The notes below the pieces were generated by a model. It was not told where the DNA came from and searched no databases. It saw only the letters and a list, made by a program, of their open reading frames with translations. 64,000 bases of DNA from Martelella mediterranea (GTDB taxonomy: Bacteria; Pseudomonadota; Alphaproteobacteria; Rhizobiales; Rhizobiaceae), in assembly GCF_004342225.1 (NCBI RefSeq), contig NZ_SMAR01000005.1:124001-188000 (forward strand), written 5' to 3'. A program made the translations under genes and the position numbers. Numbering within the stretch: the stretch's first letter is position 1; every line of letters begins with the position of its first letter. Shown here piece after piece: positions 1 through 64,000 of the stretch.

Positions 1-1599
1 ATCAAGCGAACAGCAAAGCGAGCAGATCGGTGCAGCATAAGCCGGGCACCATGCCATATCCTCCGGCTCAAAAGGATGTTCACAAATCGAACAGGTGATT
101 GCCGTTTTTGTCTGCCAGCCTTTGCGCGGTTTGCGTGCCAGATAGTATTTTCCATCCGTAAGCCACGCCAGAAGCGGCGATGCAATCAGAGCCGCAAAAA
201 GCGCGATAAAGGGTGCGAAACTGACTGCAAGGGAGCCGAAAAGACCAAAATGCGCGAGCAGCGCGATGCCGCCGGATATAAACATTGCGCCGAGGCCGAC
301 AGGATTTATATCGTAAAGATGAGCACGTTTGAACTCGATGCCCGGCGGTGACAGACCCAGCGGCTTGTTGATGAAAAGGTCTGCTGAAATCGTTGAAAGC
401 CACGCCATTGCGATAATCGAAAAAACGCTGAGAGAGGCTTCCAGCAGCCGGTAAATGCCCAGCTGCATCAGGAGAAGCGCTATTGCGACGTTGAAAACCA
501 GCCAGACCACGCGCCCTGGATGGCTGTGTGTGAGACGGGAGAAAAAGTTCGACCAGGCCAGAGAACCGGCATAGGCGTTCATCACATTGATCTTGAGCTG
601 AGAGACGACGACAAAGGCGGCCATCAGCAGCATGGCCGCGGTTTCATTGGGAAGCATGTAGCCAAAGGCCGCAACATACATATGCGCGGGATCCGCGGCT
701 TCAGTCACCGGCATTCCGGTGGAAAAGGCCAGATAGGCCAGAAATGAACCAGCCATCAGTTTTGGAACACCGACGACCACCCAGCCGGGGCCTGCCAGAA
801 AGATCGCAAGCCGATGATGGAGGCGTCTTTTCCCTTCTGCAGGCAGAAAGCGGAGGAAGTCCACCTGCTCGCCGATCTGGGGCATCAGGGCGAAAATCAC
901 CCCCGCAGCAGCGGCGAAGCCTGCCAGCGTGAACGGCGCTGCCATTCCCGGTTCTGCCGAGGGCAGGCGCACGCCGCCGAAAGCTCTCCAGAGTTCGAAT
1001 TTCTCGAAATCCATGAAGGCGATGAAAATAAATGGCAGAATATTGAGGATAATCCAGAAAGGTTGTGTCACCAGCTGAAATTTCGAAATCATCCTGACAC
1101 CATAGGTCACCAGAGGAATGACGACGATGGCGGAGATCACATAGCTGATCCACAAGGGTATTCCGAAGGCGAGCCTGAGCGCACCGGACATGATCGAGGC
1201 TTCGATGGCGAACAGAATGAAGGTGAAGCTGGCATAGATCAGCGAGGTCACTGTGGAGCCGATATAGCCGAAGGAAGCACCACGCGTCAGAAGGTCGATG
1301 TCGACGCCGTGACGGATGGCATAGCGGGCGATCGGAAAGCCTGCCAGAAGCATGACAATTGCAGCGACAAGGGCTGCAAAGAACGCATTTGTCGTTCCGT
1401 ATGAAAGCGTAATCGTGCCGCCAATAGCCTCAAGGGCCAGAAAGGAGATGGCCCCGATCGCTGTTTGGGAAATCCGGCCCGATGAAAAATGCCGGGCGCT
1501 TTTGGCGGTAAAGCGCAACGCGTAATCTTCCAGTGTCTGGTTGGCAACCCAGCGGTTATATTCGCGCCGGACAGGGATGATGCGTTGGCGTGCGGTCAT
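1..1599 (-). CDS. NCS1 permease-like domain protein, probably N-terminal part of a transporter-type sensor kinase (partial)
   Basis: This reading frame is open from the ATG at 1599 to the left edge of the window (533 codons, no stop), so the gene is truncated here. Residues about 35-470 carry many hydrophobic segments like those of the purine/cytosine/allantoin permease (NCS1) family. The end of the visible protein departs from a plain permease: about residues 500-533 form a soluble Cys-rich stretch with CSIC, a single Cys, and a final C-x2-CC cluster. From memory, such a stretch follows the membrane part of hybrid histidine kinases found near urt genes in Rhizobiales, so I infer a sensor role, but the kinase part lies outside the window. 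No clear ribosome binding site precedes the ATG. It points away from urtA. Alternative: a plain NCS1 permease with a long tail. Confidence 0.7.
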   Translation of the reverse strand, partial: MTARQRIIPVRREYNRWVANQTLEDYALRFTAKSARHFSSGRISQTAIGAISFLALEAIGGTITLSYGTTNAFFAALVAAIVMLLAGFPIARYAIRHGVDIDLLTRGASFGYIGSTVTSLIYASFTFILFAIEASIMSGALRLAFGIPLWISYVISAIVVIPLVTYGVRMISKFQLVTQPFWIILNILPFIFIAFMDFEKFELWRAFGGVRLPSAEPGMAAPFTLAGFAAAAGVIFALMPQIGEQVDFLRFLPAEGKRRLHHRLAIFLAGPGWVVVGVPKLMAGSFLAYLAFSTGMPVTEAADPAHMYVAAFGYMLPNETAAMLLMAAFVVVSQLKINVMNAYAGSLAWSNFFSRLTHSHPGRVVWLVFNVAIALLLMQLGIYRLLEASLSVFSIIAMAWLSTISADLFINKPLGLSPPGIEFKRAHLYDINPVGLGAMFISGGIALLAHFGLFGSLAVSFAPFIALFAALIASPLLAWLTDGKYYLARKPRKGWQTKTAITCSICEHPFEPEDMAWCPAYAAPICSLCCSLD

Positions 1600-1820
1600 G
1601 AAGCAGTTGGCTGGCTTTTTTAAAAGGGGCTGATGAGAGGGTGACAAAAATGTGTCTTCGGCGCAGTGTTCAGATCAGAGCTGCATTTGGCAAGTAAAAA
1701 GAGTGTCTTGCCGCTGCGCTTCTGCCGCACTTTCTCCATCATGTCACTCAATGTTAGCCTTAAGCACTTTCAGGTGATAAGCGCAGAGTATCAAGAGCAG
1801 TGTTTGAAAGGAACGGGGAC

Positions 1821-2633
1821 ATGGTCAAAACGGCGTCGGACAATACGGGCCAGAGTTTTGGCACGGATGGAATCAAACCGATGGAGCGGCCGAGCGCAAT
1901 GACCCGCTTCTTCATGGGGATCGTCAACTGGGCTGAAAAACTCAATTTCAAGTATGCCATTCATGGCAACCCGCCGGTTTATGACAACGCCACCTTCCCA
2001 TGGTCGAAAGACATTGAGGCAGCCGCGCCGGCTATTCGAAAAGAGCTTGAGAAAGTGCTTGAACGACAGGCCGAGTTGCCAAGCTTTCAGGACATCTCGA
2101 CCGATGTTAAGACCATTTCTGACGACAGTCACTGGAAAACGTTTTTCCTGCTGGGCTACGGCATCTCGTCTGAGCAGAACATCAAGGCCTGCCCCGAGAC
2201 ATGGAAGGCCATGCAGAAGATACCGGGCCTGAAAACGATCATGTTTTCGATTTTTGAACCAGGCAAGCATCTGCCGGCGCATCGCGGCCCTTATAATGGC
2301 GTGCTGCGCCTTCACCTTGGCATGATCGTGCCGGAGGCCGAACCCGATCAGCTCGCGATCCGGGTCAAGGATCAGATCTGCCACTGGGAAGAGGGCAAGG
2401 TGCTGATCTTCGATGATGCTTATGAGCACGAAGCCTGGAACCATACCGACAAAACCCGCGTGGTGCTGTTTGTCGATTTCGTCAAACCGACGCGCTTTCC
2501 GGCGAAGTTCGTCAACTGGATTTTGATGAATATGGCGATCTTCACGCCCTTCATCCGCGAAGGTCTCGACAACCACAAGGACTGGGAAAAGAAGTTTTAT
2601 GCCGAGGCCGAAGCGCTTCGAAACCGGAACTAA
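1821..2633 (+). CDS. Aspartyl/asparaginyl beta-hydroxylase family protein, LpxO-like
   Basis: The 270-residue product matches the Asp_Arg_Hydrox fold of Fe(II)/2-oxoglutarate oxygenases. The metal and cosubstrate motif HRGPYNGVLRLHLG lies at about residue 150 and the distal DDAYEHEAWN at about residue 200, giving the expected His and Arg residues. LpxO members hydroxylate the secondary acyl chain of lipid A at the inner membrane, and hydrophobic stretches near both ends fit a membrane-associated enzyme. The substrate cannot be read from sequence. I chose ATG 1821 because GGAACGGGG sits just before it; an in-frame GTG at 1800 lacks a comparable site. It is followed by 150 bases before urtA and is probably a separate unit. 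Confidence 0.8.
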   Translation: MVKTASDNTGQSFGTDGIKPMERPSAMTRFFMGIVNWAEKLNFKYAIHGNPPVYDNATFPWSKDIEAAAPAIRKELEKVLERQAELPSFQDISTDVKTISDDSHWKTFFLLGYGISSEQNIKACPETWKAMQKIPGLKTIMFSIFEPGKHLPAHRGPYNGVLRLHLGMIVPEAEPDQLAIRVKDQICHWEEGKVLIFDDAYEHEAWNHTDKTRVVLFVDFVKPTRFPAKFVNWILMNMAIFTPFIREGLDNHKDWEKKFYAEAEALRNRN

Positions 2634-2665
2634 ACAGCGCTCCCGGCGCAACTTTCCTCCTCAAC

Positions 2666-2681
2666 TACGTCAAATGACGTA
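2666..2681. promoter_or_regulatory. Inverted repeat TACGTCA-AA-TGACGTA, candidate operator of urtA
   Basis: A perfect 7-2-7 inverted repeat lies about 100 bases before the urtA start. A shorter repeat CGATA-GT-TATCG follows at 2704-2715, and TCGCAGG/CCTGCGA arms at 2713-2742. The first has the size and symmetry of a dimeric regulator site. The regulator is unknown; a LuxR-type response regulator paired with the sensor at the left edge is one guess. One of the weaker repeats could instead end the preceding gene. Confidence 0.45.
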
Positions 2682-2784
2682 TGGGGGCTCAAGGCTTCCT
2701 CAACGATAGTTATCGCAGGTGTTCTTCGATGGACGCCTGCGATTTCCATACGCCTATCAGGTGACAATCCGTTGAGGGGAAAAC

Positions 2785-4080
2785 ATGAAATTCAAGAAAG
2801 CACTGACCGGCGCGGCGCTTCTGGCGGCTCTGACCGCCTCCACCGCGACCAGCGCACTCGCACAGGAAGACACGATCAAAGTCGGCATTCTGCACTCGCT
2901 TTCAGGAACGATGGCGATTTCTGAAACGACCCTGAAAGACGCCATGCTGATGCTCGTTGAAGAGCAGAACGAAAAAGGCGGTCTTCTGGGTAAGCAGCTT
3001 GAACCGGTTGTTGTCGACCCGGCCTCTGACTGGCCGATGTTTGCAGAAAAAGCCCGCCAGCTGATTGAGAGCGATCAGGTTGATGTGGTCTTTGGTGGCT
3101 GGACATCAGCCTCCCGCAAAGCCGTTTTGCCGGTTTTTGAAGAGTTGAACAGCCTTCTCTTCTACCCTGTCCAGTATGAGGGTGAGGAGAGCCAGCGCAA
3201 TGTGTTCTACACCGGTGCCGCACCGAACCAGCAGGCCATTCCGGCCGTCGACTATCTGATGGAGAATGAGGGTGTCGAGCGCTGGGTTCTGGAAGGAACC
3301 GACTATGTCTATCCGCGCACGACCAACAAGATCCTTGCAGCTTACCTGAAAGATCATGGCGTTGCCGATGAAGACATCATGATTACCTATACGCCCTTCG
3401 GTTTCTCCGACTGGCAGACGGAAGTTGCGTCGATCAAGAACTTCGGCTCTGAAGGTAAGAAAACCGCTGTGGTTTCCACCATCAACGGTGATGCGAATGT
3501 CCCGTTCTATAAGGAACTTGCCAATCAGGGGATTGACGCATCCGACATTCCGGTGGTGGCCTTTTCCGTCGGTGAAGAAGAGCTGGCTGGACTCGATACC
3601 GGCCCGCTGGTTGGCCATCTGGCCGCCTGGAATTATTTCGAATCCGTCGACACTGATGCCAATTACGACTTCATCGATGCCTGGCACGCTTTCACCGGTG
3701 ACGATACCCGTGTGACCAACGACCCGATGGAAGCCCACTACATTGGCTTCAATATGTGGGCAAAGGCCGTCGAGAAGGCTGGCACAACCGATCCGGATGC
3801 CGTGATCGATGCGATTATCGGGGTGTCTGTACCGAACCTTTCGGGCGGATATTCGACGATGATGCCAAACCACCACATCACCAAACCGGTCATGATCGGT
3901 GAAATTCAGGACGATGGTCAGTTCGATATCGTTTATGAGACCCCCGGTCTCGTGGTTGGCGATGCATGGTCCGATTATCTTCCGGACTCGAAAAACCTGA
4001 TCTCCGACTGGCGCGCGCCTATGTCCTGCGGGAACTTCAATGTCGAAACCGGACAGTGCGGCGGCATGGCGGCTGAATAA
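2785..4080 (+). CDS. urtA: Urea ABC transporter, periplasmic urea-binding protein UrtA
   Basis: The 431-residue protein starts with a clear signal peptide ending near ALAQ (residue 27). The mature protein is a type I periplasmic binding protein of the amide/urea family (Peripla_BP_5). Diagnostic stretches are VGILHSLSGTMAISE, the GGWTSASRKAVLPVFE segment and the MEAHYIGFNMW region. It captures urea or short amides in the periplasm and delivers them to UrtBC. GAGGGG precedes the ATG. Four transporter genes in the same order as other urt operons follow. A stem-loop after the stop probably protects its message, as binding proteins are needed in excess. Assignment is firm from both sequence and gene order. 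Confidence 0.96.
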   Translation: MKFKKALTGAALLAALTASTATSALAQEDTIKVGILHSLSGTMAISETTLKDAMLMLVEEQNEKGGLLGKQLEPVVVDPASDWPMFAEKARQLIESDQVDVVFGGWTSASRKAVLPVFEELNSLLFYPVQYEGEESQRNVFYTGAAPNQQAIPAVDYLMENEGVERWVLEGTDYVYPRTTNKILAAYLKDHGVADEDIMITYTPFGFSDWQTEVASIKNFGSEGKKTAVVSTINGDANVPFYKELANQGIDASDIPVVAFSVGEEELAGLDTGPLVGHLAAWNYFESVDTDANYDFIDAWHAFTGDDTRVTNDPMEAHYIGFNMWAKAVEKAGTTDPDAVIDAIIGVSVPNLSGGYSTMMPNHHITKPVMIGEIQDDGQFDIVYETPGLVVGDAWSDYLPDSKNLISDWRAPMSCGNFNVETGQCGGMAAE

Positions 4081-4102
4081 GCCCTTTCCAGCTTAGAAAT
4101 TG

Positions 4103-4138
4103 CCCGGCATGGCGATGCAGAACCATTGCCGTGCCGGG
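4103..4138 (+). other. Stem-loop between urtA and urtB
   Basis: CCCGGCA and TGCCGGG arms (7 bp, extendable through GGC/GCC with one mismatch) flank a loop just after the urtA stop. No T-run follows, so it is more likely an mRNA-stabilising or partial-attenuation hairpin than a full terminator. Confidence 0.45.
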
Positions 4139-4194
4139 TGAACAGGGGGACGGCGCGTTCACGGAGCTGTGCGCTGTCAAACTCGGGGGCGTGC

Positions 4195-5835
4195 ATGTCC
4201 GCTTTTTCCTGCATACGTTATTTCAGATCACTTGTATTTCCGCTGCTTTTTATTCTGGCATGCGCGTCCTCTCCGGCCCGTGCGGCCGAAGGTATCGAGG
4301 AACTGATTGCGCAGTTTTCGCAGTCGAAGAATTTCAGCCAGACGGAGGAGCTGGTTCAGGCGCTGGCTGCCACCGGTGATCCGGCCGTTGTTCCGGTGCT
4401 CAAGACACTGGCCGATGGTGATCTCTACTACCGCGAAGATGACGGCAAGGTCTTTATAACGGCTGATGCTGAATCACGTCGCAACCTGCTGCTGATTAAT
4501 CCCCTGACAGGTGAAGAGGCCGGGGAGCTGTCGAAGCGCGATCTTGAGAAAATTAAAGTCAACAATAATCTGCGCGGTTCAATCAACGCCGCACTGGCCG
4601 GTATGACGCTGAAAAGCCCGGACCGCAACGTGCGGCTTGCCGCTGCTCACGAGCTTCTCAATGCACCGAGTAAGGACAATCTTGCGCTGGTTGAAGACGC
4701 TCTTGCCAGCGAGGAAGATTCAGAGGTAAGCGCTGCCTTGCGTCAGGCGCGCGCCGTTTCGGTTCTCAATTCCTCACGCAGTTTCGAAGAAAAGCAGCAG
4801 GCGATTGCCGATATTGCCGAGATTGGCGGTCGCGATGCGATTTCCATTCTTTTGTCGGCCCGTGGCGACCTGGATGCTGACCTTCAGGCCGAAATTGATG
4901 CTGCACAGACGAAAATCGAAAAGCGGCTGGCGTTCTGGGATGCTGCCCAGAATGTCTGGTACGGACTTTCACTCGGCTCAGTCCTGCTTCTGGCGGCCAT
5001 CGGTCTTGCCATCACGTTTGGCGTGATGGGCGTTATCAATATGGCCCATGGTGAGATGGTGATGCTGGGGGCCTATTCCACTTACATGGTGCAGGAGGTG
5101 ATCCGCACCACCTATCCGGACCTTTTTGGCTGGTCTCTTGCGATTGCCCTGCCTGTCGCTTTTCTGATCACCGGGGCGGTTGGCCTGATCATTGAGCGCG
5201 GGGTTATCCGTTTTCTATATGGTCGCCCGCTGGAAACACTGCTGGCAACATGGGGCGTTTCGCTAATCCTGCAGCAAGCGGTCAGGACGATTTTCGGGCC
5301 ATCGAACCGAGAGGTCGGGAATCCGGAATGGATGTCGGGTTCATTCGATCTCGGCGGTCTGGTCATCACGTGGTCGCGGCTATGGATCATCGTTTTTGCG
5401 CTGGCGGTTTTTGCCGGGCTTCTTCTTCTGATGAAGCGATCTGCGTTCGGGCTTCAGATGCGCGCCGTAACGCAGAACCGGCGGATGGCAGCCTCCATGG
5501 GTATCCGTACACCCTGGGTCGATGCCTTCACCTTTGCGCTTGGGTCCGGTGTCGCCGGGCTGGCCGGTGTGGCGCTTTCGCAGATTGATAACGTGTCGCC
5601 CAATCTGGGCCAGTCCTACATCATCGACAGTTTCATGGTTGTGGTGTTCGGGGGCGTCGGCAATCTCTGGGGCACGCTGGTCGGCGCTTTCTCGCTCGGC
5701 ATTCTGAACAAGTTTCTTGAGCCCTATGCCGGCGCTGTGCTCGGCAAAATTCTGGTCCTCGTCTTCATCATCCTGTTTATCCAGAAACGACCGCGTGGTC
5801 TGTTCGCACTCAAGGGAAGGGCGGTTGAATCATGA
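4195..5835 (+). CDS. urtB: Urea ABC transporter permease UrtB
   Basis: The 546-residue protein has a signal-like N-terminus, a roughly 230-residue periplasmic region rich in charged residues and Ala that is typical of long UrtB proteins, and then a LivH-type permease. The permease part includes VMGVINMAHGEMVMLGAY at about residue 275 and the conserved FMVVVFGGVGNLWGT near the end. It forms half of the membrane channel with UrtC. I chose ATG 4195, preceded by CGGGGG, over an in-frame GTG at 4126. The stop overlaps the urtC start by 4 bases (ATGA), indicating translational coupling. Confidence 0.95.
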   Translation: MSAFSCIRYFRSLVFPLLFILACASSPARAAEGIEELIAQFSQSKNFSQTEELVQALAATGDPAVVPVLKTLADGDLYYREDDGKVFITADAESRRNLLLINPLTGEEAGELSKRDLEKIKVNNNLRGSINAALAGMTLKSPDRNVRLAAAHELLNAPSKDNLALVEDALASEEDSEVSAALRQARAVSVLNSSRSFEEKQQAIADIAEIGGRDAISILLSARGDLDADLQAEIDAAQTKIEKRLAFWDAAQNVWYGLSLGSVLLLAAIGLAITFGVMGVINMAHGEMVMLGAYSTYMVQEVIRTTYPDLFGWSLAIALPVAFLITGAVGLIIERGVIRFLYGRPLETLLATWGVSLILQQAVRTIFGPSNREVGNPEWMSGSFDLGGLVITWSRLWIIVFALAVFAGLLLLMKRSAFGLQMRAVTQNRRMAASMGIRTPWVDAFTFALGSGVAGLAGVALSQIDNVSPNLGQSYIIDSFMVVVFGGVGNLWGTLVGAFSLGILNKFLEPYAGAVLGKILVLVFIILFIQKRPRGLFALKGRAVES

Positions 5836-7019
5836 TCACGGCTTATCTTCTCCGGTCACTTGATCGCAAAGTTCTTGTCGCCATCTGTGTCCTGTTTGTT
5901 GCAGCACTGCTCGTGCCGTTTCTGAACCTTTTCATTCCGGCTGGCAGCCCTTTTCACCTGCCGACTTATCTCGTTTCGCTGTTCGGCAAATATCTTTGCT
6001 ATGCATTGCTTGCATTGTCGCTTGATCTGGTCTGGGGCTTTTGCGGCATTCTCTCGCTCGGCCACGGAGCCTTTTTCGCGCTGGGTGGCTATGCGATGGG
6101 TATGTATCTGATGCGTCAGATCGGCTCGCGGGGCGTTTACGGAGATCCCGTTTTGCCCGACTTCATGGTGTTTTTGAACTGGAAAGAGCTGCCCTGGTTC
6201 TGGCATGGCTTTGATATGTTCTGGTTCGCCATGCTGATGGTGCTGCTGGTGCCCGGCGTACTGGCCTTCGCCTTCGGCTGGTTCGCTTTCCGCTCCCGCG
6301 TCAATGGCGTCTATCTTTCGATCATCACGCAGGCGATGACCTACGCCCTGCTGCTGGCCTTTTTCCGCAATGATATGGGGTTCGGCGGCAATAACGGTCT
6401 GACGGACTTCAAGGATATTCTCGGATTTTCCGTGCAGGCAGATACCACGCGTGCAGCCCTGTTCGCGGCCTCGGCGCTGTTTCTGGCGCTGGGCCTTTTC
6501 ATTGCATCTGCCATTGTGCGTTCAAAGACCGGCAAGGTTCTGGTCGGGGTGCGCGACGCGGAAAGCCGGGTGCGTTTTCTTGGATACCGGGTGGAGAACT
6601 ACAAGCTCTTCACCTTTGTGACCTCGGCGATGATGGCCGGGGTTGCCGGTGCACTCTATGTGCCACAGGTTGGCATCATCAATCCCGGCGAGTTTGCCCC
6701 TGCCAACTCCATCGAAATCGTGATCTGGACGGCGGTTGGCGGTCGCGCAACGCTTATAGGGCCGATCATTGGTGCAATCCTTGTGAATGGCGGCAAAACG
6801 ATCTTCACCGGTCTGTTTCCCGCTTTCTGGCTGTTCGCACTCGGTGGCCTGTTTGTGGCCACAACACTGTTTCTGCCGAAAGGCATCGTCGGAACGCTTG
6901 CCGGATATTTTTCAAAACGGCGTGAAAAGGATGATGATCCTGACGCAAAGAAAAAATCAGTGGATGTCGAAGCCGGAATCGATACGGATCTACCAGCAGA
7001 AGGGGAGGCAGCACGATGA
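5832..7019 (+). CDS. urtC: Urea ABC transporter permease UrtC
   Basis: The 395-residue LivM-type permease has about ten hydrophobic segments. The family signature GFGGNNGLTDF lies at about residue 185, and the coupling-loop region VRFLGYRVENYKLFTF at about residue 250. A charged C-terminal tail of about 35 residues (RREKDDDPDAKKK and beyond) follows the last membrane segment. It pairs with UrtB in the inner membrane. It overlaps urtB and urtD by 4 bases each, so the five genes form one transcript. Confidence 0.95.
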   Translation: MITAYLLRSLDRKVLVAICVLFVAALLVPFLNLFIPAGSPFHLPTYLVSLFGKYLCYALLALSLDLVWGFCGILSLGHGAFFALGGYAMGMYLMRQIGSRGVYGDPVLPDFMVFLNWKELPWFWHGFDMFWFAMLMVLLVPGVLAFAFGWFAFRSRVNGVYLSIITQAMTYALLLAFFRNDMGFGGNNGLTDFKDILGFSVQADTTRAALFAASALFLALGLFIASAIVRSKTGKVLVGVRDAESRVRFLGYRVENYKLFTFVTSAMMAGVAGALYVPQVGIINPGEFAPANSIEIVIWTAVGGRATLIGPIIGAILVNGGKTIFTGLFPAFWLFALGGLFVATTLFLPKGIVGTLAGYFSKRREKDDDPDAKKKSVDVEAGIDTDLPAEGEAAR

Positions 7020-7774
7020 GCCCGCAGGAAAGACGCGCCAAAAGCCTTCTATATCTTGATAATGTTTCAGTCTCGTTTGATGGCTTTAAAGCGCTCAACA
7101 GCCTCTCCTTCGTGATTGAGCCCGGTGAGCTTCGCGCCGTCATCGGTCCCAACGGGGCTGGCAAGACGACAATGATGGATATCATCACCGGCAAGACACG
7201 ACCGGATGAGGGGGAGGTTTTCTTCTCTGACACGATCGATCTGACCCGGCGCGACGAAGCCGACATTGCGCAGCTTGGCATTGGCAGGAAGTTTCAGAAG
7301 CCGACCGTTTTTGAAGGCCACACAGTCTGGGACAATTTGGAACTGGCGCTGAACCGCAAACGTGGTGTGTTCGCCACACTGTTTTACCGGCTTTCCGGCG
7401 AGGACCAGGACCGGATCGATGAAGTTCTCGAGATCATCCGCCTGACGGCTCGCAGGCAAGAACTCGCTGCCAATCTCTCTCATGGCCAGAAGCAGTGGCT
7501 GGAAATCGGCATGCTTTTGGCACAGGAGCCGAAACTTCTGCTGGTCGATGAACCGGTGGCTGGCATGACCGATGCCGAAACGGTAGAGACGGCGCGGCTT
7601 TTGCGCGAGATCGCGCAGACCCGTGCTGTTGTCGTGGTGGAGCACGATATGGGCTTTGTCCGGGATTTGGGAGTGAAAGTGACCTGCCTTGCGGAAGGCT
7701 CGGTTCTGGCGGAAGGCTCCATTGATTTCGTATCCAGTGACCAGAAGGTCATTGAAAACTATCTCGGGCGGTGA
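7016..7774 (+). CDS. urtD: Urea ABC transporter ATPase UrtD
   Basis: This 252-residue ABC ATPase of the LivG group has Walker A GPNGAGKTT at about residue 43, the signature LSHGQKQWLEIGMLL at about residue 155 and Walker B LLLVDEPVAGM. LSHGQ in place of LSGGQ is usual for UrtD. The H-loop is EHDMGFV. It hydrolyses ATP on the cytoplasmic face of UrtBC together with UrtE. The start overlaps urtC by ATGA. Confidence 0.95.
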   Translation: MSPQERRAKSLLYLDNVSVSFDGFKALNSLSFVIEPGELRAVIGPNGAGKTTMMDIITGKTRPDEGEVFFSDTIDLTRRDEADIAQLGIGRKFQKPTVFEGHTVWDNLELALNRKRGVFATLFYRLSGEDQDRIDEVLEIIRLTARRQELAANLSHGQKQWLEIGMLLAQEPKLLLVDEPVAGMTDAETVETARLLREIAQTRAVVVVEHDMGFVRDLGVKVTCLAEGSVLAEGSIDFVSSDQKVIENYLGR

Positions 7775-7782
7775 GGGTGACC

Positions 7783-8478
7783 ATGCTGACAATCGAAAAC
7801 GTCAATCTGCACTATGGTGCTGCTCAGGCTTTACGCGATGTTTCGCTTTCCGCAGAGATGGGCAAAATTACCTGTGTTCTGGGCCGCAACGGGGTTGGCA
7901 AGTCCTCGCTGCTTAGAGCGGTAACAGGCCAGCACCCGACATCGGGCGGCGCGATCCGCTTTCAGGATCAGCCGCTTGACGGTCTGGCGCCCTATGCGCG
8001 GGCCAAGTGTGGCGTGGGCTATGTGCCGCAGGGGCGTGAAATCTTTCCGCTGCTGACGGTACGCGAAAATCTGGAAACCGGTCTTGCTCCGCTGCCAGCG
8101 CGTGAACGGACCATTCCAGAGGATATTTTCAGCCTGTTTCCGGTGCTGCAAACAATGCTTTCACGGCGCGGCGGCGACCTTTCCGGCGGTCAGCAACAGC
8201 AACTGGCTATCGGCCGGGCGATGGTTATGCGACCGAAAATTCTGGTTCTGGACGAACCAACGGAGGGCATTCAGCCTTCGATCATCAAGGATATCGGCCG
8301 GGCGATACGTTACCTCAGGGATTCCACCGGAATGGCGATTCTGCTTGTGGAACAATATCTTGATTTTTGTCGGGAACTTGCTGATCAGGTCTATATCATG
8401 GACCGTGGCGAGATCGTGCATGAGGGGGCTGCCGAAACACTGGATACCGATGAGGCACGCCGGCACCTGACTGTGTGA
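7783..8478 (+). CDS. urtE: Urea ABC transporter ATPase UrtE
   Basis: This 231-residue LivF-type ATPase has Walker A GRNGVGKSS, the signature LSGGQQQQLAIGRAMV and Walker B ILVLDEPTEGIQ, followed by EQYLDF at the switch His position, where UrtE and LivF proteins usually carry Gln. It is the second ATPase of the urea importer. I chose ATG 7783, which has GAGGGTGA just upstream, over an in-frame GTG at 7771. It is the last gene of the urt unit and is followed by a strong terminator. Confidence 0.94.
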   Translation: MLTIENVNLHYGAAQALRDVSLSAEMGKITCVLGRNGVGKSSLLRAVTGQHPTSGGAIRFQDQPLDGLAPYARAKCGVGYVPQGREIFPLLTVRENLETGLAPLPARERTIPEDIFSLFPVLQTMLSRRGGDLSGGQQQQLAIGRAMVMRPKILVLDEPTEGIQPSIIKDIGRAIRYLRDSTGMAILLVEQYLDFCRELADQVYIMDRGEIVHEGAAETLDTDEARRHLTV

Positions 8479-8509
8479 TGCTTCTTAACGCAATTTGCGA
8501 AGTTTTTGG

Positions 8510-8544
8510 GCGCGGACCGGAGACTGAGCGGTTCGCGCTTTTTT
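8510..8544 (+). terminator. Rho-independent terminator after urtE
   Basis: GCGCGGACCG pairs with CGGTTCGCGC (with a G-T pair) around a 9-base loop and is followed at once by six T. It separates the urt operon from the urease genes. The following 160 bases hold no gene and must contain the ureD promoter. Confidence 0.85.
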
Positions 8545-8703
8545 ATGTTTGTCGAGCGCTTTACGGGTACAAAGCGTTTTGGATGTAAAAAACGCCTGCA
8601 CCCTGCCAAGCGGCATGAATATTGCTTCGGCTCTTTTATAAAGAAAGTGCAAAAAAGGATCGGCAATGTGTGGTGCGACGAGATGCGGCGAAGAGGAGGC
8701 AAA

Positions 8704-9543
8704 ATGCAGGGCGGAGTGGGCGTTTTGACGCCCGGCATGACAGCACCGCCGCAACGGACCTATGGGCGCGGGCAGGTGACTGCAAAACAGGCCGGTGGCA
8801 AGACCCGTCTTGATGAGTTTTATCAGGAAGGTGCCGCAAAAATCCGAATTCCTGAAAGCTTCGATGGCAGCATGGAAGCCGTTCTGATCAATACATCCGG
8901 CGGTCTGACCGGCGGTGACCGGTTGAACTGGGTGATGGATGCCGCCGATGGGACAACGCTGACAGCGACCACGCAGGCTTGTGAAAAAATCTACCGCTCT
9001 GACGGTGGTCCCGCGGTCATCGATACTGAATTGCGCGTCGGCGAGGGCGCACGACTGGACTGGCTGCCACAGGAAACCATTCTGTTTGATGATGCTTCGC
9101 TGAACCGGCGGCTTGATGTCGATCTGGCGGAAACCTCTGAATTTTTGGCTATTGAGGCGGTGCTGCTCGGCCGCAAGGCGATGGGGGAGGCTGTGCGCTA
9201 CGGCCAGTTTCGTGATCGCTGGCGTGTGCGCCGATCCGGCACGCTGATCCACGCCGAAGATGTGCGCATGACCGGCGATATCGAAAACCTGATTGCGCAG
9301 ACCGCCGTTCTGGGCGGCGAGGTGGCCTTTGCCACGCTTTTATATTGCGGCAAACGCGGCGAAGCTCTGCTTCCGAAAGTTCGCGCGGCGCTTGGCGAAA
9401 TGGGCGGCGGAGCATCGGAGTGGAATGGCAAACTGGTGGCGCGGATTGTCGCGCCGGATGGCTATAGCTTGAGAAAAAGCCTGATCCCCGCATTGAAGGT
9501 CTTGCGGGAAAACGAAAATCTGCCGAAAGTCTGGCATCTTTGA
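8704..9543 (+). CDS. ureD: Urease accessory protein UreD (UreH)
   Basis: The 279-residue protein matches UreD. Marks are the early [19 protein letters not shown] segment, [14 protein letters not shown] at about residue 65, and [11 protein letters not shown] at about residue 95. UreD binds the apo-urease and helps UreF and UreG deliver nickel. The ATG at 8704 has an ideal GAGGAGG site. An upstream in-frame extension to 8506 runs through the terminator region and is not credible. It opens the ureDABC group. Confidence 0.94.
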
Positions 9544-9568
9544 AATTTTTGAGGGAGTTGAGGGACGT

Positions 9569-9871
9569 ATGAACCTGACGCCGCGTGAAAAAGACAAACT
9601 GCTCATCTCCATGGCCGCGATGGTGGCGCGCCGCAGGCTGGAGCGGGGCGTCAAGCTGAACTACCCGGAAGCCATCGCTCTGGTGACCGACTTTGTGATC
9701 GAGGGCGCGCGTGATGGTCGCCCCGTGGCCGAGCTGATGGAAGCCGGTGCCCATGTGATTACCCGCGATCAGGTGATGGAAGGCGTACCGGAAATGATCC
9801 ACGATGTACAGGTGGAAGCGACCTTCCCCGATGGCACCAAACTGGTGACAGTGCATGAGCCGATCCGGTGA
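9569..9871 (+). CDS. ureA: Urease gamma subunit UreA
   Basis: This 100-residue protein is the full length of bacterial UreA. It begins [20 protein letters not shown] and contains [21 protein letters not shown] and the conserved [18 protein letters not shown] near the end. It is the smallest structural subunit of the nickel enzyme that hydrolyses urea to ammonia and carbamate. GAGGGA precedes the ATG. ureB follows after 15 bases. Confidence 0.97.
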
Positions 9872-9886
9872 CGAAGGAGATAAACC

Positions 9887-10192
9887 ATGATCCCAGGTGA
9901 GATGATCCCCGCCGAAGGCGAAATCGAAATCAATGCCGGACTGGAAACTGTGACTGTCACGGTTTCAAACACCGGCGATCGGCCCGTTCAGGTTGGCAGC
10001 CACTATCATTTTTTTGAAACCAATCCGGCGCTGACGTTTGATCGCGAAAAGACGCGCGGAATGCGGCTGGATATTGCAGCGGGCACGGCCGTTCGTTTTG
10101 AACCCGGCCAGACACGCGATGTCACGCTCGTGCCATTTGCCGGAAACCGCAATGTCTACGGCTTTCGTCAGGAAGTCATGGGCAAGCTTTGA
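9887..10192 (+). CDS. ureB: Urease beta subunit UreB
   Basis: This 101-residue UreB has the family pattern: [18 protein letters not shown] at the start, [19 protein letters not shown] in the middle and [17 protein letters not shown] at the end. It is a separate subunit, as in most proteobacteria, not fused to UreA. AAGGAG lies before the ATG. A gap of 74 bases precedes ureC. Confidence 0.97.
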
Positions 10193-10266
10193 TTTTTTGA
10201 AATATCCGGTCCCGCAGCTTTTAAAAGCGCGAACCGAAACCAGAAAAAACTCCAGGGGAGTGATCC

Positions 10267-11979
10267 ATGCCGTTTAAAATGTCCCGCGCATCTTATGCCT
10301 CCATGTTCGGTCCCACGACCGGCGACAAGGTGCGGCTGGCCGATACAGAGCTTTTTGTCGAGGTGGAGAAGGATTTCACCCATTATGGCGATGAAGTGAA
10401 ATTCGGCGGCGGCAAGGTGATCCGTGATGGCATGGGGCAGAGCCAGTCTACCCGTGCTGAAGGCGCTGTTGACACGGTGATGACCAATGCGCTGATCATC
10501 GATCACTGGGGCATCGTCAAGGCTGATATCGGCATCAAAGACGGTCGTATCGCAGGCATTGGCAAGGCCGGCAACCCGGATACACAAGCGGGTGTGGATG
10601 TTATCGTCGGTCCCGGAACGGAAGTGATTGCCGCCGACGGCAAGATCGTTACCGCTGGTGGCATGGATGCCCATATCCACTTCATTTGTCCGCAGCAGAT
10701 CGAAGAAGCGCTGATGAGCGGTCTTACCTGCATGCTTGGTGGTGGCACAGGCCCTGCCCACGGCACACTGGCGACCACCTGCACGCCCGGACCATGGCAC
10801 ATTGCGCGGATGATCGAAGCGGCAGATGCGTTTCCGATGAACCTCGCCTTTGCTGGCAAGGGCAATGCCTCACTGCCGGGTGCGCTTGAGGAGCAGATCC
10901 TGGGTGGTGCTGCGGCACTGAAGCTGCATGAAGACTGGGGCACAACGCCGGGCACAATCGATAACTGCCTGTCGGTTGCCGATCAGTATGATGTGCAGGT
11001 GATGATTCACACCGACACGCTGAATGAAAGCGGTTTCGTGGAAGATACGGTCGACGCTTTCAAGGGGCGCACGATCCATGCGTTTCACACCGAGGGGGCT
11101 GGCGGCGGCCATGCGCCGGACATCATCAAGATCTGCGGCCTGTCAAATGTCATTCCGTCTTCGACCAACCCGACCCGGCCATATACGCAGAACACGATTG
11201 CTGAACATCTCGATATGCTGATGGTCTGCCATCATCTTTCGCCATCAATCCCTGAAGATATCGCTTTTGCGGAAAGCCGTATCCGCAAAGAGACAATCGC
11301 AGCAGAAGATATACTGCATGATATGGGCGCATTCTCGATCATTTCGTCCGACAGTCAGGCCATGGGTCGCGTCGGCGAGGTGATCATCCGCACATGGCAG
11401 ACCGCAGACAAGATGAAGCGTCAGCGCGGTCCACTTCCCGAGGAGACCGGCGATAACGATAATTACCGGGTGAAGCGGTATATTGCGAAATATACGATCA
11501 ATCCGGCCGTTGCGCAGGGGCTTTCCCATGAGATCGGGTCGATTGAGGTTGGCAAACGCGCTGATCTGGTGATCTGGAACACGGCGCTTTTCGGCGTGAA
11601 ACCGGACATGATTATCATCGGCGGTACGATTGCGGCAGCCCAGATGGGCGATCCGAATGCCTCCATCCCCACACCGCAGCCGATGCACTACCGCCATATG
11701 TTCGGCGCTTACGGCAAGTCCCGCACGAATTCGTCGGTTACTTTTGTTTCCGAGGCTTCGCTGGATGCAGGAATTGCGCATAAGCTCGGTGTTTCAAAAC
11801 AGCTTGTTGCTGTGAAAAATACCCGTGGCGGCATTTCCAAAGCGGCTATGGTGCATAACAGCGCAACGCCTGATATCTCCGTTGACCCGGAAACCTATGA
11901 GGTGCGGGCCAATGGCGAAGTGTTGACATGTGAACCTGCGGATGTTCTGCCAATGGCACAACGGTATTTCCTGTTCTAG
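10267..11979 (+). CDS. ureC: Urease alpha (catalytic) subunit UreC
   Basis: The 570-residue protein has the normal UreC length and all expected catalytic features. The nickel ligands His136 and His138 lie in [12 protein letters not shown], and the carbamylated Lys219 in [27 protein letters not shown] and [13 protein letters not shown] supply further ligands, and the flap His is in [13 protein letters not shown]. It hydrolyses urea in the cytoplasm. A good site (CCAGGGGAG) precedes the ATG. UreE, F and G are not directly downstream but start at 14611, after an unrelated insert. Confidence 0.98.
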
Positions 11980-12014
11980 AGCATCGACAAGACCTCGTTT
12001 CCGGGAGCAGTACT

Positions 12015-12622
12015 ATGATTGCATGGGAATTGTTCATTCCAGCCTGTTTTGCATTGAACTGCGCTCCCGGACCGAACAATATGCTGGCATTTTCCAACGG
12101 CGCGCGGCTCGGTCCGGCTCGGGCCTTTGCCGGTAGCATGGGGCGCATGCCCGCTTTCGCCTTTCTGATCGCGATCACAATCGCCGGGCTGGGTACGGTG
12201 CTCGCAGCTTCGACCTCTGCGCTTCTGGTGATCAAGCTGATTGGCGCAGTTTATCTCGTCTATGTTGGGATCCGGATTCTCTTGAAGGCGAAGACACTGG
12301 CGGAGATGCAGGCCACCGATGCCAGTATCGCCGCCTTGATGAAGCGCGATTTCTCGATTGCCATCACAAACCCAAAGGCTGTTGCAATTTTCACGGCCTT
12401 TTTCCGCAGTTTATCGTGGAAGGTGCGCCGATCTGGCCGCAGCTGACAGCCATGGGGCTCGCTTTTCTTGCGATGGAGGCTTTAGGCGTTTGCCTTTATA
12501 TTGCAGGCGGCGTGCTGCTTGGGCGGTTCATCACATCGAACCGGATGTTTGTGCAGCTTAACCGCATGGTCGGCGGCGCGCTGATCCTTGCAGGTGGTTC
12601 AATGGCGCTTTCACGTCACTGA
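12015..12622 (+). pseudogene. LysE/RhtB family exporter, disrupted by a frameshift
   Basis: The first frame encodes a LysE-type amino-acid exporter from ATG 12015, with the family start FIPACFALNCAPGPNNMLAF and membrane segments up to AIFTAFF. At 12399-12406 (five T followed by CC) the frame breaks. One added base there would restore FTAFFPQFIVEGAPIW and continue in the other frame to a natural end, ALSRH, at 12622. The restored protein would be about 203 residues, the usual family length. Either the gene is inactive or the base is a sequencing error. It lies 35 bases after ureC in the same direction. Confidence 0.75.
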
Positions 12623-12750
12623 GCATGACTGCTTTGGCAATGCCGGGTGAGATGCGGCTTTTTAGATCATTTTCTGTGAAACCCGGATCATAAAGTTTCA
12701 TCTAACCCACCCATAAACCAGCTTTCTTTCGGGGGAACTTGAAACCATTA

Positions 12751-12813
12751 TGCGCTCATTGCGCTCATTGCGCTCATTGCGCTCATTGCGCTCATTGCGC
12801 TCATTGCGCTTGA
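12751..12813. repeat. 9-bp tandem repeat, six copies of TGCGCTCAT plus a partial one
   Basis: Six perfect head-to-tail copies of TGCGCTCAT run from 12751 to 12804, and a degenerate seventh (TGCGCTTGA) ends at 12813. The array lies just before the probable start of the following acetyltransferase gene, between its ribosome binding site region and any promoter upstream. A multiple of three keeps any frame open, so the in-frame ATG at 12750 would add Leu-Arg-Ser repeats to the protein. Confidence 0.97.
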
Positions 12814-12824
12814 TGGAGAAGTTG

Positions 12825-13697
12825 ATGGTTGCGGTCAGGCCGTTGCGATCCCTGGATAAGGATTTGCTGGTTTCATTTTTGTCGGCTTATGCGGAAAGCA
12901 GCATGTTCCTGCTTTCCAATCTGGCTGCCGACGGGATCGAAAACCCGCATTTACGCTATGGTGGAGACTATTGGGGTGCCTTTGACGAGGCACATGATCT
13001 TATCGGTGTCGCTGCCCATTACAGCAATGGCAATGTAATCGTGCAACTTCCCGAGCCATCAGGCAGGCAGGCTGTACTGACGGCTTTGCGGCAGCATATG
13101 ACGCGTCCTGTTGCCGGTGTGATCGGTCCTGATGCCGAGGTCGTTGACGCGCTGAGGGTTCTGGACCCTGGACCAATCGGCTTTGCCATCAATCGCGGTG
13201 AAACGCTGTTCAGCCTTTCTGTCGGGCGTTTGGCGATGCCTGCGCCGCGACCGGAACATGTCAGTGTTACGCATTGGTCAAATGTCGATCAAGAGCTGCT
13301 TCACGCCTGGCTTCTTGTCTACCGTCGTGAGGCTATGGGGCAGAAGCCGACCAGTGCGCTTGAGAAAGCTGTCGCTGCCGAGGTGCGTGATCCAGACGCC
13401 CTTGAACGGTTTGTCCTGCTGGTGAATGATGTTCCGGTGGCGCTCGCCGGATTTAACGCACGGCTGCCGGAGATGCTTCAACTGGGATCGGTCTTCACTC
13501 CGCCTGAGCACCGTTCGCGTGGCTATGCGCGCTATCTGATCGGTCAGATGCTTCATACGTCATTCGGGCAAGGTGTGAAAAAGGTAATCCTTTTTACGAA
13601 CGATCTGGCCGCCGAGCGGGCTTATCGTTCCCTTGGTTTTGCTCCGATCGGTGACTATCGTCTCGCGATCTTCAACGAGCCGACATCTCTGACATAA
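12825..13697 (+). CDS. GNAT family N-acetyltransferase
   Basis: The C-terminal part of this 290-residue protein carries the acetyl-CoA binding motif of GNAT enzymes: LGSVFTPPEHRSRGYARYLI at about residue 220, then FTNDLAAERAYRSLGF. The N-terminal half is less conserved. The substrate is unknown. I prefer ATG 12825 because GGAGAAG lies 6 bases before it. The upstream ATG at 12750 would add 25 residues made mostly of the 9-bp repeat (Leu-Arg-Ser), and its nearest purine-rich site is poorly spaced. The gene interrupts the urease set and is not related to it by sequence. Confidence 0.8.
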   Translation: MVAVRPLRSLDKDLLVSFLSAYAESSMFLLSNLAADGIENPHLRYGGDYWGAFDEAHDLIGVAAHYSNGNVIVQLPEPSGRQAVLTALRQHMTRPVAGVIGPDAEVVDALRVLDPGPIGFAINRGETLFSLSVGRLAMPAPRPEHVSVTHWSNVDQELLHAWLLVYRREAMGQKPTSALEKAVAAEVRDPDALERFVLLVNDVPVALAGFNARLPEMLQLGSVFTPPEHRSRGYARYLIGQMLHTSFGQGVKKVILFTNDLAAERAYRSLGFAPIGDYRLAIFNEPTSLT

Positions 13698-13828
13698 GAA
13701 ATTCTGAAAAACTGCGCCATTCTGTCGCAGGTCATGCGGTTGTAACACTGGAGTTGGAAAACGACATGGGAGTCAACGCCAGTAACAATCAGTTTCAGGT
13801 ATGCACTAGGTGCAAGGCAGCTATTACT

Positions 13829-13843
13829 TTAGAATAATTCTAA
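13829..13843. promoter_or_regulatory. Fur-family (Irr/PerR-type) box TTAGAATAATTCTAA
   Basis: This is a perfect 7-1-7 inverted repeat 93 bases before the peroxiredoxin start. It fits the PerR consensus TTANAATNATTNTAA and also the rhizobial Irr element TTTAGAA-N3-TTCTAA. A plausible promoter, TTGAAA (13863) with an 18-base spacer to CAAAAT (13887), lies just downstream. Iron- or peroxide-responsive control is inferred from this. Confidence 0.65.
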
Positions 13844-13935
13844 TAAATAGCTTTATTCCTGATTGAAAATTGTTAGTATCTGGCAGCAAAATTTTGAGCG
13901 ACGCTCCCAAGATTCTGAGCATTAAGGAGACTGCA

Positions 13936-14475
13936 ATGATCGGTAAACGAGTTCCGAACGTGACCTTCCACACGCGCGTGCGTGACGAATCCATCGGTGG
14001 TGATAATCCGTTCCGTTGGGAAGACAAGACGTCCGATGACTTCTTCAAAGGCAAGCGCGCCATTCTGTTCTCGCTGCCGGGTGCGTTCACGCCGACCTGC
14101 TCGACCTACCAGCTGCCTGATTTTGAAAAGCTGGCTGATGAGTTCCGCGCGCTGGGAATCGACGAAATCTATTGCATGTCGGTCAACGATACGTTCGTCA
14201 TGAACGCGTGGGCGAAGGGGCAGGGCCTGAAAAACGTTAAGGTTATACCCGATGGTTCCGGCGAGTTTACCCGTAAAATGGGCATGCTCGTGAACAAGGA
14301 TAACCTCGGCTTCGGCATGCGTTCCTGGCGCTATGGCGCGGTCATCAATGATGGTGTCGTTGAAAAATGGTTCGAAGAAGAAGGCTTCTCCGATCTGTGC
14401 GAAACCGACCCCTATGGCCAGTCTTCGCCGCAGAACATTCTTGAAAGCCTCAAGAGCGAGGCCAAGGCCGCTTAA
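13936..14475 (+). CDS. Peroxiredoxin, Prx5 type
   Basis: The 179-residue thioredoxin-fold protein has the peroxidatic Cys55 in PGAFTPTCSTYQ, the signature of Prx5/hybrid peroxiredoxins. Further marks are IYCMSVNDTFVMNAWAK and SWRYGAVINDGVVEKWF. It reduces hydrogen peroxide and alkyl hydroperoxides in the cytoplasm. AAGGAGA lies before ATG 13936; the in-frame extension upstream would run into the promoter region. A Fur-family-type box precedes it, and a strong terminator follows. It stands alone as a transcription unit within the split urease cluster. Confidence 0.92.
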   Translation: MIGKRVPNVTFHTRVRDESIGGDNPFRWEDKTSDDFFKGKRAILFSLPGAFTPTCSTYQLPDFEKLADEFRALGIDEIYCMSVNDTFVMNAWAKGQGLKNVKVIPDGSGEFTRKMGMLVNKDNLGFGMRSWRYGAVINDGVVEKWFEEEGFSDLCETDPYGQSSPQNILESLKSEAKAA

Positions 14476-14504
14476 GGCTTTCAGCTTTGTTATCTTACTG
14501 ATCG

Positions 14505-14536
14505 ACGGCGGCTTTCGGGCCGCCGTTTTCATTTTG
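14505..14536 (+). terminator. Rho-independent terminator after the peroxiredoxin gene
   Basis: ACGGCGGC and GCCGCCGT form an 8-bp stem with a 6-base loop, followed by TTTCATTTT. It isolates the peroxiredoxin gene from ureEFG, which therefore need their own promoter in 14537-14610. Confidence 0.85.
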
Positions 14537-14610
14537 TAGCGCATGTCTTGATCGCATCAGGTTTGATGTTAAGAATATTTCATAAATCGGTTTGAAGGCC
14601 TGAGGGGCAA

Positions 14611-15141
14611 ATGCAAAAAGTAAAAAACTATGAGCCGGCCGGCACGGAAACCGGTGCTGTTTCTGGCCGCGTTACGTTGACGCATGACCAGCGTCATCTG
14701 CGCCGCAAAGCACTGAAATTAAGTGACGGTGGCAGCGTCATGCTCGATCTGAAGGAAGCAGTGCTGTTCGCCAGCGGCGACCGTCTGGTGCTGGAAAACG
14801 GCGAAAGAATCGAGATCGTCGCGGCTGATGAGGAGCTGTTCGAGATCCGGCCGCGCGACAATCTGCATCTTATCGAGCTCGCATGGCATCTGGGAAACCG
14901 ACATCTGCCTTCCCAGATTGAAGAAGGCCGTATCCTGGTTCTCAGGGATCATGTCATTCGCCAGATGCTCCTTGGCCTCGGCGCTGAAGTCAAAGAGGTT
15001 GTCGAACCTTTTCAGCCGGTGCGTGGTGCTTACCACAGCCATGATGATCACGGTCATTCCCATGAAGGCCACGATCATGGGCACCATCATCATCCGCACG
15101 GAGATCATGACCATCACGGCCATCATCACCACCATGACTGA
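14611..15141 (+). CDS. ureE: Urease accessory nickel-binding protein UreE
   Basis: This 176-residue UreE has an N-terminal beta domain ([20 protein letters not shown]), the central [20 protein letters not shown] and [16 protein letters not shown] nickel region, and a long His/Asp-rich tail from about residue 140 ([18 protein letters not shown]). The tail can store several nickel ions for urease activation. The ATG is preceded by GAGGGG. It overlaps ureF by 8 bases. Confidence 0.96.
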
Positions 15142-15808
15142 TCAGCCGGTCTCCGGTGCTGTTCTTTTAAGGCTTCTGTCCTGGCTGTCTCCTGCCTTTC
15201 CGCTGGGGGGCTTTGCCTATTCCGGCGGGCTCGAACGCGCTGCCCATGACGGTCTGATCCAAAGCGGCGAAGATCTGGAAAGCTGGTTGTTGTCCGGTCT
15301 GCAACACGGTTTCTTATGGAATGACGCTGTCCTGCTTTGTGAAAGTCATCGCCTGCAGGGCGAAAATCAGCCTCTGGATGATATTGCTGCCCTTGCAGAA
15401 GCGCTCGCGGGGTCAAAAGAGCGCTTTCTGGAGACAACGGCTCTGGGAGAAGCCTTTCTGGCGGCCTCGGCAGCATGGCCCGCTTCAGTGGCTCTGAACG
15501 TGCCTGCAAGCCCGGCTTTGCCTCTGGCCTTTGGTGCGGTTTCGTCAGCACATCGCATTGGCCTTTCTGCGGCCTGCCAGGCCTATCTGCATGCACAGAT
15601 TGCACAGTATATTTCTGCGGCAATCCGGCTTTCCGTTTGCGGGCAGGTGACCGGTGTAGCGGTGCTGGCTGCACTTGAGGGGCCGGTGATCGAACAGGCT
15701 GGCAACGCGGTCGCGTCCAGCCTTGATGATCTCGGTGGCTGCACTTTCCGCGCGGATGTCGCTTCGCTGAAACATGAAACACAGCATTCACGCCTGTTTC
15801 GCTCGTGA
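15134..15808 (+). CDS. ureF: Urease accessory protein UreF
   Basis: The 224-residue protein matches Ure[21 protein letters not shown] at residue 14 onward, and a helical C-terminal region with [13 protein letters not shown]. UreF works with UreD and UreG in nickel insertion and gates GTP hydrolysis by UreG. I chose ATG 15134 within the ureE end (8-base overlap); a longer frame reaching to 14828 merely runs back through ureE. Confidence 0.94.
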
Positions 15809-15855
15809 TTTGTATTTGCCGGTTTGAAACCGGTCTTGAACTTCAGAGGTAAAAT

Positions 15856-16467
15856 ATGAAATCCGAAAATGGTCCGTTGCGTGTCGGTATCGGTGGCCCG
15901 GTTGGGTCCGGCAAGACCGCGCTGACGGAAAAGCTATGCAAAGCGATTGGCAAGGACTACTCCGTTGCTGTCGTCACCAATGACATCTATACGCGGGAAG
16001 ATGCAGATGCCCTCGTGCGAATGCAGGCATTGACCTCAGATCGCATTGTTGGCGTTGAGACCGGTGGCTGCCCACACACTGCTATTCGTGAAGATGCAAC
16101 GATCAATCTTCAGGCCATAGCCAAACTGAATGAGCGTATCCCCGATCTGGATGTGATTTTCATCGAATCTGGCGGTGACAATCTGGCGGCGACCTTTTCG
16201 CCTGATCTGGCCGATATCACCATCTACGTCATTTCGGTGGCGCAGGGTGAAGAGATCCCTCGTAAGGGCGGACCCGGCATCACCCGATCCGATCTGTTGA
16301 TCATCAACAAGAAAGATCTGGCTCCTTATGTCGAAGTCAACCTGGATGTGATGGCTGATTATGCCAGCCGGATGCGTTCCGGCGCGCCGACCGTCTTTAC
16401 TGATCTGAAACGCGGCGAAGGCGTCAGTGATATTGTGGCATTTCTGAAAGAAACCGGCGGGCTTTAA
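15856..16467 (+). CDS. ureG: Urease accessory GTPase UreG
   Basis: This 203-residue SIMIBI-class GTPase has the P-loop [16 protein letters not shown] at residue 11, the metal-binding motif [13 protein letters not shown] (Cys-Pro-His), [19 protein letters not shown] and the base-recognition NKKDLAPY. It drives nickel delivery to UreC. The AGAGGT site is 6 bases before the ATG. It ends the ureEFG unit. Confidence 0.97.
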
Positions 16468-16484
16468 CCCGCCGGTTCTTGTTT
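16453..16484 (+). terminator. Terminator overlapping the ureG stop
   Basis: ACCGGCGGG pairs with CCCGCCGGT (9 bp) around the last codon and stop of ureG, and TCTTGTTT follows. The gene to its right is on the other strand, so this ends the urease transcript. Confidence 0.8.
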
Positions 16485-16563
16485 CCTCCCGGATACCGAG
16501 CGGGTTCATCAGGGAATGAACCGCTCAAGTGATCGCATGATCGGTGCGCAGATGCCGCGTTTC

Positions 16564-17250
16564 TCAAACGCGTTTCAGCGCATCAATATCCTCAATCTCG
16601 ATGATGCGACCATGTACCTGCACGCCGAGGTCTTTCAGCGTGGCAAATGCACGGGACAATGCTTCGGGAGCAAGGCCGAGCTTGCCGGCCAGAAGGCTCT
16701 TCTGGAATGCCAGCCGGAAGGACGCGGGAGCGTCCTGCCCCTCGCATTGTTCCAGCAGATAATAGGCAACGCGCTGCACAGCGGTGTTCAGGCGGTCATT
16801 TGCGACGCATTCCAGTGTTTCCTGCAGTTCGCCGGATAGTGAAGACGCAATCGCACGGGCCAGCATGCCGCCATCCGTTTCAGCGATATTGCGCACCTTG
16901 TTCAGGTCATAGCGCGCAAGCATGGCCTTATCGGCAGCCTGAGCGTGATATTCATAGGTGTCGCCGGCAAAGATCAGATCATCACCAAAGCTGTCGCCCG
17001 GGCCGCAAACGCGGATATCGGCTTCGCGACCTTCGCTGCTCTGCCTGAACAGCCGGACATAACCGGAAAGTACGCTGTAAAAATGGGTCGCCGGGTCACC
17101 TTCGCGGAAAACGACATCGCGCGGATAGCAATTTGCAAATGTCGCGCATTCCATCAGCCTGTTCATCGTTGCCATATCCATGGCAGCGGTCAGTTTGGTT
17201 TCTACAAACAGCGTTTTCTTGCGTTCATTCAGCAATAGGGTCCTGTTCAC
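16564..17250 (-). CDS. Crp/Fnr family transcriptional regulator
   Basis: The 228-residue protein has a cyclic-nucleotide-like sensor domain (VVFREGDPATHFYSVLSGYVRLF at about residue 45, then GPGDSFGDDLIFAGD) and a C-terminal winged helix with LLAGKLGLAPEALSRAFATL. It lacks the N-terminal Cys cluster of oxygen-sensing FNR, so the signal is unclear. The GTG at 17250 has AGGAG correctly spaced. ATG 17355, preceded by CCAGGAC, is an alternative giving 263 residues. A perfect FNR-type box lies upstream at 17517-17530. It is convergent with ureG but not obviously linked to urease. Confidence 0.85.
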   Translation of the reverse strand: MNRTLLLNERKKTLFVETKLTAAMDMATMNRLMECATFANCYPRDVVFREGDPATHFYSVLSGYVRLFRQSSEGREADIRVCGPGDSFGDDLIFAGDTYEYHAQAADKAMLARYDLNKVRNIAETDGGMLARAIASSLSGELQETLECVANDRLNTAVQRVAYYLLEQCEGQDAPASFRLAFQKSLLAGKLGLAPEALSRAFATLKDLGVQVHGRIIEIEDIDALKRV

Positions 17251-17516
17251 AGTTTTGTCTCCTGGCCCGATCCCGCGGCGAAAGGGCTCAATTGCCGTTT
17301 TTCCGAACAGCCAGTGCACGCCGCAATGTCGCCGGCTGTGGAGCAGCTTTGACATTGTGTCCTGGGTAAGCAATGTGCCGAAGCTGTCCGTTTTAAATTC
17401 CGAGCAGCGCAACCGGTTCTCACAGCGTTGTGGTGGCTTTCCTTAAGCGCTTTCCAAAAGGCTTCCCAACCGGTTTCTGCTGTCTGTCAAAGTAATGGCG
17501 CCCGTGTCACCAACGT

Positions 17517-17530
17517 TTGATTTCAATCAA
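17517..17530. promoter_or_regulatory. FNR/FixK-type box TTGAT-TTCA-ATCAA
   Basis: This exactly matches the consensus TTGAT-N4-ATCAA bound by FNR, FnrN and FixK proteins. The only gene reading away from it is the Crp/Fnr regulator, so auto- or cross-regulation by this family is likely. The distance to the start codon (267 bases, or 162 to the alternative ATG) implies a long leader. Confidence 0.7.
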
Positions 17531-17587
17531 TTGCCTCTGTTTTTTTGACGTTTGGGACAAAGCATGGGGTGGTCTATGCCAAACAGC

Positions 17588-17617
17588 AAAAAGGGCCGGT
17601 GTATGGCCGGCCCCTTT
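17588..17617 (-). terminator. Terminator of the RND efflux operon
   Basis: Read on the minus strand, GGGGCCGG and CCGGCCC form a stem with a short loop, with one bulged base, followed by TTTTTG. It sits about 45 bases beyond the RND stop codon. Confidence 0.7.
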
Positions 17618-17659
17618 CAATGTTATGCATATGGTTGTTTTGGCTGAGAATTTTCTACA

Positions 17660-20600
17660 TTAAGCCGGATTATGGTCTCGCGGTTCTCCGCTTGCCTGCT
17701 CGATATCGTCCAAACGTTTTTCGATGTTTGCAAGTTTTCTGTTCTGCGCCTCGTTCAGCCGTCCGAGTTCCTCGTTTGAGTAAACAGCGTCGTCAGGGTC
17801 TCGTCGCCCGACAAGGCCACTGAGAAGGCGACGCAGCAACCGCGCAAAATCATCCATGATCATGTAGAAGGCGGGAACCACCAGCAGGCTCAAAACGGTG
17901 GAGACAATGATGCCGCCGATCACCGCCACGGCCATCGGAGAACGGAACGATGCGCCTTCGCCGACGCCGAGTGCTGCGGGAATCATACCTGCCGACATCG
18001 CAATCGACGTCATGACAATCGGCCGGGCGCGTTTGCGGCCTGCCTCAACCAGCGCGTCACGCCGCTCCATCCCACGCCAGATTGCTTCCTTCGCAAAATC
18101 GACCAGCAGAATGGCGTTCTTGGTGACAATACCCATCAGCATCAGCAGGCCGATGAGCACAGGCATCGACAATGAATTGCCTGTCAGGATTAGTGCAATT
18201 GCAACACCGCCAAGCGCAAGCGGCAGCGAAAACAGGATGGTGAAGGGCTGGATGACATCCTTAAACAGCAGAATCAGTACAGCCAGCACAAGAAACAGTC
18301 CCAGCATCATGGCGTTCATGAAGCTTTCCTGCATTTCCGCCTGAATTTCGGCATCTCCGGCCGCCGCCAACGTGACTGAGGCTGGCAGGTCCGTGTCTTC
18401 AACGATTTGCCTGAAGCGCTGTGTCGCCGAATCCAGCGCTACGCCCTGCGGCAGGCTTGCGCCAATGGTCACGACACGATTTCGATTGGCACGGTTGACG
18501 GTGCCTGTGCCTTCTGAATATTCCACATCGGCAACGACAGAAAGCGGCACAAGCCCGCCATCGGCTGTCTTTATCTTCAAGGCGCGAATGGCTGCGAGAT
18601 CCCGTCTCAGCTCAAGGTCGGTGCGCACGCGGATCGGTATCAACCGGTTATCAAGCGCGATCTTCGGCATGTTCGCATCAATGTCACCGACAGTTGCCAC
18701 GCGCACTGTATTGGCAATGGCGGCCGGTGTGACGCCAAGGCGTGCAGCGATTTCCTTCTTTGGGTGGATCTTCAGTTCCGGTCGCGGCAAGGCGCCTTCC
18801 GAGGCGACATTCTGCAACAGCGGATCGGCCCGCAATTTGGCCTCCAGCGTCGCGACGGCTGCCTGAAGGTCTTCGTCATTGTCTGACAGGAAATTAAATT
18901 CGACATCGCGCCCACCATTATCGTTCAAAATGGTGATGCGTGCGTCGGGGATATCAGACAGTGCAGTAAGGATTTGTTCCTCGATCCGCCATTGCGGGAT
19001 TTCGCGACCATCAATTGGCAATTTCGGGAGATATTTCCCGATCAGAGGGATGCCGCCGAAAACTTCATTAACGATTGTTTCGGCCAGCGAGTGCGAGAGG
19101 TGGTTGAGCGTGACCGTAATGGACGCGCGGCGATATTCGAGAGATCCCATCGGAGAGGAGCCGCCCAGAACCGTGACACTCTCTACACCATCAATCGCAG
19201 CAACCCGGTCTGCCATGGCATCGGTGACCGCTTCGGTTTCGGAAAGTCGGGTGACTGGCGGTAACTCGACAGAGATAACAATTCGTGAGGCATCCTCCGG
19301 TGGCAGAAAGTCGCCGGGAATGCGCATCATGAAGAACAGCGAGACAATCAGGACGCCGATGGCTGCGACCAGTGTTGCGTAGCGCCAGCGTGTCGTCCAG
19401 CGGACTGAACCGGTGTAGGCGCGCATGAAACGACCATCGTTGCTTTCACTGTCTTCCCGCTTGCCATGTTTGCCGGGTTTCAGCAGATAGGCAGCCATCA
19501 CCGGCGTGATCAGTCGCGCCACGACAAGGGAAAAGAACACGGCGAAGGCAACGGTCAGTCCAAACTGGATAAAATACTGTCCGGGAATGCCTGGCATGAA
19601 GGAGACCGGCGCAAATACGGCGATAATCGTGAAGCTTGTGGCAATCACCGCCAGTCCGATTTCATCGGCTGCGTCCAGCGCTGCGCGATAGGGCGTTTTA
19701 CCCATATTGATATGCCGCTCGATATTTTCGACCTCGACAATCGCGTCATCGACCAGAATGCCGGTGGCCAGCGTCAGGGAGATCAGGCTGACGATGTTGA
19801 GCGAGAAGCCCATCAGGTCCATGATCCAGAATGTCGGGATGACCGAGAGTGGAAGGGCCGTTGCGGCAATCAGCGTCGCCCGCCAGTTATGCAGAAACAG
19901 AAACACGACAATGATTGCCAGCACCGCACCTTCATAGAGAGTGTGCATCGCGGCTTCATAATTGCCTTTGGTATAAAAGACCGCATCATCGACCATTTTG
20001 ATCGACACGTCCGGGTTTTCTGTGCGCACTGTTGCAAGCGCTTCTTGAACGGCATTTGCAACGGAAACCTCGCTGGCCCCTTTGGAACGGAACACGCCAA
20101 ACGCAACGATCGGTTCGCCATTATGGCGCATGAATGTGCGCGGTTCTTCATAAGTGTCGGTAATGGTTCCAAGTGCCGAGAGGCGGGCAAAACGGCCATT
20201 TCCGAGCGCAATCATGGTGTTACCGAGTTCTGAGACATTGCGCGCGTCGCCCAGAGTTCGGATCGTCTGTTCCGAGCCTGCCACCTGCCCACGCCCGGAA
20301 CCACGGTCAGCATTAACGCTTGCAAGCTGGGTATTCACATCAGCTGCGGTGATGCCATAACTGGACAGCTTGTTTTCATCGAGCGATATCTGGATTTCGC
20401 GGTCAGCACCGCCGTAGCGGTCCACCTTCCCAACCCCTTGAATGCCCTGCAGCGCCCGTTCGATTTTGTCGTCAACAAACCAGGAAAGCTCTTCAAGAGA
20501 CATGTTGGGGGAGGAAACGGCAAAAGTCTGGATGGCCTGCCCTTCGACATCAATCTTGCGCACGACCGGTTCTTCTGCCGTGGCGGGCAGGTCGGCCCTG

Positions 20601-20944
20601 ATGTTGTCAATGGCGTCCTTGACCTCCCTGAGCGCCTCATCCGGTGAGACTTCCATGCGGAAAAGAACAGATGTGGTCGATGTTCCGTCGGTAATGGTGG
20701 AGTTGATGTCGTCGACGCCGGAAATACTGGCGATGGCGTCTTCAACCTTTTTGGTAACCTGAAGTTCCAGCTCCGCCGGCGCTGCGCCGCTTTGGGCAAC
20801 CGTGACCGCGACAACGGGAATATCAACATTGGGAAAGCGGGTGATCGGCAGTTTGTTGAAGGATTGCAGACCGATCATCACCAGAAGCGCCATCAGAAGC
20901 AATGGGGCAACCGGATTTCGGATTGCCCAGGCTGAGAAGTTCAT
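17660..20944 (-). CDS. RND family multidrug efflux permease
   Basis: The 1094-residue protein has the HAE1-type RND layout: an N-terminal membrane segment (PVAPLLLMALLVMIG), a large periplasmic loop, a block of membrane segments with TLATGILVDDAIVEVENIE carrying the proton-relay Asp pair, then a second loop and block. It expels toxic compounds or dyes using the proton gradient. The C-terminus ends with a charged, probably coiled-coil tail (LNEAQNRKLANIEKRLDDIE). ATG 20944 has GAGGA upstream and lies 11 bases after the adaptor gene. No outer-membrane TolC-type gene is in this operon. Substrate unknown. Confidence 0.93.
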   Translation of the reverse strand: MNFSAWAIRNPVAPLLLMALLVMIGLQSFNKLPITRFPNVDIPVVAVTVAQSGAAPAELELQVTKKVEDAIASISGVDDINSTITDGTSTTSVLFRMEVSPDEALREVKDAIDNIRADLPATAEEPVVRKIDVEGQAIQTFAVSSPNMSLEELSWFVDDKIERALQGIQGVGKVDRYGGADREIQISLDENKLSSYGITAADVNTQLASVNADRGSGRGQVAGSEQTIRTLGDARNVSELGNTMIALGNGRFARLSALGTITDTYEEPRTFMRHNGEPIVAFGVFRSKGASEVSVANAVQEALATVRTENPDVSIKMVDDAVFYTKGNYEAAMHTLYEGAVLAIIVVFLFLHNWRATLIAATALPLSVIPTFWIMDLMGFSLNIVSLISLTLATGILVDDAIVEVENIERHINMGKTPYRAALDAADEIGLAVIATSFTIIAVFAPVSFMPGIPGQYFIQFGLTVAFAVFFSLVVARLITPVMAAYLLKPGKHGKREDSESNDGRFMRAYTGSVRWTTRWRYATLVAAIGVLIVSLFFMMRIPGDFLPPEDASRIVISVELPPVTRLSETEAVTDAMADRVAAIDGVESVTVLGGSSPMGSLEYRRASITVTLNHLSHSLAETIVNEVFGGIPLIGKYLPKLPIDGREIPQWRIEEQILTALSDIPDARITILNDNGGRDVEFNFLSDNDEDLQAAVATLEAKLRADPLLQNVASEGALPRPELKIHPKKEIAARLGVTPAAIANTVRVATVGDIDANMPKIALDNRLIPIRVRTDLELRRDLAAIRALKIKTADGGLVPLSVVADVEYSEGTGTVNRANRNRVVTIGASLPQGVALDSATQRFRQIVEDTDLPASVTLAAAGDAEIQAEMQESFMNAMMLGLFLVLAVLILLFKDVIQPFTILFSLPLALGGVAIALILTGNSLSMPVLIGLLMLMGIVTKNAILLVDFAKEAIWRGMERRDALVEAGRKRARPIVMTSIAMSAGMIPAALGVGEGASFRSPMAVAVIGGIIVSTVLSLLVVPAFYMIMDDFARLLRRLLSGLVGRRDPDDAVYSNEELGRLNEAQNRKLANIEKRLDDIEQASGEPRDHNPA

Positions 20945-20955
20945 AAGAGATATCC

Positions 20956-22134
20956 TCAATCGCTGATGGCGTTTTCGCTGGAAACCGGGCGCACCCGGTC
21001 TCCGGTACGCACATAGGCTCCGGCCTTGGCGACCACCTGATCGCCGCTTTCAAGGCCACCGGTGATTTCCACGCGGCTGCCATCCTGAATGCCGGTCGAG
21101 ACAGGTACGATTTCAACAGTACCGTCAACGATCCGCCGCACTGTCGCGCCCGAGCCATCAATATTGACTGCGGTCATTGGCAGGCTGAGCGCGCTGGTCT
21201 GCTCAATGATGATCTCGGCACTGGCATACATGCCGACACGGGCGCTTTCCGGCTCTTCGATTGTGATGAAAACATCGGCCAGCCGGGTGGCCTCATCGAC
21301 AACCGGTGAAACCAGACGCACCTTGCCGTTAATCGGTTCCCTGGCGCCGACCAGCATAATATGGGCGGCCTGACCCTGCCTGACTTTCATGACGCTGTCT
21401 TCCGGTACTTCTGCCACCAGTTCGATGGCACCATCCTCGATAATGGTGAACATCGGATTGGCTGAGCCGCTGGCAATGGCGCCGATGCGCGCGTTCCTGT
21501 CGGATATGATACCAGACACCGGTGTCTTGATTTTCGTGCGTGCCAACCGCAGATCGATATCCTCAATCTGGGCTTCTGTCACCCGAAGGTCGGCTTCGGC
21601 AACCGAAATCGCCTCACGCGCAGCGTTCGCGCTTGCCTGGGCTTTGAGCGCGCTTGTTTCAGCCTGTTCAAGCGCCGCGCGGGTTGATGTTCCATTTTCG
21701 ACCAGGCGTTTTGCGCGATCATATTGCCTTCTTGCATCCGTCAACACGGCCTCACTGGATTTCAGTTGCGCTTCCAGTTGCGAAAGATTGGCTTTCGCTC
21801 TGGCCTTTGAGGCCATCTGACTGCTTCTTTCCAGAAGAAGCTTGTCGGTGCGCAGTGTCGCCAGAACCGTGCCTTTTTCCACACGGTCGCCGATTTCCGC
21901 TTCGATGGTTTCAATCGAAAGTCCCTCGACCAGTGGCTGCACAAACACCTCGTCGACAGGTTCAACAATGCCAGTTCCCAGCACACGTTCTGTCAGTTGC
22001 TGTGGCGTGGCACTGGTGACGACAATCGCTGGCAGGTTATTCTCGCCGGGCGTGCCGGTCTCTGCTGCCAGCGCAGGGGATGCAAGAAGCACAAGCATCA
22101 GAAAAGAAGCTGCGGGAAAACGGCGGGTATTCAT
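20956..22134 (-). CDS. RND efflux periplasmic adaptor (membrane fusion protein)
   Basis: The 392-residue protein begins with a signal peptide (FLMLVLLASPALAAE). A lipoyl-like half motif (VDEVFVQPLVEGLSIETIEA) follows, then a long Ala/Glu-rich hairpin, TPVSGIISDRNARIGAIASG and a beta-barrel domain. It links the RND permease to an outer-membrane channel. I chose ATG 22134, preceded by GAGGACC, over 22176. It is the first gene of the efflux unit; a candidate operator lies about 180 bases upstream. Confidence 0.9.
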   Translation of the reverse strand: MNTRRFPAASFLMLVLLASPALAAETGTPGENNLPAIVVTSATPQQLTERVLGTGIVEPVDEVFVQPLVEGLSIETIEAEIGDRVEKGTVLATLRTDKLLLERSSQMASKARAKANLSQLEAQLKSSEAVLTDARRQYDRAKRLVENGTSTRAALEQAETSALKAQASANAAREAISVAEADLRVTEAQIEDIDLRLARTKIKTPVSGIISDRNARIGAIASGSANPMFTIIEDGAIELVAEVPEDSVMKVRQGQAAHIMLVGAREPINGKVRLVSPVVDEATRLADVFITIEEPESARVGMYASAEIIIEQTSALSLPMTAVNIDGSGATVRRIVDGTVEIVPVSTGIQDGSRVEITGGLESGDQVVAKAGAYVRTGDRVRPVSSENAISD

Positions 22135-22312
22135 GACATGGTCCTCAAACGGGCCGCGATCCGGCCATCTCATCAATGCGGGTCAAAATGCATAGTCAGT
22201 CGCAATTACGCCTGGCGCGGTGATCTGGTTTTCCGCACGCAGTATCACCGGGCCCAAACGCCGGGCACACCGGTGAAGGCTTCAAGCACAATATGGCATC
22301 TTCTTGCATAAA

Positions 22313-22335
22313 TTAAACCGATTGGTTCGATTTAA
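22313..22335. promoter_or_regulatory. Imperfect palindrome, candidate operator of the RND pump
   Basis: TTAAA-C-CGA and TCG-A-TTTAA arms surround TTGGT. Size and symmetry fit a TetR-family operator, a family that commonly controls RND pumps. The regulator is not in the window next to it. Assignment is inference. Confidence 0.35.
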
Positions 22336-22362
22336 CGTGAAACTGATGCAGAAATACAATAT

Positions 22363-22385
22363 GCGCTACCCGTTTCGGGCAGCGC
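22363..22385 (-). terminator. Probable terminator of the pyrimidine-type ABC operon
   Basis: Read on the minus strand, GCGCTGCCCG and CGGGTAGCGC pair (one mismatch) around AAA and are followed by the AT-rich ATATTGTATTTC. A second hairpin nearer the stop codon lacks a T-run. Confidence 0.5.
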
Positions 22386-22451
22386 ACATCAATATTCAGA
22401 CAAATGTACCAACACGTCAGGAGAATTCCGGTTCTCCTGAGGTTATATCGC

Positions 22452-23453
22452 TTAGTTGGCGAAGGCCTTGTCCGTGACTTCCAGCGTGTAAGCGCCTTCC
22501 GGTTCTTCCGTGATTGCAGGGTTATCCGGCGAAACGGCCGAAAGCAGCGTTTGAACGGTCTCATTATAGTCGTCGACATCCAGAGCACCGGTGGAGCCGG
22601 TTGTCAGCTTGGCAACTTCGCCCATCATATATTCCTGATGTTCAAGGGTTTGCGCACCGGTGTCGTCATATTCGATGACGATTTCTGCTGCTTCATCGGG
22701 ATGTTCTTCGGCATACTTCCAGCCCTTCATCGAAGCCCGGACGAACTTTGCCATTTTGTCGACGAAGGCCGGGTCTTCGAGATTTTCTTCCATCACATAA
22801 AGACCGTCTTCGAGCATGCCGACGCCTTCATCACGATAGTTGAAGACGGTCAGCTGGTCCGGCGTGATACCGGCGTCGAGCACCTGACCGTACTCGTTAT
22901 AGGTCATCGTGGAAATGCAGTCGGCTTGCTTCTGCAGCAGCGGATCAACATTGAAGGCCTGTTTCAGAACTTCAACGCCTTCTTCCGAGCCATCCGTCGG
23001 AAGGTCAAGTTTGGCCATCCAGGCGTAGAACGGGTACTCATTGCCATAGAACCAGACGCCGAGCGTGTGGCCGGGAAAATCTTCCGGGCTCTCAATGCCG
23101 CTTTCTTTCAGACATGTGAGGAGCAGGCCGGAATTCTTGAATGGCTGTGCGATATTGACCAGCGGCACACCGCGTTCGCGTGCGGCAAGAGCGGCAGCCA
23201 TCCATGTGACGATGACATCAGCGCCGCCACCGGCAATCACCTGTTCTGGCGCAATGTCCGGGCCGCCGGGCTTGATTGTGACGTTAAGGTCTTCCGCGTC
23301 ATAAAAGCCTTTTTCCAGAGCCACATAATAGCCTGCAAACTGGGCCTGTGTGACCCATTTCAGCTGCAGGGTGACATCTTCTGCAGCCATGGCCTGACCG
23401 GTGAAAACGGCCAGGGAAGAAGCGGCCAGTGCCGCGAGAATTGACTTTTTCAT
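22452..23453 (-). CDS. ABC transporter substrate-binding protein, NMT1/THI5 (ThiY-like) family
   Basis: This 333-residue periplasmic binding protein has a signal peptide ending AMAAED. The start of the mature protein (VTLQLKWVTQAQFAGYYVAL) and the GGGADVIVTWMAAALAARE segment are typical of binding proteins for pyrimidine or riboflavin precursors. Neighbours encode pyrimidine-degrading enzymes and a RutR-like regulator, so a pyrimidine or hydantoin-like ligand is likely. I chose ATG 23453 with GGGGAAC upstream. It is the last gene of the operon that starts with the amidohydrolase. Confidence 0.85.
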   Translation of the reverse strand: MKKSILAALAASSLAVFTGQAMAAEDVTLQLKWVTQAQFAGYYVALEKGFYDAEDLNVTIKPGGPDIAPEQVIAGGGADVIVTWMAAALAARERGVPLVNIAQPFKNSGLLLTCLKESGIESPEDFPGHTLGVWFYGNEYPFYAWMAKLDLPTDGSEEGVEVLKQAFNVDPLLQKQADCISTMTYNEYGQVLDAGITPDQLTVFNYRDEGVGMLEDGLYVMEENLEDPAFVDKMAKFVRASMKGWKYAEEHPDEAAEIVIEYDDTGAQTLEHQEYMMGEVAKLTTGSTGALDVDDYNETVQTLLSAVSPDNPAITEEPEGAYTLEVTDKAFAN

Positions 23454-23502
23454 GCTGTTGTTCCCCATTTTTGGATATTTATAAACATGCATCGTTGAAG
23501 GC

Positions 23503-24375
23503 TTACGCCCGGCCTGAACGCACGGACGGATGCCAGAACGTGACAGCGCGCTGAATGAGCGCCACCACGCCATAAAAAGCGGAACCGGCCAAAGCCGCCA
23601 CCGCAATTTCGGCCCACACCATATCGAGATTGGCCCGGCCCACTTCCGTGGAAATCCGAAAACCCATACCGACCGTCGGTGCACCGAAAAACTCTGCCAC
23701 GATTGCGCCAATCAGCGCCAGCGTGGAATTGATCTTGAGAGCGTTGAAGATAAACGGCCATGCCGCTGGCAACCGCAGCTTGACCATGGTTTGCCACCAG
23801 CTTGCCGCATAGGTGCGCATCAGATCACGCTCCATCTGATTGGCCGCAGCAAGCCCCTGAATCGTATTGACCAGCATCGGGAAGAAGGTTGCGACCACGA
23901 CAACGGCAGCCTTCGATTGCCAGTCGAAGCCGAACCACATCACCATGATCGGGGCAATTCCGACAATAGGCAGCGCTGAGACGAAATTGCCCAGCGGCAG
24001 AAGGCCGTTTTTCAGGAAGCGTGAGCGGTCGATCAGGATGGCAACGACAAAGCCGGCGCCGCAGCCCATGGCATAGCCTGCCAGAACGGCCTTCAGGATG
24101 GTTTGACGGAAATCGTTCCAAAGCGTTGGAAGCGCGTTGACGATCTTGGCCCAGATGACGCTGGGGGCAGGCAGCAGGATCGGCGAGATATCAAGCCCGC
24201 GCACGAGCCCTTCCCATATCACCATCAGCGCAATGCCGAAAATCAGAGGCACGGTAATCCATGCGATCCGGTTGAGGGTTTTGCCGGAAAATGTCTGCCG
24301 CACCAGCCATTCATTGAATGCCCAGGCGCCAAGCCAGAAAACAAGCGCGAAAAGAAGGTAACCGCTGCTGCTCAT
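23503..24375 (-). CDS. ABC transporter permease (SsuC/TauC type)
   Basis: The 290-residue inner-membrane protein has about seven hydrophobic segments. The EAA coupling motif lies near residue 190 (AASWWQTMVKLRLPAAWPFIFNALK). GGGAGGT lies 5 bases before ATG 24375, which overlaps the stop of the next upstream permease gene (ATGA). The first membrane segments differ from the usual SsuC start. It forms the channel with the second permease. Confidence 0.87.
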   Translation of the reverse strand: MSSSGYLLFALVFWLGAWAFNEWLVRQTFSGKTLNRIAWITVPLIFGIALMVIWEGLVRGLDISPILLPAPSVIWAKIVNALPTLWNDFRQTILKAVLAGYAMGCGAGFVVAILIDRSRFLKNGLLPLGNFVSALPIVGIAPIMVMWFGFDWQSKAAVVVVATFFPMLVNTIQGLAAANQMERDLMRTYAASWWQTMVKLRLPAAWPFIFNALKINSTLALIGAIVAEFFGAPTVGMGFRISTEVGRANLDMVWAEIAVAALAGSAFYGVVALIQRAVTFWHPSVRSGRA

Positions 24376-25241
24376 GCCGGACCTCCCATGCGTTTCAGGA
24401 CTGCGTTTTGCGCCAGCCCGACGATGGCAACCAGTACAGATGCCAGAATGGCGGCCATGAACAAGGCGGCCCAGATCTGTACGGTCTGTCCGTAATATGA
24501 GCCGGAAAGAAGGCGTGCACCAAGGCCAGCTACCGCGCCGGTTGGAAGTTCGGCAATGATGGCACCGACAAGTGAGATCGCGATGGCAATCTTCAGCGAG
24601 GTGAACAGGTAGGGCATGGCTGACGGCAGGCGCAGTTTCCAAAGCACCTGGCGCGCATCGGCATTATAGGTTCGCATCAGATCGAGCTGCAGCTGATCCG
24701 GACTCCTGAGGCCGGAGACCATGCCGACTGCAACAGGGAAGAAGGAGAGATAGGTAGAGATCAGCGCCTTGGGCAGGATGCCGGAAATACCAATGGCGTT
24801 CAGCACCACGATCAGCATCGGCGCAATCGCGATGATCGGGATTGTCTGGCTGGCAATGATCCACGGCATCATCGAGCGATCCATCGTCTTGTTGTGCACA
24901 ATGGCAATGGCAAGAATGATGCCGAAGGCCGAACCAATCATGAAGCCAAGCATCGTCGAGGAAAACGTCACCCAGGTATGGTAAACGAGGCTGCGTTTAG
25001 AGGTGATTTTCGTCTCGAACGTTGATTTCCAGAGTTCGGCTGCGACCTGATGCGGGGCTGGCAGAACCGGGCGTTTGGCGCTGTAGGTTTCGCCAACGAG
25101 TTGCGAGAAGGTGAGGGTTTCACCGGCGCGGCGGGCCTGGTCCTCGGCAAACTGCCGGTTCATGATCACAACGAAAACGCACCATATGGCCAGAATGGCG
25201 ACGATAACGGTGGCAATGGGAAGGACGCGCTCACGGATCAT
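24372..25241 (-). CDS. ABC transporter permease (SsuC/TauC type)
   Basis: The 289-residue permease has a first membrane segment at about residue 10, a longer periplasmic section and the EAA motif LMRTYNADARQVLWKLRLPS. ATG 25241 overlaps the stop of the small winged-helix-like gene (ATGA), and only a weak GGGA site is present. Its translation may therefore depend on that small gene. A longer frame up to 25328 runs through the small gene and is not supported. Partner of the other permease of this operon. Confidence 0.87.
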   Translation of the reverse strand: MIRERVLPIATVIVAILAIWCVFVVIMNRQFAEDQARRAGETLTFSQLVGETYSAKRPVLPAPHQVAAELWKSTFETKITSKRSLVYHTWVTFSSTMLGFMIGSAFGIILAIAIVHNKTMDRSMMPWIIASQTIPIIAIAPMLIVVLNAIGISGILPKALISTYLSFFPVAVGMVSGLRSPDQLQLDLMRTYNADARQVLWKLRLPSAMPYLFTSLKIAIAISLVGAIIAELPTGAVAGLGARLLSGSYYGQTVQIWAALFMAAILASVLVAIVGLAQNAVLKRMGGPA

Positions 25242-25471
25242 TTGAGCAATTCCCAATAGGTTCTTTGTTTTTTTAGTTGTCCTGAATTTTGAAGGTCTTG
25301 CCCGACCCATCTCATGTCGTATTGCCAAGTATAAAATGGCTTTCCTGATGCCCTCAAATCATGTTCGTGGTGTTCCCAGATATGTTTGCAAATATCCGAG
25401 ATAGCTGCATTCCCCCCAGAATCTCGGAGCGCTTCTATAATCCATGTTTCTAGCTCAGATTTGATAGACAT
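25238..25471 (-). CDS. Small protein resembling the Mrr N-terminal winged-helix domain
   Basis: The 77-residue product has the look of a winged helix of the Mrr_N type: GGNAAISDICKHIWEHH (helices 1-2), FYTWQYDMRWVGQDLQ (recognition region) and QRTYWELL at the end, common in restriction-associated and other DNA-binding small proteins. GAGGG lies before its ATG. It begins 11 bases after the ATPase stop and its stop overlaps the permease start. By my count the gene is about 42 percent G+C, well below its neighbours, which suggests it came from elsewhere. Function unknown; a regulator or a toxin-antitoxin part are both possible. Confidence 0.7.
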   Translation of the reverse strand: MSIKSELETWIIEALRDSGGNAAISDICKHIWEHHEHDLRASGKPFYTWQYDMRWVGQDLQNSGQLKKQRTYWELLK

Positions 25472-25481
25472 TTAATTGCCC

Positions 25482-26273
25482 TCACTCATAGCTGTGCCCC
25501 GCGCGCAAACCTTCGCGCACACGATGCGCGATTTCCAGAAACTCCGGCGTCTCACGAATATCCAGCGGTCTTTCTTTCGGCAGTGGCGACTCGATCACAT
25601 CGGTGACACGGCCCGGTCGAGGGCTCATCACAACGATTTTGGTGGAAAGGTAGACGGCTTCCGGAATGGAGTGGGTAACAAAGCAGATCGTTTTGTTGGT
25701 GGCCGCCCAGAGCTTCAGAAGCTGTTCATTGAGGTGGTCCCGAACGATTTCATCAAGCGCGCCAAATGGCTCGTCCATCAAAAGCAGGTCGGCGTCAAAG
25801 GCAAGAGCACGGGCAATGGAGGCGCGTTGCTGCATGCCGCCGGAAAGCTGCCATGGGAATTTCTTTCCAAAGCCTGCAAGATCCACGAGTGCAAGCACAT
25901 GGCTGATCCGACGCGCCTGATCGGCTTTGGTGTAGCCCATGATTTCCAGCGGAAGTGCGATATTCTTCTCAATCGTACGCCATGGATAAAGTGCGGCTGA
26001 CTGAAAAACATAGCCATAGGCACGGTCCAGACGCGCATTTTCCGGCGTTGTGTTGTTGACAGTGATCTTGCCGGACGTTTTCTGCTCAAGGTCAGCAATA
26101 ACCCTCAGAAATGTGGTCTTGCCGCAGCCGGAAGGGCCGATGAAGGAGACAAAGTCTCCCTTCTTGACATCAAGGTCCACGTCCTTGAGTGCGTGAACCG
26201 GTCCGTCATTGGTGTTGAAGGTCAGACAGAGGTCTTCAGCCTTCACCACAGAAAGCGGAGTTTTCTCGCTCAT
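25482..26273 (-). CDS. ABC transporter ATPase (SsuB/TauB type)
   Basis: The 263-residue ATPase has Walker A GPSGCGKTT at about residue 48, a Q-loop (YVFQSAALYPWRTIEKNI), the signature LSGGMQQRASIARAL, Walker B LLLMDEPFGALDE and the switch VTHSIPEAVYLS. It powers the two downstream permeases. The start overlaps the NUDIX gene by 4 bases, showing one polycistronic message. Confidence 0.93.
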   Translation of the reverse strand: MSEKTPLSVVKAEDLCLTFNTNDGPVHALKDVDLDVKKGDFVSFIGPSGCGKTTFLRVIADLEQKTSGKITVNNTTPENARLDRAYGYVFQSAALYPWRTIEKNIALPLEIMGYTKADQARRISHVLALVDLAGFGKKFPWQLSGGMQQRASIARALAFDADLLLMDEPFGALDEIVRDHLNEQLLKLWAATNKTICFVTHSIPEAVYLSTKIVVMSPRPGRVTDVIESPLPKERPLDIRETPEFLEIAHRVREGLRAGHSYE

Positions 26274-26707
26274 GCTGCATTCTCCGCTTCCAAAAAGCGT
26301 TTTGCAGCGATTGGAAACAGATGTTTTTCTGTCAGTGCCGCGCGTTTCACAGTGATTTTCCCCTTAACCGGCAGCCATTTTATATCTTCGATTTCTGCCT
26401 GTGGCGTGACATCAGGACTGGCCAGCCAGGAATAGGATTCCGCCTCGACGATCATGCCCGGTTCATTTGCTGCCCATTCGCGATGCCTGCCCTCATAACG
26501 AAAGTTCTCCATGGAGCAGGTCAGCGCGAGTTCTTCATTCAGTTCACGGATCAGCGCTTCAAGTGGAGTCTCGCCGGGATCGATCTTGCCGCCGGGCTGC
26601 TGATATTTCGCAGTGCCTCGCTTTCGCACGGTGAGTATCTCACCGTGGCGGTTGATGATCATGGCGACGGCGATGCGGATATCTGCAGGCCGGTCATGAA
26701 GCGTCAT
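26270..26707 (-). CDS. NUDIX hydrolase
   Basis: The 145-residue protein carries a complete NUDIX box at about residue 45: GGKIDPGETPLEALIRELNE followed by E, matching G-x5-E-x7-R-E-x-x-E-E. It hydrolyses nucleoside diphosphates linked to another group; the preferred substrate is unknown. ATG 26707 is preceded by CGGAGAC. Being between a dihydropyrimidinase and a transporter ATPase, it may remove damaged or pyrimidine nucleotides, but that is inference. Confidence 0.9.
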   Translation of the reverse strand: MTLHDRPADIRIAVAMIINRHGEILTVRKRGTAKYQQPGGKIDPGETPLEALIRELNEELALTCSMENFRYEGRHREWAANEPGMIVEAESYSWLASPDVTPQAEIEDIKWLPVKGKITVKRAALTEKHLFPIAAKRFLEAENAA

Positions 26708-26727
26708 GTCTGTCTCCGGTTTATCTA

Positions 26728-28182
26728 TCAAACACCGCTTGGCGGAATGCCGGCACGTTCGATCTTGCGCGGTGCCACCAGTTCTTTCCATGTGGAAAGC
26801 GCCTTGTTGACGGCCGGGTAGGGCTCCCGGGCGACAAACTGTCCGTGACCGGCTTCGGCTTTAACCACGCCATCATCAACCACGACCTTGCCGCGAGACA
26901 GAGTATAGCGCGGCAGACCTTTGACCTTGAACCCCTCGAACACATTGTAGTCGATTGCCGACTGCTGGGTTTTGGCCGAGATCGTTTTTTCGCGTTCAGG
27001 ATCCAGCACGACAAGGTCTGCATCCGCGCCGACCAGTACCGCACCTTTCTTCGGGTACATATTGAGGATCTTGGCAATATTGGTGGAGGTGACGGCGACA
27101 AACTCGTTCATCGTCAACCGGCCCGTGCCAACGCCATAGGTCCACAGAAGTGGCAGACGGTCTTCTACTCCGCCGGTTCCGTTGGGGATCTTGGTGAAGT
27201 CATCCACACCGTAGCGTTTCTGCTCGGTGGTAAAAGCGCAATGGTCGGTGGCAACGCAGGAAAGCGACCCGGCCTGAAGGCCTGCCCAGAGCGAAGCCTG
27301 ATGGCTCTTGTTACGGAACGGAGGCGACATGACCCGACGGGCGGAATGATCCCAGTCCTTATCAAAATACTCGCTTTCATCAAGAAGCAGATGCTGGACC
27401 AGCGGTTCACCATAGACCCGCATGCCCTTTTGACGGGCGCGGCGGATCGCTTCATGGCTCTGCTCGCATGACGTATGAACCACATAAAGCGGAACGCCTG
27501 CCATATCGGCAAGCATAATGGCGCGGTTGGTGGCTTCGCCTTCCACTTCAGCAGGCCGTGAATAGGCATGGCCCTCCGGTCCGTTATTGCCTTCTGCCAG
27601 AAGCTTGGCTGCCATGGATGCGACAACATCGCCGTTTTCCGCATGAACCAACGGCATGGCGCCCAGCTCCGCACAACGCTGGAACGAGGCGAGCATCTCG
27701 TCATCATTGACCATCAGCGAGCCCTTATAGGCCATGAAATGCTTGAAGGTGTTGATGCCGCGCTCTTTCACCACGGCTTCCATTTCCTCAAACACCTGTT
27801 TGTCCCACCAGGTGATGGCCATGTGGAAGGAGTAGTCGCAATTGGCCTGCGTCGATTTGTTGTCCCAGCGCTTAAGCGCGTCAAACAGTGACTGGCCGGG
27901 ATTGGGCAGACAGAAGTCGACAACCATGGTTGTGCCACCGGCAATGGCTGCACGGGTTCCGCTTTCAAAGTCGTCGGAGGAATATGTTCCCATAAACGGC
28001 ATTTCCAGATGCACATGCGGGTCAATACCGCCGGGCATGACAAAGCAACCCTCTGCGTCCAGAGTGTCGTCGCCGGAAAGATCAGGGCCGATTTCGACAA
28101 TCTTGCCATTTTCGATCTTAACGTCGGATTTATAGGTCAGGTCTGCGGTGACAATCGTCCCGCCCTTGATCACTGTGCTCAT
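26728..28182 (-). CDS. hydA: Dihydropyrimidinase / D-hydantoinase
   Basis: This 484-residue amidohydrolase has GGIDPHVHLEMPFMGTYSSD with the metal His pair, the carbamylated Lys153 in FKHFMAYKGSLMV, and SDH-type ligands in SCVATDHCAFTT. It opens 5,6-dihydrouracil and dihydrothymine (or hydantoins) to N-carbamoyl amino acids. The length is normal for the family. The neighbouring amidohydrolase at 28931 would remove the carbamoyl group, and the RutR-like gene supports a pyrimidine role. The ATG has GGGAAC upstream. Confidence 0.92.
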   Translation of the reverse strand: MSTVIKGGTIVTADLTYKSDVKIENGKIVEIGPDLSGDDTLDAEGCFVMPGGIDPHVHLEMPFMGTYSSDDFESGTRAAIAGGTTMVVDFCLPNPGQSLFDALKRWDNKSTQANCDYSFHMAITWWDKQVFEEMEAVVKERGINTFKHFMAYKGSLMVNDDEMLASFQRCAELGAMPLVHAENGDVVASMAAKLLAEGNNGPEGHAYSRPAEVEGEATNRAIMLADMAGVPLYVVHTSCEQSHEAIRRARQKGMRVYGEPLVQHLLLDESEYFDKDWDHSARRVMSPPFRNKSHQASLWAGLQAGSLSCVATDHCAFTTEQKRYGVDDFTKIPNGTGGVEDRLPLLWTYGVGTGRLTMNEFVAVTSTNIAKILNMYPKKGAVLVGADADLVVLDPEREKTISAKTQQSAIDYNVFEGFKVKGLPRYTLSRGKVVVDDGVVKAEAGHGQFVAREPYPAVNKALSTWKELVAPRKIERAGIPPSGV

Positions 28183-28239
28183 GAAGCTGTTCCCTTTTGT
28201 TCGAACCGGCGGATTTTCCGCTTCTTGTTCTTCTGAAAG

Positions 28240-28458
28240 TTATTTCAGCCGAAATCCTCCCGGCTTCCGGATGTTGGATGACAGGCCTGCCGGTGTGGCC
28301 GAGGCCTGCGGTTTGATCGCGCCCCGGCTTTTCGCCGGAGCCGCGGATTTAGCGGCTGAAGACGTCGTGTCCGCTGCAACTGTTGAGGCAGGACGCGCAC
28401 CGATAAAGCCGATGGAGCGCAGCGCCTTTTTGTCTTTTATGCCGGATGCCTTCCTCAT
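28240..28458 (-). CDS. Small hypothetical protein, Ala/Ser/Lys-rich
   Basis: The 72-residue frame starts at ATG 28458, overlapping the acetyltransferase stop (ATGA), and ends 57 bases before the dihydropyrimidinase. It has a basic start (MRKASGIKDKKALRSIGF) and a low-complexity Ala/Ser/Lys/Pro middle. I do not recognise it. No signal peptide or membrane segment is seen. The overlap supports translation, but the ribosome binding site is weak and the composition could be accidental. Confidence 0.4.
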   Translation of the reverse strand: MRKASGIKDKKALRSIGFIGARPASTVAADTTSSAAKSAAPAKSRGAIKPQASATPAGLSSNIRKPGGFRLK

Positions 28459-28934
28459 GTTGCGACCGCTTCATCAGGTTGCAGGACCTTTGACATGAAA
28501 AGGCTGTAGGGATTTTCCGCGTAGTCGGCAAAGGGGCCGCATTCGATGTAGCCTCGACGACGATACATGGCGACGGCTTCGGTATTCAGCGGCCCGGTTT
28601 CGAGGAAAAGCGTCTGGATCCCGTGATCTTGAGCGGCCTGTTCCAGGCTGTTCATCAGTCCGCGGCCGACACCGTTTCCGCGTGCTGTATCATGCACATA
28701 GATGCGTTTGAGCTCCGCGCTCGTATCAGAAAGCCATTTCACCGCACCGCAGCCCGCCGCCTTGCCGTCCAGACGTGCGACCATGAAGGTCGTATCGGCT
28801 TGCCCAAGCGCTGCGATATCGACCGCGAAATTACCCTCAGGCGGATAAAGTGTGGCCATATAGCGGTCGGACAGTTCGATCAGCGCCCGGATTTCGGGTT
28901 GGTCAGGCTGTTCGATGGAGATCGTCAGGTTCAA
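28455..28934 (-). CDS. GNAT family N-acetyltransferase
   Basis: The 159-residue protein has the acetyl-CoA motif ELKRIYVHDTARGNGVGRGL at about residue 75 and a C-terminal GPLNTEAVAMYRRRGY. Such enzymes acetylate small amines or proteins; the substrate is unknown. No ATG fits; the likely start is TTG 28934, overlapping the stop of the upstream amidohydrolase, with GGAG in front. It lies inside the pyrimidine operon, so an amine product of the pathway is a possible target. Confidence 0.82.
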   Translation of the reverse strand: MNLTISIEQPDQPEIRALIELSDRYMATLYPPEGNFAVDIAALGQADTTFMVARLDGKAAGCGAVKWLSDTSAELKRIYVHDTARGNGVGRGLMNSLEQAAQDHGIQTLFLETGPLNTEAVAMYRRRGYIECGPFADYAENPYSLFMSKVLQPDEAVAT

Positions 28935-30184
28935 GCCGCAATCTCCGCGGTTTTCAGCACGGCCCGCAGCAGCACATCGGCACCTGCGGTGGCCCATTCT
29001 TTCGAAATGTCTTCCGCCTCATTATGGGAAAGGCCATCCACACATGGGCACATGACCATGGTTGCCGGTGCTACCTTGGTAGCCCAGCAGGCATCGTGCC
29101 CGGCGCCCGATACAATGTCCATGTGCTCATAGCCAAGTTCGACTGCGGCTTCCCGGACATTTTCGACAAGCTCCGGGGTAAAGGTTACCGGATCAAAATG
29201 GCCGACAGCTTCCACCGAGCAGCCAACGCCAAGGGCTTCACAGATCTCGGCGGCTTGCTTCTCGATGCGCGCACGCATTCCGTCCAGCTTTTCCTGATCG
29301 GCTGTTCGGATATCGACGGTGAACGTGACCGAGCCGGGCAGGACATTGCGGGAATTGGGCGAGAAGAACATCTGTCCGACACCGCCAACGGCATTGGGCT
29401 GAAAGTCCATCGTGATTGCCTGAACGGCTTCCAGTATCCTTGCCATGGCCAGGCCGGCATTCAAGCGCATGGCCATCGGTGTGGAGCCAGTATGTGTTTC
29501 CTTGCCGGTGAGTGTGAACTCCAGCCACCACAGGCCCTGACAGTGCGTCACAACGCCGATTTCCTTTTTCTCCGCCTCAAGGATCGGCCCCTGTTCGATG
29601 TGGTACTCATAATAGGCGTGCATCTTGCGGGCACCGACCTCTTCATCGCCGAGCCAGCCAATGCGTTTCAGCTCATCGCCATATGAGAGACCTTCCGGAT
29701 CGCGGCGGCCATAAGCGTAGTCGAGTGTGTGAACGCCTGCGAAAACGCCGGATGCCAGCATTGGTGGAGAAAAACGCGCACCTTCTTCATTGGCCCAGTT
29801 GGCAATGACAATCGGATGTCTGGTCTTGATATTCAGATCATTCAGCGTGCGAACCAGTTCCAGCCCAGACAATACGCCGAGCACACCATCATATTTGCCG
29901 CCCGTTGGTTGCGTATCAAGGTGCGAGCCGACGTAAACGGGAAGGGCCTCAGGGTCAGTGCCGGGGCGTGTCATGAACATTGAGCCCATCTTGTCCACGC
30001 CCATGGTCAGGCCGGCATCTTCGCACCATTTCTGAAACAGGGCACGGCCTTCGGCGTCTTCATCTGTCAGTGTCTGGCGATTATTGCCGCCAGCAACGCC
30101 GGGGCCGATTTTCGCCATCTCCATCAACGCATCCCAAAGCCGGTCACCATTGACCCGCATGTTTTCGCCCGCTTTTGCAACCAT
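28931..30184 (-). CDS. M20/Zn-dependent N-carbamoyl amidohydrolase (beta-ureidopropionase or allantoate type)
   Basis: This 417-residue member of the hydantoinase/carbamoylase family has GSHLDTQPTGGKYDGVLGVL at about residue 85, WANEEGARFSPPMLASGVFA at about residue 130 and the dimerisation domain TGKETHTGSTPM. Members release ammonia and CO2 from N-carbamoyl-beta-alanine, N-carbamoyl-L-amino acids or allantoate, which sequence alone does not separate. Position next to a dihydropyrimidinase and a divergent RutR-like gene favours N-carbamoyl-beta-alanine. It is the first gene of the operon. The ATG 30184 has GGAAACG upstream. Confidence 0.9.
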   Translation of the reverse strand: MVAKAGENMRVNGDRLWDALMEMAKIGPGVAGGNNRQTLTDEDAEGRALFQKWCEDAGLTMGVDKMGSMFMTRPGTDPEALPVYVGSHLDTQPTGGKYDGVLGVLSGLELVRTLNDLNIKTRHPIVIANWANEEGARFSPPMLASGVFAGVHTLDYAYGRRDPEGLSYGDELKRIGWLGDEEVGARKMHAYYEYHIEQGPILEAEKKEIGVVTHCQGLWWLEFTLTGKETHTGSTPMAMRLNAGLAMARILEAVQAITMDFQPNAVGGVGQMFFSPNSRNVLPGSVTFTVDIRTADQEKLDGMRARIEKQAAEICEALGVGCSVEAVGHFDPVTFTPELVENVREAAVELGYEHMDIVSGAGHDACWATKVAPATMVMCPCVDGLSHNEAEDISKEWATAGADVLLRAVLKTAEIAA

Positions 30185-30295
30185 ATCGTTTCCGTCCTCG
30201 CGTTCTTGTTTTCCGCACGGTGCTCGTTTGCCATCATGAGCATGGTGTTGTCTTGCATCGAGGGAAGATAATTCTTTTCAGTTCCCCTCCGGTTT

Positions 30296-30311
30296 TTGAC
30301 CGGTTGGTTAA
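30296..30311. promoter_or_regulatory. RutR-type operator TTGACCGGTTGGTTAA
   Basis: This site in the 267-base divergent gap matches the E. coli RutR consensus TTGACCA-N2-TGGTCAA at all but two of the 14 fixed positions. It lies between the amidohydrolase operon and the RutR-like gene. Relief of binding by uracil or thymine, as known for RutR, would induce the pathway. The rest of the gap holds no gene. Confidence 0.72.
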
Positions 30312-30451
30312 ACTTTACAGCTTCCCGTCATCTGCTCAAGTGCATATGATCAATTTCCGCGACGTTTTTTCGAAAAAATGGCCTAAAGCGTGTGCATGAT
30401 TTGTTTTTGTGCAAAGTTGTGCCAGATAGTAAGAGCAATGGGCAGGGCTTG

Positions 30452-31087
30452 ATGATTCCAAGAGCAGCGAAAACACAGCGCAGGACGCGTATTCAACAGG
30501 CAAAAGAAGAGATTATTCTTGAAGCAGCGCTTGATGTGTTTTCGGCCAATGGTTTCAAAGGATCGACAGTCGATCAGATCGCCGAGACAGCGGGTATGTC
30601 GAAGCCGAATGTGCTCTACTATTTCCGGACGAAAGAAGCGATGTTCACCGCATTGATCGACCGCGTTATGCAGGTCTGGCTCGATCCTTTACGCTTTTTC
30701 GACCCTGCCAATGATCCTGAGAGCGAGATACGCTCATACATCCGTCGAAAGCTGGAAATGGCGCGTGATTTCCCGCGCGAAAGCCGTATTTTTGCCAATG
30801 AGATTATTCATGGGGCACCGAACGTGGAAGAGCTTTTGCGTGGAGAGCTGAAGCAACTCGTCGACGAGAAGGCCGAGGTGATTCGTGCCTGGCAGCGCTC
30901 CGGAAAGCTCAGAAAGGTGGATCCATATCACCTCATCTTTTCAATCTGGTCCACGACACAGCATTATGCCGACTTTGATGTTCAGGTCCGTGCGGTGCTG
31001 GGTGAGGGGTTATCCGGTGAGGGGCGCTATGAAGATGCCGCGCGTTATCTGGAGATACTGTTCGTCAAAGGGCTGGTGATTTCCTGA
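30452..31087 (+). CDS. rutR: TetR-family regulator, RutR-like
   Basis: The 211-residue protein has a TetR-type N-terminal helix-turn-helix (DVFSANGFKGSTVDQIAETA, then GMSKPNVLYYF) and a ligand domain strongly like RutR: FPRESRIFANEIIHGAP and the late ADFDVQVRAVLG segment. RutR responds to uracil and thymine and controls pyrimidine use. ATG 30452 has AGGG upstream and is preferred over 30392. It is transcribed away from the pyrimidine operon, with a matching operator between the two. Confidence 0.87.
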   Translation: MIPRAAKTQRRTRIQQAKEEIILEAALDVFSANGFKGSTVDQIAETAGMSKPNVLYYFRTKEAMFTALIDRVMQVWLDPLRFFDPANDPESEIRSYIRRKLEMARDFPRESRIFANEIIHGAPNVEELLRGELKQLVDEKAEVIRAWQRSGKLRKVDPYHLIFSIWSTTQHYADFDVQVRAVLGEGLSGEGRYEDAARYLEILFVKGLVIS

Positions 31088-31194
31088 TCTGCTCTGCCGT
31101 CGCGTGTTGCTCTTTTGTAAAATCCTTAAATCTGGTTGCCGGAACGCGGTGTCTTGTGGAACAGTGTTCTGGCAATATGCAAAAAGGAGATCAT

Positions 31195-31461
31195 ATGCTT
31201 AAGAAGCTCATGACGGTCGTGATGGTTGGTGGTCTTGCTGTTTCAGCTGCTGCCTGCTCGTCGACACAAAAGGGTGCGGCCATCGGAGGCGGCGGTGCTG
31301 CGGCAACCTCGATGCTGCTTGGTGGCAGCACCGGCCAGACCCTGGCGGCTGGCGCTCTTGGTGCTGCCGGTGGAGCGCTTATCGGGCGTGTCCAGGACAG
31401 CAACAATCAGTGCTATTACCGCGATCAGAACGGTAACCAGTACAAGGCAAAGTGCCCTTGA
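31195..31461 (+). CDS. Small glycine-zipper lipoprotein
   Basis: The 88-residue protein has a lipoprotein signal with lipobox LAVSAAAC, so it should be acylated at Cys20 and placed in an outer or inner membrane. A Gly/Ala-rich stretch with glycine-zipper pattern (GGGAAATSMLLGG, GAAGGALIG) follows, and the end carries two Cys residues and CYYRDQNGNQYKAKC. AAAGGAGA precedes the ATG. It resembles small lipoproteins of unknown role in rhizobia. It stands alone. Confidence 0.82.
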   Translation: MLKKLMTVVMVGGLAVSAAACSSTQKGAAIGGGGAAATSMLLGGSTGQTLAAGALGAAGGALIGRVQDSNNQCYYRDQNGNQYKAKCP

Positions 31462-31473
31462 GGATAGTGATCG

Positions 31474-31501
31474 GGCGTCAGCTTTTAACAAAGCCGACGC
31501 C
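31474..31501 (+). terminator. Stem-loop after the lipoprotein gene
   Basis: GGCGTC-A-GCTTT and AAAGC-C-GACGCC pair around TAAC, 12 positions with one mismatch, 12 bases after the stop. The T-run after it is missing, so the terminator call is tentative. Confidence 0.45.
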
Positions 31502-31590
31502 TGTCATTGGCGCTGACGCTTCGATGCCGTGTCGTTCCCTGTTGCCGAGCGCCGGATCCGTTTGCCTTCTTCTGCCTTTCCGGAGACGTT

Positions 31591-32145
31591 ATGCATCTTA
31601 TCCACGATACGATCACAACGCTTGAGCCATACCTGCGTCACTATGGTCTCTTTGCGTTGCTGGTGATTGTTTATCTGGAATCGCTCGGCGCCCCTCTTCC
31701 GGGGGAGAGCGGCGTGATTGGTGCCTCGCTTCTGGCCAGTGCCGGTCAGTTTCCGATTGAAGGGGTTTTTGTGGTCGTTGTCGTTGGTGCCGTGCTTGGC
31801 GACAACACAGGCTATCTGATTGGCCGCTTTGGCGGTAAAACTTTGATTGAGCGCTATGGCCGCTATATCGGCATGACGCCAAAACGGCATCAGTGGGTTG
31901 CAGGGCTTTATGAACGGCGCGGACCGATGGTCGTTGTGGGGGCGCGTTTTGTGGTCATCTTGCGGCAGCTAAACGGTATCGTTGCCGGTACGATGGCGAT
32001 GCGGTGGAGGCCGTTTGTGCTGGCCAATATCGTCGGCGCAATCCTATGGGCTGGTGTATGGACAGCGGTGCCTTATGTCTTCGGTGATTTCTTCGCCGAG
32101 CGCTTCCATCTGCAGGAGCTGCTTTCGCCGCATAGCGGTTCGTAA
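31591..32145 (+). CDS. DedA family membrane protein
   Basis: The 184-residue protein has the DedA (SNARE-associated) pattern: ESLGAPLPGESGVIGASLLA at about residue 32, then a central GDNTGYLIGRFGG and the conserved ARFVVILRQLNGIVAGTMAM. About four to five membrane segments are predicted. Family members act in lipid flipping (undecaprenyl phosphate or phospholipid) and envelope homeostasis. ATG 31591 with CGGAGAC upstream is preferred over the longer frame from 31507. Confidence 0.88.
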   Translation: MHLIHDTITTLEPYLRHYGLFALLVIVYLESLGAPLPGESGVIGASLLASAGQFPIEGVFVVVVVGAVLGDNTGYLIGRFGGKTLIERYGRYIGMTPKRHQWVAGLYERRGPMVVVGARFVVILRQLNGIVAGTMAMRWRPFVLANIVGAILWAGVWTAVPYVFGDFFAERFHLQELLSPHSGS

Positions 32146-32188
32146 ATTCTGGCTTTCATACTTTGTCAAATATGTGGATGGCTATTTC

Positions 32189-32213
32189 TTGAGCATGAAA
32201 ATTCAGTGCTCAA
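32189..32213. promoter_or_regulatory. Inverted repeat TTGAGCA-N11-TGCTCAA
   Basis: Perfect 7-base arms lie in an AT-rich gap after the DedA gene and about 75 bases before the next start. It could be an operator or a hairpin. No regulator is known to bind it. Confidence 0.3.
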
Positions 32214-32287
32214 AAATTGACACATGGGTTAGTTTTTTCTAAAAAGAAAAAAGTTTTCCGTTCCGATAGTTCGAAGGACATCACCGC

Positions 32288-33325
32288 ATGCCGCATATGT
32301 CGATTTTTGCCCGTGCAACCGCGGTTGCCGCGCTTGTCTCCCTGCCTGCTTTTGTTGCTCAGGCACAGGATACCTTTGTTGTTTCCAACTGGGGTTACTC
32401 CAACGACTTTTATGAGCCCTTTATTTTCGAACCCTTCGAAAAGGCACACAATGTTAAGGTGGTCACAGAAACGGGTGGTGCCCCTGAGCGGCTGAACAAG
32501 GCGCGTATTCGTGGTGGTGTCGATGTGATCCTGCTGACGGACAAGTTCTCCCAGATTGGCATTAATCAGGGGGCATTTGAAGAAATCGACGGTTCGAAGC
32601 TCTCCAATTTCGATGAGCTTTATGATGCGGCCAAGAACCCGCAGGGTGACTACGGTCCGGCTTATACTTTCGGCCGTTATGGTATTGTTTATGACAAAAC
32701 CCGCACGGATACACCGATTACCTCATGGTGTGATCTGTGGCGTCCCGATTTTGAAAAGTCGATTGCCATGCCGGCGTTTAACACCACGGGCGGTCCACTG
32801 ACGGTCATGATGGCCGCCAAATGCGTCGGTACGGATGCTTTTGAGGACCCTGATGCAGCCTTTGCCAAGATGGAAGAGCTGAAACCGAATATTGTGAAGA
32901 CATTTTCGTCCGGTTCCGAGCTGACCAATCTTCTTTCAACGGGTGAGGCCTTTATCGGTCTGGCGCAGGATTATGCGTTCCCGGCTATCCAGGCGGCGAA
33001 CCCGAATATCGGTTGGGCTGAACTGAAGGAAGGCGACTTCCGGATGATGAACACCTATAACATTCCGAAGAATGCGAAGAATAAAGAGCTGGCGCTCGCC
33101 TTTATCGACTTTTCGCTTTCGCGGCAGGCCCAGAAAGATGCCGCTGTCGAGCTTGTCAGCGGCTCAGGCCCGGTAAACAAGACCGTTGAGCTGACACCGG
33201 AGCAGGCTTCCAGTCTGGTTTACGGTGAAGAGGCAGTCATGAGCATGCAGCCAACGCCTTACGACAAGCTGCTGAAGGTCAATGATGACTGGGAAAGCCG
33301 CTGGAATGCTGTTTTCGGACGCTGA
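32288..33325 (+). CDS. ABC transporter substrate-binding protein, PotD/PotF type
   Basis: The 345-residue protein has a signal peptide (ALVSLPAFVAQAQD) and the start of a spermidine/putrescine-type binding protein: TFVVSNWGYSNDFYEPFIFE, then a typical FSSGSELTNLLSTGEAFIGL region. The ligand is likely a cationic or amide amine, but the adjacent N-carbamoyl-D-amino-acid amidohydrolase leaves the real ligand open. AAGGAC lies before the ATG. It opens a unit of binding protein, two permeases, ATPase and amidohydrolase. Confidence 0.88.
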   Translation: MPHMSIFARATAVAALVSLPAFVAQAQDTFVVSNWGYSNDFYEPFIFEPFEKAHNVKVVTETGGAPERLNKARIRGGVDVILLTDKFSQIGINQGAFEEIDGSKLSNFDELYDAAKNPQGDYGPAYTFGRYGIVYDKTRTDTPITSWCDLWRPDFEKSIAMPAFNTTGGPLTVMMAAKCVGTDAFEDPDAAFAKMEELKPNIVKTFSSGSELTNLLSTGEAFIGLAQDYAFPAIQAANPNIGWAELKEGDFRMMNTYNIPKNAKNKELALAFIDFSLSRQAQKDAAVELVSGSGPVNKTVELTPEQASSLVYGEEAVMSMQPTPYDKLLKVNDDWESRWNAVFGR

Positions 33326-33337
33326 CGGTTTAGAATA

Positions 33338-34198
33338 TTGTCTCAGCGCGTCTCACCAATAAAGCGCATATGCGCGCTCGGTCCGTGGCTGCTGGTTTTT
33401 CCGGCAACCGCGGTCCTGCTTTTTGTTCTGGTCCTGCCGGTTGCCGGTACGCTGGCTGAAAGTTTCTCCAATCCCGCCGGGCTTTTTGCGAATTATCGCG
33501 ACTTCTTCGCAGATGCCTATAACCGGACGGTGATGCTCCGGTCTTTCCGGATAGCGTTTTTCTCTACAATGGTTGCGCTGGTGCTGGGGTTCGCCGGTGC
33601 CTATATGATTGCCAATGCGTCGCTTGGCCTGAAGCGTGTGCTTCTGATCCTGTCGGTGTTTCCGCTTCTCACCAGCGTTGTGGTTCGTTCCTTTTCGTTT
33701 ATGGCGATCCTCGGGCGCAATGGCGTGGTCAATACCGCTTTGATGAAGATGGGCCTGATCAGTGAACCACTCGAAATGCTCTTCACGCAAGGGGCAGTGA
33801 TTGCCGGTCTGGCCTATCTGTTCACGCCGTTGATGATCCTGTCGCTGGTCGGCGTTCTCGAAAACATCGAAGACGATCTTTATCTTGCTGCCGGATCGCT
33901 CGGTGCCAGCCCGGTCGCCGTCTTTTTTCAGGTCACGCTGCCGCTGGCTGTGCCAGGGATGATGGTCGGTTCGATCCTGGTGTTTACCGGTTCACTTGCG
34001 ACCTTTGTAACGCCGACTCTTCTTGGCGGTGAGCCGCAGATGACGCTTGCAACATTGCTCTATCAAAAAGCGATGATCTCGTTTGACTGGGGCGTGGCCA
34101 ATACCATCGCTGCAATCATGATGGGAACTGCGATATTCTGTGTCGTCGTCGTCGGTTCGCTGGCCGGGCGTCTTGCAGCACGGAGGACAGTCCAATGA
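33338..34198 (+). CDS. ABC transporter permease, PotB/PotH type
   Basis: The 286-residue permease has about six membrane segments, with the coupling region DDLYLAAGSLGASPVAVFFQ (EAA-type). The only in-frame start is a TTG at 33338 with a weak site, so the beginning is uncertain. It overlaps the next gene by ATGA. It is the first of the two channel proteins for the binding protein upstream. Confidence 0.88.
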   Translation: MSQRVSPIKRICALGPWLLVFPATAVLLFVLVLPVAGTLAESFSNPAGLFANYRDFFADAYNRTVMLRSFRIAFFSTMVALVLGFAGAYMIANASLGLKRVLLILSVFPLLTSVVVRSFSFMAILGRNGVVNTALMKMGLISEPLEMLFTQGAVIAGLAYLFTPLMILSLVGVLENIEDDLYLAAGSLGASPVAVFFQVTLPLAVPGMMVGSILVFTGSLATFVTPTLLGGEPQMTLATLLYQKAMISFDWGVANTIAAIMMGTAIFCVVVVGSLAGRLAARRTVQ

Positions 34199-34986
34199 TG
34201 TCGCGTCGCATTCACCCGCTCTCGAAAGCCTTCGGCTGGCTGGTTATTCTGTTTCTGGCCGGGCCGATCATTATCGTGATCGGCACATCGGTGAGCGATA
34301 CGCCGTTTCTGGCTTTTCCGCCGCAAGGCTTCACGCTCAAATGGTATGCCAATGTTTTTCAGCATAGCGGCTTTCTCGACACCTTCATTATCTCCATGCA
34401 GGTGGCGGTTGGCGGCACGCTGATAGCGCTGGTAACAGGCCTTGCTGCAGCTTATGCGCTCTCGCGCTACAAGATGCGCATTCCGGGCTGGTATGGATCG
34501 GTGTTCTTTCTGCCGTTCTTCATTCCGGAGATCGTGTTCGGCTTTTCTTTGCTCAAAACGCTGATTGTGCAGTTTGAACTGCCGATCCTGCCCTCGCTGA
34601 TCCTGGGGCATTCCATCCTCTGCCTGCCCTACATGGTGCGGGTTATCGGTGCCAGTCTGGCCGGTTTTGACTTTTCGATACAAGAAGCCGCCGTCAGTCT
34701 GGGCATGCATCCGGCAAAGGCATTCTGGACAATCGTGCTGCCCAACATTCGCTCCGGTGTGATTGCAGGCATGGTGCTTGCCTTTATTACCTCGCTGAAT
34801 GACATGGCAGTTGCCCTGTTTCTGACAGGGCCGGGGATTTCCACTCTGCCGATTGAGGTTTTCACCTATGTTCAGCAATTTTTCGATCCGACCGTCAGCG
34901 CGGTTTCTGTTCTGCTGATGGGCGTCACCATTCTTGTCATGGTTCTGATCGAGCGCAGTCTCGGCCTGTCAAAGACCGTTCAATAG
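34195..34986 (+). CDS. ABC transporter permease, PotC/PotI type
   Basis: The 263-residue inner-membrane protein has six membrane segments and the EAA coupling motif FSIQEAAVSLGMHPAKAFWT. The segment AYALSRYKMRIPGWYGSVFF is typical of the family. Its start overlaps the first permease gene by 4 bases. It pairs with that permease. Confidence 0.89.
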   Translation: MMSRRIHPLSKAFGWLVILFLAGPIIIVIGTSVSDTPFLAFPPQGFTLKWYANVFQHSGFLDTFIISMQVAVGGTLIALVTGLAAAYALSRYKMRIPGWYGSVFFLPFFIPEIVFGFSLLKTLIVQFELPILPSLILGHSILCLPYMVRVIGASLAGFDFSIQEAAVSLGMHPAKAFWTIVLPNIRSGVIAGMVLAFITSLNDMAVALFLTGPGISTLPIEVFTYVQQFFDPTVSAVSVLLMGVTILVMVLIERSLGLSKTVQ

Positions 34987-34994
34987 GAGTTAAA

Positions 34995-36071
34995 ATGGCT
35001 GAAAACGCCGTTATTCTGAAAGATGTAACCGCACATTACGGTTCCACGCAGGTTCTGCACGGTCTGAACCTTTCAGTGGGTGAGGGCGAACTGGTGTCGC
35101 TTCTTGGTTCGAGTGGTTGCGGCAAGACGACGACACTGCGTTTGCTGGCTGGTTTTCTGCAGCCCACAGGCGGCAGTATTTCGGTTGCCGGGCGCGATGT
35201 CACAGGCCTGCCGCCGCACAAGCGCGATGCCGGGATCGTGTTTCAGAACTATGCCCTGTTTCCGCATCTTACTGTTGCCGAAAACGTCGGTTTCGGGCTG
35301 AAACAGCGCAAGGTTGAGCCGTCAGAACGCGAGCGCCGCACGAAAGACATGCTGGCCCGTGTCGGGCTGACCGGCTTTGCCGGCCGTCTGCCAGCAGCTC
35401 TTTCCGGTGGTCAGCGCCAGCGTGTCGCAGTTGCCCGGGCGCTGGCAATTGATCCGCCGCTCCTGATGTTTGATGAGCCTTTGTCAAACCTTGATGCCAA
35501 GCTCAGGGTTGATATGCGCGTCGAGATCCGTGAGCTGCAGAAGGCCAATAACCGGACGGCAATTTATGTGACGCATGATCAGGAAGAGGCGTTTTCGATT
35601 TCGGATCGGGTCGCGATCATGAATGCCGGAAATATCGTTCAGCTGGATACGCCGGAAGTGCTCTACACCCGCCCGGTGAACGCGTTTGTCGCCCGTTTTG
35701 TGGGCTTTGACAATCTGATTGCGATGCAGGTGAGCGCGCGCAATGGTTCGAAGGTCACAGCGGAAAATCGTGGTGGTGGTTCCGTGGTGCTGGATGAGGC
35801 TAAAACAGGTCCCTTGCCTGAGAAATTCATTGTCGGTGCACGGCCCGAGGGCCTGAGCCTGGCAGAGCCTGCGAGCGAAAACACAATCTCCGGTCAGACC
35901 CGTATGCGTTCCTATCTCGGACGTGCCTATCAGTATAAGGTCGAAACGGCTGCCGGTATGCTGGTGGCCAATGGTTCATTGCAAAATCCGATTGAAGCGG
36001 AAAGCAATGTCGGTATCGCGTTTAATTTTGATCAGTGCTGCATCCTCGAAGATGAAGGGGATTTCGCATGA
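34995..36071 (+). CDS. ABC transporter ATPase, PotA/PotG type
   Basis: This 358-residue ATPase has Walker A GSSGCGKTT at about residue 37, the signature LSGGQRQRVAVARAL, Walker B LLMFDEPLSNLDAK and VTHDQEEAFSISDR. A TOBE-like domain occupies the C-terminal third. It powers the two permeases. GGAG precedes the ATG. Its stop overlaps the amidohydrolase start (ATGA), binding the enzyme to the transporter's function. Confidence 0.93.
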   Translation: MAENAVILKDVTAHYGSTQVLHGLNLSVGEGELVSLLGSSGCGKTTTLRLLAGFLQPTGGSISVAGRDVTGLPPHKRDAGIVFQNYALFPHLTVAENVGFGLKQRKVEPSERERRTKDMLARVGLTGFAGRLPAALSGGQRQRVAVARALAIDPPLLMFDEPLSNLDAKLRVDMRVEIRELQKANNRTAIYVTHDQEEAFSISDRVAIMNAGNIVQLDTPEVLYTRPVNAFVARFVGFDNLIAMQVSARNGSKVTAENRGGGSVVLDEAKTGPLPEKFIVGARPEGLSLAEPASENTISGQTRMRSYLGRAYQYKVETAAGMLVANGSLQNPIEAESNVGIAFNFDQCCILEDEGDFA

Positions 36072-37000
36072 GCCGGACACTGGTTGCCGCTGCGGCCCAG
36101 ATGGGGCCGATCGCGCTCTCTGATACCAGACGCGAGGTCGTTGCACGCCTGATCGCATTGCTGCATGAAGCGGCATCACGCGGGGCGGAACTGGTGGTGT
36201 TTCCCGAACTGACACTGACGACCTTTTTCCCACGTTGGTATATGACCGACCCGGACGAGATTGATGCATTTTATGAGACTGAAATGCCGGGCCGGGAAAC
36301 GCTGCCGCTTTTTGAGGCCGCAAAGAAGCTCAGAATCGGTTTTTATCTCGGATATGCTGAGCTCGTCGTCGAAAACGGCGTGAAGCGTCGCTTCAATACC
36401 TCGATCCTTGTTGACAGGGACGGGGAATTCGTCGGCAAATACCGGAAAATCCACCTGCCGGGCTGGGATGCGCCGCAGCCGGATCTCAAATCCCAGCACC
36501 TTGAGAAGTACTACTTTGAGCCGGGCGATCTGGGCTTCAATGTTTTCGAGGCGTTTGGCACACGGGTTGGCATGGCGATCTGCAATGACCGCCGCTGGCC
36601 CGAAACCTATCGTGTTATGGCACTGAGAGGATCCGAAATGATCCTTGTCGGCTATAATACGCCGGACGATCACACAGGCAATTTCGATTTTGACAGCCTG
36701 ACGCAGTTTCACAACCAGCTTTCCATACAGGCCGGTGCCTATCAAAATTCCAACTGGGTGATTGCGACAGCCAAAGCCGGGCATGAAGAAGGATCGAACC
36801 TGATCGGGCAGTCGATGATTGTGGCGCCCTCCGGTCAGATTGTTGCGATGGCGACGTCGACGGATGATGAGGTGGTCGTGGCAAAGTGCGATCTCGATAT
36901 GGCCGCACTCTATCGCAAGACGATCTTTGATTTCGCGCGGCATCGCGAACCTGAGCACTATCGCCTGATTGTCGAAAACAGAGGACCGTTAACGAGCTAG
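36068..37000 (+). CDS. N-carbamoyl-D-amino-acid amidohydrolase (nitrilase superfamily)
   Basis: The 310-residue enzyme matches the Agrobacterium D-carbamoylase. The catalytic triad is Glu47 in VVFPEL, Lys127 in YRKIHLPG and Cys172 in AICNDRRWPE. The family stretch RRFNTSILVDRDGEFVGKYR is present. It hydrolyses an N-carbamoyl group, usually of D-amino acids, to ammonia, CO2 and the free amino acid in the cytoplasm. Translational coupling to the transporter ATPase suggests the imported compound, or one step from it, is the substrate. Confidence 0.9.
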   Translation: MSRTLVAAAAQMGPIALSDTRREVVARLIALLHEAASRGAELVVFPELTLTTFFPRWYMTDPDEIDAFYETEMPGRETLPLFEAAKKLRIGFYLGYAELVVENGVKRRFNTSILVDRDGEFVGKYRKIHLPGWDAPQPDLKSQHLEKYYFEPGDLGFNVFEAFGTRVGMAICNDRRWPETYRVMALRGSEMILVGYNTPDDHTGNFDFDSLTQFHNQLSIQAGAYQNSNWVIATAKAGHEEGSNLIGQSMIVAPSGQIVAMATSTDDEVVVAKCDLDMAALYRKTIFDFARHREPEHYRLIVENRGPLTS

Positions 37001-37053
37001 AGCGCCGTCCATCAATTCGGGGTACCAAGGACGCTCTAACCTATTGAAACTAC

Positions 37054-37097
37054 GCATCGTGCTTTCCGAAAATCGATTCCGATTTTCGGACCGATGC
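37054..37097. repeat. Rhizobial palindromic repeat
   Basis: Outer arms GCATCG/CGATGC and inner arms TCCGAAAATCG/CGATTTTCGGA form a nested inverted repeat in the gap after the amidohydrolase gene. I recognise this as a dispersed element seen in many intergenic regions of Brucella, Agrobacterium and relatives. It can fold in mRNA and may stabilise or terminate the transcript. Confidence 0.7.
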
Positions 37098-37138
37098 TGT
37101 AAGGCAATGGGCGGACATGAAAGCGGGGAGGGGCTGGA

Positions 37139-37765
37139 ATGAACCAGCGTGAAACGGTTTTGGATGAGGGCGGTGCGCATTCTGTTGGCCGTATCCTTGC
37201 AGATCTGCGGCACGATAATGGCTGGACGCTTGCTGAGGTTTCCAAAAGAACAGGCGTATCCATTTCAGCACTTTCGAAGATCGAAAATGGTCAGAGTCAT
37301 CCGGCCTATTCGGTGCTGACCCGGCTTTCGAGTGGGCTGGGTCTGGATTTTTCCGATCTTCTTGAGGGAAAGTCCTCGCGCACACCTTTCGCCCGTGCTG
37401 TGCGTGTTATCAACCGTGATGGCGAAGGCCGGATGCTGAAGAACGACATGGGACGCTACAGGATGCTCTCCACCGATCTTGCGGCCAAGGCACTGACACC
37501 GATGATTATTGATGTTCCGCCGCTGGCGCCCGGTGCCACGCCAGCGCGAAGTGCGCATAGCGGCGAAGAGTTTGTCTACGTTGTTTCTGGCAGCGTGGTT
37601 TTTGAAATGGAACCTTATGCGCCAACAGTGCTGGCGACAGGTGAAACGGTTTATTTCGATGCGGCCTCCGAACACGGTTTTTATGCCAGCGGGCCGGAAG
37701 GCGCGCGTATCCTTTCCATCTGCTATTCCGGTTCGGGCGATGCGCCGGACCATCTCACGGTGTAA
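37139..37765 (+). CDS. XRE-family regulator with C-terminal cupin domain
   Basis: The 208-residue protein has an N-terminal XRE helix-turn-helix (NGWTLAEVSKRTGVSISALS at about residue 27) and a C-terminal cupin with HSGEEFVYVVSGSVVFEM. Such regulators sense a small molecule with the cupin. GGAGGGG precedes the ATG. It starts a second unit with the adenine-deaminase-like gene 2 bases downstream and the PLP enzyme after it, so it very likely controls these. Confidence 0.92.
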   Translation: MNQRETVLDEGGAHSVGRILADLRHDNGWTLAEVSKRTGVSISALSKIENGQSHPAYSVLTRLSSGLGLDFSDLLEGKSSRTPFARAVRVINRDGEGRMLKNDMGRYRMLSTDLAAKALTPMIIDVPPLAPGATPARSAHSGEEFVYVVSGSVVFEMEPYAPTVLATGETVYFDAASEHGFYASGPEGARILSICYSGSGDAPDHLTV

Positions 37766-37767
37766 TT

Positions 37768-39609
37768 ATGATTGATGCAAAATCCGAAGTCCGGCTGCGC
37801 CAGCAGCTAACGCTTGTTGCTCTGGGCAAGGTATCTGCCGACCGTATCCTGCGCGTCGGCAAGCTGCTTGATACGGCAACGCGCACATGGAGTGAAAATC
37901 AGGATATTGTCATCAAGGGCGAGCGCATTGCTTATGTCGGCCCCGCCGGATCCTGGCCGGGAACGTGCGAAACCATTGATGAGCACCCGGATATGATGGC
38001 CATTCCCGGTCTGGGCGAAGTGCATAAGCATATTGAAAGCTCGCATCTTACGCCTGAATGGGAGGCGGCTCTGGTGATGCCGCGAGGCAATACCTGGACA
38101 TGCGAAGCCAGCCATGAGTTTTCCAATGTGCGCGGATCGAAGACGCTGGATTTCTGGATGACGGCGCGTCAGCATGGCTCACCGCTGAAAATCTTTCCGC
38201 TCCCCGGTTCTGCCGTTCCACCGACGGCCTATGAACATGGTGGCGGCTGGCTTGGGCATGATGAGCAGCGTGACTTTCTGGCCGGAAGCCTGATGGTGGC
38301 CGGGCTGGACGAAGTCATGGACTGGCCTGCCGTCTGGAATCCGGAGAATCCTTCCCATGAGCGCCTTTGGGGTATGATTGAGGCCACGTTCGCCGCGCGC
38401 GGCGTTGTTGAAGGTCATGCTGCCGGTCTGAAAGACCTGCCGACGATCAATGCCTTTGCTGCGGCTGGTATGGCCTCTGATCATGAAGCATGGACGGCAG
38501 AGGAATTCTGGAACAAGCTCACGCACGGTCTTTTTGCTGAACTTCGCCCGCATTCTATGCCGGACGTGATCAGCGGGCTTCTGGAACGCGGGCTGGCTGA
38601 CTGGTCTCAGATTGCTTTTGCGACGGATGACCGGAGTGCGTCTGAAACACTTCAGAAGGGCGCAACCGATTATAATGTCCGCCTCGCGATTCAATCCGGT
38701 CTCCAGCCGGAAATTGCGATTCAATGCGTTACTATCAATCCCGCACGGCATATGCGGCTGACCCCTTGGGTTGGTATGATCGCGCCGGGCCGGTTTGCTG
38801 ACATTGTCCTGCTGTCCGATCTGAAGACTTTTGAAATTGCTGAGGTCTGGGCGGACGGGAAACAGGTTTCCCGCGGCAACGACTATATTCTGCCCGTGCC
38901 GGAGATCGACTGGCCGGAATGGGCGACAAATACGGTCAATGTTGGTGGACAGTTCAGCGCTGAAGACTTTGCGATCCGTGCTGAGCCCGGACGGGAAACC
39001 ATGACAGCGGCGGTCCTGCGTCCCTTTTTCTGGGAGGATGATTTCCTAACTTATGAGTTACCGGTGGAGGCTGGCTTCGTGCAGCGCGATGCGGCAAAGG
39101 CGATCACCAAGTTTGCGATTGTCGATCGTTTCTCCGGTCAAAAGGCCGTTTCCAGAATGTTCTGGGCCGGTACCGGTCCGAAAACGCCGGATTGTGCACT
39201 GGCCAGCTCACTTGCCCACGACAAGCACAATATCTGGTGCGTCGGTTCATCCGATGAGGCCATGGCCAAGGCCGTCAATGCACTCAGTGAAATCGGCGGC
39301 GGATGGGCGCTTGTGCGTGACAATGAGATTGTGGCAACGGTGCGCTACGAGGTCGCCGGGCTGATGTCGCAGCGCTCTGCTGAAGATCTCGATGCCGATA
39401 TGCAGAAACTGTATGCCGAGGGCGAGAAGATCGAGTGGATGTTCGAGCCGTCGTCTTCTCCGCGCTGGTGGGCAGGATTCCCCGAGCGTCTGGCCTTTGC
39501 AACACTGACCTGCGCTCCATGGCGCTGGGTTCTGGTCGCGCCTTCCGATTATGCGCCGGAAGGGCTGGTCAACGTTGCCACTGGCAAAACGCATAAGATC
39601 GTCTGGTAA
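37768..39609 (+). CDS. Adenine-deaminase-like metal-dependent hydrolase, divergent
   Basis: The 613-residue protein aligns by eye along the adenine deaminase family: metal motif EVHKHIESS (residues about 84-92), ASHEFSNV, GHAAG, SDHE, FATDDR and the C-terminal HDKHNI. Two sites differ from the classical enzyme: DAHxH has become E-V-H-K-H, and DPHE has become ASHE. The metal-binding His and Asp residues seem mostly kept. It could deaminate another aminated ring or hydrolyse a cyclic amide. Its start lies 2 bases after the regulator's stop, so the genes form one message. Confidence 0.8.
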   Translation: MIDAKSEVRLRQQLTLVALGKVSADRILRVGKLLDTATRTWSENQDIVIKGERIAYVGPAGSWPGTCETIDEHPDMMAIPGLGEVHKHIESSHLTPEWEAALVMPRGNTWTCEASHEFSNVRGSKTLDFWMTARQHGSPLKIFPLPGSAVPPTAYEHGGGWLGHDEQRDFLAGSLMVAGLDEVMDWPAVWNPENPSHERLWGMIEATFAARGVVEGHAAGLKDLPTINAFAAAGMASDHEAWTAEEFWNKLTHGLFAELRPHSMPDVISGLLERGLADWSQIAFATDDRSASETLQKGATDYNVRLAIQSGLQPEIAIQCVTINPARHMRLTPWVGMIAPGRFADIVLLSDLKTFEIAEVWADGKQVSRGNDYILPVPEIDWPEWATNTVNVGGQFSAEDFAIRAEPGRETMTAAVLRPFFWEDDFLTYELPVEAGFVQRDAAKAITKFAIVDRFSGQKAVSRMFWAGTGPKTPDCALASSLAHDKHNIWCVGSSDEAMAKAVNALSEIGGGWALVRDNEIVATVRYEVAGLMSQRSAEDLDADMQKLYAEGEKIEWMFEPSSSPRWWAGFPERLAFATLTCAPWRWVLVAPSDYAPEGLVNVATGKTHKIVW

Positions 39610-39613
39610 TTGC

Positions 39614-40777
39614 ATGACAACTGCAAAGGAATATCCGAATGCGGGCGCGTTCCCGAATGCGGGATCGCTGGCAAGCCCCTGCGTAGTCATTGATGAGCTG
39701 CGTCTGGCGAAAAACATCGCTGAGATGCAGACGATCGCAAATGCTGGTGGTGTGGCTCTGCATCCGCATATCAAAACGCATAAGTCGCTTGCAATCGCCG
39801 ATTTTCAGCGCGTAGAAGGGGCAAAGGGTGTCACGGCCTCCCATCCGGCAGAAGCGGCGGTCTTTGTGCGTGCCGGGTTTTCGCCAGTCACGCTTGCCTA
39901 TCCGGTGATCGAGGCCGAGCCGCTTTCAAAGCTTCTGGAACTTGGGAGCCAGTGTGGTGTGAAGCTGCGCTTCATTGCAGACAGTTACGCCGGCGTGGCT
40001 GCGCTCGCAGCTGCGGCTGAGGACACGGGAAAAACCGTAGATGTCTTCATGAAGGTCGATACAGGGCTGCATCGCTGTGGCGTCGATCCTGGGACGGAAG
40101 AGGCAGGCAGCGTTGCGAAGGCGATCCATGGGGCGTCGCATCTGGTCTTTGCCGGTTTGCTTTCCCATGCCGGACATTCCTATGGCGCTGGCGGGCTGGA
40201 TGGCGTTCGTGCTGTTGCATCAGGGGAAGCGCAAATCCTGAAAGCGCTGAAAGCGAAGCTCATGGGCCTTGGTGTGTCTGTGCCGCTTGTTTCTGTCGGG
40301 AGCACGCCGACGCTGATTGCCAATGCCGGATTTGATGGTATTGATGAGGTGCGGCCGGGCAATTACGTTTTTTATGATATGACAGCCGTGCGCCTTGGTA
40401 TAGTCAACCGCGGGCAGATTGCTCTGGCCGTGGTGGCGACAATCATTTCCGCCAACAGCGAGTCCTATATCGTGGACGCCGGATCAAAGACGCTCAGTTC
40501 CGATCTCGGGCCGCACAGTGTGGCCGGTGTGACAGGTTATGGTGAAGCCTGGTCCGAAAAGCTTGACCGTCCGCTGATTGTTGAAAAGCTCTCCGAGGAG
40601 CATGGGATTGTTGGGCGTCAGGGAACCGGACTTGAGATCGGTGACCGGCTTCTGATTTATCCCAACCACGCCTGTGTGGTCGCCAATCTGGCAGCAGAGC
40701 TTGTGCTTCTGTCGAATGACGGTGCTTCCCGGATGATGATCGATGCTGCCGATCCTTCCGCACGTCTGGCTTTTTGA
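39614..40777 (+). CDS. PLP enzyme of the DSD1 / D-threonine aldolase family
   Basis: The 387-residue protein has an alanine-racemase-type barrel with PLP Lys54 in HPHIKTHKS and a metal His-x-Cys in PNHACVVANL near the end, typical of D-threonine aldolase and eukaryotic-type D-serine dehydratase. It acts on a D-amino acid bearing a beta-hydroxyl or similar group. Start ATG 39614 lies 4 bases after the previous stop. Coupling with the amidohydrolases fits a D-amino-acid product being degraded. Confidence 0.87.
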   Translation: MTTAKEYPNAGAFPNAGSLASPCVVIDELRLAKNIAEMQTIANAGGVALHPHIKTHKSLAIADFQRVEGAKGVTASHPAEAAVFVRAGFSPVTLAYPVIEAEPLSKLLELGSQCGVKLRFIADSYAGVAALAAAAEDTGKTVDVFMKVDTGLHRCGVDPGTEEAGSVAKAIHGASHLVFAGLLSHAGHSYGAGGLDGVRAVASGEAQILKALKAKLMGLGVSVPLVSVGSTPTLIANAGFDGIDEVRPGNYVFYDMTAVRLGIVNRGQIALAVVATIISANSESYIVDAGSKTLSSDLGPHSVAGVTGYGEAWSEKLDRPLIVEKLSEEHGIVGRQGTGLEIGDRLLIYPNHACVVANLAAELVLLSNDGASRMMIDAADPSARLAF

Positions 40778-40793
40778 AGAAAAGAAACTTCAA

Positions 40794-40831
40794 AAAGGCC
40801 GCTTCGTAAAACCAGCTACGGAACGGCCTTT
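40794..40831. terminator. Bidirectional terminator between convergent genes
   Basis: AAAGGCCG-x-TTCGTA and TACGGA-x-CGGCCTTT pair across a short loop. A-rich and T-rich flanks occur on both sides, fitting use by both the PLP enzyme gene and the facing siderophore gene. Confidence 0.75.
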
Positions 40832-40854
40832 GAAGGTGTGAATGCTGTTCCAGC

Positions 40855-41784
40855 TTATTCCTGAAGGGCAGTGATAACCTGATCGGCCAGTGCCTTCTGA
40901 GCGCGAATACCACCGCTTGCCAGATAGAGCAGGCCACCATCGGCATAGATCACCTGATCGTTTTTCCAGGCATTGGTGCGGGCGACAAGTTCATTATCCA
41001 GTAGCTGCTCGGCCGCTTCGCCGGAGCGTCCGATTGCGGCATCGCGGTCCAGCACATAAAGCCAGTCCGGGTTCTGCTCCATGATATATTCGAACGAAAC
41101 GGCCTGACCGTGGTTGCCGACGTCCAGCGAGGCATCAGCAGGCGTGAAGCCATAGAGGTCATAGACGTCGCCAAAGCGCGAGCCGGGGCCGAAGGCAGAA
41201 ACCTTGCCGCCGGTTGTCAGCAACACCAGAGCGGAGCCGGCATCTGCGGTCTGGGACTGCAGCTCATCGAGCGATGCTTCAAGGTCTGCGATCTCAGCTT
41301 CGGCTTCATCCTGTTTGCCAAAGATATCGCCCAGCGTTCTGGCATTGTCTTCAACACCTTCCAGGAACGCATCATTCGAAATCGTCAGGTCAATCGTTGG
41401 TGCGATTTTCGAGAGGTCTTCATATTTTGCCTGTGAACGGCCACCGACAATGATCAGGTCGGGCTGAAGCGCGTTGACAGCCTCAAAGTCAGGCTCGAAC
41501 AGGGAGCCAACCTTCTCGTAATCATCCGATGAAAATGTGGAAAGCGATGCGGGCATGGGCGCATCAGGCACACCTGCGACGTCGACTCCGAGCGCATCCA
41601 GAGTATCGAGCGCGGAAAGATCATAAACAACGACGGTTTTCGGATTCTTCTCCACTGCCGTTGTGCCGCTTGCATGCGAAATATCCATTGTCTCAGCGCT
41701 TGCAATGGCTGGAGCGAGGGTCGATGCCAGCAACAGTCCGCTTGCAAGTGCGGCTGATCGTAATCCCGATGCCAAAGTATTCAC
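40855..41784 (-). CDS. Siderophore ABC transporter substrate-binding protein (FatB/CeuE/YclQ type)
   Basis: The 309-residue protein has a signal peptide (GLLLASTLAPAIASAE). The segment PKTVVVYDLSALDTLDALGV and the GRSQAKYEDLSKIAPTIDL region are typical of petrobactin/catecholate siderophore-binding proteins. It binds an iron siderophore in the periplasm. The start is GTG 41784 with AAAGGAG. It is divergent from the permease genes, so two promoters share the 167-base gap. Confidence 0.9.
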   Translation of the reverse strand: MNTLASGLRSAALASGLLLASTLAPAIASAETMDISHASGTTAVEKNPKTVVVYDLSALDTLDALGVDVAGVPDAPMPASLSTFSSDDYEKVGSLFEPDFEAVNALQPDLIIVGGRSQAKYEDLSKIAPTIDLTISNDAFLEGVEDNARTLGDIFGKQDEAEAEIADLEASLDELQSQTADAGSALVLLTTGGKVSAFGPGSRFGDVYDLYGFTPADASLDVGNHGQAVSFEYIMEQNPDWLYVLDRDAAIGRSGEAAEQLLDNELVARTNAWKNDQVIYADGGLLYLASGGIRAQKALADQVITALQE

Positions 41785-41800
41785 AAGGGTCTCCTTTATA

Positions 41801-41815
41801 TGAGTTTTGCAGTCA
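41801..41815. promoter_or_regulatory. Candidate RirA iron box TGA-N9-TCA
   Basis: TGAGTTTTGCAGTCA matches the rhizobial iron-responsive TGA-N9-TCA motif and lies 17 bases before the binding protein start in the divergent iron-transport gap. The motif is short and could arise by chance. Confidence 0.3.
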
Positions 41816-41951
41816 ACATATTGATTTCGTCTTCGCTGACAAGGCATGAAAGATTGTGAAATACTAAAATCGGCGTGATCGCATCATGGTCGGCTCTTGA
41901 CCTCAGGAAAGCTTCCGCTTCATAAGTCAGGCTGATGAAAAGTTGACCCTT

Positions 41952-42914
41952 ATGATCCGCATTTTCTCCGCTGTTTGCCTTTGTGTTTTTCTTGTCCTCG
42001 CCAGCCTTATGACGGGCGTGACTTCACTCGATCTTGGCTCCCTTTTCAGGGATGATGGATCGCGGGAAACAGCGCTGGTACTTTTCGCCAGCCGCCTGCC
42101 GCGCACAATTGCGCTTGTGCTGGCGGGCAGTGGTCTGGCGATTGCCGGAACGATCATGCAGATGCTGGCACAAAATCGTTTCGTCGAACCATCAACGGCA
42201 GGCACGTCGGAATCCGCAGCCCTTGGAATGCTGACAGCCATGCTGGTTTTTCCATCGATGCCAGTGATGGGGAAAATGGCGCTGGCGGCCGTCTTCGCCA
42301 TGGCCGGAACCGGATTGTTCCTCAGGCTTGTGCGGCAGATCCCGGCACGGTCGGTCTTGATGGTGCCGCTCACCGGAATCATGCTCGGTGGTGTGATCAG
42401 TGCCGTTACAAGTTTTATCGCCTACCGGTATGATCTTATTCAGTCTCTCAGCGCATGGACGAATGGTGATTTTTCCATGGTGCTGCGGGGCCGTTACGAG
42501 CTTTTGTGGATTTCAATGGCGCTTGGTGTGCTGGCCTACTGGACGGCTGCGAAGTTCACATTGGCCGGACTGGGAGAAGCCGTCGCTGTTTCCTCGGGGC
42601 TTAATTATCGCCGTGCGATGCTGACAGGACTTTCCATTGTGTCGCTGATTTCTGCCTCGGTCGTGGTGACAGTCGGGTCGATACCATTTGTGGGGCTGAT
42701 CGTTCCGAATGTGATCAGCCTTGTCATGGGCGACAACTTACGCAGGACGCTGCCCTGGATTGCCTATAGCGGTGCCATGCTGGTGCTTGCCTGCGATATT
42801 CTTGGGCGGATCATCATCGCCCCATATGAAATTCCGGTTGGCACGATGATGGGCGTTTTCGGTTCCGCGATCTTCCTGTACCTCCTTTTAAGGCAGGAGG
42901 CGCATGCACGCTGA
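41952..42914 (+). CDS. Siderophore ABC transporter permease (FecCD family)
   Basis: The 320-residue permease has eight to ten membrane segments and the FecCD marks SRLPRTIALVLAGSGLAIAG and SIPFVGLIVPNVISLVMG. It translocates the iron complex. ATG 41952 is preferred over TTG 41943; neither has a strong ribosome binding site. It overlaps the second permease by 11 bases. Confidence 0.92.
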   Translation: MIRIFSAVCLCVFLVLASLMTGVTSLDLGSLFRDDGSRETALVLFASRLPRTIALVLAGSGLAIAGTIMQMLAQNRFVEPSTAGTSESAALGMLTAMLVFPSMPVMGKMALAAVFAMAGTGLFLRLVRQIPARSVLMVPLTGIMLGGVISAVTSFIAYRYDLIQSLSAWTNGDFSMVLRGRYELLWISMALGVLAYWTAAKFTLAGLGEAVAVSSGLNYRRAMLTGLSIVSLISASVVVTVGSIPFVGLIVPNVISLVMGDNLRRTLPWIAYSGAMLVLACDILGRIIIAPYEIPVGTMMGVFGSAIFLYLLLRQEAHAR

Positions 42915-43872
42915 TATTCATCAACGAAGAGCAAACATGATCCTGCTGGTTCTGGCTGGCTTATCTGTGCTTTGCATAATTGCGTTTATGACGCTGGGGG
43001 CCAGAGGTTCATGGGCTTTTGTGCTCAGCTTTCGTGGCGTCAAACTGGCGTCACTTTTGCTGGTGGCCTACGCGATCGCGGTATCCACGGTTCTGTTTCA
43101 GACCGTGGTTGGCAATCGTATTCTGACGCCTTCCATCATGGGGTTTGATGCGCTCTACCTGTTATTGCAAACGGCATTCGTCTTTGTACTGGGGGCCAGC
43201 GGGCTGAACGCGGTCGACCCGCGTTTGATGTTCATAATCGAAACCGTGGCGATGACCGGCTTTGCTCTGATCCTCTTTCGCTGGTTGTTTTCCGGCGCCA
43301 CACGCAGCATTCATCTGGTTATGCTGGTCGGTATTCTTTTCGGTGGACTGTTTCGCAGCCTGTCAGCCTTCATGCAGCGGTTGATTGACCCAACGGATTT
43401 TGTCGTGCTGCAGGATCGTTTCTTTGCCAGCTTCAATACCGTGAACACCGACCTTCTTGGCATCTCCGCGATCATTATTCTGGCTGTTTCGCTGCTGGCG
43501 TGGCGGCTTTTGCCGGAGCTTGATGTGATGTTGACAGGCCGTGAGACAGCCATCGGGCTTGGTGTTTCACATGCGCGTGTCGTAACAATAACGCTGTTTG
43601 TGGTCACCATCCTGGTGTCAGTCTCTACCGCGCTTGTCGGGCCGGTCACTTTTTTCGGCCTGTTGGTGGCAAACCTTGCCTATATCGTTATGCCCGGTGG
43701 CCGGCATCGGCTGGTTTTGCCCGCCGCGGTTCTCATGTCGGTAATCGCACTGGTGGGTGGGCAAACAATTCTGGAGCGCATCTTTTCTTTCAGTACGGCG
43801 CTTTCCATCATTATCGAGTTTGCCGGTGGTATCTTCTTCATTGCTTTGTTGTTGCGGGGAAAGGCCAGATGA
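42904..43872 (+). CDS. Siderophore ABC transporter permease (FecCD family)
   Basis: The 322-residue second permease keeps the family ending GPVTFFGLLVANLAYIVMPG and VGGQTILERIF. It has the same topology as the first. AGGAGG lies just before ATG 42904, inside the previous gene. It ends with an ATGA overlap to the ATPase. Confidence 0.92.
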   Translation: MHADIHQRRANMILLVLAGLSVLCIIAFMTLGARGSWAFVLSFRGVKLASLLLVAYAIAVSTVLFQTVVGNRILTPSIMGFDALYLLLQTAFVFVLGASGLNAVDPRLMFIIETVAMTGFALILFRWLFSGATRSIHLVMLVGILFGGLFRSLSAFMQRLIDPTDFVVLQDRFFASFNTVNTDLLGISAIIILAVSLLAWRLLPELDVMLTGRETAIGLGVSHARVVTITLFVVTILVSVSTALVGPVTFFGLLVANLAYIVMPGGRHRLVLPAAVLMSVIALVGGQTILERIFSFSTALSIIIEFAGGIFFIALLLRGKAR

Positions 43873-44627
43873 TCGAAGTTCGTCAGATCAATAAAGCGTA
43901 TGGCACGACGAAAGTCCTCGACAATGTTTCGCTTACAATTCCGGAAGGTGGCCTGACCAGCATTGTCGGACCGAATGGTGCTGGCAAATCAACGTTGCTT
44001 GCAGTCGTCAGCCGGTTGCTGAAAGCTGATAGTGGAACGGTTTCTGTTGGCGGGCTGGATGTATCGCAAACGGCCGACCATGTGCTTGCACGTAAACTCT
44101 CGATCATGCGGCAGGAAAACCACATTGCGGCGAGACTGACGGTGCGCGATCTTGTCGGTTTCGGCAGATTTCCATATTCGCGCGGGCGCCTGACGGCAGA
44201 AGATGAAAAACACATTGATGAGGCCATCGCCTTCACTGATCTCGGCGCTTTTACAGACCGGTTCCTGGATCAGCTTTCAGGTGGTCAGCGTCAGCGCGCC
44301 TTCTTTGCCATGGTTCTGGCTCAGGACACGGAATGTGTCTTATTTGACGAGCCACTGAACAATCTTGACGTCAAGCACGCTGTTTCAACCATGAAGCTCA
44401 TTCGCCGCATGGCGCGGGACTTCGGCAAAACTGTGGTTTTGGTTGTGCATGATCTGAATTTCGCATCTGCATACTCAGATCGTATCGTTGCCATGCAAAA
44501 TGGCCGCATCGCCGCAGAAGGCACACCGGACGAAATCATCGAGGAAGCGATGCTGGAGCGGATTTTCGATACGCCGTTTGCTGTCACGAATTTCAACGGC
44601 AAGCGGATCGTCGATTTTTACAGCTGA
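43869..44627 (+). CDS. Siderophore ABC transporter ATPase
   Basis: The 252-residue ATPase has Walker A GPNGAGKST, the signature LSGGQRQRAFFAMVLA, Walker B CVLFDEPLNNLDVKH and VVHDLNFA. It energises uptake of the siderophore. It overlaps the second permease gene by 4 bases and ends the iron unit. Confidence 0.94.
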   Translation: MIEVRQINKAYGTTKVLDNVSLTIPEGGLTSIVGPNGAGKSTLLAVVSRLLKADSGTVSVGGLDVSQTADHVLARKLSIMRQENHIAARLTVRDLVGFGRFPYSRGRLTAEDEKHIDEAIAFTDLGAFTDRFLDQLSGGQRQRAFFAMVLAQDTECVLFDEPLNNLDVKHAVSTMKLIRRMARDFGKTVVLVVHDLNFASAYSDRIVAMQNGRIAAEGTPDEIIEEAMLERIFDTPFAVTNFNGKRIVDFYS

Positions 44628-44629
44628 TA

Positions 44630-44652
44630 AAGGCGGGAACTGGCCCCGCCTT
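44630..44652. terminator. Terminator between the iron and opp units
   Basis: AAGGCGGG and CCCGCCTT form an 8-bp stem just after the siderophore ATPase stop, with a T-rich stretch (ATTTTAATTTTT) a few bases later. It lies between convergent genes and may serve both. Confidence 0.65.
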
Positions 44653-44671
44653 GCTGGTCAATTTTAATTTT

Positions 44672-45675
44672 TCACTCAGCCGGAGCGCCGGGATAATGGC
44701 AGGCCACACGATGTGCTGCATCGCTGGTTGCCGCCGGCTCAAGCGGTGGTTCCTTTTCGGCACAGAGCGCAGTCGCGCGCGGGCAGCGGGTGCGGAATAC
44801 ACAGCCTGACGGCGGATTAAGCGGGCTTGGAAGGTCACCCTCAATCGGCAACACTGTTTTGCTTCGCTCGATTTCAGGATCGGGGATCGGAACAGCAGAA
44901 AGCAGCGCCTGCGTATAAGGGTGCTGCGGGTTTTCATACAGCGTATCGCTGGAAGCAATCTCCATCACCCGACCAAGATAAAGCACCATGACCCGTGTCG
45001 AGATATGTTTCACCACCGATAGGTCATGCGCAATGAACATCAGTGCAAGGCCGAGTTCGCGTTGCAGCTCGACCAGAAGATTGATGACTTGCGCCTGGAT
45101 TGACACATCAAGCGCTGATACCGGCTCATCGCAGATGATCAGCTTCGGCCGCACGATGAGGGCGCGGGCGATGCCGATGCGCTGGCATTGTCCGCCTGAA
45201 AACTCGTGCGGGTAGCGGTTGATCTGGTTGGGAAGCAGGCCGACGCGGCTCATCATTTCCTGAACACGCTCGCGAACCTCGGCTTTCGATAGGCCCTTCT
45301 GGTGTGTTTTCAGAGGCTCGGCGATAATGTCGCCAACCTGCATGCGCGGATTGAGACTGGCCAGAGGATCCTGGAAAATCATCTGGATATCGGCGCGGTA
45401 TCGCAGCATTTCTTTCGGAGAAAGCTTCAGGATATCGGTGTCGCCTTCAAAGATGGCCTTGCCAGTGGCTGGCACCATGCGGATCACAGCGCGGGCAAGT
45501 GTGGATTTGCCGCAGCCCGATTCACCGACGACACCGAGTGTCTCGCCGGGCCGTAATTCGAAATTCACGCCATTAACAGCGTGAAGTGCCTGCGGTTCTT
45601 CCCATGGCATGGCTCCGGAGCGATGAATTTCAAAGGTGACGCGGATATCTTCCGCTTTCAAAAGCACATCGTTTT

Positions 45676-45679
<4 letters not shown>
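44672..45679 (-). CDS. oppF: Oligopeptide ABC transporter ATPase OppF
   Basis: The 335-residue ATPase has Walker A GESGCGKST, the signature FSGGQCQRIGIARAL, Walker B IICDEPVSALDVS and the C-terminal oligopeptide extension with CVFRTRCPRATALC, which in this family binds an iron-sulfur cluster. It overlaps oppD by 4 bases and is last in the operon. Confidence 0.93.
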
Positions 45680-46656
<977 letters not shown>

Positions 46657-46657
46657 G

Positions 46658-47584
46658 TCAGCGGTCCTTCGGATCGAGTGCATCACGCAGTCCATCTCCA
46701 AGAAAGAAGAATGAAAAAAGCGTGACGATGAAGAAGAATAACGGGAAGATCAGCTGCCACAGCGTGCCGTAATTCATGGTTGCCGCCCCTTCGGAGATCA
46801 GTGCGCCGAGACTGGTCAGCGGTTCCTGAACACCGAGGCCGAGGAAGGAAATGAAACTTTCCTGCAGGATCATACCCGGCACGAGCAATGTTGCGTAAAC
46901 AATAACCACCCCGAGGAGGTTCGGCACGATATGGCGGCGAATGATCGTGGCTGAAGGAACGCCGGTGGCGCGCGCGGCTTCGATATACTCTCGGCCTTTG
47001 AGGCTGAGCGTCTGACCGCGCACGATCCGACTCATCTCCAGCCATGAAAGAAGGCCGATGCCGACAAACAGCAAAACCAGAGATCGTCCGAACATCACCA
47101 GAAGCAGGATCAGAACGAACATATAGGGAATAGCGAGCAGGATATCGACGATCCGCATCATGACGTTATCGGTGCGGCCGCCAAAAAAGCCCGAGGCTGC
47201 GCCGTAGACTGTGCCGACCAGCACGGCAATGGCCGCGCCAATTAGGCCGACTGCCAGCGAAATCTGGGTGCCGAGGACGGTGCGCGCGAACAGGTCGCGC
47301 CCCAGATCGTCCGTGCCGAAATAATGGCCATTTGCAAAGGAAGGTCCGCCATCGCGGGCAATATCGCCCATGACCATGAAGTCGATCTCATCAATTGGCC
47401 AGCGGGCAATGAACGGTCCGAAAATTGCAAAGGCGAGAACGAAGATGAGCAGACAGAGGCCGATAACGGCCTGCCGGTTTTTAAAGAAACGAACACGCGC
47501 ATCCGCCCAGGGCGATCTGCCCTTTTCCGCTTCCTCATTCATCGCCTCGGAGAGGCTTTCCATTTTCTGTTTTTCGATCAGCAT
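46658..47584 (-). CDS. oppC: Oligopeptide ABC transporter permease OppC
   Basis: The 308-residue permease has an N-terminal extension, then HYFGTDDLGRDLFARTVLGT and the EAA-type EYIEAARATGVPSATIIRRH. It is one of two channel proteins. Only one base separates it from oppD. The ATG 47584 lies 3 bases after oppB's stop. Confidence 0.94.
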   Translation of the reverse strand: MLIEKQKMESLSEAMNEEAEKGRSPWADARVRFFKNRQAVIGLCLLIFVLAFAIFGPFIARWPIDEIDFMVMGDIARDGGPSFANGHYFGTDDLGRDLFARTVLGTQISLAVGLIGAAIAVLVGTVYGAASGFFGGRTDNVMMRIVDILLAIPYMFVLILLLVMFGRSLVLLFVGIGLLSWLEMSRIVRGQTLSLKGREYIEAARATGVPSATIIRRHIVPNLLGVVIVYATLLVPGMILQESFISFLGLGVQEPLTSLGALISEGAATMNYGTLWQLIFPLFFFIVTLFSFFFLGDGLRDALDPKDR

Positions 47585-47587
47585 GGC

Positions 47588-48514
47588 TCAGTACCTGATT
47601 TTCGGGTCGATCCATGCGTAAAGGATATCGACGACAAGATTGAACAGGATGGTGAGCGTGCCGAGAAGAATGGTAATGCCCATCATCACGGCATAGTCAC
47701 GGTTGAGCGCGGAATCGACGAAGAATTTTCCGATACCGCCGGTCGAAAAATACATATCGATCACCACCGAGCCGGTGATCATGCCAACAAATGCCGGGCC
47801 CAGAAACGAAATCACAGGCAGCAGTGTCGGCTTCAGTGCGTGGCGCATCACAATCCGTCGCATCGGCAGGCCCTTGGCTTTGGCGGTGCGGATATGGTTC
47901 GAATTCATCACTTCCAGCATTGAAGAGCGCGTAATGCGCGCAATCGAAGCCATGTAGGAGGTGGCCAGAGCGATGACTGGCATAATGATATAGGCCGGAT
48001 GATCCAGGCCTTCCCATCCGCCGCCGGGCAGCCAGCCAAGCCACAGCGTGAAAACCAGAACGAGAATTGGCGCCATCACGAAGTTCGGCAGCACCTGAGC
48101 GCCCACGGAAACACCCACGGCAAGACTGTCAATCCAGCTGTTATGGCGCACAGCGGCAACGATGCCCAACGTAACGCCAACGAGCACGGCCAGAACAGCA
48201 GAGATAGTCCCATAGGTTAGTGTGACCGGGAAACCCTGCGAAATAATCGCGTTCACAGTCTGGTCGGGATAAACAAAGGACGGGCCAAAATCAAAATGGG
48301 CAACGATGCCCCAGATATAGTCGATCAACTGTTTCCAGAGGGGCTGATCGAGACCATATTTCGCATTGATGTTGGCAATAACCTCAGGCGGGAGTGCCCG
48401 TTCGGATGAAAACGGTCCACCGGGGGCGGCATGCATAAGGAAAAAGGAAAAAACGACGAGCAAAAGAATCGTCGGGATCGCCACAAAAAGGCGCTTGATG
48501 ATGTAACCGGTCAT
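47588..48514 (-). CDS. oppB: Oligopeptide ABC transporter permease OppB
   Basis: The 308-residue permease starts with a membrane segment (LFVAIPTILLLVVFSFFL) and includes NHIRTAKAKGLPMRRIVMRH and VVIDMYFSTGGIGKFFVDSA, the usual OppB endings. It forms the channel with OppC. A hairpin in the 146-base gap separates it from oppA. Confidence 0.94.
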   Translation of the reverse strand: MTGYIIKRLFVAIPTILLLVVFSFFLMHAAPGGPFSSERALPPEVIANINAKYGLDQPLWKQLIDYIWGIVAHFDFGPSFVYPDQTVNAIISQGFPVTLTYGTISAVLAVLVGVTLGIVAAVRHNSWIDSLAVGVSVGAQVLPNFVMAPILVLVFTLWLGWLPGGGWEGLDHPAYIIMPVIALATSYMASIARITRSSMLEVMNSNHIRTAKAKGLPMRRIVMRHALKPTLLPVISFLGPAFVGMITGSVVIDMYFSTGGIGKFFVDSALNRDYAVMMGITILLGTLTILFNLVVDILYAWIDPKIRY

Positions 48515-48619
48515 GGTGCGGCTTTACTCGGGCTTCCGCTTTCCTGAAGGCTCGGTACGGTTTTCGTATTCAGGCATTCAGCGCGGTTGCGGCAGAGATG
48601 AACTCCGGGTTGCCGGGAA

Positions 48620-48643
48620 AAGGGTGGCTCGTAAGCCACCCTT
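48620..48643 (-). terminator. Stem-loop between oppA and oppB
   Basis: AAGGGTGGCT and AGCCACCCTT form a perfect 10-bp stem with a 4-base loop, 17 bases after the oppA stop, and TTTT follows on the minus strand. It probably acts as a partial terminator that makes oppA message more abundant than the rest. Confidence 0.7.
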
Positions 48644-48660
48644 CGAGCGAAAAGACGATC

Positions 48661-50268
48661 TTATTCAGCAGTCCTGTAAAGGTCTTTGCCGTACCAGTTC
48701 TGCAGGACATTTTCGACCGGCAGCCCCTTGACGTCGGCAGGCACCATAACGGGCGTTGCATAGAAATAGATCGGGACCAGCGGCATTTCTTCCGCAAGAA
48801 TCTGTTCGGCCTTGTCGTAATCGGCAGCCGGATCTTCTGCCGTCAGGGAGGCCTTCATCGCAGCGTCGTATTCGTCACTCGAAAAGCCGCCATAATTCAT
48901 GCCGCCTGAACGGAAATAGTCGAGATAGGTGGAGGCTTCGTCATAGTCGCCGCACCATGCATAGCGGCCGATGTCGAATTCCTTGTTTTTCAGGTTATCC
49001 AGATAAACCTTCCACTCGGTATTGTTCAGCGTGACGTTGACGCCGATGGCCTTCCAGAACTGCTGTGCAGCAATCGCGATCTTCTTGTGGTCATCTGACG
49101 TGTTGTAGGAAAGTGTCAGCTCAAGCGGGTTGTTTTTGTCGTAACCGGCTTCCTTCAGAAGCTCGACCGCCTTTTCATTGCGCTCTTTCTGGTCCCACTG
49201 AGAATAATCTGTGACCGGCGGATCAAAGTCAGCCGTTGCATAATAGGTCCAGCTATATGCAGGCTTCTGGCCGCCGCGGGTAATGTTGTTGACGACAACA
49301 TCACGGTTCATCGCATAAGACAGCGCCTTGCGAACGCGCACGTCCTTCAGTGCTTCGGGGCCTTTATCAGAAAGGTTGAAGAGGTAGGCATAGGTGCAGG
49401 AGCGCGGCACGGAATGGGCCTGATCCGGATATTCTTCCTTCAGACGCGGGAACTGACCGGCTGGCAGTTCGACATAATCAAACTCTCCGGCGAGGTAGCG
49501 ATTAAGCGCCTGATTCTTGTCATTGACCGCAAGGAAGTTGATCGTGTCGATGACGGTGTTGTCACTGTCCCAGTAATAGGGGTTCTTCTCAAGGGTGATA
49601 TCCTGACCGAGCTTGTCTTCCGTCAGCTTGTAAGCGCCATTGCCGACGAGATTGCCGGGCAGCGTCCACTGCTCACCATATTCTTCGACAACGGCCTTGT
49701 TGACCGGGAAGGTCGATGTATGGGTTGTCATCTTGATGAAATAGGGAATCGGGCTTTCAAGCGTGACTTCAAACGTGTGGTCATCGACGGCCTTAACGCC
49801 CAGCTCTGAGGCTGGCAGGTCGCCAGCAATGATGGCCGACGAGTTCTTCACATTCATCAGTTCTTCATACCAGGCATAGGTCGATGCCGTTGCCGGATCG
49901 ACAAGGCGCTGCCAGGCATAAACAAAGTCATTCGCGGTAACGGGATCGCCATTTGACCACTTTGCCTCGGGACGAAGGTGGAAAGTGTAGACGGTCTGAT
50001 CGTCAGAAACGTCGTAGCTGAGAGCTGCGCCGGGAACCAGCTCACCTTCATTGGTCTGATTAAACAGGCCTTCAAAAAGCTGACGCGCGATGTGTGAGCC
50101 TTCGACGTCGCTATTTTTCTGCGGGTCTTTGGTTTTATTGGCATCGAGAAGCCAGTAGGTCAGCTTCTGATTGTCGGACAGCGTTTCGTCCGGACCAGGA
50201 TTCGCAGCGAGCGCCTGCGTGCTCAAAATCAGCCCCATGCAGGCCGACAGTAATAGCGCTTTCTTCAT
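48661..50268 (-). CDS. oppA: Oligopeptide ABC transporter substrate-binding protein OppA
   Basis: The 535-residue protein has a signal peptide (LLLSACMGLILSTQALAA) and the SBP_bac_5 fold. Marks are SHIARQLFEGLFNQTNEGEL, AKWSNGDPVTANDFVYAW and DVRVRKALSYAMNRD. It binds peptides in the periplasm. It starts the oppABCDF operon. An 18-bp perfect palindrome lies 63 bases upstream at its probable promoter. Confidence 0.94.
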   Translation of the reverse strand: MKKALLLSACMGLILSTQALAANPGPDETLSDNQKLTYWLLDANKTKDPQKNSDVEGSHIARQLFEGLFNQTNEGELVPGAALSYDVSDDQTVYTFHLRPEAKWSNGDPVTANDFVYAWQRLVDPATASTYAWYEELMNVKNSSAIIAGDLPASELGVKAVDDHTFEVTLESPIPYFIKMTTHTSTFPVNKAVVEEYGEQWTLPGNLVGNGAYKLTEDKLGQDITLEKNPYYWDSDNTVIDTINFLAVNDKNQALNRYLAGEFDYVELPAGQFPRLKEEYPDQAHSVPRSCTYAYLFNLSDKGPEALKDVRVRKALSYAMNRDVVVNNITRGGQKPAYSWTYYATADFDPPVTDYSQWDQKERNEKAVELLKEAGYDKNNPLELTLSYNTSDDHKKIAIAAQQFWKAIGVNVTLNNTEWKVYLDNLKNKEFDIGRYAWCGDYDEASTYLDYFRSGGMNYGGFSSDEYDAAMKASLTAEDPAADYDKAEQILAEEMPLVPIYFYATPVMVPADVKGLPVENVLQNWYGKDLYRTAE

Positions 50269-50646
50269 GTATATTCACCCCTGAATTGACTGAGATCGCC
50301 TTGCTTGATGTAAAAGTAGCGACAAAAAACAGCTCAATCGATTGAGCTATATTAGAGGGGATATTTACGCAATCGGGCGGACTTGTTGCAAGCGAAAATC
50401 ATTCCCCGGCATATTTGGTGCCCAGTTTCGTGAAGTTCCTAACGCGTAGGTCGCGATCTGGGGACGCACGATTTGTTGATCAATGCAGGTAGGTATTTCA
50501 TCTTGCCGGGGCAGAACGAATGATACATGTCAAAGGCCGCAAAAGACCGGTTTTCCCAGTCCCGCGGGGGAGCTTTCTGATCTGTTCAAACCTGCCGGAA
50601 CCAGTAATATCCCTGCAAACCCGTTCACCTGCAGAGATGTCCGAGG
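50269..50646. other. Intergenic region before opp
   Basis: These 378 bases hold no gene. The only clear structure is the palindrome at 50331-50348 and a promoter-like stretch next to it. The part next to the dehydrogenase gene (50400-50646) shows nothing I can name. Confidence 0.6.
50331..50348. promoter_or_regulatory. 18-bp perfect palindrome, candidate opp operator
   Basis: AGCTCAATCGATTGAGCT is a perfect palindrome 63 bases before oppA. On the minus strand its right half overlaps a TTGAGC that could serve as a -35 element. A repressor acting on opp is inferred; its identity is unknown. Confidence 0.55.
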
Positions 50647-51798
50647 TCAGTCGAAATCCGCTTTTGCGATAATCTGGTGGCCGATCTCGTTGATATTACG
50701 CTCGCCGCAAAGCGCCATCGTGGTATCCAGCTCCTTGCGGATGATGTCCAGCGCTCTGGTGACGCCCTTTTTACCCATTGCGCCGAGCCCATAAAGGAAC
50801 GGACGGCCAATATAAACGCCCTGCGCGCCAAGGGCCTTGGCCTTCAGAACATCCTGCCCGGAGCGAATGCCACCATCCATATGAATTTCGATCTCGCTGC
50901 CAACGGCATCAACGATTTCAGGCAGCACCGAGATGGAAGACCGCGCGCCATCCAACTGGCGGCCACCATGGTTGGAAACGATGATGGCATCGGCGCCGGT
51001 CCTGGCTGCCATCTTCGCATCCTCGGCATCCAGAATACCTTTCAGGATGAGTTTGCCGCCCCAGCGCTCCTTGATCCAGACGACATCATCCCATGAGAGC
51101 TTCGGGTCAAACTGTTCTGCCGTCCAGACTGAAAGTGACGAAAGATCTGAAACACCCTTGGCGTGTCCGGCGATGTTGCGGAAGGTATGGCGTTTGGTTT
51201 GCAACATTTCCAGGGCCCAGAAGGGGCGGGTTGCAACCTGCCAGACGTGTTTGGGCGTGAATTTAGGCGGTGTGGAAAGGCCATTGATGAGGTCCTTGTG
51301 GCGCTGACCCAGAATCTGCAGGTCGAGCGTCAGTACCAGCGCACTACATCCGGTAGCCTTCGCACGGTCAATCAGGTTGCCGACAAAGTCTCGATCCTTC
51401 ATCACATAGAGCTGAAACCAGAAGGGCTTCGTCGTGTGTTCGGCCACGTCTTCAATCGAGCAGACACTCATCGTGGAAAGCGTGAAAGGAACCCCGGCGG
51501 CTTCTGCCGCCTGCGCTGCCAGTATTTCACCATCGGCATGCTGCATACCGCACAGACCGGTCGGCGCAAGCGCCACCGGCATCGACACCTTTTCGCCGAT
51601 CATTGTGGTTTCCAGCGAACGATTGGTCATGTCCACCAGAACACGCTGACGCAGCTTGACCTTGCCAAAATCGCTTTCATTGGCGCGATAGGTGCTTTCT
51701 GTCCACGCGCCGGAATCGGCATAGTCGTAAAACATCTTCGGGACTCGCCATTTGGCGCGGCGTTGAAGATCGGCAATTGTCAGCGGTTCGGAAAACAT
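50647..51798 (-). CDS. lldD: FMN-dependent alpha-hydroxy-acid dehydrogenase, L-lactate dehydrogenase type
   Basis: The 383-residue enzyme has the family barrel: FYDYADSGAWTESTYRAN at about residue 23, VALAPTGLCGMQHADGE, the catalytic His in IIVSNHGGRQLDGARSS at about residue 270, and the FMN-binding IHMDGGIRSGQDVLKAKALG. It oxidises L-lactate (or a related 2-hydroxy acid) and passes electrons to the respiratory chain. The substrate is inferred. Two TTCATAT direct repeats lie upstream. It is separate from the opp and purine units. Confidence 0.88.
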   Translation of the reverse strand: MFSEPLTIADLQRRAKWRVPKMFYDYADSGAWTESTYRANESDFGKVKLRQRVLVDMTNRSLETTMIGEKVSMPVALAPTGLCGMQHADGEILAAQAAEAAGVPFTLSTMSVCSIEDVAEHTTKPFWFQLYVMKDRDFVGNLIDRAKATGCSALVLTLDLQILGQRHKDLINGLSTPPKFTPKHVWQVATRPFWALEMLQTKRHTFRNIAGHAKGVSDLSSLSVWTAEQFDPKLSWDDVVWIKERWGGKLILKGILDAEDAKMAARTGADAIIVSNHGGRQLDGARSSISVLPEIVDAVGSEIEIHMDGGIRSGQDVLKAKALGAQGVYIGRPFLYGLGAMGKKGVTRALDIIRKELDTTMALCGERNINEIGHQIIAKADFD

Positions 51799-51924
51799 CA
51801 GGACCCTCCCATCAAATATGAAGAGTTATATCACATATGAACTTAAACCTGCCAAGTGCGTTCATAAATGCATCAGTCAGGCGACTCAAAAAAAACTGAT
51901 GTTTGTCATGCGCCTGGTGTGGCA

Positions 51925-53235
51925 TCAAAGCAAGGACTTGGCAGGATTTCCGGCAATGTAGGTCTCTGCAATCGCGCGGTCATCGCCCAGCGTCTGTAAC
52001 AGGAACAGCTCTTCCGACAGGTTACTGATGGTTTCGAGCCGGAGGGTCATGGCTGGCGTGGCGTGGGCGTTCAGAACAACCACATCGGCATCAGAGCCGG
52101 GGTCCAGTGTCCCAATAACGTTTTCAAGACCCAGCGCTTCAGCGTTACCAAGCGTCATGTAATAGAAGCTGTCGAGCGGATTTAGCCGTTTGCCGCGCAA
52201 TTGCTGAACCTTGTAGGCTTCATCCATCGTTTTGAGCATGGAATAGCTGGAGCCGCCGCCAATATCCGTCGAGACGGCAATTCTGACCGGTTTTTCCCGC
52301 GCCTCATAGTCTTTGAACGCAAACAGACCAGATCCCAGAAAGAGATTGGATGTCGGGCAATGAACCGCAACAGCACCGGTTTCACTTAACACATCGCGCT
52401 CGCCCTCGCTTAAGTGAATGGCGTGCCCGAGCAGTGTGTTTTCCCGCAACAGCCCATATCGAGCATAAATATCGGTGTAATTTGCGGCTTCGGGATAGAG
52501 CGCGCAGGCTTGTTCAATTTCGGCGGTGTTTTCAGAAAGGTGGGTCTGAATGTGCAGTTCCGGGAATTCTTCAGCCAGCGCTCGGGCCATTTCCATCTGT
52601 TCAGGGCTTGAGGTAATGGCAAAGCGCGGCGAAATAACCACGTGACTGCGGCCCTTACCGTGCCAGCTTTCGATCACCGCTTTGGTGTCATCGTAAGAGG
52701 ATTGCGGGGTGTCCGTAAGCGGACCGGGGGCGTTGCGGTCCATCATCACCTTGCCACCAAGCATCCGCATATTGCGTTTTTCAGCTTCTGCGAAATAGGC
52801 GTCAGCCGAGGTTTTGTGCACCGAGCAATAGGCGACGGCGGTTGTCGTGCCGTGGCGGATCATTTCGTCGAAAAAGCTGACAGCAATGCGCGCGGCATGT
52901 TCGGCATCGGCAAAACGCTGTTCTTCGACAAAAGTGTAAGTGTTCAGCCACTCCAGAAGATTGGCTGCATAAGAACCAACGACCTGCATTTGTGGAAAAT
53001 GCAGATGTGCGTCGATCAGTCCCGGCATGATCAGATGCGGACGGTGGTCCGTCACCACCACATTGGCGTCCGCATTGGCTTTTATCGTGTCGAACGGCCC
53101 AATCGCAGCAATTCGGCCTCCTTCAATCAGGAGGCCGCCGTCATGTTCATAGCTGTAGCTTTCGGTGTCTGTGATGTTCTCCGGGCGGCGTGTGAACGAC
53201 AAAAGTCGTCCGCGCAAAAGACGTTGTGACGTCAT
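51925..53235 (-). CDS. guaD: Guanine deaminase
   Basis: The 436-residue amidohydrolase has PGLIDAHLHFPQMQVVGSYA (metal His pair), VAYCSVHKTSADAYF, VHCPTSNLFLGSGLFAF and the STDIGGGSSYSMLKTMDEAY ending, all typical of GuaD. It converts guanine to xanthine, the substrate of XdhAB. The start overlaps puuD by 4 bases. It is the last gene of the puuD-guaD unit. Confidence 0.94.
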   Translation of the reverse strand: MTSQRLLRGRLLSFTRRPENITDTESYSYEHDGGLLIEGGRIAAIGPFDTIKANADANVVVTDHRPHLIMPGLIDAHLHFPQMQVVGSYAANLLEWLNTYTFVEEQRFADAEHAARIAVSFFDEMIRHGTTTAVAYCSVHKTSADAYFAEAEKRNMRMLGGKVMMDRNAPGPLTDTPQSSYDDTKAVIESWHGKGRSHVVISPRFAITSSPEQMEMARALAEEFPELHIQTHLSENTAEIEQACALYPEAANYTDIYARYGLLRENTLLGHAIHLSEGERDVLSETGAVAVHCPTSNLFLGSGLFAFKDYEAREKPVRIAVSTDIGGGSSYSMLKTMDEAYKVQQLRGKRLNPLDSFYYMTLGNAEALGLENVIGTLDPGSDADVVVLNAHATPAMTLRLETISNLSEELFLLQTLGDDRAIAETYIAGNPAKSLL

Positions 53236-54473
53236 TCCGTTGATTTCCTGCTGGTGCTCGATTGATACCAGGCGACGAGTTTTTCGCGTTCGTCCGGTGT
53301 CATGCTGGTGATGTTGCCAGGAGGCATGGCATGGCTGCGACCCGCCTGTAAATAGATCTGCCCGGCGCGGGCGGCAATTTCGGCATCTGTTTCAAGTCGC
53401 ACATTGTTCGGCGGCCAGTGGATGCCCTCCCAGACCGGCTCTGCGGCGTGGCACATGGAGCAACGGGTTGAAACCACTTCCCTGGCTGCGGCGAAATGCG
53501 CGTCCTCAGAAAATTTTGTGAAGGCCGGCGCAACCGCCATTTCCGGGTCTTCTGCCTGAAAGAATTTCGGAGAGGTCGACAACCACATGATGACGATGAA
53601 GATGATGGCAGTCAGCGCCCATGTCCAGTTCGGCTGGCCTTTGCGGGCATGCATCGTGTTGAAATAGTGCCGGATCGTGACACCCATCAGAAAAACCAGT
53701 GCCGCGATAACCCAGTTGAAGGTGGTGGCAAAGGCTAGCGGATAATGGTTCGACAGCATGAAGAAGATGACCGGCAGGGTCAGATAATTGTTATGTGTCG
53801 AACGCTGTTTGGCTTCCTTGCCCAGTTTCGGGTCCGGCGTGCGTCCGGCTTTCAGGTCTGCGACCACGATTTTCTGGTTCGGGATGATCACGAAGAACAC
53901 ATTCGCTGTCATGATCGTGGCCGTAAACGCGCCCATATGCAGAAAAGCCGCGCGGCCGGTAAAAAGATGGGTGTAGCCCCATGCCATCAGTACCAGCAGC
54001 ACATAAAGCAGAAGCATCAGACCGACGGTATATTTCCCAAGTGGTGACTTGCAGAGATAGTGGTAAAAAAGCCAGCCAATCGATAGCGAAGCCAGCGAGA
54101 TCAGGATTGCGACCGGTGCTGATACATCCAGCACGCTGCGGTTAATCAGAAAAAGGTCGGCGCCGCCATAGTAAACCAGAACGAGCATCAGGAAGCCTGA
54201 TACCCAGGTCATGTAGGATTCCCATTTAAACCAGACCAGATGCTCCGGCATGTTGTCCGGTGCAACCATGTATTTCTGAATATTATAGAAACCGCCACCG
54301 TGAACCTGCCATTCCTCACCGGAGACACCGTCCGGCAGCCCCGGACGTTTCACAAGGCCGAGATCGAGCGCGATAAAGTAAAAGGATGAACCGATCCACG
54401 CGATTGCCGTCACGACGTGTAGCCAACGTACGGCAAATTGTGCCCATTCTCCAAAAATGGCCAGATCCAGCAT
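53232..54473 (-). CDS. puuD: Membrane urate oxidase PuuD with cytochrome c domain
   Basis: The 413-residue protein starts with about eight membrane segments (WAQFAVRWLHVVTAIAWIGS at residue 10) and ends with a cytochrome c domain, CSMCH at about residue 341 and RSHAMPPGNITSMTPDER. PuuD oxidises urate to 5-hydroxyisourate with a haem c rather than by the soluble uricase. This explains the lack of a uricase here. It overlaps guaD by ATGA. Confidence 0.92.
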   Translation of the reverse strand: MLDLAIFGEWAQFAVRWLHVVTAIAWIGSSFYFIALDLGLVKRPGLPDGVSGEEWQVHGGGFYNIQKYMVAPDNMPEHLVWFKWESYMTWVSGFLMLVLVYYGGADLFLINRSVLDVSAPVAILISLASLSIGWLFYHYLCKSPLGKYTVGLMLLLYVLLVLMAWGYTHLFTGRAAFLHMGAFTATIMTANVFFVIIPNQKIVVADLKAGRTPDPKLGKEAKQRSTHNNYLTLPVIFFMLSNHYPLAFATTFNWVIAALVFLMGVTIRHYFNTMHARKGQPNWTWALTAIIFIVIMWLSTSPKFFQAEDPEMAVAPAFTKFSEDAHFAAAREVVSTRCSMCHAAEPVWEGIHWPPNNVRLETDAEIAARAGQIYLQAGRSHAMPPGNITSMTPDEREKLVAWYQSSTSRKSTE

Positions 54474-54572
54474 TAATGCATTCCCCCGGTTGTATCTTTC
54501 AGGCGATGATGCTCAATTTTGCGCTAAAACAAAAGCATGTTTTGCAAACAACTGCCGAAATATCCGGGTTAT

Positions 54573-55421
54573 TCAGTGGTTTGCCTTATGCTCGTGCAGG
54601 CTGCCGGTTTTTGCGGCATTGGCCGCATGGATTGCATGCAAAAGCTCGGCTGCCACTAATGCTGCAATCACCGGGGGACGTTTGTCGCGCGCGTCAGAAC
54701 TGCCAATCGGCATGGTGAGCCTTGTCAGCTGCTCTTCTGAAATGCCGTTTTCTTTTGCATAGCGGTGGAAGGTGGCGCGCTTGGTTCTTGAGCCGATCAT
54801 GCCGCAATAGCAAAGCGCATCCCGTTTGAGGCTTTCCATCGCAATCAGAAAATCGAGCGCATGGTCATGGGTCAGGATCACGACGGCGCTGCCGGCGGGA
54901 AGATTGGTTATTTCCGCTTCCGGCATCGGCGTCAGTTTTGTCGTGATGCCAGCGGGAATCCCTGTCAGTGCCTCGTTGCGGGTTTCAATCAGGCGCACAT
55001 TGAAGGGCAGGGGGGCGAGTGCCTGGCAAAGTGCCTTGCCGACGTGACCGCCACCGAAGACGGCGACCGTCGGGGCTGCTGCCGCTTGCCTCTGCATCAT
55101 TTTAAGACGAGCATTGACTGCCATGTCATCGGCATATGCAAAGTCGATGACGGTCCGGCCACCACAGCACTGCCCAATGTCCGGACCAAGGGGAATGTCG
55201 AGACGTGTCTGACCGGTTTTGCCCGCGAGAAGCTGACGGGCGTGATCGATGGCGAGATATTCCAGCTGCCCGCCGCCGATGGTGCCAAACGTCGTTTTCT
55301 CAGCGACGGCGATAAACGCACCTGCCTCACGCGGGGTCGAGCCTTTCACCGATGAAATGGTTGCGATCACCGCGTGGCGGTGATCGTCCATCCAGCGTTT
55401 AAAGGCATTTGCCTCGTTCAT
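54573..55421 (-). CDS. xdhC: Xanthine dehydrogenase accessory protein XdhC
   Basis: The 282-residue protein has SVKGSTPREAGAFIAV, GTIGGGQLEYLAIDHAR and a nucleotide-binding Rossmann motif FGGGHVGKALCQAL. It inserts the sulfurated molybdenum cofactor into the XdhB subunit. MIGSRTKRATFHRY is the late family motif. It starts 3 bases after the xdhB stop. Confidence 0.93.
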   Translation of the reverse strand: MNEANAFKRWMDDHRHAVIATISSVKGSTPREAGAFIAVAEKTTFGTIGGGQLEYLAIDHARQLLAGKTGQTRLDIPLGPDIGQCCGGRTVIDFAYADDMAVNARLKMMQRQAAAAPTVAVFGGGHVGKALCQALAPLPFNVRLIETRNEALTGIPAGITTKLTPMPEAEITNLPAGSAVVILTHDHALDFLIAMESLKRDALCYCGMIGSRTKRATFHRYAKENGISEEQLTRLTMPIGSSDARDKRPPVIAALVAAELLHAIHAANAAKTGSLHEHKANH

Positions 55422-55424
55422 GGC

Positions 55425-57770
55425 TTAAGCCCGTTTCATCCGTTCAACGGCCATCAGCACCCGTTCCGGCGTGGCCGGGGCATCGAGCCGGGGGCAGAAG
55501 CGATAATCGGCAACACTGGCAACCGCCATCGAAATGGCTTCGATTACCGAGATTGCCAGCATGAAAGGCGGTTCGCCGACAGCTTTCGAGCGACCAATGG
55601 TCTCTTCACGGTTAACGGAAAAATCTGCCAGCGCGACGTTGAAGATCTTCGGACGGTCGGAGGCAAGCGGGATCTTGTAGGTGGAGGGGGCATGGGTGCG
55701 AAGCCGTCCCTTGTCGTCCCACCAGAGTTCTTCGGTCGTCAGCCAGCCCATCCCCTGGACAAAGCCGCCTTCGATCTGGCCGATATCAATTGCCGGGTTG
55801 AGCGAGCGGCCAACATCGTGAAGGATATCGGTCCGGTCGATCTGATATTCGCCCGTCAGTGTGTCGATGGAGACTTCGGTGCAGGCCGCCCCATAGGCGA
55901 AATAGTAAAACGGCCGGCCCCGACCTTTTTCCCGGTCCCAGTGGATCTTCGGTGTCTTGTAAAAGCCAGCTGCCGAAAGCTGTATCCGGGCCAAATAAGC
56001 CGCCTTGATCAGATCCGGGAAAGGAATTTCCTGTTCACCAATGCGAACACGGTTCGGCAGAAACTTGATCTCGGACGGCTCAACATTCCAGTTTTCAGCG
56101 GCAAAGGCGATCAAACGCTTCTTGATCTGGGTTGCCGCATTATAGGCCGCAGCACCATTAAGGTCTGTGCCGGAAGAAGCTGCCGTTGCAGAGGTGTTCG
56201 GCACTTTTCCGGTGGTCGTTGCGGTGATTTTTACACGCTCCAGATCAATCTGAAACACATCGGCGACCACCTGAGATACCTTGGTATAAAGGCCCTGTCC
56301 CATTTCCGTGCCGCCATGGTTCAACTGAACAGAACCATCCTGATAAACGTGCACCAGTGCGCCGCCCTGATTGAAGGCCGTCATGGTGAAGGAAATGCCG
56401 AACTTCACCGGTGTCAGCGCGATACCTTTTTTGATCACCGGGCTTCTGGTGTTGAACTCTTTGATGGCTTCACGCCGGGCGCGATAATCGGCGCTCTTCT
56501 CAAGCCCTTCAACAATCGGCAGCAGGATATTGTCCTCGACCGTCTGATGATATGGGGTGACCTCCCGGCCGGAACCGTTGGGGCCGTAAAAATTGGCTTT
56601 GCGGATATCGAGCGGATCTTTGCCGAGGGCATAGGCGATTTCTTCGATAAGACGCTCACCGACGATCATGCCCTGCGGACCACCAAAACCGCGATAGGCG
56701 GTGTTGGAACATGTGTGCGTTTTCAACGGCCTTGAGGTCAGATGCACATTCGGGAAATAGTAGGAAGAATCCGCATGAAACAGCGTCCGGTCTGTAACCG
56801 GTCCGGAAAGATCGGATGACCAGCCGCATCGTGCCGCAAAGGTGGTGTCAACGGCTTCGATCATCCCATCGTCGTCAAAACCGAGATCGTAAAAAGCCAC
56901 AAGGTCGTGACGCTTGCCGGTGATGATCATGTCTTCATCACGGTCCGGGCGAACCTTTATGGCCCGGTTCAGCTTTTTCGCTGCCAGCGCAGCCATCGCC
57001 GCAAAGCAATTGCCCTGCGTTTCCTTGCCGCCGAAGCCGCCGCCCATACGTCGCTGATAAACGGTGATTGCATGGGATGGAATATTCAGGACATGGCCAA
57101 CGATATGCTGCACCTCGCTTGGATGCTGCGTGGAAGACCAGATGGAAACATCATCGTCCTCGCCGGGAATGGCCAGAGCTATCTGGCTTTCCAGATAGAA
57201 GTGCTCCTGCCCGCCGACATCCATTTCAGCGGTAATCCGGTGCTTTGCCGCTTCAAGGGCTGAGCTGGCATTGCCACGCTGAAGCGTCATCGGCTTCACC
57301 ACATTCGGCGCATCATTGGCAAGGGCGTCGCGAACGCTCGTCCAGTGCGGCAGGTCACGATAAGTGATTTTCGCAAGCCTTGCTGCCTCGCGTGCCTGCG
57401 CTCGGGTTTCAGCCACAACGGCGAAAATGATCTGGCCGTGATACTCGATCTTGTCTTCCGCAAACAGCGGCTCATCGCCCGAGCCATTCGAGGCGATATC
57501 GTTGACACCGGGTATGTCTTTGGACGACAGGACGCAGATAACGCCATCGGCTGCCTCAACATCGGAAAGGTCGATGTCGCTGATTTCAGCATGGGCGCGT
57601 TCGGAAAGTCCAAGGCCGATATGCAGAAGGCCCGCAGGTTCTGGAATGTCATCAATGTATTCCGCCGTGCCAGACACATGCTTATGCGCGGAATCATGTG
57701 CGCGGGGTTTATGCATTCCGCCTGAAATTTCTGCTTTCAAGGGAAAGCTGTCATGGGCGTGTTTATCCAT
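55425..57770 (-). CDS. xdhB: Xanthine dehydrogenase large (molybdenum) subunit XdhB
   Basis: The 781-residue molybdopterin-binding subunit has RRMGGGFGGKETQGNCFAAM, AYRGFGGPQGMIVGERLIEE, GGTEMGQGLYTKVSQVVADV and the catalytic Glu region SKAVGEPPFMLAISVIEAI near the end. It hydroxylates hypoxanthine and xanthine to urate. The length is normal. It begins 3 bases after the xdhA stop and is followed by xdhC. Confidence 0.96.
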   Translation of the reverse strand: MDKHAHDSFPLKAEISGGMHKPRAHDSAHKHVSGTAEYIDDIPEPAGLLHIGLGLSERAHAEISDIDLSDVEAADGVICVLSSKDIPGVNDIASNGSGDEPLFAEDKIEYHGQIIFAVVAETRAQAREAARLAKITYRDLPHWTSVRDALANDAPNVVKPMTLQRGNASSALEAAKHRITAEMDVGGQEHFYLESQIALAIPGEDDDVSIWSSTQHPSEVQHIVGHVLNIPSHAITVYQRRMGGGFGGKETQGNCFAAMAALAAKKLNRAIKVRPDRDEDMIITGKRHDLVAFYDLGFDDDGMIEAVDTTFAARCGWSSDLSGPVTDRTLFHADSSYYFPNVHLTSRPLKTHTCSNTAYRGFGGPQGMIVGERLIEEIAYALGKDPLDIRKANFYGPNGSGREVTPYHQTVEDNILLPIVEGLEKSADYRARREAIKEFNTRSPVIKKGIALTPVKFGISFTMTAFNQGGALVHVYQDGSVQLNHGGTEMGQGLYTKVSQVVADVFQIDLERVKITATTTGKVPNTSATAASSGTDLNGAAAYNAATQIKKRLIAFAAENWNVEPSEIKFLPNRVRIGEQEIPFPDLIKAAYLARIQLSAAGFYKTPKIHWDREKGRGRPFYYFAYGAACTEVSIDTLTGEYQIDRTDILHDVGRSLNPAIDIGQIEGGFVQGMGWLTTEELWWDDKGRLRTHAPSTYKIPLASDRPKIFNVALADFSVNREETIGRSKAVGEPPFMLAISVIEAISMAVASVADYRFCPRLDAPATPERVLMAVERMKRA

Positions 57771-57773
57771 GGA

Positions 57774-59237
57774 TCAGGCCTCCTCTTTCGAAAAACGAAC
57801 GAGTTCCTGCGGCGTTCCAACGGTTTCCATGTAAAAGCGTGTCAGAAGATTTTTAGCGGCCAGCATCCGGTATTCTTTTGTTGCGCGCCAGTCTGTCAGC
57901 GGCTGATAGTCGCTGTCAAAGGTCGCGCGGGCCGCCTCGATCGTCGCTTCCGTCCAGGGTTTGCCGTCAAGCGCTGCTTCCACGTGGCGCGCGCGCTTAG
58001 GGGTTGCTGCCATGCCACCGAAGGCAATGCGCAGCCTTTCGACCGTGTTGTTTTCTCCAAGCGTCAGACAGAATGCACCGCAGAGCGCAGAAATATCCTC
58101 TTCGCGCCGTTTGGATATTTTGTAAACGGCGTAATGCATATCAGCCTTTGTTTTCGGCACGATCATGCCGGTGACAAATTCGCCGGGCTGAAGGTCCTGC
58201 TTGCCATAATCGATAAAGAAATCTTCCAGCGCGATCGTTCGTGTACCGTCTGCCGAAGTCAGCGTCAGCTGCGCGCCAAGGGCAATCAGTGCCGGCGGCG
58301 TGTCGCCGATGGGAGAACCATTGGCAATGTTGCCGCCAATCGTGCCCATATTGCGCACCTGCTCGCCGCCGATCCGGGTGATCAGTTTGCCGAGTGCCGG
58401 TGTACTTTTCGCAAGAACCGGCAAGGCCTCTGAATAGGTTACGCCAGCACCGATGATGGTGCTGTCGTCCGTTTCGGTGATTGTTTGCAGCTCTTCAAGG
58501 TGGTTGATGAAAACCACCGGATTGGGCTTGCGCATCTGCTTGGTGACCCACAATCCGACATCCGTTGAACCGGCAACGATGGTTGCATCGCGGAACTCCC
58601 GAAGCACCTGACAGAGTGCTTCAATGGAACCGGGAATGACGGCCCGCGCACTGTCATTGCCGACGGTGATTGTCTCGCCGGTTTTAAAGCTTGCAAGCTT
58701 TTTCATGATGCTGTCTCGCTCACGGGCGATTGCATCGAAGGCAGTGTCAGGGCTTGTCTCAGAGGCCTTTTCAGCTGCTTTGATGATGGGCTCGTAACCG
58801 GTGCAACGACAAAGATTGCCCTGCAGCGCCTGCTCAATGGCCGCGCGGGATGGTGAAGGGTTTTCCATCCAGAGCGCATACAGAGACATGACGATACCCG
58901 GCGTGCAGAAGCCGCATTGTGAGCCGTTTTGCTCCACCATGGCCTGTTGCACGGGATGTAATGCGCCATCCTTTGCGGCGAGGTGCTCAATGGTAACCAC
59001 GTGCGTTGCATGCAGTGAGGCAACAAAGCGGATGCAGGCATTCACGGTTTCGTAGACAAGCCGTCCGCGCACCAGCCTGCCAACCAGCACCGTGCAGGCG
59101 CCGCAGTCCCCTTCCGCACAGCCTTCCTTGGAGCCGGTCAGGCGTTTTTCCAGCCTGAGATAATCGAGAAGCGTTGCCGTCGGAGACAGTCTTTCGAGTG
59201 CGACCTCCCGATCGTTCAGTATGAAACGGATCGTCAT
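57774..59237 (-). CDS. xdhA: Xanthine dehydrogenase small (FeS/FAD) subunit XdhA
   Basis: The 487-residue subunit has two [2Fe-2S] domains (KEGCAEGDCGACTVL and QCGFCTPGIVMSLYAL with GNLCRCTGYEPI) and an FAD domain with TIVAGSTDVGLWVTKQM. It passes electrons from XdhB to NAD. ATG 59237 with AAGGGAAC upstream is preferred over the longer frame to 59327. It follows the dehydrogenase gene by 19 bases, so they are likely cotranscribed. Confidence 0.95.
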   Translation of the reverse strand: MTIRFILNDREVALERLSPTATLLDYLRLEKRLTGSKEGCAEGDCGACTVLVGRLVRGRLVYETVNACIRFVASLHATHVVTIEHLAAKDGALHPVQQAMVEQNGSQCGFCTPGIVMSLYALWMENPSPSRAAIEQALQGNLCRCTGYEPIIKAAEKASETSPDTAFDAIARERDSIMKKLASFKTGETITVGNDSARAVIPGSIEALCQVLREFRDATIVAGSTDVGLWVTKQMRKPNPVVFINHLEELQTITETDDSTIIGAGVTYSEALPVLAKSTPALGKLITRIGGEQVRNMGTIGGNIANGSPIGDTPPALIALGAQLTLTSADGTRTIALEDFFIDYGKQDLQPGEFVTGMIVPKTKADMHYAVYKISKRREEDISALCGAFCLTLGENNTVERLRIAFGGMAATPKRARHVEAALDGKPWTEATIEAARATFDSDYQPLTDWRATKEYRMLAAKNLLTRFYMETVGTPQELVRFSKEEA

Positions 59238-59256
59238 GCATGTTCCCTTGTCAGGT

Positions 59257-60033
59257 TTATTGGGCGGTCCAGCCGCCATCCATCGAAATATGTGTGCCGG
59301 TGACCTGCCTGGCGCTGTCACTGGCAAGGTAAAGTGCCGCTGAGGCTATCTCTTCCGTCGTTACGAATTCCTTCGTCGGCTGCGCGGCCAGAAGCACATC
59401 GCGTTTCACCTCTTCTTCCGTGATGCCGCGTGCCTTGGCTGTATCCGGGATTTGCTTTTCCACCAGTGGCGTCAGCACATAGCCCGGGCAGATCGCATTG
59501 ACGGTAATGCCGTGCTCAGCCACTTCCAGCGCAACGGTTTTGGTCAGCCCCATCATGCCGTGCTTGGCCGCAACATAAGCAGATTTGAATGGAGACGCTA
59601 CAAGCCCATGAGCGGAAACGACGTTGATGATCCGGCCCTTGCCGCTCTTTTTCATCGCCGGAACAGCATGATGGATTGTGTGAAACGAGCTTGTCAGGTT
59701 GATGGCAATGATCTGATCCCATTTTTCAGCCGGGAAATCCTCAATCGGGCTGACAAACTGAACGCCGGCATTGTTCACCAGCACATCAAGGCTGCCGAAG
59801 GTGCGCTCTGCGCAGGCAATCAGGTCGGCAATCTCGTCCGGTTTGGTCATATCAGCAGGGTGGTAGATCACGGAACCGTCACCGAGGCTGCCGATCTTTG
59901 AAACAGCCTTGTTGATATCCTCTTCCTTACCGAACCCGTTGAGAACGATGTTGTCACCGGCCTTGGCAAAGCCTTCTGCAATTCCAAGCCCGATGCCGCT
60001 GGTGGAACCCGTAATAACGACGCTGCGTGCCAT
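59257..60033 (-). CDS. bdhA: 3-hydroxybutyrate dehydrogenase (SDR family)
   Basis: The 258-residue short-chain dehydrogenase has the NAD motif TGSTSGIGLGIAEGFAKAG, NNAGVQFVSPIEDFP, and YVAAKHGMMG with the catalytic Tyr and Lys. The segment CPGYVLTPLVEKQIPDTAK is typical of D-3-hydroxybutyrate dehydrogenase, which makes acetoacetate. ATG 60033 has GGGAGAA. It is the first gene before xdhABC, an unusual partner. Confidence 0.9.
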   Translation of the reverse strand: MARSVVITGSTSGIGLGIAEGFAKAGDNIVLNGFGKEEDINKAVSKIGSLGDGSVIYHPADMTKPDEIADLIACAERTFGSLDVLVNNAGVQFVSPIEDFPAEKWDQIIAINLTSSFHTIHHAVPAMKKSGKGRIINVVSAHGLVASPFKSAYVAAKHGMMGLTKTVALEVAEHGITVNAICPGYVLTPLVEKQIPDTAKARGITEEEVKRDVLLAAQPTKEFVTTEEIASAALYLASDSARQVTGTHISMDGGWTAQ

Positions 60034-60335
60034 GTTGTTTTCTCCCGGCTGGATCATGGATGCATTTGCTGATTTGCAAAAATGTTATGCCCAATCTGCA
60101 GCGCTTGCAATCGCGGGATAAGCTATGGCGGTATTTCCGGCGAGAAGAAAAATGCGCGCAACATGGTCTCAAAAAGGGGACGCTTTTATCCGATGAACTG
60201 AAAACTGTGAACGGTGCGTTCACCACCTGGCGGGGCTCATGTGGATGAAACAGAGCTTGGATCGGGCCATATAATCTTAACAAGCCCAGAAAGCCCGTTT
60301 TAGAAGGACAGGCCCGAATAAAGGAGGATAGTGCA
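60034..60335. other. Divergent gap between bdhA and the luciferase-like gene
   Basis: These 302 bases hold no gene. They contain a 7-3-7 inverted repeat at 60207-60223 and AAAGGAGG before the right-hand gene. Promoters for both directions must lie here. Confidence 0.6.
60207..60223. promoter_or_regulatory. Inverted repeat GTGAACG-GTG-CGTTCAC, candidate operator
   Basis: Perfect 7-base arms with a 3-base centre lie in the divergent gap before bdhA-xdhABC and the luciferase-like gene. The symmetry fits a dimeric repressor; identity is unknown. Confidence 0.4.
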
Positions 60336-61371
60336 ATGGAACTCGGAATCTTCACCTTCGCCGATGTCGATCCATCCACCGATATCGACCGTGGAGAAGA
60401 GGCACATCGCCGGATGCAGAACCTTATGCAGGAAGTGAAGCTTGCCGATGATGTTGGGCTCGATATTTTCGGCATCGGGGAACATCACCGTGTTGACTAT
60501 ATGGCGTCATCGCCATCGACCATTCTGGCAGCCGCCGCCGCCATCACAAAGAATATCCGTCTGACAAGTGCTGTGTCGATCCTGAGTTCGGATGATCCGG
60601 TACGGGTGTTTCAGCAGTTCGCTTCGGTGGACCTGATTTCCGGTGGGCGTGCTGAGATCATCGCAGGCCGGGGGTCTTTCATCGAATCCTTCCCGCTTTT
60701 CGGTTATCCGCTGGAGGCTTATGACGAGTTGTTTTCGGAAAAAGCTCGATCTGCTTTTGAAGCTTCGGGAAAACGAGACGGTCAGCTGGTCAGGTCGCAC
60801 GCGTGCCCCGATCGACAATCTTGCTGTTTATCCGCGTCCGTTTCAAAATCCGTTGCCGGTGTCGATTGCGGCGGGCGGTACACCCCAATCCATGGCGCGG
60901 GCCGGCTTTTTGGGATTGCCACTCATCATTGCTATTCTTGGCGGACAGCCGCGCCGTTTTGCACCCTTGTTTGATATCTATCGGCAGGCGGGAGAACAGG
61001 CTGGTCATGACCTTTCGAAAATGAAACGGGGTATCAGCGTTCACGGTTTTGTTTCCGACACAAGCGAGAAGGCGGCCGATATCTTCTTCAAACCGCAAAA
61101 GGCGGTGATGGACCGGCTTGGCCGCGAACGTGGTTGGCCGCCGCAGAGCCGTGCCCAGTTCGATGTCTCAATGGGGCCGGAGGGAGCACTTTTTGTCGGC
61201 GGGCCTGAAGAGCTGGCGACGAAGATTGCGACACATGCGAAGATTTTCGGCCTTGACCGTTTCATCATTCAGATGTCAGTCGGGCTGGTGCCGCATGAAG
61301 AGCTGTTGCACGCAATTGAACTGTTTGGCACCAAAGTTGCGCCAATGGTGCGTGAAATGGTCGCTGAATAA
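60336..61371 (+). pseudogene. Luciferase-like flavin monooxygenase, disrupted by a frameshift
   Basis: The first frame starts [16 protein letters not shown] after AAAGGAGG and reaches [14 protein letters not shown]. Five A at 60739-60743 then shift the frame. Removing one A would continue as [20 protein letters not shown] in the frame that ends at 61371 (MVREMVAE), giving an intact protein of about 344 residues. This matches LLM-class monooxygenases (bacterial luciferase fold) by [13 protein letters not shown] and ISAVSIL-like segments. Either a true pseudogene or a homopolymer error. Confidence 0.78.
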
Positions 61372-61398
61372 GCCTCTGCCTGAAAGAAAGAATGACGA

Positions 61399-62157
61399 AT
61401 GATTGTCGAGACCGAAGACGAGCTTGAAGCCCTGAAAGACATTGGCCGCATTTGCGCAAAAGCGGTTCAGACCATGGCGGATGCGCTTGAACCTGGTATC
61501 ACGACACGCGAACTCGATGGGATCGGACGGAAGTTTCTGACCGATCATGGCGCACAGTCAGCCCCCGAGGTTACCTATCAGTTTCCCGGAGCCACATGCA
61601 TTTCGGTGAATGAAGAAGTCGCACATGGTATTCCGGGCGACCGGGTGATCGGTGCCGGTGATCTTGTCAATATTGACGTTTCGGCCGAGAAGAATGGCTT
61701 CTTTTCCGATACCGGTTCATCCTTTGCTGTTCCGCCTGTTTCTTCGAAAGTGAAGCGTCTTTGCCGTGATGGCAAGCGCGCAATGTGGACGGGCATCAAT
61801 CAGGTCAAACCCGGCGCGTCATTTGGTGAGATCGGCAATGCCATCGGTGCCTTTGCGAAGAAGAACCGGTACTCGCTGATCAAGAATCTGGCCAGCCACG
61901 GCGTTGGCCGTTCGCTGCATGATGAACCATCCGAGCTTTCGACATGGCCGGACAAGAGCGAACGCCGCAGGATTGCCGAGGGGCAGGTGTTCACGATTGA
62001 ACCATTTCTGTCGCTCGGCGGTGAATGGGCAGACGAGGCGGAAGATCAGGAGTGGATCCTTTACAGTGTGCCGCGGGCGCTGACGGTTCAGTATGAGCAT
62101 ACGCTGGTCGCAACCCGTTCCGGGCCGCTGATCCTCACACTTGGCGATGGCGACTGA
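61399..62157 (+). CDS. map: Type I methionine aminopeptidase
   Basis: The 252-residue protein has the five metal ligands: Asp in NIDVSAEKNGFFSD (two), His in SHGVGRSLHDEP, Glu in TIEPFLSLGG and Glu in QYEHTLVA. It removes the N-terminal Met of new proteins in the cytoplasm. It lacks an N-terminal zinc extension. The site upstream is weak. It lies next to unrelated genes, and many rhizobia have more than one copy. Confidence 0.9.
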   Translation: MIVETEDELEALKDIGRICAKAVQTMADALEPGITTRELDGIGRKFLTDHGAQSAPEVTYQFPGATCISVNEEVAHGIPGDRVIGAGDLVNIDVSAEKNGFFSDTGSSFAVPPVSSKVKRLCRDGKRAMWTGINQVKPGASFGEIGNAIGAFAKKNRYSLIKNLASHGVGRSLHDEPSELSTWPDKSERRRIAEGQVFTIEPFLSLGGEWADEAEDQEWILYSVPRALTVQYEHTLVATRSGPLILTLGDGD

Positions 62158-62355
62158 GTGACCGCCTTGTGGATACGCCTGTTTCTTCTTTAGATCAGGA
62201 AAAGGCGGCAGCCGGGCGCAAGTCCGGCTGAATTATGTCTAAACTTTAATGTTAATCTTCTCCTTCCTGCCAAAATTGCCCTAGATTTCCTGATGCGAGC
62301 GCTGTCTTCTGCGTTGGCTGCGTTATCGTCAAAGAATTTTCCAGAAGGGCACATC

Positions 62356-63615
62356 TTGTTTCAGTCGTTTTTTCCCAAGCCAAAGCTTTTTTTCTCATCT
62401 GCTGTTGTTTGGGCGCTTATCGGCGTCCTGTTCTGGTACACAATCGGCCGAAGTCTGGGGGAGGATCTTGGCTTTGTCCGGCTTCCTGCCGATCAGCAGC
62501 CGATTGGTCTTGCGCACTTTATTACGCCGGACTTTCTCTGGTTTTATGTTGTTTATGGCGCTTTCACGCTCGCATTTGCTGCATTCTGGTGGGTTTTCGG
62601 CGATAACCACAAATGGCAGCCCTGGTCGGTCTGGGGGTCTGCACTGATCATCTTTATCACTTACTTTTCGGTGCAGATTTCGGTCGCAGTCAACAACTGG
62701 CGTCGTCCGTTCTGGGATTCGATCCAGAAAGCACTTGAGGGAGACCAGAGTATTACGGATGGTCACCTCTACGGCCTCATGCTGATCTTCGCTCAGATTG
62801 CCTTTGTGGCAATCGGGGTGTTCGTGCTTCAGCGATTCTTTGTCAGCCACTACGTGTTCCGCTGGCGCACGGCCATGAACGACTATTACACCAGCATGTG
62901 GGGCAAGGTGCGCCATATCGAGGGTGCCTCCCAGCGTATTCAGGAAGACACCATGCGCTTTGCCTCAATCATGGAAGGCCTCGGCGTTTCCATGATCGAT
63001 GCGGTCATGACGCTGATTGCATTTTTGCCTGTTCTGCTGGCGTTGTCGAGCTATGTGACCGAATTGCCATTTATCGGAGAAGTCCCGGCGCCTCTGTTTC
63101 TGGCTGCTATTTTCTGGTCGATTTTCGGCACCACGCTTCTGGCCGTTGTCGGTATCAAACTGCCGGGGCTGGAATTCCGCAACCAGCGCGTTGAAGCCGC
63201 CTATCGTAAAGAATTGGTCTATGGTGAGGACCACGAAGACCGTGCCGATCCGATGACGCTTGGTGAGCTTTTCGGGAACGTTCGCAAGAATTACTTCCGG
63301 CTTTATTTTCACTATATGTATTTCAATCTGGCGCGGTCATTCTATCTGCAGGCCGATGCGCTGTTTGCAACTTTCCTGCTGGTGCCGACCATTGTTGCCG
63401 GCACGATCACTTTTGGTATCTTCCAGCAAATCCTGACGGCGTTTGGCCAGGTCTCCAGTTCTTTCCAGTATCTGATTAATTCCTGGACGACGATTGTCGA
63501 GCTGCTTTCAATCTATAAACGTCTGCATGCCTTCGAAGCTGCAATTTTTGGCCACGGGCTGCCGGAAATCGATCAGGAACAATACATGGAGCCGGGTGGC
63601 GATGTTGAAAGCTGA
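62356..63615 (+). CDS. bacA: BacA/SbmA peptide-uptake transporter
   Basis: The 419-residue protein matches BacA: start [14 protein letters not shown], then membrane segments with [35 protein letters not shown] and [15 protein letters not shown]. It imports antimicrobial peptides and related compounds across the inner membrane and influences very-long-chain lipid A in rhizobia and Brucella. A TTG at 62356 gives the family's normal start, with AGAAGGG upstream; the ATG at 62293 adds 21 residues without homology. Confidence 0.94.
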
Positions 63616-63720
63616 TCGCACAGACGACTAAAGCGGGTTTTGATAAACAACAGCATTTTTGTTTGCCGAAGCCTGCGATAATGTGAGCGTCAGTCTAATG
63701 TCTCAGCGAGAGGATATCTC

Positions 63721-64000
63721 ATGACTATGCTCGTTATCGCGGTGCTGGTTTTCACGCTTTTACACCTCGTTCACGCATTCGCGCCGGGTTTTCGCCAGTC
63801 GATGATTGATCGGCTTGGCGAAAACGGCTGGCGGGGTGTCTTTTCGGTTTTAGCGCTGGCCTCGCTTGTTTTTCTGATCTGGGCTTTCGGTCAGGCCAGG
63901 CAGGTCACTGGTGTACTTTATGTAACGCCGCTGTGGATGACCCACCTCACGGCGCTTTTGATGCTGATCGCGATGATCTGTCTTTCCGCCAGCTTCTTTC
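63721..64000 (+). CDS. NnrU family membrane protein (partial)
   Basis: This frame starts at ATG 63721 with AGAGGAT upstream and runs off the right edge after 93 codons. It has three hydrophobic segments with VLVFTLLHLVHAFAPGFRQS, GWRGVFSVLALASLVFLIWA and TPLWMTHLTALLMLIAMICL, typical of NnrU. Family members are linked to nitric-oxide or nitrite reduction gene sets but have no proven function. Only the N-terminal part is visible. Confidence 0.82.
   Translation, partial: MTMLVIAVLVFTLLHLVHAFAPGFRQSMIDRLGENGWRGVFSVLALASLVFLIWAFGQARQVTGVLYVTPLWMTHLTALLMLIAMICLSASFF

What the first reader, a model, noticed from the sequence alone, without database searches (positions are those of the whole stretch)
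32288..40777. Possible new catabolic pathway: transporter, D-carbamoylase, deaminase-like protein and D-amino-acid enzyme
A PotFGHI-like importer is translationally coupled to an N-carbamoyl-D-amino-acid amidohydrolase. A second unit holds an XRE-cupin regulator, a divergent adenine-deaminase-like protein and a DSD1/D-threonine-aldolase-like enzyme. The order suggests import of a carbamoyl or cyclic amide compound, ring or amide opening, decarbamoylation to a D-amino acid, and its cleavage. I know of no described pathway with this set.
Basis: inference. Interest (0 to 1): 0.68.

Follow-up and report, generated by a model that had tools for sequence, protein, structure and literature searches.

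The report
Carbamoylase operon with odd deaminase
A conserved, movable gene set in soil and marine relatives of rhizobia appears to import and dismantle a nucleobase-like compound that carries a carbamoylated amino acid; the genes and their shared control are well supported, the exact compound is not known.

Summary
The eight genes are present and belong together. A transporter is linked in 22 of 22. The last gene is the DSD1-like enzyme in 19 and an L-carbamoylase in 3. The adenine-deaminase-like protein is a separate subfamily with purine/nucleoside neighbours: 16 of 18 stretches against 1 of 40 random ones. The PLP enzyme has the His/Cys metal site of dehydratases, not the His/Asp site of D-threonine aldolase. 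Five of the six nearest non-cassette carbamoylases examined sit beside a hydantoinase; here the Ade-like gene takes that place. Best reading (0.4): import of a purine-like compound with an exocyclic ureido-acid, its release as an N-carbamoyl amino acid, decarbamoylation, then beta-elimination of a D-beta-hydroxy amino acid. t6A/ct6A from tRNA are the boldest candidates (0.2). No substrate was tested.

The parts
32235..32250 (.). palindrome TTTTCTAAAAAGAAAA, predicted operator of the XRE-cupin regulator
   Evidence: exact site 53 nt before the SBP start; same motif (at most 1 mismatch) within 250 nt upstream of the first gene in 22 of 22 cassettes, 0.6 expected; 3 of 43 loci with Ade-like + Pot but no regulator. 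Which protein binds is inferred.
32288..33325 (+). periplasmic solute-binding protein, Pot-like
   Evidence: PF13416; nearest PDB 4edp, 228.9 bits; PotD/PotF equivalogs far below cut-off
33338..34198 (+). ABC permease 1
   Evidence: PF00528; PotH/PotB best but below cut-off
34195..34986 (+). ABC permease 2
   Evidence: PF00528; PotC best but below cut-off; 4-nt overlap with permease 1
34995..36071 (+). ABC ATPase
   Evidence: PF00005 + TOBE_2
36068..37000 (+). N-carbamoyl-D-amino-acid hydrolase
   Evidence: PF00795 181 bits; PDB D-carbamoylases 385-393 bits; K127, C172, R175, R176 in 52 of 52 rows and E47 in 51 of 51 rows that cover it (window and some partial duplicates among the rows)
37139..37765 (+). 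XRE-cupin regulator, seen only with this cassette
   Evidence: HTH_3 + Cupin_2; 3 of 297 order genomes, the three with the cassette; in plasmids 9 records at 55-74%, the nine cassette records; next listed hits 41% or less
37768..39609 (+). adenine-deaminase-like amidohydrolase of a separate subfamily
   Evidence: TIGR01178 284.7 bits, cut-off 472.5; nearest fold 3nqb/3t81; metal-ligand motifs kept, subfamily-fixed changes
39614..40777 (+). DSD1-family PLP enzyme, predicted D-beta-hydroxy-amino-acid dehydratase
   Evidence: PF01168 + PF14031; nearest PDB 3wqc D-threo-3-hydroxyaspartate dehydratase, 179 bits; K75, H373, C375 in 20 of 20 rows, window included (numbering of the 408-aa ORF from 39551); start

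Best explanation
One regulon under an XRE-cupin regulator. A Pot-like (in some genomes also or only BMP-type) ABC importer brings in a purine-like nucleobase or nucleoside that carries an amino acid through an exocyclic ureido (carbamoyl) group. The adenine-deaminase-like metalloenzyme hydrolyses the exocyclic C-N bond, as adenine deaminase does, but the leaving group is an N-carbamoyl amino acid instead of ammonia. The DSD1-type PLP/zinc enzyme then dehydrates the freed D-beta-hydroxy amino acid to a 2-oxo acid and NH3. Shown: gene set, conservation, shared upstream motif, family membership, catalytic residues, purine-type neighbours of the Ade-like subfamily. Inferred: the substrate, the bond cut by the Ade-like enzyme, the order of steps, dehydration, and that the regulator binds the motif.
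For: Set conserved in 22 loci; among 10 representative loci no flanking gene family beyond a BMP importer and a TatD-like gene is shared. Regulator and close DSD1 (2 of 297 genomes at E <= 1e-60; the 9 plasmid records at 50% or more are the cassette records) are almost confined to the cassette. Operator-like motif 22 of 22. Ade-like subfamily: nucleoside hydrolase, NCS2, TRZ/ATZ deaminase, PRTase or BMP genes near 16 of 18 evenly drawn stretches against 1 of 40 random ones, Fisher p 3e-11. Ade-like metal-ligand motifs kept but DPHE changed to ASHE and D84, M87, M93, G211 (canonical) changed to E, K, H, R. L-carbamoylase directly after the Ade-like gene in L044, L045, L068; G239 (L045) has a second, 84% PydC copy elsewhere, so that one looks dedicated. 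Five of six nearest non-cassette D-carbamoylases looked at (63-69%) stand next to a hydantoinase, so the Ade-like gene sits where a producer of N-carbamoyl amino acids is expected. PLP enzyme metal site His/Cys (PMC4401734 passages). Precedent for amidohydrolases that remove alkylamines from modified nucleobases: NdmH (PMC13054789, abstract and section 8).
Against: No substrate was tested. Only 4 of 22 cassettes have a nucleoside hydrolase in the stretch held. The Ade-like gene occurs without D-carbamoylase in 88 of 109 stretches, some of them short, so its product need not be a carbamoyl compound. Of 16 more distant D-carbamoylases (56-60%) looked at, none has this HydA nearby, 8 have an L-carbamoylase-like gene and 8 neither, so a hydantoinase neighbour is not the rule in the wider family. 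In G273 (L044) the L-carbamoylase next to Ade-like is the only close copy (the other match is 30%), so there it may simply be the general PydC. The D configuration is unexplained unless the precursor epimerises. The reference genes for the neighbour test were picked from Ade-like neighbourhoods on plasmids, and the motif was found by eye in the loci on which it was counted.
Confidence: 0.4

Rival explanations
1. Nitrogen-scavenging regulon of two independent functions: the Ade-like enzyme deaminates some purine base, while carbamoylase and DSD1 enzyme degrade unrelated N-carbamoyl-D-amino acids that the same importers take up.
For: Ade-like subfamily occurs without D-carbamoylase in 88 of 109 stretches and stands with an NCS2 permease in Agrobacterium and Bradyrhizobium.
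Against: The regulator was not seen outside the cassette and close DSD1 hardly so (G050 at 46%; one Ade-like + DSD1 locus, L100, has no carbamoylase in view); Dcarb-XRE-Ade order never broken in 22 loci; no HydA in any of the 109 stretches, so a linked source of carbamoyl-D-amino acids would be missing.
Confidence: 0.25
2. One reading: the Ade-like enzyme is a hydantoinase-like opener of a non-purine cyclic amide, giving an N-carbamoyl-D-amino acid, then a D-amino acid, then its breakdown.
For: In Aminobacter SR38 and Rhizobium oryzihabitans plasmids a 64-65% identical D-carbamoylase stands with L-carbamoylase and hydA; the Ade-like gene takes the hydA place; D- plus L-carbamoylase in L044, L045, L068 suits a racemising hydantoin.
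Against: Purine/nucleoside neighbours of the subfamily; best sequence and fold match is adenine deaminase; the hydantoinase model TIGR02033 gives 20 bits and no hydantoinase is among the 50 fold matches shown.
Confidence: 0.2
3. Ordinary hydantoin/pyrimidine utilisation island, an extension of the HydA/PydC/RutR cluster at 22-31 kb.
For: HydA 26728-28182 and a PydC-like gene 28931-30184 with a RutR-like regulator lie 1.2-5.6 kb before the SBP in this window.
Against: HydA at 50% or more is not in any of 109 other Ade-like stretches; the cassette is found on plasmids and large contigs with unrelated flanks.
Confidence: 0.08

Closest known systems
Hydantoin utilisation operons (D-hydantoinase + D-/L-carbamoylase + ABC importer)
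   Same: D-carbamoylase 63-69% identical in five such loci, L-carbamoylase in some, ABC importer in the Aminobacter plasmid
   Different: no hydantoinase in the cassette; an adenine-deaminase-like enzyme takes its place; XRE-cupin regulator; DSD1-type enzyme at the end
Adenine deaminase (Ade; PDB 3nqb, 3t81)
   Same: domain layout, C-terminal domain and metal-binding motifs
   Different: 27-28% identity to the solved enzymes in the fold alignment, below the equivalog cut-off; DPHE to ASHE and other fixed changes; different C-terminal stretch with WRWVLVAP
N2,N2-dimethylguanine hydrolase NdmH and N6-methyladenine deaminase
   Same: amidohydrolases that cut an exocyclic amine from a modified nucleobase (PMC13054789, abstract and section 8 read)
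   Different: other amidohydrolase subfamily (recalled); the leaving group proposed here is a ureido acid
Zn-dependent D-serine / D-threo-3-hydroxyaspartate dehydratase (DSD1 family)
   Same: both domains, PLP lysine and His/Cys metal site
   Different: only distantly similar by sequence (126-179 bits); substrate unknown; the annotated plasmid homologues are named 'alanine racemase'

Membership tests
N-carbamoyl-D-amino-acid hydrolase | nitrilase fold family with Glu-Lys-Cys triad and paired carboxylate-binding arginines (residue roles recalled) | tested here: met
   K127, C172, R175, R176 in 52 of 52 rows, E47 in 51 of 51 that cover it; 385-393 bits to solved D-carbamoylases
N-carbamoyl-D-amino-acid hydrolase | activity and D-specificity | not testable with these tools
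   needs an assay
Adenine deaminase (TIGR01178 equivalog) | score at or above the curated cut-off | tested here: not met
   284.7 bits against 472.5
Adenine deaminase | metal-ligand motifs HxH, HE, GH, DHE, TDD | tested here: met
   H86, H88, H116, E117, H217, H239, D287 the same in at least 95% of 19 subfamily rows and at least 85% of 18 canonical rows; ligand roles recalled
Adenine deaminase | canonical DPHE motif | tested here: not met
   ASHE in 19 of 19 subfamily rows; D and P in at least 85% of 18 canonical rows
D-threonine aldolase | metal site His + Asp | tested here: not met
   His373/Cys375 in 20 of 20 rows; His347/Asp349 in the aldolase (PMC4401734, passages)
DSD1-type dehydratase | Ala_racemase_N + D-ser_dehydrat domains and His/Cys metal site | tested here: met
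   3LLX, of unpublished function, has the same site
PotFGHI/PotABCD polyamine importer | NCBIfam equivalog cut-offs | tested here: not met
   PotD 81.5/582, PotH 146.7/489, PotC 141.8/326, PotA 316.5/482 bits
Hydantoinase-carbamoylase operon | hydantoinase gene linked to the carbamoylase | tested here: not met
   no HydA at 50% or more in 109 Ade-like stretches; in the window HydA lies in a separate cluster on the other strand

The most novel reading that the evidence does not exclude
The regulon is a dedicated pathway for the N6-threonylcarbamoyl-adenine family (t6A and its hydantoin form ct6A) left by tRNA turnover: the Ade-like enzyme gives hypoxanthine and N-carbamoyl-threonine (or its hydantoin), carbamoylases free threonine or, after epimerisation of the hydantoin, D-allo-threonine, and the DSD1-type enzyme turns it into 2-oxobutyrate. 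It accounts for purine neighbours, carbamoylase, both stereo-versions of the carbamoylase in Cohaesibacter, and an enzyme for beta-hydroxy D-amino acids.
Probability: 0.2. Interest if true: 0.85.

Novelty: new variant of a known kind. Interest (0 to 1): 0.56.

Why it matters
It would join two fields, hydantoin/carbamoyl-amino-acid chemistry and nucleobase salvage, in one regulon, give an unassigned adenine-deaminase subfamily a testable function, and correct the 'alanine racemase' label of its PLP enzyme. If the substrate is of the t6A family it would be a breakdown route for a universal tRNA modification; the rows shown by my searches hold no paper whose title or abstract start describes one. 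The subfamily may also be a source of enzymes that cut N6-substituted purines.

Tried and rejected
A second exact operator-like site in the own genome lies upstream of a gene that I judged by eye to be an L-threonine aldolase (its only NCBIfam match, a PLP-aldolase model, has 51.7 bits against a cut-off of 230), tempting for the threonine idea. Rejected: genome-wide exact matches are at chance level (12 against 11 for the reversed pattern), and none of the 12 other genomes of the genus has a site with one mismatch or less there (two have a two-mismatch one). An inverted repeat TTGAGCA-N11-TGCTCAA upstream of the SBP was dropped because it occurs in 1 of 22, the window. Canonical purine catabolism via allantoin and the reductive uric acid route (recalled) were set aside: no such gene is annotated in the six annotated plasmid cassettes; I did not search for them otherwise. 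AmdH of the Microvirga-type clusters is nearest to MTA/SAH deaminases in PDB, not shown to be NdmH. Structure model of the Ade-like protein: pLDDT 76.5 with poor active-site loops and no coordinates at hand, so no pocket analysis. The epimerisation of ct6A to a D-allo form is recalled in part: I saw only passages naming the hydantoin form, its epimerisation and ring opening (PMC13244150) and d-allo-t6A standards (PMC8693639); the primary paper PMC5389693 is not held. The tree is a quick one, with 37 of 105 inner branches open; its change counts (Dcarb 7, DSD1 9, Pot 17) are rough, and L039, whose Ade-like gene is split in two frames, is not in it.

Full report
WHAT IS THERE. The window (G000:C5:124001-188000) belongs to a genome whose nearest named relatives for this cassette are Martelella. 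Permease 1/2 and ATPase/D-carbamoylase overlap by 4 nt; regulator and Ade-like gene are 2 nt apart; the DSD1-like gene probably starts at 39614, 4 nt after the Ade-like stop. The 138 nt before the regulator gene are probably what suggested two units.

CONSERVATION. A scan of bacterial and archaeal genome contigs with the Ade-like alignment kept the 80 best loci (381 of 424 matched stretches encode a relative). Together with 11 plasmid stretches and 18 stretches from 16 genomes of an even sample of 297 order genomes (the window's own place not counted) this makes 109. Dcarb, XRE and Ade-like occur together in 21 of them, in the same order each time; with the window 22. Some are near duplicates (for instance L033/L067 and L034/L035/L089), so 22 is not 22 independent events. 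In the window's genus 10 of 13 genomes hold the Ade-like gene. The Pot-like SBP is present in 19 of 22; the other three (L037, L038, L072) have a BMP-type importer. DSD1 is last in 19; in L044, L045 and L068 an L-carbamoylase stands there instead. Among 10 representative loci the only gene families shared by two or more are cassette members, the BMP importer and a TatD-like hydrolase, apart from one reverse-strand frame that I take for an antisense ORF. The regulator at E <= 1e-40 is in 3 of 297 genomes, the three with the cassette; in plasmids the 9 records at 55-74% are the cassette records. DSD1 at E <= 1e-60 is in 2 of 297 genomes, one of them (G050, 46%) without a cassette.

ONE REGULON. 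Within 250 nt upstream of the first gene of the cassette a palindrome TTTTC-N6-GAAAA (at most one mismatch) is found in 22 of 22 loci, 0.6 expected from resampled sequence; upstream of SBP or Ade-like in 43 loci that have both but lack carbamoylase and regulator it is found in 3; within 120 nt before the regulator gene in 0 of 22. The motif was noticed by eye in these loci, which weakens the first number but not the contrast. Elsewhere in the own genome exact matches are at chance level.

THE ADE-LIKE ENZYME. It scores 284.7 bits to the adenine deaminase equivalog, below the 472.5 cut-off, is nearest to A. tumefaciens adenine deaminase 3nqb by sequence and fold (the model has mean pLDDT 76.5) and forms a subfamily with a clear gap: 60% identity and more to the window protein inside, 36% and less for the next matches listed. 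Metal-ligand motifs are kept; residues fixed differently in the subfamily include E84, K87, H93, A114-S115 (canonical DP), R211, W279, T294, N303, and a different C-terminal stretch. Its neighbourhoods speak of purines: in the even order sample 16 of 18 stretches have nucleoside hydrolase, NCS2 permease, TRZ/ATZ deaminase-like, PRTase or BMP genes (four also a Pot-SBP), against 1 of 40 random stretches of 12 of these genomes (references from plasmid records and the window; 16 against 2 with all reference genes). The two without are L046 and L060. In Microvirga, Devosia and Pararhodobacter loci the same enzyme often stands with nucleoside hydrolases, a TRZ/ATZ deaminase, PRTase, an M20 aminoacylase and a Pot-like importer. 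The aminoacylase (21 stretches) and the D-carbamoylase (21 stretches) never occur in the same stretch, as if they were alternative ways to deal with the acyl part. That is inference.

CARBAMOYLASE AND PLP ENZYME. P0005 has the catalytic and carboxylate-binding residues of D-carbamoylases. Six relatives outside the cassette at 63-69% were looked at; five stand next to a hydantoinase (G050, G181; Aminobacter SR38, Rhizobium oryzihabitans, Sulfitobacter), two of these also with an L-carbamoylase; G257 (64%) has neither. A Paracoccus one at 61% stands beside a hydantoinase B/oxoprolinase gene. Of 16 at 56-60%, none has this HydA in the stretch fetched, 8 have an L-carbamoylase-like gene, 8 neither. 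In the cassette the Ade-like gene occupies the place that the hydantoinase has in the nearest relatives. The L-carbamoylase of L044 and L045 is 67% identical to the window's PydC-like protein; G239 (L045) carries a separate 84% PydC, G273 (L044) has no other close copy (next match 30%); the genome of L068 was not searched. P0008 has the His/Cys metal site of D-serine dehydratase in 20 of 20 rows, whereas D-threonine aldolase uses His/Asp (PMC4401734, passages); 3LLX, of unpublished function, also has His/Cys. So a D-beta-hydroxy amino acid and a beta-elimination are the likeliest last step.

MECHANISM. Taken together: a purine-like compound bearing an amino acid through a ureido link is imported; the Ade-like enzyme releases the ureido acid; carbamoylase(s) free the amino acid; the PLP enzyme dehydrates it. 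Of natural compounds known to me the t6A family (N6-threonylcarbamoyl-adenine; recalled, with passages from PMC9654439, PMC8693639, PMC13244150) fits best: purine, ureido link, beta-hydroxy amino acid, and a hydantoin form reported to epimerise. Against it: t6A itself carries L-threonine, 18 of 22 cassettes show no nucleoside hydrolase in the stretch held, and nothing was assayed. Amidohydrolases for modified nucleobases from bacteria have precedent in NdmH (PMC13054789: outline, abstract and section 8 seen).

LITERATURE. Full-text searches for the gene combination found nothing (0 papers; 4 papers with three of four terms, none with the carbamoylase term). Searches on t6A breakdown and ct6A listed no catabolic route in the titles and abstract starts shown (15 of 111, 7 of 7, 10 of 15 and 12 of 460 papers); the library holds open-licence papers only.

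VERDICT.

Noticed in passing
22452-31087: Pyrimidine/hydantoin cluster next door: an importer with a ThiY-like binding protein (judged by eye), HydA 26728-28182, PydC/allantoate-amidohydrolase-like 28931-30184, RutR-like TetR 30392-31087; all on the opposite strand except the regulator.
   Followed up: partly
L040, L098, L102 and similar loci: Microvirga/Devosia/Pararhodobacter/Qingshengfaniella cluster: Ade-like + TRZ/ATZ deaminase + nucleoside hydrolases + PRTase + M20 aminoacylase + Pot-like importer, apparently a separate modified-nucleoside catabolic island.
   Followed up: partly
L041, L042, L052, L128, L133, L138-L142: Ade-like subfamily member next to an NCS2 nucleobase permease (AzgA-like by eye) in Agrobacterium plasmids and Bradyrhizobium-type contigs.
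   Followed up: partly
L034:13167-18554, L037, L059: BMP-type ABC importer plus TatD-like hydrolase linked to the cassette or to the Ade-like gene; role of the TatD-like protein unknown.
   Followed up: no
L039:10001-11838 and L038:14179-15724: Ade-like gene split in two frames in Rhizobium sp. CC-CFT758, and a split BMP ATPase gene in R. ruizarguesonis TP42: decay or sequencing error.
   Followed up: no
L138: A contig titled Frankia sp. RB7 carries the Bradyrhizobium-type Ade-like/NCS2 pair and groups with Bradyrhizobium in the tree; the title is probably wrong or the assembly mixed.
   Followed up: no
37001-37138: In the window 138 nt with a GAAAATCGATTCCGATTTTC-type repeat separate carbamoylase and regulator genes, whereas six annotated plasmid cassettes have 14-36 nt there; looks like an inserted intergenic repeat.
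   Followed up: no
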